Below, in pieces: positions 1-33,431 of a stretch of DNA of 33,431 bases. Numbering within the stretch: the stretch's first letter is position 1; each line of letters opens with the position of its first letter. Position numbers and translations under genes: made by a program. The stretch covers positions 1-33,431 of the forward strand of contig CAUJGC010000515.1 of the NCBI GenBank assembly GCA_963169075.1, given 5' to 3'. Under the pieces are notes generated by a model. The model was not told where the DNA came from and made no database searches. It worked only from the letters and a program-made list of their open reading frames with translations. Source of the stretch: Myxococcota bacterium. Its GTDB lineage: Bacteria; Myxococcota_A; Bradymonadia; Bradymonadales; GCA-2716585.

Positions 1-48
1 GGCGACGCGCCCAGCTCCTCGACCCCGAGCACGCGCCGCGACCGCTGA
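1..48 (+). CDS. Possible C-terminal end of an upstream gene (partial)
   Basis: Frame 1 is open from the window edge to a TGA at 46-48 and all 15 sense codons end in G or C, as in real genes here. Frame 3 is also open, to a TAA at 63-65, with slightly weaker third-position bias, so the true frame is not certain. The fragment is too short to assign a function. Confidence 0.3.
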   Translation, partial: GDAPSSSTPSTRRDR

Positions 49-59
49 CCCCCTCGGCT

Positions 60-113
60 CCGTAACCGCCGATGAGCGACGCGATATCGGCGGTTAAGGG
101 GCCGGGGGGGTTG
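60..113 (-). repeat. Palindromic intergenic repeat, copy A (downstream of the NUDIX gene)
   Basis: This is a 54-nt element read on the minus strand. It begins with CAACCCCCCCGGCCCC, followed by a hairpin with arms CCGCCGA and TCGGCGG, and ends in ACGG. It starts 14 nt after the stop codon of the minus-strand NUDIX gene, in the sense direction. Copies B (from 24309) and C (to 24595) share the C-rich lead, the hairpin and the terminal CGG. A transcript 3'-end structure or a REP-like element are both possible. There is no T-run, so it is not a classical intrinsic terminator. Confidence 0.75.
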
Positions 114-127
114 CCCTCACGGGGGGG

Positions 128-709
128 TCAATACTCCACCGTGGGCAGCTTGAACGGAGCGCCGAGGCGGGTCATCCCAAGCACCTGGAGGGTGACGTAG
201 GCGCTGAGGCCCCAGAGCGTCTCGCCGTCCCAGTCGTAGAAGAAGAGGGGGTAGGGGCGGCCATCCCAGTCTGCGACGGAGTGACGCCAGCCCTCGGGAG
301 CGGCGAGGCGGTGGAGGGGGACGTCAAAGATGCGGGCGACCTCGGCGGGGTTGGGCTGGAGGGGGGGAGCGCCGAGGATGCGGGCGACGACGGGGGTGAC
401 GGCGGTGTCATTGTACATGTTGGGGATGTCGTCGAGGGAGCCCAGGATCTCGGCGGCGTCGGGGGGGAGCGCGACCTCCTCGAAGGCTTCGCGGAGGGCG
501 GCCTGGACGGCGCTCTCGCCGGGATCGACGTGGCCGCCGGGGAAGGCGACCTGGCCCTTGTGGCGGGAGAGGGTGTCGGTGCGGCGGGTCAGGAGGACCC
601 TCCAGCCGTCCTGGGCCTCGACCAGCGGGACGAGGACGGCGGCGCGGCGAGGACGGGTGAGGCGGCGTGGCTGGTAGGCGGCGAGGGCGGCGCGAAGATC
701 GTCGAGCAT
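128..709 (-). CDS. NUDIX hydrolase, CoA pyrophosphatase (NudL/PCD1-like)
   Basis: The 193-residue protein probably hydrolyses coenzyme A or acyl-CoA to 3'-phosphoadenosine 5'-phosphate and (acyl-)phosphopantetheine. The Nudix box spans residues 59-81: G59, five residues, E65, seven residues, then REAFEEVAL. The usual glycine of the box is Ala80, a change I also recall from the E. coli NudL family. The CoA-specific upstream signature is present as LLTRRT (39-44) leading to GQVAFPGG (52-59). The length is typical of NudL. The ATG at 709 is preceded by an AGGTGAT ribosome-binding site. The gene stands alone on the minus strand, divergent from the secreted protein at 865, with the repeat at 60-113 directly after its stop. 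The family call is secure; the exact substrate is inferred. Confidence 0.88.
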   Translation of the reverse strand: MLDDLRAALAAYQPRRLTRPRRAAVLVPLVEAQDGWRVLLTRRTDTLSRHKGQVAFPGGHVDPGESAVQAALREAFEEVALPPDAAEILGSLDDIPNMYNDTAVTPVVARILGAPPLQPNPAEVARIFDVPLHRLAAPEGWRHSVADWDGRPYPLFFYDWDGETLWGLSAYVTLQVLGMTRLGAPFKLPTVEY

Positions 710-791
710 GTGGGATCACCTGGTGGGTTGCGGACCCCCCGGAGGGCATCTGACACCAAAGCGCGCAAAAAATCACCCCCTGGGCGGAGCC

Positions 792-820
792 TTGTCTCGG
801 GGCGCGGCGTGGCTTATCAT
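792..820 (+). promoter_or_regulatory. Candidate sigma70-like promoter for the gene at 865
   Basis: TTGTCT at 792-797 and TATCAT at 815-820 are separated by 17 nt. The -10 matches the consensus at five of six positions and the -35 at four of six. Transcription would start near 827, leaving a leader of about 38 nt before the ATG at 865. Confidence 0.5.
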
Positions 821-864
821 GGCGCAGGTTATCAGGCTGGTTGAAGCGTCACGGAGCTTTTGCG

Positions 865-1326
865 ATGAATAACGTTGGATTTCACGGTCGTATGGCGCGC
901 CTCGTGGCGTGGGGGGCGTTCGTGGCGGCGGCGGCGCTGCCAGGCACCGCCTCGGCCAACCTCTTCGCGGAGGCCAACGGCGAGGTGGTGGAGGGGGTGT
1001 TGGTGGCTCAGATCGTGAGCGTGGACTTTGGGACCGGGTCGCGGCCGGTGCGCTTGACGCTGCGGGACAGCCACGGGGGCACCTATGTGCTCCAGGATCA
1101 GGACCCGTGGGAGGGGCGACGCGACGAGAGCCTGCGCCGCTTCGCGGAGGCGCTGCTCCGGGCCTTCGATCACAACCGGTGGGTCGAGCTGAACACCAGC
1201 CGGGGCGTCGTGAACGCGGTGCGCATCTACGCCAGCGCGGAGGAGGCGGGGGTGCTCGGCCTGGTGCGGGTCCCGGGCAAGCGTAAAGCGGCGCCACCCT
1301 TGCTGGAGTATCGCTTCCTCGACTGA
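865..1326 (+). CDS. Small secreted protein of unknown function
   Basis: This 153-residue protein is not recognised. The ATG at 865 is preferred because GGAG lies nine bases upstream; an in-frame TTG at 841 and an ATG at 892 lack as good a site. The N-terminus looks like a Sec signal peptide: Arg9 and Arg12, a hydrophobic stretch at 13-26 and an Ala-Ser-Ala cleavage site near residue 31. The mature part of about 120 residues is a compact mixed domain with no cysteine. It may work in the periplasm or outside the cell. It has its own candidate promoter and is followed by the promoter of the HAD operon, so it is probably monocistronic. Confidence 0.75.
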   Translation: MNNVGFHGRMARLVAWGAFVAAAALPGTASANLFAEANGEVVEGVLVAQIVSVDFGTGSRPVRLTLRDSHGGTYVLQDQDPWEGRRDESLRRFAEALLRAFDHNRWVELNTSRGVVNAVRIYASAEEAGVLGLVRVPGKRKAAPPLLEYRFLD

Positions 1327-1355
1327 CCGGTCGAGCGACGCGGGCGCCTCCGCTG

Positions 1356-1385
1356 TTGACAGGCGAGCGCGACCGAGCTTAGAAC
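1356..1385 (+). promoter_or_regulatory. Candidate promoter of the elb-like operon
   Basis: A perfect TTGACA at 1356-1361 is followed after 18 nt by TAGAAC at 1380-1385, which matches the -10 consensus at four of six positions. Transcription would start near 1392, about 40 nt before the GTG at 1432. No other promoter-like pair was seen in the short gaps as far as 13212, which fits one long operon. Confidence 0.55.
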
Positions 1386-1431
1386 CGCCCGGTCACGGCC
1401 CGACGCGACGCACCCGACGGGAGTAGAAGCA

Positions 1432-2151
1432 GTGCCAGCCCACACCACACACCCCAAGCATCACCCAGCCCCCGAGCGCCCTCAGCAGGTCGCCTTCTAC
1501 GACGTAGACGGCACGCTGGTGAAGGTCAACGTCGTCCATGCCTACGCCTATTACGCGCTGAATCACCCCTCGATTCAGCGCAAGGTGACCGGGCTGGCGA
1601 AGCTGGTCGCCTCCATCCCGGTCTACATGGCTGCGGACTATTACAGCCGGAAGTTCTTCAACGAGTGGTTCTACCAGAACTACGCGGGCTTCAGCGAAGA
1701 CCGCCTGGTCGTCCTCGGGGAGGAGCTCTTCGAGAAGGTGCTGCGCCCGTCGATGTACCCTGGCACGCTGGATCTCATCAAGCGCAGCCGGGACCAGGGC
1801 ATCAAGCAGGTGCTCGTCACCGGCGCGCTGGACGTGGTCATCAAGCCGCTGGCCGAGCACCTCGGCGTGGACGACTACGGCGCCAACACGCTGGAGATCG
1901 TGGACGGCTACGCCACCGGACGCCTGATCGGCCCCCTCCTGGCCGGCCCCAACAAGTCCCAGTGGATCCGCGACTACGCCCGCAAGCACAACGTCAGCCT
2001 GGATGAGTGCTGGGCCTACGCCGACTCCTTCAGCGACATGCCGATGCTCTCCATGGTCGGGCGGCCCTGCGCCGTCAACCCGGACTTCAAGCTCCGCGCG
2101 GCGGCCCGCGACTTCGACTGGCCGGTCCTCCACCTGGAGCACCGGGACTGA
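1432..2151 (+). CDS. HAD-superfamily phosphatase, IB subfamily (SerB-like); probable elb-locus phosphatase
   Basis: The 239-residue protein carries the HAD motifs in order. Motif I is FYDVDGTL with nucleophile Asp24 and acid/base Asp26; motif II is VTG (129-131); motif III is Lys175; motif IV is YADSFSDMPML with Asp198 and Asp202. The helical insert between motifs I and II (about 35-105) is the C1-type cap seen in phosphoserine-phosphatase relatives of class IB. The substrate is probably a small phosphate ester. In this context a phosphorylated lipid intermediate is plausible but inferred. The start is GTG at 1432, with GGGAG eight bases upstream. It is the first gene of the operon, followed by the DUF2088 gene after 95 nt. 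Confidence 0.85.
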   Translation: MPAHTTHPKHHPAPERPQQVAFYDVDGTLVKVNVVHAYAYYALNHPSIQRKVTGLAKLVASIPVYMAADYYSRKFFNEWFYQNYAGFSEDRLVVLGEELFEKVLRPSMYPGTLDLIKRSRDQGIKQVLVTGALDVVIKPLAEHLGVDDYGANTLEIVDGYATGRLIGPLLAGPNKSQWIRDYARKHNVSLDECWAYADSFSDMPMLSMVGRPCAVNPDFKLRAAARDFDWPVLHLEHRD

Positions 2152-2246
2152 AGCCCCGACGCTGCGCCCTCCGCTCTTGACGACCTCCCCTCATCGCGCT
2201 GCGCCGCTTCGCCAGGCCAGCCCAACGACCGCATGGACGCCTCCCT

Positions 2247-3833
2247 ATGACCGATCGCACCTTCCAGAACATCATCTACACCGAGGCGGACAGCCCCGCC
2301 CGCTGGCTCCCCTTCGGCGAGGAGTTCATCGAGGAGCACATGCCGGTGGGGACGCGGGTGATCTTCCCCAACCCGCCCATCGAGGGCCTGGCGAACCCGG
2401 CGGCGGCCATCCGCCACGCCATCAACCACCCCATCGACTGCGAGCCGCTCTACGCCATGCTCAAGCCGGGGATGAAGATCACCATCGCGGTGGATGACAT
2501 CTCCGTCCCCCTCCCCCCCATGGTCCTCCCCGACATCCGCCAGGTCATGCTCGAGATCGTCCTCCAGCTCCTGGCCGACTACGGCGTGGACGACATCCAC
2601 ATCATCATCGCCACGGCCTTCCACCGCCGCATGAGCGGCCCCGAGGTCAAGCGCATGGTGGGGGCGAAGATCTTCGGTGAGTATTGGCCCAAGAAGCTCT
2701 ACAACCTCGACGTCGAGGACCCCGAGCAGATGACCCACCTCGGCGCCACCGAGCTGGGCGAAGAGGTCGAGATCAACCGCCGCGCCGTCGAGTCGGACCT
2801 GGTCATCTACCTCAACCTGAACCTCGTCCCGATGGACGGCGGCCACAAGTCGGTGGCGGTGGGCCTGAGCGGCTACAAGAGCCTGCGCGCCCACCACAAC
2901 CCCGACGCCATCCGCAAGTCCGACTCCTACATGGACCCCTACGCCAGCGAGCTGCACAACAGCGTCAACCGCCAGGGCAAGATCGTCCAGGAGCACGTCA
3001 ACATCTTCACGATCGAGACGATCGTGAACAACCGCATGTACCCCAAAGCGCTCGACTTCTTCCACAAGAACGAGGAGCAGTGGTCCAGCGCCGACCGCGC
3101 CAAGTTCCAGGCCATGAAGTGGGGCCTCTCCCGGATGCCCCGGGCCGCGCGCCGCAAGGTCCTCCACTCCACCCCCGCCCCGCTGGAGCTGATCGGCGTC
3201 TACGCCGGCCGCACCGAGGCCGTCCACAAGCTCACCATCGAGCGCTGCTTCGACCAGTACGCGGTCAAGGTGGACGGGCAGGCCGACATCCTGGTGGTCG
3301 GCATCCCGCACATCTCGCCCTACAACGTCTACTCCATCCTCAACCCGGTCCTGGTGCAGTGCATGGCGCTGGGGTACATCCACAACATGTACCGCGGCAA
3401 GCCGGTCCTCAAGAAGGGCGGCACCCTCATCGTCACGCACCCCTGCTACGACGAGTTCCACGCCGGGCACCACCCCTCCTACATCGAGTTCTTCAACCGC
3501 CTCCTCCCCGAGACGCGGGACGCCCACGTCCTCCAGCGCCGCTACGAGGAGGAGTTCGCCAAGAACCCGAACTATATTCAGATGTTCCGCTTCGGCAACG
3601 CCTACCACGGCGCCCACGCCTTCTACATGTGGTACTGGGGTGAGAACGGCCGCCAGCACGTCGGCCGCGTCATCGCCGCAGGCGCCGAGTCCCCCCACGT
3701 CCCCGAGCGCCTCGGCTGGGAGTGGGCCCCCGACGTCAAGACCGCCCTGGAGATGGCCAAGGAGAGCGCGCCGCCCAGCCCGGACATCACCATGTTCCAC
3801 TTCCCGCCCATCATGATCTGCGACGTCACCTGA
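2247..3833 (+). CDS. LarA-like DUF2088 protein (lactate racemase superfamily)
   Basis: The 528-residue protein resembles LarA, the nickel-pincer racemase, in its N-terminal half. DDISVPLP (83-90) corresponds to the LarA DDxxRPTP region, AFHRRM (124-129) to its ALGxHRxM, and GGHKS (198-202) to its GGxKS lysine that carries the cofactor; His216 and His217 lie about 16 residues further on, as in LarA. The histidine of the LarA VEPH motif is not evident, because that segment reads NLVPMDGGHK. The protein is about 100 residues longer than typical LarA. No larB, larC or larE cofactor gene is in the window. It may be an isomerase or redox enzyme acting on a hydroxy compound, but the reaction is unknown. 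It lies between the HAD phosphatase and the ElbD-like gene, 73 nt before the latter. Confidence 0.75.
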   Translation: MTDRTFQNIIYTEADSPARWLPFGEEFIEEHMPVGTRVIFPNPPIEGLANPAAAIRHAINHPIDCEPLYAMLKPGMKITIAVDDISVPLPPMVLPDIRQVMLEIVLQLLADYGVDDIHIIIATAFHRRMSGPEVKRMVGAKIFGEYWPKKLYNLDVEDPEQMTHLGATELGEEVEINRRAVESDLVIYLNLNLVPMDGGHKSVAVGLSGYKSLRAHHNPDAIRKSDSYMDPYASELHNSVNRQGKIVQEHVNIFTIETIVNNRMYPKALDFFHKNEEQWSSADRAKFQAMKWGLSRMPRAARRKVLHSTPAPLELIGVYAGRTEAVHKLTIERCFDQYAVKVDGQADILVVGIPHISPYNVYSILNPVLVQCMALGYIHNMYRGKPVLKKGGTLIVTHPCYDEFHAGHHPSYIEFFNRLLPETRDAHVLQRRYEEEFAKNPNYIQMFRFGNAYHGAHAFYMWYWGENGRQHVGRVIAAGAESPHVPERLGWEWAPDVKTALEMAKESAPPSPDITMFHFPPIMICDVT

Positions 3834-3906
3834 GCCGCGCCTCGTCCACGCTCCCCAGCCTCTCGCAGCCCGGCCCCAGGGCCCCTTGAACAGGACCGCG
3901 TCCGCT

Positions 3907-6900
3907 ATGTCCTCCGCCTCCGAAGCCACCCTCTCGGTCTACCAGACCCTCCGCGACAAGACCCTCCTCGTCACCGGCTGCACCGGCTTCCTCGGCAAGG
4001 TCTTCACCTCGCTCCTGCTCTACCAGCACCCCGACGTGAAGCGCGTCTACTGCCTCGTCCGCCCCCGCAAGGGCGAGCGGGCCCACGACCGCTTCCTGCG
4101 GGAGTGCGTGGCCTCCCCGGCCTTTCAGCCGCTCCGCGAGCGCCTGGGCGGGGGCCTGGACGCCTTCCTGGCCGAGAAGGTCACCGTCGTCGCAGGCGAC
4201 GTGACCCTCCCGCGCCTCGGCCTCGACGACGAGACGCTGGCGGAGCTGGCGCCGACGCTTGACATCATCATCAACAACGCAGGGCTGACGGATTTCTCGC
4301 CTCCATTGGAGCAGGCCGTCAGCGTCAACACCCGCGGCCCCCTCCACCTCCTGGAGGTCGCCCGGCGCTGCGATCACGCCGCCATCCTCCACACCTCCAC
4401 CTGCTACGTCACCGGCAAGCGCGCCGGCGAGATCCGCGAGGATGAGGTCCCCGTCGGCTTCTACCCCCGACGCGCCGAGCTGGCCCTCCACTTCTCCGCC
4501 GCCCAGGAGCTGGAGGACTGCCTCCAGACCATCGCCCACGTCTACCGCCAGGCCGACGACCAGGAGCGACGCGCCCTCTTCCTCCGCAGCGCCCGCGAGG
4601 CCATCCGCGAGGAGAACCGCAACCCCGAGCACCCCGAGGTCATGGAGGCCGAGCTGCAACGCCAGCGCGGCCGCTGGGTCGAGCGCACCCTCAAAGAGGA
4701 GGGCAACCGCCGCGCCGCCCACTGGGGCTGGACCAACACCTACACCTACTCCAAGTCCATGGGGGAGCAGCTCCTCTGGCAGAACGCCGGCGAGATCCCC
4801 TTCGCCATCGTCCGCCCTGCCGTCGTCGAAGGCTCCATGCGCTACCCCTCGCCGGGATGGAACGAGGGCATCGTCACCTGCGCCCCCATCGCCTACCTCC
4901 TCTACAACGGCTTCCGCTTCGTCCCCACGCGCCCTGAAGTCGTCATGGACATCGTCCCGGTGGACTTCGTGGCCCAGTCCACCATCGCCGCCGCCGCCGC
5001 CCTCCTGACCCGGCGCCACGTCCGCATCTACCAGGTCGCCACCTCCCACAAGAACCCCGTCTCCGTCCGGCGCATGGTGGAGCTCTCCACCCTCTCCAAC
5101 CGCCAGTTCTACGCCAAGCGCACCAGCGAGCCCCGCTGGAAGAACCTCATCATGATGGCCCTGGACAGCGTCGCCGTCGATGAGGACCGCTACAACCGCT
5201 TCTCTGCTCCCGGCGTCCGACGCTACGCCGACGCCGTGGCCTCCTTCGCCGGCGCCGCCCGCAAGTCCGTCCCCGGCCCCCTCGGCGGCCTCTTCAAGGG
5301 CGTCGAGCAGACCGCCCGCCAGGTCGAGAAGCAGTCGCGCCTGGCGCAGATGATCCTCGACATCTTCCTCCCCTTCATCCACGACAACGCCTACACCTTC
5401 CGCTCCGACAGCCTCGCCAACCTCCAGGCGCTGCTGCCCCCGGAGGAGCAGGCCGTGCTGGGCTTCCGCCCCGAGAGCATCGACTGGCGCGACTACTGGC
5501 TCAACGTCGCCATGCCGGGCCTCCACAAGCACGTCTTCCCCCTCATCGACGAGAAGTTCTCCAAGCCCCGCAAGAAACCCTACACCTACCAGGATCTCCT
5601 GGACCTCTTCGACGCCTCCACCGAGAACTACCGCAGCCGCGTCGCCCTCCAGCAGCTCACCGCCGACGGCACCCGCCGCATCACCTACGCCCAGATCCGC
5701 GAGCGCGCCCTCCGGGCCGCCGGCCACCTCCGGGCCGCCGGCCTCCAGGACGGCGACCGCGCCCTCCTCCTGAGCGAGAACCGCCCCGAGTGGGGCATGG
5801 CCTACTTCGGCATCCTCAAGGCCCACGGCGTCGCGGTCCCCGTGGACCACGAGCTCTCGCTCTTCGAGGTGCTCAACATCGCCCGCTCCTGCACCGCCGC
5901 CGCCCTCATCACCTCCGAGAAGGTCCGCCTCCGCCTGGAGGCCGAGGGCTTCACCGACGCCCTCGCCCAGCCCGCCGAAGGCGAGGGCTGGAGCCCGGCG
6001 AGCCTGCGCTGCATGACCCTGGACGCCCTCTTCCTCCCCACCTCCGACGCGGAGGCCGCCCTGGTCCCCACGACCCGGCCCCGCGGCGAGGAGCTGGCGA
6101 GCCTCATCTTCACCTCCGGCACCACCGGGCGCCCCAAGGGCGTCATGCTGGCCCACCGCAACTTCACCTCGCTGCTCACCAGCATCAACCAGGTCTTCGA
6201 CGTCAACCGGCGCGACGGCTTCCTCTCGGTGCTGCCCCTGCACCACACCTTCGAGTTCACCGCCGGGCTCCTCATGCCGATCTCCCGCGGCTCCACGGTG
6301 ACCTACCTCGAAGAGATCAACAGCGACTACCTCAACCGCGCCTTCAGCGAGACGCCCGTCACCGCGCTGGTCGGCGTCCCCGCCCTCTGGCAGCTCCTCC
6401 ACCGCCGCATCACCAGCGAGGTCAAGAGCCGCGGACAGGCCGCCGAGACCGCCTTCAACCTCCTCGTCACCCTGAACCGGGCGCTCCGCGGGCGCTTCAA
6501 CGTGAACCCCGGCAAGACAATCTTTGCCAAAGTTCATGACAAATTCGGTGGAAATATCCGCTATTTCATCAGCGGCGCCGCCTCCCTGCCCGCCCCCATC
6601 CTGGAGACCTTCCAGGGCCTCGGCTTCGAGTTCCTGGAGGGCTACGGCCTGACCGAGGCCGCCCCGGTCCTGGCGGTCAACCGCCCCGGCGCCCTCGCCC
6701 GGCCCGGCAGCGTGGGCCGCGCGCTGCCCGGCGTGGAGGTCCGGATCTTCGAGCCCAACGAGTTCGGTGTCGGGGAGGTCCAGGCCCGCGGCGGCAACGT
6801 CATGCTGGGCTACTGGGACAACCCCGAGGCCACCGCCGCCGCCATGACCGAGGACGGCTGGCTCCGCACCGGGGATCTGGGGCGCCTGGACGACAAGAAG

Positions 6901-8706
6901 CGCCTCTACATCGTCGGCCGCCAGAAGGAGATGATCCTCTCGGCCACCGGCGAGAACGTCTACCCCGACGAGCTGGAGGAGCTCTACGGCGATCACCCCT
7001 GGATCGAGGAGATCTCCATCGTCGGCATCCCCGACGGCAAGGACTCCGAGCGGGTGGCCTGCCTCATCCGCCCCGCCCAGGTGGAGGACACCACGCCGGA
7101 GGAGCTGCGCCTGGAGATCCGCAAGCACCTCGACGTCCAGGGCTCCCGCCTCAACCACTCCCAGCGCATCAAGTTCCTGCGCTTCACCGACGACGCGCTA
7201 CCCCGCACGGCCACCCGCAAGATCCAGCGCCGCAAGGTCGCGGAGCTGCTCCAGGCCGCCGCCGCCGAGGGCAAGGCCCTGGAGGCCGGCGTGAGCCGCG
7301 CCGACGCCTGGGGCCAGGACGCCTGGCTCCGGGATCTGATCGCGGACCTCACCGGGACCGAGCAGGCCCGGATCACCCTCGACAGCGGCCTCACCGACGA
7401 CCTCGGCCTGGACTCGCTGGCCCTCATCGATCTGGCCGCGGGCGTCCGCAAGCAGACCGGCCGCGACCTCTCCACCGACGACCTCCTGGGGGTCGTCACC
7501 CCGCGCGGCATCCTCCAGGCCCTCGCCAGGAGCCAGGCCGACGCCGCCGACGCCGAAGAGCAGCGCAACCGCCCCCTCCCGGGCTACAGCCACCTGCCCC
7601 CGCAGATGCGCCCGCTGGGCTCCACCCGCGTCTCCAGGCCGCTCCTGCTCCCGCGCCTGAGCGACGACGAGATCGAGATCCCCTCCCCCATGCGGGCGGT
7701 CGTCCGGGCGGCGCTCGGGCAGGCCCAGGAGATCGTCTACCGCGACGGCTTCGAGGTGCAGATCTTCGGCCGCTCCAACATCCCCTGGAGCCAGAACGCC
7801 ATCGTGATCGGCAACCACGCCTCCCACCTCGACATGGGGCTGGTGAAGCACGCCCTGCGGGAGTGGGCGCCGGAGCTGGCGACCCTGGCGGCGGCGGACT
7901 ACTTCTTCGACACCCCCGTCAAGCGGGCCTGGTTCGAGAACTTCACCAACGTCATCCCCATGGAGCGCTCCGGCTCGCTGGATCACTCCATGGCCAACGC
8001 CATCCAGAAGGTGCGCGGCGGCAGCCCCCTCCTGATCTTCCCCGAAGGCACCCGATCGACCAACGGCGAGGTCGGGGAGTTCCGGCAGGGGATGGGGTAT
8101 CTGGTGGCGGCGGCGAAGACGGGGGTGCTGCCGATCTACGTCGCAGGCACCCACCGCGCCATGCCCAAGGGCTCGCTCCTCCCCAAGAATCGGCGCCTCC
8201 GGGTCTACATCGGGGAATATCTGCCGTGGAGCTGGTTCGCGGAGCAGACCCGCGACCTCCCCGCCAAGCAGGCCTGGGCCCGCATCGCGGAGCTGACCCG
8301 CGAGGCCGTCCTCGCCCTCAAGGCCGGACGCCGCTTCCTCGACGGCCCCGCCCAGCGCGACGTCAGCGCCCAGGAGCGCGAAGAGGGCGAGCTGCGCGAC
8401 CTCTTCACCTACCTCCAGAGCCGCTTCGTCGAGCGTCAGGTGGACTCCCCCGTGGCCTTCTACTTCTCTCTCGGGGAGGAGGGCTACCACAAGTGGACCG
8501 TCCAGGCCGAGCCCACCCGCTGCACCTTCCTCCAGGGCAAGCCCCCCGGCGGCAAGGCCGACTGCGTGGTCAAGACCGACGCCGCCATGTTCCGCAAGAT
8601 GGTCACCCAGGGCTACGTCCCCTCCATCGATGAGTTCGTGAGCGGCCAGGTCAAGACCAGCGACCCCGCCCTCCTGATGACCTTCCAGACCCTCTTCGGC
8701 TTCTGA
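3907..8706 (+). CDS. elbD: ElbD-like multifunctional lipid enzyme: acyl reductase, AMP-ligase, ACP, PlsC acyltransferase, SCP2
   Basis: Five domains are visible in 1599 residues. First comes a fatty-acyl reductase (NAD_binding_4): TGCTGFLG at 23-30 and the YxxxK pair Tyr279/Lys283. An acyl-AMP ligase follows: FTSGTTGRPKG near 733-743, GYGLTE near 912, WLRTGDLG near 985 and a catalytic lysine near 1105 in TRKIQRRK. The acyl carrier domain has GLDSL with phosphopantetheine Ser1170. The PlsC domain has NHASHLDM with His1304/Asp1309 and FPEGTR at 1378-1383. A sterol-carrier-like domain occupies about 1490-1599. The domain set matches what I recall of myxobacterial ElbD, needed for alkyl ether lipids. 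A likely role is to activate a fatty acid, tether it, reduce it and transfer an acyl chain to a glycerol backbone. ATG 3907 is chosen over an in-frame TTG at 3886; the true start is uncertain. Confidence 0.82.
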   Translation: MSSASEATLSVYQTLRDKTLLVTGCTGFLGKVFTSLLLYQHPDVKRVYCLVRPRKGERAHDRFLRECVASPAFQPLRERLGGGLDAFLAEKVTVVAGDVTLPRLGLDDETLAELAPTLDIIINNAGLTDFSPPLEQAVSVNTRGPLHLLEVARRCDHAAILHTSTCYVTGKRAGEIREDEVPVGFYPRRAELALHFSAAQELEDCLQTIAHVYRQADDQERRALFLRSAREAIREENRNPEHPEVMEAELQRQRGRWVERTLKEEGNRRAAHWGWTNTYTYSKSMGEQLLWQNAGEIPFAIVRPAVVEGSMRYPSPGWNEGIVTCAPIAYLLYNGFRFVPTRPEVVMDIVPVDFVAQSTIAAAAALLTRRHVRIYQVATSHKNPVSVRRMVELSTLSNRQFYAKRTSEPRWKNLIMMALDSVAVDEDRYNRFSAPGVRRYADAVASFAGAARKSVPGPLGGLFKGVEQTARQVEKQSRLAQMILDIFLPFIHDNAYTFRSDSLANLQALLPPEEQAVLGFRPESIDWRDYWLNVAMPGLHKHVFPLIDEKFSKPRKKPYTYQDLLDLFDASTENYRSRVALQQLTADGTRRITYAQIRERALRAAGHLRAAGLQDGDRALLLSENRPEWGMAYFGILKAHGVAVPVDHELSLFEVLNIARSCTAAALITSEKVRLRLEAEGFTDALAQPAEGEGWSPASLRCMTLDALFLPTSDAEAALVPTTRPRGEELASLIFTSGTTGRPKGVMLAHRNFTSLLTSINQVFDVNRRDGFLSVLPLHHTFEFTAGLLMPISRGSTVTYLEEINSDYLNRAFSETPVTALVGVPALWQLLHRRITSEVKSRGQAAETAFNLLVTLNRALRGRFNVNPGKTIFAKVHDKFGGNIRYFISGAASLPAPILETFQGLGFEFLEGYGLTEAAPVLAVNRPGALARPGSVGRALPGVEVRIFEPNEFGVGEVQARGGNVMLGYWDNPEATAAAMTEDGWLRTGDLGRLDDKKRLYIVGRQKEMILSATGENVYPDELEELYGDHPWIEEISIVGIPDGKDSERVACLIRPAQVEDTTPEELRLEIRKHLDVQGSRLNHSQRIKFLRFTDDALPRTATRKIQRRKVAELLQAAAAEGKALEAGVSRADAWGQDAWLRDLIADLTGTEQARITLDSGLTDDLGLDSLALIDLAAGVRKQTGRDLSTDDLLGVVTPRGILQALARSQADAADAEEQRNRPLPGYSHLPPQMRPLGSTRVSRPLLLPRLSDDEIEIPSPMRAVVRAALGQAQEIVYRDGFEVQIFGRSNIPWSQNAIVIGNHASHLDMGLVKHALREWAPELATLAAADYFFDTPVKRAWFENFTNVIPMERSGSLDHSMANAIQKVRGGSPLLIFPEGTRSTNGEVGEFRQGMGYLVAAAKTGVLPIYVAGTHRAMPKGSLLPKNRRLRVYIGEYLPWSWFAEQTRDLPAKQAWARIAELTREAVLALKAGRRFLDGPAQRDVSAQEREEGELRDLFTYLQSRFVERQVDSPVAFYFSLGEEGYHKWTVQAEPTRCTFLQGKPPGGKADCVVKTDAAMFRKMVTQGYVPSIDEFVSGQVKTSDPALLMTFQTLFGF

Positions 8707-8731
8707 GCCCACTGCCCGAGGCGACCTCACC

Positions 8732-10066
8732 ATGACCACCTACCTCGTCACCGGCGGCACCGGCTTCCTGGGCCAGCACCTCGTCCGCCAGCTCCTCCGC
8801 GACGACCAGGCCCAGGTCGTCGTCCTCGCCCGCTCCCGCGACCGCAGCCTGGAGCGCCTCGGCGCGCGCTTCGTCAAGGGCTCCGTCCTCGAACCCGAGG
8901 ACCTCGACGCCGCCCTCCAGGGCGTGGACGGCATCTACCACCTCGCCGGGAAGGTCGAGCGCAACCTGGAGCGCTCCCACACCCTCCACACCCTCCACGT
9001 CACCGGCACCCGCCACGTCATCGAGGCCGCCGGGCGCGCGGGGGTCCGCCGCGTCGTCGTCGCCTCCACCTCCGGCACCGTCGGCGTCACCCGCGACGGC
9101 CACACCATCCCCGACGACCGCGCCGAGCACGCCACCGAGATCGTCAAGGGCTGGCCCTACTACCTCTCCAAGGTCTACGCCGAGCGCGCCGCCATCGCCG
9201 CTGCGCGGCGCGCCAAGGTCGAGCTGATCCTCATGCGCCCCACCCTCCTCCTGGGCCCCGGCGATGAGCGCCTCTCCTCCACCCGCGACGTCAAGCTCTT
9301 CATCGACGGCAAGATCCCCATCGTCCCCCCCGGCGGCATCTCCTTCGTGGACGTCCGCGACACCGCCGCCGCCTTCCGCGCCGCCATGGAGCGCGGCCGC
9401 CCCGGCGCAGCCTACCTCCTCGGCGCCGCCAACATGACCATGGAGGCCTTCTTCGAGCGCCTGGAGAACATCTCCGGCGTCCGCCGCCCCTTCGCCCGCG
9501 TCCCCCAGGGCGCCGCCCTCTTCGGCGCCCGCCTCCTCGACGCCACCCTCAACGCCCTGGGCCGCTCCAGCGACCTCGACCCCATCAGCGTCGAGATGTC
9601 CCAGCACTTCTGGTACATCGACTGGTCCGCCGCCATCCAGGACCTCGGCTTCCAGCCCCGCGATCCCGGCGAGACGCTCTACGACACCGTCCAGTGGCTC
9701 CGCGCCCACGGACAGGCCGCCGAGCGCCGCGCGAAGACCCCGCCCGCCGAGCGCTCCCCCTTCCGCCCCCAGACCCACGCCGACCCCCAGGAGGACGCCG
9801 CCTGGGCCGACGCCCCCTGGAGCCGCCCCGAAAAAGACGCCTGGGGCGAGCCGGCCCCCCGCGACGCGCGCCGACACGAGCGACACGAGCGACACGAGCG
9901 ACCCCACCACGCGCCCACCTCCTACGTCGGCCAGAGCAAGCTCTCCCACGAGGAGATCCTGGGGGACGGCCCGGGCCTGGAGGGCCTCGTCTCGGGCCTC
10001 GGCGGCACCCTCTCCAACGCCCTGGGCGGGCTCATGAAGGGGCGGCGCGGCCACCGCGACGAGTGA
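8732..10066 (+). CDS. NAD(P)-dependent epimerase/3-beta-HSD-like dehydrogenase with a charged C-terminal tail
   Basis: The 444-residue protein is an extended short-chain dehydrogenase. The Rossmann motif GGTGFLG is at residues 8-14 and the catalytic pair Tyr143/Lys147 lies in YYLSK. The catalytic domain ends near residue 330. The last 110 residues are low-complexity and charged, include RHERHERHER, and end in a Gly-Leu-rich helix followed by basic residues; this tail may bind a membrane or partner. The family reduces or oxidises sterol-like or acyl beta-keto substrates. The gene lies 25 nt after the ElbD-like gene, with GAGG nine bases before the ATG, so it probably belongs to the same lipid pathway. 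A role on an alkyl or keto intermediate is inferred. Confidence 0.85.
   Translation: MTTYLVTGGTGFLGQHLVRQLLRDDQAQVVVLARSRDRSLERLGARFVKGSVLEPEDLDAALQGVDGIYHLAGKVERNLERSHTLHTLHVTGTRHVIEAAGRAGVRRVVVASTSGTVGVTRDGHTIPDDRAEHATEIVKGWPYYLSKVYAERAAIAAARRAKVELILMRPTLLLGPGDERLSSTRDVKLFIDGKIPIVPPGGISFVDVRDTAAAFRAAMERGRPGAAYLLGAANMTMEAFFERLENISGVRRPFARVPQGAALFGARLLDATLNALGRSSDLDPISVEMSQHFWYIDWSAAIQDLGFQPRDPGETLYDTVQWLRAHGQAAERRAKTPPAERSPFRPQTHADPQEDAAWADAPWSRPEKDAWGEPAPRDARRHERHERHERPHHAPTSYVGQSKLSHEEILGDGPGLEGLVSGLGGTLSNALGGLMKGRRGHRDE
9872..9902 (+). repeat. Tandem 9-bp repeat inside the dehydrogenase gene
   Basis: Three exact copies of CGACACGAG and a four-base partial copy lie in frame and encode the repeated tripeptide Arg-His-Glu. 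Because the unit is a multiple of three, gain or loss of copies would keep the reading frame. The repeat lies in the non-catalytic tail. Confidence 0.9.
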
Positions 10067-10070
10067 GCCC

Positions 10071-11156
10071 ATGACCACCCGCAGCACCCGCTTCCTCGAC
10101 CGCATCCGCCCCGACTCCATCGTGGACATGCACGTCCACATGCTCAGCCTCGTCGAGGAAGAGGGGAACTACATCAGCAAAGAGCTGCAATCTGGTGTGG
10201 TTTATCAGTATTTGATGCGCAACCTCGGCCTCGCCAACCGCTCCAACCGCGAGCGCGAGCACCACTACGTCCACAAGCTCAAGCTCTGCGTCATGGACGA
10301 CGAGCCCCCCGATCTGGCCGTCCTCCTCGCCCTGGACTGGGTCTACGACGACCAGGGCGAGCGGGACAAGGGGCGCTCCCACCTCGTCGTCTCCAACGAC
10401 ACCGTCCTCCGCGTCTGCCGCGAGCACCCCGAGTTCCTCCCCGCCGCCTCCGTCAACCCCCAGCGCCGCGACGCCTTCGACGAGCTGGAGCGCATGGCCG
10501 AGGCGGGCGCCGTCGCCCTCAAGGTCCTCCCCAACCTCCAGGGCTTCGACCCGGCGAACCCCGCCTACCGCCCCTTCTGGCGCCGCCTCGCGGAGCTGGG
10601 CCTCCCCCTCCTCTCCCACACCGGCTACGAGCACGCCCTCCCCTCCATCAGCGACGACTACGGCGACCCCCGACGCCTCATCCCGGCGCTGGAGGAGGGC
10701 TGCACCGTCATCGCCGCCCACTGCGCCGCCGCGGGCACCTTCCACGCCGTCGAGTACTTCGACCACTTCACCGGGATGCTCCCCCGCTACCCGCGCCTCT
10801 ACGGCGACATCTCCGGCTTCGCCAGCCCGATCCGCCGCACCTACGTCGAGCCCATGCTCGGCAACTCGCTCCGCCGACGGCGCGTCCTGGTCGGCTCCGA
10901 CTTCCCCATCCCCTGCCTCCCGATGGTCTTCCTCAAGGAGCTGGGCCTCAGCAAGGCCCGGGAGCTGGCCTTCGACCCCAACCCCCTGCGCCGCAACGCG
11001 CGCCTCTTCCGCGCCCTCGGCGCGGACGACGAGGTGCTCCAGCGCGCCGCCCGCGTCCTCCTCGGCCTCGACCAGCCCCCGGCGGCGGACGCTGGCGCCG
11101 CCGAGGCCGACGCACCCGCGGCCCCCAGGCCGCGCAGCCGCCGCTTCCGCTCATGA
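10071..11156 (+). CDS. Amidohydrolase-2 family metal-dependent hydrolase/decarboxylase
   Basis: The 361-residue protein fits the amidohydrolase-related family (Amidohydro_2, relatives of ACMSD). It has an HxH pair at His21/His23 in DMHVHM, SHTGYEH and AAHCA segments supplying further metal histidines, and GSDFPIP with the conserved aspartate near the C-terminus. Such proteins hydrolyse or decarboxylate small cyclic or carboxylated compounds; the substrate cannot be read from the sequence. The C-terminal 20 residues are Ala/Pro/Arg-rich. The gene starts 4 nt after the dehydrogenase stop and its own stop overlaps the next start (ATGA at 11153-11156), so translation is probably coupled. Co-transcription with the elb-like genes suggests, but does not show, a shared pathway. 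Confidence 0.8.
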   Translation: MTTRSTRFLDRIRPDSIVDMHVHMLSLVEEEGNYISKELQSGVVYQYLMRNLGLANRSNREREHHYVHKLKLCVMDDEPPDLAVLLALDWVYDDQGERDKGRSHLVVSNDTVLRVCREHPEFLPAASVNPQRRDAFDELERMAEAGAVALKVLPNLQGFDPANPAYRPFWRRLAELGLPLLSHTGYEHALPSISDDYGDPRRLIPALEEGCTVIAAHCAAAGTFHAVEYFDHFTGMLPRYPRLYGDISGFASPIRRTYVEPMLGNSLRRRRVLVGSDFPIPCLPMVFLKELGLSKARELAFDPNPLRRNARLFRALGADDEVLQRAARVLLGLDQPPAADAGAAEADAPAAPRPRSRRFRS

Positions 11157-12805
11157 TCCTCCTCCACCCCCGCATCCTCACCTTCGACCCCCGACGCGCC
11201 ACCCCGGACGATCCCTGGGGCGCCGTCGGCGCCCTCCTCCTCCGCGACGGGCGCGTCCTCCAGGCGGGGGACCCCGCCGCGCTCCTCCCCCTGCGCCTCC
11301 CCGGCGAGCCCGTCGTCGAGCCCGAGGCGGCGGCGATCCTCCCCGGCCTCATCGACACCCACGCGCACCTCCACGGCCTCGGCCTCCGCCTGGACGCCCT
11401 GGAGCGCCCCGACGACACCTCCCCGGCGGCCTGGGCCGACGCCGTCGCGGACCACGCCCGCAGCCTCCGCCCCGGCGCCTGGATCGAGGGGCGGGCCTGG
11501 AACCAGGCCCTCTGGCCCCCAGACGCAGACCTCCACGACGGCTTTCCGACCCATCACCTCCTCTCAGCTGCTGCGCCGGGAAATCCAGTCGTCATCCACC
11601 GCGCCGATCGCCACGCGGTGTGGTGTAACGCGGCGGCCCTCCGGGCGGCGGGCCTCGACCCCGACGCCCCGGCCCCGGCGGACCCCCACGGCGGGCGCAT
11701 CCTGCGACTGAGCGACGGACGACCCAGCGGCGTCTTCATCGACGCCGCCACCGACCTCATCACCGACGCCATCCCCGAGCCCGCCGAGGACGATCTCGTC
11801 GCCCTCATCCGCCACAACGCCCGCCGCTTCCTCGCCGCAGGGATCACCTGCGTCCACTGCGCCCTCATCGAGCCCCACAACCTCCCCGCCTACGAGCGCG
11901 CCCTCTGCGGACCCGACGCGCCGGGCCTCCGGGTCCGCGGCATGGTCTACGCCCCGGCCGAGGAGCTGGCCGCCTGGGCCGACGCCCACCCCCTGCCCCG
12001 CGTCGCCACACCCCACCTCCAGATCAACACCCTCAAGGCCTTCGCAGACGGCGCCCTGGGCTCCCGCGGCGCCTGGCTCCTGGAGCCCTACACCGGCTAC
12101 CCGGACGAGCGCGGCCTCTCGGTCGCCACCCCCGAGGCGCTGCGCGGGCTGGCCGCAGCCGCCGCCCGCGGCGGCTGGCAGCTCGCCACCCACGCCATCG
12201 GGGACCGCGCCATCCGCGAGACGCTCCTCGCCTATGCCAGCGCCGCCGACCCCGAGACCCTCGACCGCCTCCGCTGGCGCGTCGAGCACCTCCAGCACAC
12301 CACCCCCGAGGACCTGGACCTGGCGGCACGCCTCCGGGTCCGCGTCGCCTTCCAGCCGATCCACTGCACCCGGGACATGCGCTGGGCGGAGCGCCTCCTC
12401 GGCCCCGCCCGCTGCGCCTGGGCCTACCCCTGGCGCGCGGCGCTGGATCGCGGCCTCCGCGTCGGCTTCGGCTCGGACTGGCCCATCGAGACGCTGGACC
12501 CCTTCGCCGGCCTCCACGCCGCCCTCACCCGCCAGGACGAGGCCGATCAGCCCCCCGGCGGCTGGAACCCCCACCAGCGCGTCACCCGCCAGGAGGCCCT
12601 GCGGGCCTACACCACCGACGCCGCCGAGCTGCACGCCGCCGACGCCGGACACCTGGGCCGCATCGGCCCCTGCGCGGACCTCGTCGCCCTCTCCGTCGAT
12701 CCCACCACCGCCGCCCCCCGCGAGCTGCTCGGCGCTCGGGTCCGCTGGACCGTCGTTGACGGCGAGACGGCCTGGGGCGCCCCTTGCGGAGCCCCGATCC
12801 CATGA
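11153..12805 (+). CDS. Amidohydrolase-3 family protein (YtcJ-like)
   Basis: The 550-residue protein has the order of motifs seen in YtcJ-type amidohydrolases. These are an N-terminal beta-sandwich segment, DTHAHLHG with His70/His72, a central LKAFADGALGSRGA segment with the bridging lysine, THAIGDRA, WRVEHLQH, and FGSDWPIE with Asp442. Family members hydrolyse amide or similar bonds with one or two metal ions, and most are uncharacterised. The length is normal for the family. The start overlaps the previous stop by 4 nt and the stop overlaps the following lipoprotein start by 4 nt, making a coupled trio at the end of the operon. No signal peptide is visible, so it is probably cytoplasmic. Confidence 0.85.
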   Translation: MILLHPRILTFDPRRATPDDPWGAVGALLLRDGRVLQAGDPAALLPLRLPGEPVVEPEAAAILPGLIDTHAHLHGLGLRLDALERPDDTSPAAWADAVADHARSLRPGAWIEGRAWNQALWPPDADLHDGFPTHHLLSAAAPGNPVVIHRADRHAVWCNAAALRAAGLDPDAPAPADPHGGRILRLSDGRPSGVFIDAATDLITDAIPEPAEDDLVALIRHNARRFLAAGITCVHCALIEPHNLPAYERALCGPDAPGLRVRGMVYAPAEELAAWADAHPLPRVATPHLQINTLKAFADGALGSRGAWLLEPYTGYPDERGLSVATPEALRGLAAAAARGGWQLATHAIGDRAIRETLLAYASAADPETLDRLRWRVEHLQHTTPEDLDLAARLRVRVAFQPIHCTRDMRWAERLLGPARCAWAYPWRAALDRGLRVGFGSDWPIETLDPFAGLHAALTRQDEADQPPGGWNPHQRVTRQEALRAYTTDAAELHAADAGHLGRIGPCADLVALSVDPTTAAPRELLGARVRWTVVDGETAWGAPCGAPIP

Positions 12806-13212
12806 GCCGCCTCCCACGCCCCCTCCCCCTCCCCCTCCTCGCCGCTTCGCTCCTCCTCGCCTTGACCGCTTGCGGCGAAGACGCCGCCCCGGCGGAGGAG
12901 GCCCCCGAGGCGACCTGCGCCTGCCCCGAGGACGTGTGCGCGCCCGGCGAGTGCGTCCTGGTGGTCCAGATCGATCCGGGCTGCGAGGCCGTCTGGGGCG
13001 AGGCCAGCGTCTACCTCCACGACATCAGCAGCAGCGCCGAGCCGGTGGGGACGGTCACCGTGGCGGCGCCCTTCCGCACCTGCGACCCCCTCCCCTCCGG
13101 CGAGCCCTTCACCTTCATCGTCGAGAGCCAGGACGGGCGGCGCGTCTCCCCCAGCGGCCCCTTCACCTGCGCCGGGGACCAGCCCTTCGTCTTCTCCGCC
13201 TCCTGCCAGTGA
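12802..13212 (+). CDS. Small cysteine-rich lipoprotein of unknown function
   Basis: The ATG at 12802 overlaps the TGA of the preceding gene (ATGA), which decides the start over an in-frame TTG at 12784. The 136-residue product has a lipoprotein signal: Arg3 and Arg6, a hydrophobic core and the lipobox LTAC with Cys24. The mature part has an Ala/Glu-rich linker and eight further cysteines, several in the segment CACPEDVCAPGEC, which suggests a disulfide-bonded periplasmic or surface domain. No family is recognised. It is the last gene of the long plus-strand operon and is followed by two stem-loops. Confidence 0.8.
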   Translation: MSRLPRPLPLPLLAASLLLALTACGEDAAPAEEAPEATCACPEDVCAPGECVLVVQIDPGCEAVWGEASVYLHDISSSAEPVGTVTVAAPFRTCDPLPSGEPFTFIVESQDGRRVSPSGPFTCAGDQPFVFSASCQ

Positions 13213-13249
13213 GCCTCCGATAACATCGAGGGCTCAGGGGCGTCGCCCC
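13211..13249 (+). terminator. Two stem-loops after the elb-like operon
   Basis: Directly after the TGA, an 11-bp imperfect hairpin (13211-13235, loop AAC) is followed by a GGGGC/GCCCC hairpin (13237-13249, loop GTC). There is no T-run, as is usual in this GC-rich sequence. Their position between the operon end and the dksA promoter supports a termination or 3'-protection role. Confidence 0.45.
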
Positions 13250-13255
13250 CAGCCC

Positions 13256-13284
13256 TTGCGCGACCGCGTCACAGGCCTTATCTT
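13256..13284 (+). promoter_or_regulatory. Candidate dksA promoter
   Basis: TTGCGC at 13256-13261 and TATCTT at 13279-13284 are spaced by 17 nt. Transcription would start near 13291, giving a leader of about 95 nt to the GTG at 13386. The ATG at 13299 would then be almost leaderless. Confidence 0.45.
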
Positions 13285-13372
13285 GGAGGCCACCACAGAT
13301 GACGCACCGCCGTCCGTTTGCAGGACAGGCCAACGGAGCCCCTCGCTCTGCGCGTCGTCGCACCGCCGACAC

Positions 13373-13378
13373 GGAGGG
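13373..13378 (+). promoter_or_regulatory. Strong ribosome-binding site that fixes the dksA start
   Basis: GGAGGG ends seven bases before GTG 13386. This is the best Shine-Dalgarno match near the gene and outweighs the upstream in-frame ATG at 13299. Confidence 0.75.
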
Positions 13379-13385
13379 AATCGCT

Positions 13386-13898
13386 GTGGAACCGCAACTC
13401 CTGGATTACTTTCGACAAGTCCTGCTCGACGAGCGCAGCCGCATCCTCAACCACGACCCCACCGATCTCAAGGCCGCCATGAAGATCCCCGGGGACGAGA
13501 TGCGCGACGAGACCGATCTGGCCGCCGCCGTCTACAACCAGAGCATGACGCTGCGCCTCCGCGACCGCGAGCGACGCCTCCTCAAGAAGATCGCCTACGC
13601 CCTCGATCTCATCGAGGAGGGCGAGTTCGGCTACTGCGAGCGCTGCGGAGACGCCATCAACGTCGAGCGCCTCAAGGCCCGCCCCGTCACCACCCTCTGC
13701 ATCGAGTGCAAGCAGGCCGAGGAGCGCGACGAGCTGCCCTGGCTCAAGCAGCAGCGCCGCGCCGCAGACACCGCCCTGGACCTGAACGCGCCGCGCGCCC
13801 ACGACGAGTACCAGGACCCCTACAACGTCGTCCGCGGCGAAGACCGCCTCCTGGGCGAGCTGCCCGAGCAGCAGCTCACCTTCGCCCGCGAGGAGTAG
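13386..13898 (+). CDS. dksA: DksA/TraR family RNA-polymerase secondary-channel regulator
   Basis: The 170-residue protein has the DksA plan. A helical pair carries the tip motif DETDLA (41-46), matching DxxDxA, the acidic tip that reaches the polymerase active site. It is followed by a four-cysteine zinc finger (Cys84, Cys87, Cys105, Cys108; spacing C-x2-C-x17-C-x2-C). With ppGpp, such proteins adjust rRNA, amino-acid and stress promoters. A C-terminal extension of about 50 residues after the finger is longer than in E. coli DksA and contains no known motif that I recognise. The last 23 bases overlap, on the opposite strand, the end of the glycosyltransferase gene. Confidence 0.85.
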   Translation: MEPQLLDYFRQVLLDERSRILNHDPTDLKAAMKIPGDEMRDETDLAAAVYNQSMTLRLRDRERRLLKKIAYALDLIEEGEFGYCERCGDAINVERLKARPVTTLCIECKQAEERDELPWLKQQRRAADTALDLNAPRAHDEYQDPYNVVRGEDRLLGELPEQQLTFAREE

Positions 13899-15060
13899 CC
13901 GCCAGGTAGGCGGCCTCGATCTGCGCGAAGCCCAGCGCCTCATCCCAGCGCGCCTCCACGACAGCGCGCGCCGCCCGGCTGCGCGCCGCCGCCGCTGCCG
14001 GAGCCTCCAGCGCCGCCGCCGCCGCCGCCTCCAGCGCCGCCACATCCCCCACCGGCACCAGCACCCCAAGGCGCCCCCCCTCCAGCAGCGCCTCCAGCGG
14101 CGGGATGCGGCTGGCGATCACCGGCGTCTCCATCGCCAGCGCCTCCAGCGCCGCCACCCCGAAGCTCTCCCACCGCGTCGGCGCCCAGAGCATCACCGCC
14201 GCCGCCAGCGCCGCGCGGACCTCCTCCCGGCGCCCCGCCTCGCCGCACCACACCAGACGCCCCTCCAGTCCCAGGCGGCGCGTCAACGCCTCCAGGCGGC
14301 CGCGCTCCGGCCCCTCCCCAAGCACCGCGAAGCGCAGCCCGGGGCGACGCGCGACGAGCCGCGCCGCAGCCTCCACGAAGACCTCCCACCCCTTCTCCGG
14401 CACCAGCCGCCCCACCCCGAGCACCACCGCCGCCTCAGCGCCCAGCCCATGTCGGGCGCGCCACGCCGCGATCTCCGCAGCCTCCACCGACGCCCGACGC
14501 CAGAAGGCCGCCTCCACCCCCGGCCCCACCACCTGCACCCGCGCCGCAGGCGCGATCCCGAGCCGCACCACCTTCTCGGCCTCTGCAGCCGACACCGCGA
14601 AGATCCCGTCGCTCCACCCCCCGGCGGCGCGCTCCAGCGCCAGGTGGACCCGCTCCGCCCACGCCGGGAAGAGCCCCGCCTTCTCGATCGCAAGCCCATG
14701 ATTTGTATGGAAAATACGCCCCACCCCACACGCCCTCGCCGCCCAGCGCCCGATGAACCCCGCCTTCGAGTTGTGCGTATGCACCACGTCGAAGCCCCCA
14801 CGCCGGATCAGCCCCGCCGTCGCCCCAAGCGCCGCCACGTCCCCGCCCAGCGACCACCCCCGCGGGTAGTCCACCTCCTCCACCGCAAAGCCCTGACCGC
14901 GCAGCGCCTCCACATAGCGCGGCGCGTCCGCGAAGGCACGCCCCGAGCACCCAAGCACCACCGCGTGCCCTCGACCCTCCAGCCAGCGCCCCAGCGGCGC
15001 TACGAAGCGCAGCGCCGTCGCAGACTGCGTCGCCAGGTGCAGGACCCGGAGCCCCCTCAC
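13876..15060 (-). CDS. GT4-family glycosyltransferase (GT-B fold)
   Basis: The 394-residue protein begins at GTG 15060, which overlaps the kinase stop (GTGA at 15057-15060). The N-terminal domain has the start LRVLHLATQS, a DVVHTHNSKAG segment and HTNHGL, typical of GT4 acceptor domains. The C-terminal domain has GRLVPEKGWEVFVEA, GEGPERGRLEAL and the ESFGVAALE motif (E-x7-E) that binds the nucleotide-sugar donor. It probably transfers a sugar to a lipid-linked or surface glycan; donor and acceptor are unknown. No signal peptide or membrane helix is seen. It is the last gene of the five-gene minus-strand cluster and runs 23 nt into the convergent dksA gene. Confidence 0.88.
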   Translation of the reverse strand: MRGLRVLHLATQSATALRFVAPLGRWLEGRGHAVVLGCSGRAFADAPRYVEALRGQGFAVEEVDYPRGWSLGGDVAALGATAGLIRRGGFDVVHTHNSKAGFIGRWAARACGVGRIFHTNHGLAIEKAGLFPAWAERVHLALERAAGGWSDGIFAVSAAEAEKVVRLGIAPAARVQVVGPGVEAAFWRRASVEAAEIAAWRARHGLGAEAAVVLGVGRLVPEKGWEVFVEAAARLVARRPGLRFAVLGEGPERGRLEALTRRLGLEGRLVWCGEAGRREEVRAALAAAVMLWAPTRWESFGVAALEALAMETPVIASRIPPLEALLEGGRLGVLVPVGDVAALEAAAAAALEAPAAAAARSRAARAVVEARWDEALGFAQIEAAYLAATPRGRR

Positions 15061-18000
15061 CCCCGCTCCCCCAGGAGCCGCATCGCCCGCGAGCGCATCG
15101 CCCCCGCAAGCTCCCCCTGCGCCTCGGCAGCCAGCCGCCGCAGCGCCGCCTGGCAGTCCTCGTCCGTCACCGGGTGCCCCTCCGCGACGCTCTCCGCCTC
15201 CAGGAGCGCCGACATCGCCTCCGAAGGCGCCCCCCGCAGGTGCAGCGTCAGCGCCAGCCCGATCCGCGCCATCAAGCGATAGGTGCGCGGCGTCTCCTCG
15301 CCCAGGAGCCCTCGCGCGTCCCGGAAGCACCCCCACGCCGCCTCCACCTGCTGCGCCTCCAACCGCGTCCACCCCATGTTCATCAAGGCCAACGCTTGAC
15401 CATGCACATAGCCAACCTGACTCATCACCTCGAAGAACTGATGATAATACCCGTCCGCTTCGGCCAGGCGCCCCGCCTTGCGGGCAGCCTCCCCGCGCCC
15501 GTTGGCGCACATCCCCGCCGTGGCCGCGTCACCGATCGTCGTGAAGAGCTGCTGCGCCTCCCAGAAGACCGCCTCCGCCTCCGCGTAGCGCTCCTCCTTC
15601 AGCGCCGCAGCGCCCTGCTCCCACGCCAGATAGCTGCGCCCCGCCCGATCATCCAGCGCCTCCAGGATGCCCTGCGCGCGCTTCAGGAGGCGCTGCGCCT
15701 CCGCGGCGTCGCCCAGCGTCCGCACGCTCCGCGCCAGCGCCATCAGCGCGTGCGCCTCGCCTTGGGGATCGCTCACCTCCCGATAGATCTGGAGGATGCG
15801 ACGCTGGAGCGCCGCTGCGCTCTGAAGATCGCCCTGGAGCTGTCGGAGCTGCGCCGTCGAGTTGACGAGGTCTGCCTCATCCAGGAGCACCAGCCGGGAG
15901 CGAACCCCCTTGATAGACTTTATCTTCTTCAAATCTTGATATGATTTATCAAGATTTTTAGCTGACAGCTCAAGATCGCCGCGCCGACACTGGATCTGCG
16001 CCATCAGATGGCGCGCCGCGTAGGTGACATGATCGACGACGTCTTCGCGCTGGCTGAGCCCCTCCGCGAGCTGGAGGACCTCGTCGAGGCGCTGCTCCAC
16101 CGAGAGCGCGCAGACCTTCCAGAAGCGCCCCAGCCGCTGCGTGCGCATCGCCCCCGATGGGCTGCTCGCCTGCGCGCTGCAAGCGAGCACGTAGTCTGCC
16201 CACCGCGCGAGGCTCGACGACTCCTTCTTGCGGTAGAGCATGCTCATCAGCACCTCCACCGCGATCAAGAAGCGCTCATCATCAGGCGGCGCCTCCAGCT
16301 CGCGGAGCACGCTCAACGCCGCGTTGACGCTCTGCTCGACCGTATCCCAGGAGGCCTGGATCAGCGCCTGGACCGCCCCCTCGATGCGGACGTCTGCTGC
16401 GGCCAGCCGCGCCGCTCCGGCCCGCCCGCCGCTGCTCGCCCCGGCCTGCAAGAGGCTCTGCGCCGTCGCGTTGGCGAAGGCGACCCGCGCCTCCCGCGAG
16501 GAGGGCCGCGCCGCCAGGACGCCCTGACGTATCAACCCCTCCACGTCCAGGCTGCTCCCCTGAAGCGCCCGCGCGGCCTGCTCGGGCGGGAAGAGCGGCC
16601 CCATGAACGCCAGCACCTCCAGCGCCCAGCGCGCCTTCTCGGGCTCGGGCTGGCGCTCGATCAGCGCCGCCAGCTGGAGCTGCAACACCTGCTCGGGGCT
16701 CTGGGTGGGGAGCGTCGTCACCTGGAGCGCCGGACACCACCCTGCAGGCGTGTCCACCAGCAGCTCACGCTCCACCCACCCCAGCAGCACCTCCCGCGCC
16801 ACCAGCGGGTTGCCCGCCGCCTGGCGGGTCAGGTGCTCGTAGCCCTCCTCCGCGAGCCCCGGCACCAGCGCCGCCGCCAGCTCGCGCACCTCCCCATCCT
16901 CCAGCCTCCCCAGCGTCACCTCGTCCCAGAGCGACGCGCCGCCCAGCGGCGGCGCCGAAGACGCGTCCGTCCAGAGGAAGAGCACAGGCGCCTGCACCTC
17001 CTGCGCGGTCGCCTCCACCCAGCGGGCGACCGCCGCCGCGTCTCGCCCCGCGCCGTCCAGCCACACCTGGCGCGGGCGCGGCGCCGGGTGCGCCGTGCGC
17101 TGCTGCAGCAGCTCACGCCAGCGCACCGCGCCGTCCAGGCCAGGCGCCTCGACCTCGGCCGACACAAGAAAGTCCGCCAGCCCCTGCGCCTCCTCCCCGC
17201 GCCAGTCCAACACCTGCCCGATGCGCTCCATCAGCGGGCGGCGCTCCAGCTGCGGGAGGCGCAGCGCCCGGTGGAGCGCCGCCCGGAGCGCCGCCCCCAG
17301 CGCGCCGTGATCCACCAGGCTGATCTCCAGCGTGCGCATCACCCCATGCTGGTGGAGCAGCTCCGCGAGCCACCCCCCCAGCGTCGTCATCCCGCTCCCC
17401 GCCGCGCCGCGCACCGCCACCACCGCAGGCGCGCGCGTCCGCACGACCCGCTGCACGACCCGCTGCAGCGCCTGCTGCGCCGCGGCGCGCCCCACCAGCG
17501 GCGCCGGACGCAGGCGCAGGAGCGACATCGGCGCCCCCTCCAGGCGACGCCCCGCGGCGAGCGGCGCCTCACCCGGGTCCGCGCCGCGAGGGCGACGCTC
17601 CACCGCCGACGCCATCAACGAGTCCACCGTCTCCGCCACCGCCAGCGCGGGCGCCAGGAGCACGCCCGGCCGCGTCGGCGGCGCCTCCTCCGCCCTCGCC
17701 TCCGCGGCCGCGCCCCACCACGGCTCCCCCTCCAGGCCACGCAGCAGCCGGTTCACCTCCGCCTGGACCTCCACGGCGAACTCGGGGCGCTCGCCGTAGG
17801 GCTTCGCCAGGAGGCGCCCGATCAAGGGCTCCAGTCCCTCGGGCAGCACCTCCGGCATCCCAGGCCCCGGCGTGAGCGGCGGCGGCGGGTGGGCGCAGTG
17901 CTTCACCAGGAGCCCCAACCCCTTGCCTTGAAAGGGTTTCTGGCCGCTGACCAGCTCAAAGAGCGAGATCCCCAGCGCGTAGAGATCCGACGCAGGCCCC

Positions 18001-25263: not shown

Positions 25264-25285
25264 CCGCGCGCTGCGCGCTGCGCGG
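25264..25285 (-). terminator. GC-only hairpin after paralogue 2
   Basis: CCGCGC (25264-25269) and GCGCGG (25280-25285) can pair around a loop made of GCTGCGC-type heptamers, two bases after the stop of the gene at 25288. There is no T-run; it could weaken read-through into paralogue 1. Confidence 0.3.
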
Positions 25286-25287
25286 GG

Positions 25288-25911
25288 TCAGAAACACCCG
25301 CACCCCTGGGAATATGCCGGGGGGACGCGGGGCGGGGGGAGGTCGGGGGTGGGGCGGTCGGGCTCGTCGCACTTGATGCGGCGAAAGAGGACGGGGATCA
25401 CGGGGTTGTGGCCGTCGTCGTTCTGGGAGATGAACTCGGTGCCGTCGGGGCTCAGGGCGCCAGAGAAGGCGTCGGGGTAGTAGCTGCGGAGGTTGCCGCA
25501 GATCGACTCCACCACCTGATAGCTGTGACCTGTGAAGGAGACGTGGTTCTCCTCGAAGCGTCCGGTGGCGGGCATGACGCCCTTGAACTGGTCGCTGACG
25601 CCGTCGCAGGCGGGGGGCTGCTCGACGTGGGTGGGGGCCTCCCAGAAGTGGGAGCGGATCTCGCCGTGCAGGTCGGGGGCGTCGGGATCGGGGCGGCGGA
25701 TGTCCAGGGTGAAGCGGTTCCAGTGATCCCGCAGGTACTGGTGCCCCATCCAGAGGCCCGCGATGGGGTCGGAGCACGCGCGGGCCGGCGGCGGGAGGCG
25801 CTTGCGCTGCTCTTCGACCGTCGCGGTGGAGAGGCCAGGCCACACCATCGCGCCGAGCAGGAGCCCGGCGATGATCCCGAGGAGGCGTCGTTGGAGTGAG
25901 CGCTGGCGCAC
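25288..25911 (-). CDS. Secreted GCGCF-tail protein, paralogue 2
   Basis: This 207-residue protein starts at GTG 25911, without a strong ribosome site, and aligns end to end with the gene at 24609. It shares an N-terminal signal or anchor, ATVEEQRKRLPPPAR, WMGHQYLRDHWNRFTLD, ENHVSFTGHSYQV, YYPDAFSGAL, NDDGHNPVIPVLFRRIKCD, the Pro-rich DLPPPRVPP and the terminal Gly-Cys-Gly-Cys-Phe. The divergent parts are the acidic loop around residues 75-115 and the leader. The pair is a tandem duplication that has drifted, so both copies are probably maintained. The two invariant C-terminal cysteines and others at similar positions suggest disulfides or a processed tail. It lies 59 nt after the LexA-like gene in the same direction. 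Function is unknown. Confidence 0.8.
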   Translation of the reverse strand: MRQRSLQRRLLGIIAGLLLGAMVWPGLSTATVEEQRKRLPPPARACSDPIAGLWMGHQYLRDHWNRFTLDIRRPDPDAPDLHGEIRSHFWEAPTHVEQPPACDGVSDQFKGVMPATGRFEENHVSFTGHSYQVVESICGNLRSYYPDAFSGALSPDGTEFISQNDDGHNPVIPVLFRRIKCDEPDRPTPDLPPPRVPPAYSQGCGCF

Positions 25912-25938
25912 GGCGTCTTCAGGGAGGAGGGGAGGGGA

Positions 25939-25956
25939 GGCGCCTCTTCAGGCGCC
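25939..25956 (-). terminator. Perfect hairpin between the LexA-like gene and paralogue 2
   Basis: GGCGCCT (25939-25945) and AGGCGCC (25950-25956) form a 7-bp stem with a 4-nt loop, 14 nt after the LexA-like stop and 27 nt before the next start. It could end transcription or lie in the leader of paralogue 2. Confidence 0.4.
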
Positions 25957-25970
25957 GACATCCCCCCACT

Positions 25971-26327
25971 CTAGCGTCGATGCGTCGCCGCGTCGAGGGG
26001 GGCGGCGCGGGCGAGGCGCTCGCGGAGGAGGGCGATCTCTGCGAGCAGCTCCTTGCGGGTGAGGAAGGGGCTGGCGTCGGCGTAGCGCAGCGGGCGCACG
26101 CCGCGCGAGATGCCTGGCTCCAGGGTGATGTAGCCCTTGCGGATCAGCGCGGTGAGGTGGTCGTTGATCCCGTTGGTCGAGGCGATGCCGAGGGAGTTGG
26201 CGAGGTCGCGGATCGTCGGGGCGCGCCCCTCCTCGTCGAGCGCCTCGGTGATCGCGTTGAGCAGATCCCGCTGGCGAGGGCTGAGGGGCTTGAGGGGCTC
26301 GTCGTGGGCGTCGAGGTGAGCGTGCAC
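25971..26327 (-). CDS. LexA-type winged-helix DNA-binding protein without a protease domain
   Basis: The 118-residue protein matches the LexA DNA-binding domain across residues 15-78: LSPRQRDLLNAI, an APTIRDLANSLGIAS recognition region, HLTALIRKGYI, and ISRGVRPL, which matches the end of the LexA domain. LexA would continue with a cleavage site and Ser/Lys protease of about 120 residues. Here there is only a short helix (about 90-108), possibly for dimerisation, and a stop. It therefore cannot be a self-cleaving SOS repressor. The GTG at 26327 has an almost ideal GGAGG site. A dyad at 26402-26417 upstream is a likely self-operator. The downstream paralogue pair may be part of its regulon. DNA binding is secure; targets are inferred. 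Confidence 0.8.
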   Translation of the reverse strand: MHAHLDAHDEPLKPLSPRQRDLLNAITEALDEEGRAPTIRDLANSLGIASTNGINDHLTALIRKGYITLEPGISRGVRPLRYADASPFLTRKELLAEIALLRERLARAAPLDAATHRR

Positions 26328-26401
26328 AGGTCCTCCCGTGGGGGTTGAGGTGGTGATCCGTCACCCATCACGGGGGAGATTGCACTCTTGTTCAGAGCGT
26401 G

Positions 26402-26417
26402 ACCAGTGTATACTGGT
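26402..26417. promoter_or_regulatory. Candidate operator/promoter upstream of the LexA-like gene
   Basis: ACCAGT-GTAT-ACTGGT is a perfect 6-bp dyad around four bases. It overlaps a TATACA hexamer on the minus strand that could act as a -10 for the LexA-like gene; no good -35 is visible. A second loose inverted repeat, GTGAT-N9-ATCAC, lies at 26353-26371. The site differs from the classical CTGT-N8-ACAG LexA box. Confidence 0.5.
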
Positions 26418-26458
26418 CCTGGAAGCTATAGATCCACGAGGCGCCGCCGGGAAGAGGC

Positions 26459-26740
26459 TCAGGGGCGCGGCTCCTGATCGCGGGTCCCCTGGGCCTCTTT
26501 GTCGGCTTCGGCCTGGAGGCGCGCGAAGAGGTACTTGAGGATGAAGACGTTGAAGGCGGCCATGACGACGCCTCCGGCGAGGAGGGGGAGTCCTTGTTCG
26601 GCGCCCTGCCAGGTCCACCAGGCGCCCGCGACGAGGGCGATGAGGACGGGTGCCATGAGGACCAGGACGAAGGTCCCCTTGAGGCTCTGGAGGTTCTGTG
26701 GGGGCTCGGGGGCGGGTTTCCGGGAGGGTCGGGGAGGCAT
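26459..26740 (-). CDS. Small two-helix membrane protein
   Basis: The 93-residue protein starts at ATG 26740, 11 nt after the stop of the methyltransferase/reductase gene. A Pro/Lys-rich N-terminus is followed by two hydrophobic helices (about 22-44, GTFVLVLMAPVLIALVAGAW, and about 51-72) and a charged Glu/Lys/Arg tail that probably faces the cytoplasm. The two helices are joined by only a few residues (GAEQG), giving a hairpin in the inner membrane. No family is recognised. Very close spacing suggests co-transcription with the upstream gene. It differs from its neighbours in having no signal peptide and only weakly conserved-looking termini. Confidence 0.65.
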   Translation of the reverse strand: MPPRPSRKPAPEPPQNLQSLKGTFVLVLMAPVLIALVAGAWWTWQGAEQGLPLLAGGVVMAAFNVFILKYLFARLQAEADKEAQGTRDQEPRP

Positions 26741-26751
26741 GGGGCGGGCTC

Positions 26752-28692
26752 TCAGGCGGGGTCGGTGGGTGGTGCGGCGTAGCCGACGCAGGTGAGGATC
26801 TCGAGGGCGGCGGCGTAGCGTTTGAAGGGGGGCATGATGTAGGCGCCGACGACGCGATCGGCGACGGCGAGCAGGGCCTCCTGGGCGATGCGGACGCCTT
26901 CTTGTCGGGCGCGGGGTCCGGGCTCGACGCGTCGCATCCGCTCGCGGATGGGCTCGGGGATCTGCATGCCGGGGACCTCGTTGTGGAGGAACTCGGCGTT
27001 GCGCCAGGAGGCCAGGGGGAGGAGGCCGACGAGGATGGGGAGGTGGAGGTCGCGGGTGTCGTTGAGGAAGCGCTCCAGGACGCGGGGGTCGTAGACGGGC
27101 TGGGTCATGATGAGCTGTGCGCCGGCGTCGCGCTTGGCTTCGAGGCGTCGCAGCTCGCGGTCGTAGTCCAGGGCTGCGGGCTCGGCGCCGCAGGCGGCGA
27201 AGAAGGAGGTGGGGGCGCCCATGGGCTTGCCCGCGGGGTCGAGGCCGCGGTTGAGGCCCTGGATCATGCGGAGGAGCCCCACCGAGTCGAGGTCGTAGAC
27301 GCCGGTGGCGTGGGGGTAGTCGCCCATCTTGGGGGGGTCGCCGGTGACCACGACGAGGTTGCGGACGCCGAGGACGTGGTTGGCGAGGAGATCGGACTGG
27401 AGGCCGAGGAGGTTGCGGTCGCGGCAGCACATGTGGAGGATGACCTCCATGCCGAGCTGCTGCTGGGTGAGGATGCCGAGGGCCTGGTTGGACATGCGGA
27501 CGGTGGCGCGGGGTCCGTCTGCGATGTTGATGACATCGACGCCGTGGGCCTGGAGCATCCGGGCGGCCTGGATGGACTCGGCGGGGTCGATGCCTGCGGG
27601 CGGGTTGACCTCGACGCTGACGACGAAGCTCTCGGGGGAGAGGGGGAGGGGGTTGTGGGCGGCGTTGACGCGCTCGCGCCAGACGCGGTCGATCTTGGCG
27701 GCGAGCGCGGAGCGCTGGGGGACGGGGATGGGCTCGACGCCGCCGAGGGCGGCGCGGTGGCGGACCTGGGAGGTCTCTCCGACCTCGATCTCGGCGGGCC
27801 CCGGGCTGACGGCGCGGGCGGCGTTGGCGATGCGGGCGATGTGCTCGGGGCCGGTGCCGCAGCAGCCGCCGACGATGGAGACGCCGATCTCGAAGAAGCG
27901 CCGGGCGTAGACGCCGAAGTACTCGGGGGTGGCCATGTAGATCATGCGATCGTCCTGCTTTCGCGGGTATCCCGCGTTGGGCATGATGGAGATCGGGATC
28001 TCGTGGTTGAGCATCTGCTGGGCGACGCTGAAGAGGAGCTTGGGGCCTTCGATGCAGTTGGCGCCTGCGACGTCGGCGCCGAGGTCTTTGAGGACCTCGA
28101 CGACGCGGCCCGGGTCGGCGCCGTCGCCGGTGCGCTCCTCGGCGTCGAAGGAGGCCTGGGCGACGATGGGGAGGGAGGTGATGGAGCGGGCGACCTCCAG
28201 GGCGAGGCGCAGCTCGGAGAGGAGGCGGAAGGTCTCCAGGATGATGAGGTCCACGCCGGCGTGGACGAGGGCGCTGATCTGCTCCCGGAAGGCGTCCTGG
28301 ACGCTCTCCAGCTCGCGCCGGGTCATCACGCCGGGGGTGAGCCCGGAGGGGCCGACGGCGCCTGAGACGAAGGCGCGCCCCTCGGCGGCGTCGCGGGCGA
28401 TCTGGACGGCGGCGGCGTTGATCGCGCCGACCTGATCCCCGAGGCCGTGCCTGCCGAGCTTGATGCGGTTGGCCGCGAAGGTGTGCGTCTCGATGAGCTG
28501 GGCGCCCGCGGCGAGGTAGTCTTCGTGGACGCGCCGGACGAGGGTGGGGTTGCTGAGGCAGACCTCCTCGAAGGAGCGGTTGACGAAGACGCCGCGCTCG
28601 TAGAGCTGGGTGCCCAGGGCGCCGTCCGCGACGAGGGGTCCGCGGGCCAGCGCGTCGAGGAGAGAGGGCTGGGGATGTATGATCTGGGACAT
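26752..28692 (-). CDS. Bifunctional homocysteine S-methyltransferase / 5,10-methylenetetrahydrofolate reductase
   Basis: The 646-residue protein is a known fusion type (YitJ-like). Residues about 1-300 are a zinc-dependent homocysteine methyltransferase barrel: DGALGTQL near 23-30, GANC with Cys213 and GGCCGTG with Cys277/Cys278, the three zinc-binding cysteines. Residues about 355-640 are a MetF-like flavin reductase with EVNPPAG, NIADGPRATVRMSN, LVVVTGDPP and MTQPVYD. It could make 5-methyl-THF and pass the methyl to homocysteine to give methionine. It lacks the B12 and AdoMet domains of MetH. The ATG at 28692 has AAGGAG five bases upstream. It is divergent from the pseudokinase gene and co-directional with a small membrane-protein gene. 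No SAM riboswitch was seen in the leader. Confidence 0.88.
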   Translation of the reverse strand: MSQIIHPQPSLLDALARGPLVADGALGTQLYERGVFVNRSFEEVCLSNPTLVRRVHEDYLAAGAQLIETHTFAANRIKLGRHGLGDQVGAINAAAVQIARDAAEGRAFVSGAVGPSGLTPGVMTRRELESVQDAFREQISALVHAGVDLIILETFRLLSELRLALEVARSITSLPIVAQASFDAEERTGDGADPGRVVEVLKDLGADVAGANCIEGPKLLFSVAQQMLNHEIPISIMPNAGYPRKQDDRMIYMATPEYFGVYARRFFEIGVSIVGGCCGTGPEHIARIANAARAVSPGPAEIEVGETSQVRHRAALGGVEPIPVPQRSALAAKIDRVWRERVNAAHNPLPLSPESFVVSVEVNPPAGIDPAESIQAARMLQAHGVDVINIADGPRATVRMSNQALGILTQQQLGMEVILHMCCRDRNLLGLQSDLLANHVLGVRNLVVVTGDPPKMGDYPHATGVYDLDSVGLLRMIQGLNRGLDPAGKPMGAPTSFFAACGAEPAALDYDRELRRLEAKRDAGAQLIMTQPVYDPRVLERFLNDTRDLHLPILVGLLPLASWRNAEFLHNEVPGMQIPEPIRERMRRVEPGPRARQEGVRIAQEALLAVADRVVGAYIMPPFKRYAAALEILTCVGYAAPPTDPA

Positions 28693-28767
28693 GCGTGCTC
28701 CTTGTCCCCCCGCACACCCTTTACGACGAAGCGACGCGGAGGTCTACCCCTTGCGCGCGCGCTGGCG

Positions 28768-28796
28768 TGGACAGCGGGTGCGGAGCGGGTTACAAA
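28768..28796 (+). promoter_or_regulatory. Candidate promoter for the pseudokinase gene
   Basis: TGGACA at 28768-28773 matches the -35 consensus at five of six positions and TACAAA at 28791-28796 the -10 at four of six, with 17 nt between. Transcription would start near 28803, about 42 nt before the TTG start. The site lies in the 152-nt divergent gap with the methyltransferase/reductase gene. Confidence 0.5.
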
Positions 28797-28844
28797 AAAG
28801 GGTGGCGGGTGCGAGCATGGGCCCTGAAAGGTGGAGCATCATCA

Positions 28845-31800
28845 TTGCGAGAGAGCAAGCGCGTCGCGCAGAGCCCCCAGCCTGGCGAGCTGATCGCCGG
28901 GCGCTTTCGCCTCATTGAGCGCCTCAGCTGGGAGCGCGGCGCGGGGATCTTCCGCGCCTACCAGGAGGATCGGGATCGCTTCGTCGCGCTGCGCCTCTGG
29001 CGTCAGGGCGCGCGGGACGGCGAGCGCGTGGCGCGCTTTCGCCTTTTGGCGCTGCGCCTGAGCCAGCGCACCGATCCGCACACCATCCGGGTGCTGGACT
29101 ACGGCGAGGCCGGGGATCACCTCCTCTACCTGGCGATGGAGCTGCTGGAGGGGCAGACCCTCGCGGAGCGTCTCCAGGCGGGGCCGCTGCCGCCTGCCGA
29201 GGCGCAGGAGGTGCTGCGTCAGATCGCGCTGGGCTTGCGCGAGGCCCACGCGCAGGAGCTTCCCCACGGGGATCTCCACCCGGCCCACATCTATCTGGAG
29301 CGGGCCGCGACGCTGGACGAGCCGCCGCGGGTCAAGGTGCTGGACTTCGGGCTGGATCAGCTGGCGCGTGACGCCGCGCTGGACCCGGAGGCGGAGCCTC
29401 CGCTGCACCTGCCGCTCTACCGGGCGCCGGAGCAGCTGCTCGGGGAGGAGGAGACGCCGGCTTCAGACATCTACGCGCTGGGGCACCTGCTGGCGACGAT
29501 GCTCACGGGGCAGGCTCCGCTGGAGGGCGGCGATCTCATGGGGGTGATCCAGGGGCACCTGGACGGTCGGGAGGCATCGCTGCCGCCTGCGCTGGAGCGG
29601 CACCTGCTGGCGGTGGTGGTGCGGCGCGCCGCGGCGCGCCATCCCATTGAGCGCTTCCCCACCGCCCAGGCCCTCCTGGACTTCCTCCAGAGCGTGCCCC
29701 AGGAGGCCCCTGGGGCCTCCTGGGAGGCCTCGGAGCTGGCGCTTGAGGTCGCGGCCCTCGCCTTCCACACACCGGGCCTCCTGAGCCTCTCCAGGCTGGA
29801 GGCGCGGCGCCCGGAGCGCGCCGCCGAGCTGTGCTGGCTTGGGGGGCACCTCAACGCCGTCGCGGCAGGCGAGGGGGCGCGCCTCCTGCTCCTGACGGGG
29901 AGGACGGGGTGGGGGAAGACCTTTGTGCTGCGCGCCTTCTGCGAGGAGCTGAGGCGGGTGGCCGCCGGGGAGGGCGCGCCCCTCTTCCTGCTGGAGCGCC
30001 CGCCGGGGCAGGCGCGGGTCGTCGGGGGGCTCTGGATGGATCTGGAGCGGCTGCTGGGGATCGAGGCGGGGGACTCCTCCTCGCTCTCGCGCCATGTGCG
30101 CCGGGCGCTCCACGACATCTCCTCGGTGCATGAGGTCCACGTCCAGACCATCCTGCGCCTCCTGCGCCACGATCCCGAGCTGCGGACGGCCTTCAGCGAG
30201 CTGCGGGATCGACGCGGCGAGCTCTTCGACGCGCTCCGCAAGCCCTTCCTCTCTCTGGCGCGGCGGCGCGTCCTGGTCTGGTGCCTGGAGGATCTGCACC
30301 ACGCCGAGCCGCTCCTCCTGCACTTCCTGGTGGATCTGCTCCACCACCTGCGGCCGGACCTGCGCCTGCTGATCGTCGGGACGCTCGACCTGGAGGAGAT
30401 CTCCAGGGGGTCGGTGGGCGCGCAGGCGTTGAACGTCCTCCAGCGCGCCCCGTCGTCGCTGGTGGTGCGGCGCCGCGTCGGCGGGCTGGAGCTGGATGGC
30501 GTCGAGCACCTTTTGCGCGACCTCCTGGGCGCGCCGGTCACGCGGCGCCTCGCCCAGCACCTCCGCCTCCACACCGGCGGTCAGCCGCGCTTCCTCCGGG
30601 AGGCGGCGCGTCACCTCGCCGCCTCCGGCGCCATCCACCTCAGCCACGAGGGGGTCTTTGACGCCTCGGACGCGGCGCCGCTCCCGCTCCCGGTGCGGCT
30701 GGAGGAGCTGCTCCTCCAGCGCCTCTACGGGCCGCGCGGCGAGGAGACGCAGCTCTTGAAGGTGCTGGAGGCGCTGGCGCTGCTGGGCGAGGAGGTGCCG
30801 GAGGAGCTGCCGCTGCGGCTGGGCGGCCCCTTCGGGCCCGAGGAGCGACAGGCCCTCCTCCGGGAGGGCGTGAAGGCGGATCTCCTCCGCTGCGAGGCGG
30901 GCCTGCTGCGCTTCTCCGTCCCGGCCCTCCAGCGCGCGCTCTACGAGGAGCAGCTGCGGCGCGCCCGCGTCGGCGGCGCGCTGGGCCTCGCCGCCCAGCG
31001 CGTCGCCGAGGAGGCCGCCAGCCTCCTGGATCGCCACGCCCCCGAGCTGGGCGGCCCGACGCTCCGCCGGGCCGCCCAGCTGTGGAGCGTCGCCGGTCAC
31101 CCCCGCCAGGCTGCGGAGGTTCACCTCCGCGCCGCCGAGAATGACTACCGCACCTTCCAGATGGAGTCGGCGCTGGAGCACTACCTGGAGGCCTGGCAGG
31201 TCCTCCAGGCGCTCCCGCCGCAGGCCCTCCCGCCCAGCCAGCCGGCCCTCGCGCTGCTCCGCATCGGGGAGCTCTACGGCGCGCTCGGAGAGAGCGCCGT
31301 GGCGGAGGACTTCCTGCGGCGCGCACGCGAGGCAGCCCAGGCGTGGCGCACCCCGGACGCCCTCTCGCTGGAGGCCCGCGCCGCGCACCTCCAGAGCGAG
31401 CTGGCCCTCCAGCGCGACGACCGCCCCCGCGCCGCGACGCTCCTCCAGGAGGCCCGCGCCCTCTACCACCACGCCGGGGACGAGGGTGGCCTCACGCGGG
31501 CCACCATCGATCGCGCCTGGCTTGACGCGCTGGACGGCGAGCGCGGCGACGCGCTGGAGCGGCTGCTGGAGGCTCAGGTGCTCAGCGAGGTCCTCGGCAG
31601 CGACGCCCTCCAGGCCCGCGCCGCCCTCATCCTCGCCCGGGTCCGGCTGCGCCAGGGCGAGCTGGGGCTCGCCCTGCGCGACGTCCGCAAGGCCATGACC
31701 CTCTACAGCGCCCTCGGGGAGATCCACGGCCACGCGGTCGCGGGGTTCGTCCTCGGCAAGACCCTCCTCCTCCACATGCGCCCGGCGGAGGCGCGTGAGG

Positions 31801-32450
31801 CCCTCCTCGGCGCCCTGGACGCCTTCCTCCGGGTGGGGGACCACCCGGGCACCCGCGCGGCGCGCCTCGTCCTGGCGGCGGCCTGCGCCGCCGAAGGCGA
31901 CCTGATCGCCGCCCGGCGCGAGCTGGAGCACCACCCCACAGCCCCCGAGCTGCGCCTCGCCTGGATCGACCTCCTCGCCTACGGCGCCCTCATGCGCCTG
32001 CGCCGCCGCGAGCAGGCCCAGGCCGCAGCCGCCCTCGCCGCCGCCGAGCAGCACTACGAGGCGCTGGAGCGCCGCCTCTCCGACGAGGACGCCAGCCGCG
32101 TCGGCGCCAAGCGCGCGATCCTCCTCGGCCTCGCAGGGGAGCAGGCCGAGGCGCTCGCCCTCCTGGCCCAGCAACCCCCCTCGCCTTGGACCGCGCTGCT
32201 CCAGGGGTGGCTCCAGGGCCACCTCCCCCCCGCGCCCGACGCCCCCAGCGTCCGCCTCGCGCTCCTCCGCAGCGCCGCCGCTGTGGATCTCGCGCCCGCC
32301 GAGGCACGCCGCGACCTCCTGCAGGAAGGCGCGCGCCTCGCCTTGAGCGTCGGGCTCGCACACCGCGCCTTCGCCTTCCGCTTCGCGCTGGAGCAGCCTC
32401 CAGACAACAACCCCCTTGGACATCGCCTCCCCCTCCTCATCGGCTGGTAG
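28845..32450 (+). CDS. Pseudokinase with intact STAND/AAA_16 ATPase and TPR repeats
   Basis: The TTG at 28845 is chosen because GGAG ends eight bases upstream and the kinase fold starts 15 residues in; in-frame codons further upstream lack such a site. The 1201-residue protein has a Hanks-kinase fold in residues about 15-270, but the key residues are changed. The Gly-rich loop reads LSWERGAGIF, the beta-3 lysine is Arg50 in VALR, and the catalytic loop reads HGDLHPAH, keeping Asp143 but losing the lysine and asparagine. DFG (Asp167) and APEQ remain. The ATPase region has an intact P-loop GRTGWGKT with Lys358 and a Walker-B-like LVWCLEDLHHAE. The C-terminal half (about 760-1200) is TPR-like. 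It is probably a scaffold or ATP-driven sensor rather than an active kinase. A second kinase-like gene starts 2 nt later. Confidence 0.85.
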   Translation: MRESKRVAQSPQPGELIAGRFRLIERLSWERGAGIFRAYQEDRDRFVALRLWRQGARDGERVARFRLLALRLSQRTDPHTIRVLDYGEAGDHLLYLAMELLEGQTLAERLQAGPLPPAEAQEVLRQIALGLREAHAQELPHGDLHPAHIYLERAATLDEPPRVKVLDFGLDQLARDAALDPEAEPPLHLPLYRAPEQLLGEEETPASDIYALGHLLATMLTGQAPLEGGDLMGVIQGHLDGREASLPPALERHLLAVVVRRAAARHPIERFPTAQALLDFLQSVPQEAPGASWEASELALEVAALAFHTPGLLSLSRLEARRPERAAELCWLGGHLNAVAAGEGARLLLLTGRTGWGKTFVLRAFCEELRRVAAGEGAPLFLLERPPGQARVVGGLWMDLERLLGIEAGDSSSLSRHVRRALHDISSVHEVHVQTILRLLRHDPELRTAFSELRDRRGELFDALRKPFLSLARRRVLVWCLEDLHHAEPLLLHFLVDLLHHLRPDLRLLIVGTLDLEEISRGSVGAQALNVLQRAPSSLVVRRRVGGLELDGVEHLLRDLLGAPVTRRLAQHLRLHTGGQPRFLREAARHLAASGAIHLSHEGVFDASDAAPLPLPVRLEELLLQRLYGPRGEETQLLKVLEALALLGEEVPEELPLRLGGPFGPEERQALLREGVKADLLRCEAGLLRFSVPALQRALYEEQLRRARVGGALGLAAQRVAEEAASLLDRHAPELGGPTLRRAAQLWSVAGHPRQAAEVHLRAAENDYRTFQMESALEHYLEAWQVLQALPPQALPPSQPALALLRIGELYGALGESAVAEDFLRRAREAAQAWRTPDALSLEARAAHLQSELALQRDDRPRAATLLQEARALYHHAGDEGGLTRATIDRAWLDALDGERGDALERLLEAQVLSEVLGSDALQARAALILARVRLRQGELGLALRDVRKAMTLYSALGEIHGHAVAGFVLGKTLLLHMRPAEAREALLGALDAFLRVGDHPGTRAARLVLAAACAAEGDLIAARRELEHHPTAPELRLAWIDLLAYGALMRLRRREQAQAAAALAAAEQHYEALERRLSDEDASRVGAKRAILLGLAGEQAEALALLAQQPPSPWTALLQGWLQGHLPPAPDAPSVRLALLRSAAAVDLAPAEARRDLLQEGARLALSVGLAHRAFAFRFALEQPPDNNPLGHRLPLLIGW

Positions 32451-32452
32451 CT

Positions 32453-33431
32453 ATGCACGCACCCCACCCCGGCGCCCTCATCGCGGGCCGATACCGCGTC
32501 ATCGAACCCCTCCGCCTCGGCGCCTGGCCCCACCTCTTCCGCGCCTGGCAGGAGGATCTGGATCGACCGATCACCCTCAAGCTCCTCGACCCGCGCGAGC
32601 ACGCCGACCCCGCCGCGGTCGAGCGCTTCCGCCGGGAGGCCCTCTTCTCCAGCCTCCTCACCCACCCCAACACCCTCACCACCTTCGACTACGGGCGCGA
32701 CGAGGCCACCGGCGCCTCCTTCCTCGCCCTGGAGCAGCTCCAGGGCGAGACGCTCACCGACCTCCTCCGCCGCGAAGGAGCCTTGCCCCCGCGCCGCGCC
32801 GCCCACCTCCTCACCCAGCTCTGCCGCGCGCTGGCCGAGGTCCACGACCTCGGCCTCATCCACCGCGGCCTCCAGCCCGAGAACGCCATCGTCCGCCCCC
32901 CCGAGGACGACCTCAAGCTCCTCGACTTCGGCGTCGCCCGCGCGACCCGGCGCCTCGCCAACGCACCCCAGACCCTCCACGCCCTCACCCGCGACGGCTC
33001 CCTCCTCGGCACCCCCCTCTACATGGCCCCCGAGCAGATCGAGGGTGAGACGCTCACCGCAGCTGTCGACGTCTACGCCCTCGGCCACATCCTCTGGGAG
33101 TGCCTCACCGGCCGCCCCTTCTTCCACGCCCTCCGCGAGCGCCCCACCCACCTCCTCCTCGCCCATGTCGATCAGCGCGAGCCCCTCCCCCTCCCCGACG
33201 GGTGCGAGCACGACGGCCTCCTCCCCATCCTCCAGCGCGCCGCCGCCCGCCGCCCCGAGGACCGCTTCCCCGACGCCCGCGCGCTCCTCGCAGCCCTCCA
33301 GGCCTGGAGCGCCGCCCAGCTCGCCGCCCCCCTCCCGCCCCCCTCCCTCGCCGTCCCCCCCGCCCGACCCGCCCGCCTCCCCGAGCGCGCCGCCGCCCTC
33401 GCCTGGCTTGAAGGCCACCTCGCCGCCGCAC
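32453..33431 (+). CDS. Kinase-like protein with a broken catalytic loop (partial, runs off the window)
   Basis: The frame from ATG 32453 is open to the window end, giving 326 residues so far. The first 280 residues are a Hanks-kinase fold. The beta-3 lysine is present as Lys43 in ITLKLL, DFG is intact (Asp158) and MAPEQ and DVYALGHILWECLTG follow. But the catalytic loop reads HRGLQPEN (137-144), with Gly139 in place of the catalytic Asp and Gln in place of the lysine. The glycine-rich loop is also poor (LGAWPHLF). Nucleotide binding is possible; phosphotransfer is unlikely. The remaining sequence is a Pro/Ala-rich linker, probably leading to ATPase or TPR domains outside the window as in the neighbour. 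The 2-nt gap to the preceding gene suggests one operon. Confidence 0.8.
   Translation, partial: MHAPHPGALIAGRYRVIEPLRLGAWPHLFRAWQEDLDRPITLKLLDPREHADPAAVERFRREALFSSLLTHPNTLTTFDYGRDEATGASFLALEQLQGETLTDLLRREGALPPRRAAHLLTQLCRALAEVHDLGLIHRGLQPENAIVRPPEDDLKLLDFGVARATRRLANAPQTLHALTRDGSLLGTPLYMAPEQIEGETLTAAVDVYALGHILWECLTGRPFFHALRERPTHLLLAHVDQREPLPLPDGCEHDGLLPILQRAAARRPEDRFPDARALLAALQAWSAAQLAAPLPPPSLAVPPARPARLPERAAALAWLEGHLAAA

Follow-up and report, generated by a model that had tools for sequence, protein, structure and literature searches.

The window analysed here (a stretch of 33,431 nucleotides) carries four consecutive plus-strand genes at 1432-10066, separated by gaps of 95, 52 and 25 bases. 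The gene elbB (1432..2151, 239 aa) encodes a HAD-IB family phosphatase of the SerB/TIGR01490-like type, with the DVDGT, TGA, NK and DSFSD motifs present (PF12710 at 3.9e-35; TIGR01490 above its cut-off). It is followed by elbC (2247..3833, 528 aa), which encodes a LarA-family protein (LarAH14/15/16), a candidate nickel-pincer-nucleotide (NPN) enzyme; by elbD (3886..8706, 1606 aa), a fusion of fatty acyl reductase, acyl-AMP ligase, acyl carrier, PlsC acyltransferase and SCP2-like parts; and by elbE (8732..10066, 444 aa), an NAD-dependent epimerase/dehydratase with a profile match to the Epimerase/HpnA-like SDR group and the YxxxK motif. The start of elbD is a TTG at 3886, and an in-frame ATG at 3907 is a possible alternative. 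The positions and strand given for the four reading frames in the initial annotation agree with the ORF coordinates, and its HAD, LarA-like, reductase-ligase-ACP-PlsC and SDR assignments are borne out by the profile matches.

The “one good promoter” of that annotation did not stand: the sigma-70-like match at 792..820 (plus strand), some 610 bases upstream, is a weak one, a 9/12 consensus match alone. The gene upstream of 1432 is a NUDIX gene and runs on the minus strand; Rfam and tRNA searches across the window were empty. The transcription unit probably extends past elbE into two plus-strand amidohydrolase genes, Amidohydro_2 (10071..11156), which starts 4 bases past elbE, and Amidohydro_3 (11153..12805), which overlaps the preceding gene. 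Both are outside the conserved cluster; the neighbourhood comparison revealed no amidohydrolase homologues near elbC in other loci.

The profile matches of ElbD are NAD_binding_4/Sterile, AMP-binding, PP-binding and Acyltransferase, as initially proposed for the fusion; the SCP2 part of that proposal (8377..8706, plus strand) is weak by sequence and is supported by the model and its fold. The profile match of this presumed lipid-binding tail is at 0.14 in the window protein and at 0.001 at best among four homologues, and a sequence search of the tail alone against the PDB found nothing. The model reaches a pLDDT of about 80-90 per block from residue 221 onwards (counted along the modelled stretch), and by fold it resembles SCP2 proteins as well as the SCP2-like domain of alkylsulfatases; the low-confidence parts (the PlsC part, mostly below 50) were left out of this reading, and the SCP2 fold is seen only via the four homologues plus the model. 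The tail occurs in some lineages, and the Myxococcus copy is without it.

Correspondence to the myxobacterial elb operon

The M. xanthus elb operon (ElbA-ElbE; MIBiG BGC0000871; Lorenzen et al. 2014 as described in PMC9131029 and PMC9426513) is listed in the review PMC9131029 as elbA (NAD epimerase), elbB (HAD), elbC (unknown), elbD (FAR-ACS-ACP-acyltransferase) and elbE (NAD epimerase); the 2022 review gives ElbC as of “unknown function”. The likeness of the window to this operon in gene order, strand and ElbD domain set was checked via contig L168 of Myxococcus sp. CA023. This contig has an A-B-C-D-E run, in which B, C, D and E follow in the identical order and align with the window proteins for the greater part of their length. 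The match of the gene set to the elb locus, as proposed in the initial annotation, agrees both with the published gene list and with the comparison of Myxococcus proteins and gene order. The differences are that elbA stands in front in M. xanthus and is absent from the window, that ElbD has 1474 aa in L168 versus 1606 aa with the SCP2-like tail here, and that the two amidohydrolase genes follow elbE, unlike in the Myxococcus operon. We do not take elbA as a defining feature, since only about 22 of the 134 loci whose neighbours were compared have an elbA-like gene and an elbA insertion in M. xanthus had no effect; elbA is considered uninvolved in ether lipid synthesis (PMC9131029). We conclude that 1432-10066 holds a genuine elb gene set of the myxobacterial type, and infer from it that the organism would produce alkyl ether lipids.

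The B-C-D-E order recurs in dozens of loci from several phyla, which excludes chance. In 107 of 124 distinct loci, elbB precedes elbC on the same strand within 1 kb, and in 62 of 72 loci elbE follows elbD within 1 kb; across the 134 loci, no neighbours other than B, C, D and E are strongly conserved. An apparent elbB-elbC fusion in two loci (L050 and L052) proved to be an ORF-calling artefact, as a stop codon separates the genes.

In a sample of 188 genomes of the phylum, ElbC was found in 55, and ElbD in all of these 55 and in one of the other 133 (G183, where it sits at a contig edge); a P value for this co-occurrence overstates independence, as the sampled genomes are related. Six families mix carriers and non-carriers, with the two proteins always present or absent together, and in about ten genomes elbD lies away from elbC but elsewhere in the genome. 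ElbC is an obligate companion of ElbD. ElbC carriers also include Blastocatellia/Pyrinomonadaceae, and the whole elb operon has been described in several subdivision-4 Acidobacteria genomes (PMC10087280).

As for the NPN-synthesis genes, LarC is present in 52 and LarE in 53 of the 55 ElbC genomes; those missing either are drafts whose relatives have both. Where ElbC is the only Lar_N (LarA-family) protein, LarC and LarE are both retained in 21 of 22 genomes. Of 27 further genomes with ElbC, among them Acidobacteriota and a Cyanobacteria MAG, 26 have LarC (larC alone was checked there). The window's own genome has adjoining larB and larC, as well as larE. Considering that LarC and LarE are common without ElbC (84/133 and 82/133 genomes, respectively), their presence alone is weak evidence.

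The LarA-family protein ElbC

The window ElbC matches Lar_N at 5.6e-38 and NF052592 with 810 bits against a cut-off of 740; it belongs to NCBIfam LarAH14/15/16 (groups 14-16 of PMC7583248). The cofactor lysine (Lys184), nickel histidine (His200), ribose aspartate and one catalytic histidine (His108) are invariant in 127/127 ElbC sequences and correspond to K201, H217, D84 and H126 of the window protein. The second catalytic histidine (His174) is replaced by Asn in 115, Thr in 11 and Ser in one of the 127 (N192 in the window); there is an alignment gap nearby, and none of the 127 has a histidine near this site. The site of the carboxylate-binding Arg75 is Leu, Val or Met throughout (V87 here). 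The canonical two-histidine hydroxyacid racemase/epimerase class was accordingly rejected for ElbC. That the protein carries NPN is quite probable.

The closest solved proteins by both sequence and fold are 9q3j and 9q3k, single-histidine LarA-like NPN enzymes from Blautia wexlerae and Streptococcus plurextorum (PMC12611868). They share with ElbC the replaced second histidine (mostly Asn in ElbC; an invariant Asn marks the LarA_Sp/LarA_Bw subfamily) and the retained cofactor lysine and nickel histidine; however, identity is about 20%, the Lys78/Arg75 position is hydrophobic in ElbC but has Lys replacing Arg75 in the LarA_Sp/LarA_Bw subfamily, and their gene context is sugar metabolism rather than lipid synthesis. 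The residue pattern and these closest folds suggest that ElbC is probably an NPN hydride-transfer enzyme of the ElbD pathway rather than an ordinary hydroxyacid racemase. The family bears the name hydroxyacid isomerase; no such activity was found for LarAH14: the Frankia protein was inactive on every hydroxyacid tried (PMC7583248), which also fits a non-hydroxyacid substrate.

Proposed pathway and alternative explanations

We consider it reasonably probable that the locus functions as an elb operon in alkyl-ether glycerolipid synthesis, with ElbC as an NPN-dependent enzyme of the pathway. As judged from the domains and M. xanthus genetics, ElbD would activate a fatty acid, load it on the carrier domain and convert it by reduction into a fatty aldehyde or alcohol; acylation would fall to its PlsC domain, and a ketone/alcohol redox step to ElbE. 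ElbC would most likely act by hydride transfer on a lipid or glycerol-backbone intermediate rather than racemise a hydroxyacid, since the second histidine and the carboxylate-binding arginine are lost. ElbB, usually adjoining elbC, would probably strip phosphate from the intermediate of ElbC. We presume with good confidence that ElbC has its place in the lipid pathway. A role in the ether-forming step itself is a tentative suggestion, and it is rather improbable that ElbC is the ether synthase still missing from the aerobic ElbD pathway. In the latter case, the fatty alcohol (or a donor equivalent to it) would lend a hydride to the NPN, the resulting aldehyde would join a glycerol hydroxyl, and the return of the hydride would give the alkyl ether. 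The insertion in elbB of M. xanthus is partly rescued by elbD alone (PMC9131029); hence, the pathway may not depend strictly on ElbB and ElbC.

An AGPS-like gene located elsewhere in the genome is the chief rival candidate for ether formation, and we regard this route as a serious possibility, though somewhat short of an even one. ElbD would then supply only fatty alcohol, an AGPS-like flavoenzyme would form the ether by exchanging it into acyl-DHAP, ElbE would reduce the ketone, and ElbC would have a side role. The chemistry is established for animal AGPS, and the reductase and acyltransferase logic of the window cluster is common to the MXAN_1676-1674 AGPS operon and the animal FAR1-GNPAT-AGPS route. 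AGPS is outside the cluster; this genome has an AGPS-like protein with the HHHG motif on another contig (G000:C467:9465-11111), its best solved relatives being alkyl-DHAP synthases (2uuu, 6.6e-68), and a match at E<=1e-40 exists in 41 of the 55 ElbC genomes. However, such genes are also frequent without ElbC (68/133 genomes), and several ElbBCDE genomes are without a convincing homologue at 1e-5 (none in G169; weak FAD-oxidase matches only in G126, G047, G082 and G174). Moreover, loss of the AGPS homologue MXAN_1676 in M. xanthus has a minor effect, whereas loss of elbD is severe (PMC9131029).

Another proposal is that a polar building block comes from ElbB and ElbC, with ElbB dephosphorylating a phosphoglycerate-like acid and ElbC epimerising or isomerising it so that ElbD is fed with a backbone or head group: all LarA-family enzymes of known activity use 2-hydroxyacids (PMC7583248, PMC11770544), and ElbB is a SerB-like phosphatase usually encoded beside elbC. 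The residues missing in all 127 ElbC and the inactivity of LarAH14 speak against it, and we find it unlikely. That ElbC has dropped NPN, to be a non-catalytic or differently catalytic scaffold, could be read from the hydrophobic residue in place of the Arg/Lys that helps to bind the NPN phosphate; yet the cofactor Lys, the nickel His, the ribose Asp and one catalytic His are invariant, and larC and larE are kept where ElbC is the sole Lar_N protein, so that this seems highly improbable. That the cluster makes a different product from fatty acids, not an ether lipid, could be argued from Pontiella, where ElbD homologues are present without detectable ether lipids (PMC11868695); considering the full B-C-D-E set in Myxococcus order and the loss of ether lipids in ElbD and ElbE mutants of M. 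xanthus (PMC9131029), we hold it to be very improbable. Concerning plasmalogens, a CarF desaturase candidate on another contig of this genome is clear by PF10520 but reaches 173 bits against the NF045946 cut-off of 500; therefore, no plasmalogen claim is made.

Significance of the ElbC-ElbD pairing

We believe that what is new here is the place of ElbC in a nickel-cofactor family, which makes it a testable candidate for a missing step of the elb pathway. Our literature search for LarA or NPN together with ether lipids, which covered the main texts of papers available without subscription (thus not Lorenzen 2014), gave no paper linking them, nor one stating a link of the LarAH14/15/16 family with ElbD. 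AGPS is dispensable for most ether formation in M. xanthus, and ElbC is a candidate for the ether-bond gap in ElbD bacteria; its pairing with ElbD joins two problems, the formation of the ether bond and the reaction of the single-histidine LarA proteins. If ElbC were the ether synthase, it would be the first NPN enzyme other than a hydroxyacid isomerase, and the pathway a third ether-lipid route besides AGPS and PlsA/Ger. The prediction for myxobacterial ether lipids is that they require nickel together with larB, larC and larE; the same requirement is predicted for those ether lipids of Blastocatellia that bear on branched-tetraether climate proxies.

The cluster as a member of the elb operon family

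Positions 1432-10066 hold four plus-strand genes with small gaps between them. The initial annotation described them as consecutive genes for a phosphatase, a LarA-like protein, a fusion and a dehydrogenase, and profile searches agree: the products are an HAD-IB phosphatase (elbB, 1432-2151), a LarA-family protein (elbC, 2247-3833), a large fusion (elbD, 3886-8706) with fatty acyl reductase, acyl-AMP ligase, carrier protein and PlsC acyltransferase parts, and an NAD-dependent SDR (elbE, 8732-10066). The translations contain the catalytic motifs usual for these families: DVDGT in ElbB; GCTGFLG and YTYSK (reductase), TSGTTGRPKG (ligase), GLDSL (carrier), NHASHLD and FPEGTRS (acyltransferase) in ElbD; and YYLSK in ElbE.

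The elbA-elbE genes of M. xanthus are described as encoding an NAD epimerase, an HAD protein, an unknown protein, a FAR-ACS-ACP-acyltransferase and an NAD epimerase (PMC9131029). On a Myxococcus sp. CA023 contig (L168) the five genes lie at 8209-9189 (elbA), 9238-9945 (elbB), 9959-11569 (elbC), 11566-15990 (elbD) and 15987-17015 (elbE). The B, C, D and E proteins match those of the window; therefore, the cluster is the elb operon minus elbA, a gene reported in the same review as uninvolved. The correspondence with the myxobacterial locus, proposed in the initial annotation, is thus confirmed, and the locus is an ordinary further member of an already known operon family.

The SCP2 part also ascribed to the fusion matches weakly by sequence, but the assignment stands: the tail is predicted with good confidence and shares its fold with SCP2 proteins and with the SCP2-like domain of alkylsulfatases; one of these relatives has 1-dodecanol bound. 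A domain that may hold a long-chain alcohol would fit a fusion producing such an alcohol. The Myxococcus copy of ElbD, unlike that of the window, lacks this tail.

Gene order was counted over 131 distinct loci: 107 of 124 have a same-strand elbB less than 1 kb upstream of elbC, 78 of 111 have elbD within 2.5 kb downstream of elbC, and 62 of 72 have elbE after elbD. When all ORFs near elbC were compared without bias, only B, C, D and E proved to be widely shared.

Directly after elbE, with 4-base spacing or overlap, come two amidohydrolases (Amidohydro_2 and Amidohydro_3, 10071-12805), which are probably co-transcribed with it; the pair was not found near elbC in the other loci compared. Further on are a plus-strand DksA/TraR-type zinc finger protein (13299-13895), extended by about 35 residues at the N-terminus and 55 at the C-terminus, and, on the minus strand, a group 1 glycosyltransferase (13879-15510) and a DUF4384 protein (18622-19809). 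Two large proteins (15060-18611, minus strand; 28695-32447, plus strand) combine an N-terminal Ser/Thr kinase domain with TPR repeats, an architecture typical of myxobacterial signalling; one of them also has an AAA domain. Among the frames tried on both strands of 19850-26345, no ORF gave a Pfam match at 0.001.

Joint occurrence of ElbC and ElbD

The sample comprised 188 genomes of the phylum Myxococcota, including Kofleriaceae, Polyangiaceae and Myxococcales MAGs. Near-full-length ElbC is present in 55, all of which have ElbD (counted from pieces at contig ends in a few drafts, G068 and G151), versus 1 of the 133 other genomes; this one (G183) is a draft whose ElbD begins at the very contig edge. 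Families f4, f10, f11, f13, f18 and f21 mix carriers and non-carriers, and the two proteins are always both present or both absent. In about ten genomes elbB-elbC is apart from elbD, which is nonetheless found elsewhere in the genome. Shared ancestry or hitch-hiking alone can hardly explain this pattern.

Six genomes with no ElbC (G094, G099, G123, G128, G130, G166) encode an ElbD-like reductase that stands alone (33-36% identity over residues about 5-570); a separate ligase lies less than 10 kb away in G123, G130 and G166. This arrangement may be a relative of the pathway with unfused enzymes and no LarA.

ElbC, the nickel-pincer cofactor and the ether bond

The review leaves elbC without an assigned function (PMC9131029). 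The window and Myxococcus proteins score 810 and 849 bits, respectively, against NCBIfam NF052592 ("NPN-dependent hydroxyacid isomerase, LarAH14/15/16 family"; cut-off 740 bits; NPN, nickel-pincer nucleotide). Among solved structures, the predicted model (mean pLDDT 89.7) and the sequence are closest to 9q3k and 9q3j, two LarA-like nickel-pincer enzymes that have only one catalytic His. D84, H126, K201 and H217, corresponding to the ribose-binding Asp, first catalytic His, cofactor Lys and nickel His, are invariant in 127 ElbC sequences. In the same set, the second catalytic His is replaced by Asn (115), Thr (11) or Ser (1), no sequence has a His between residues 184 and 198, and the Arg75 position is always Leu, Val or Met. 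In known LarAs, Arg75 binds both the phosphate of NPN and the carboxylate of the substrate (residue roles from PMC12611868). Frankia LarAH14 was inactive on every hydroxyacid tried, and Desguin et al. already suggested that another hydride-mediated reaction may be catalysed by such proteins (PMC7583248).

Among the 55 carriers, LarC occurs in 52 and LarE in 53; those missing either (G072, G081, G151) are draft genomes, and their close relatives carry the two genes. Both genes are also common without ElbC (LarC 84/133, LarE 82/133), so a sharper test is offered by the 22 genomes where ElbC is the sole Lar_N protein: 21 have both. Outside the sample, LarC accompanies ElbC in 26 of 27 additional genomes, including Acidobacteriota and a Cyanobacteria MAG. 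The genome of the window has larB next to larC on one contig, as well as larE. Many LarC-positive genomes lacking ElbC have no Lar_N protein whatever; in this phylum NPN, or some of the steps that make it, may have other clients.

The direct observations are gene set, order, residue conservation and co-occurrence; the enzyme steps are our inference. Judging by their families, ElbD would activate and reduce a fatty acid, ElbE would perform a carbonyl/alcohol redox step, and ElbB would remove phosphate. Since ElbC has lost the carboxylate-binding Arg and the second His but keeps an intact cofactor site, it would transfer hydride on a backbone or lipid intermediate; in the boldest version, which we consider rather improbable, it would etherify by hydride-borrowing.

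The main rival proposal is that an AGPS-like flavoprotein (AGPS, alkyl-DHAP synthase) forms the ether bond. Such a protein, with its best solved relatives among alkyl-DHAP synthases, is encoded on another contig of the window's genome, and 41 of the 55 ElbC carriers have AGPS-like genes at E<=1e-40. However, at 1e-5 G169 has no match and G126, G047, G082 and G174 have weak ones only, while in M. xanthus elbD is central and the AGPS homologue contributes little (PMC9131029). Should all these organisms make ethers, AGPS could therefore not be the enzyme that forms the bond in every case. In the window's genome (G000), the AGPS-like gene just mentioned has an FAD-binding ORF after it that looks GlcE-like from its sequence (the pair at L174:439-3311, contig C467). 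This genome also has a CarF-like desaturase, well under the curated CarF cut-off.

Our literature search, with most subscription journals outside its coverage, found no paper describing ElbC as a candidate nickel-pincer enzyme tied to ElbD. What deserves closer attention is this gene throughout the operon family: its product, judged from the sequences, is a nickel-pincer candidate that goes together with ElbD in at least two phyla.
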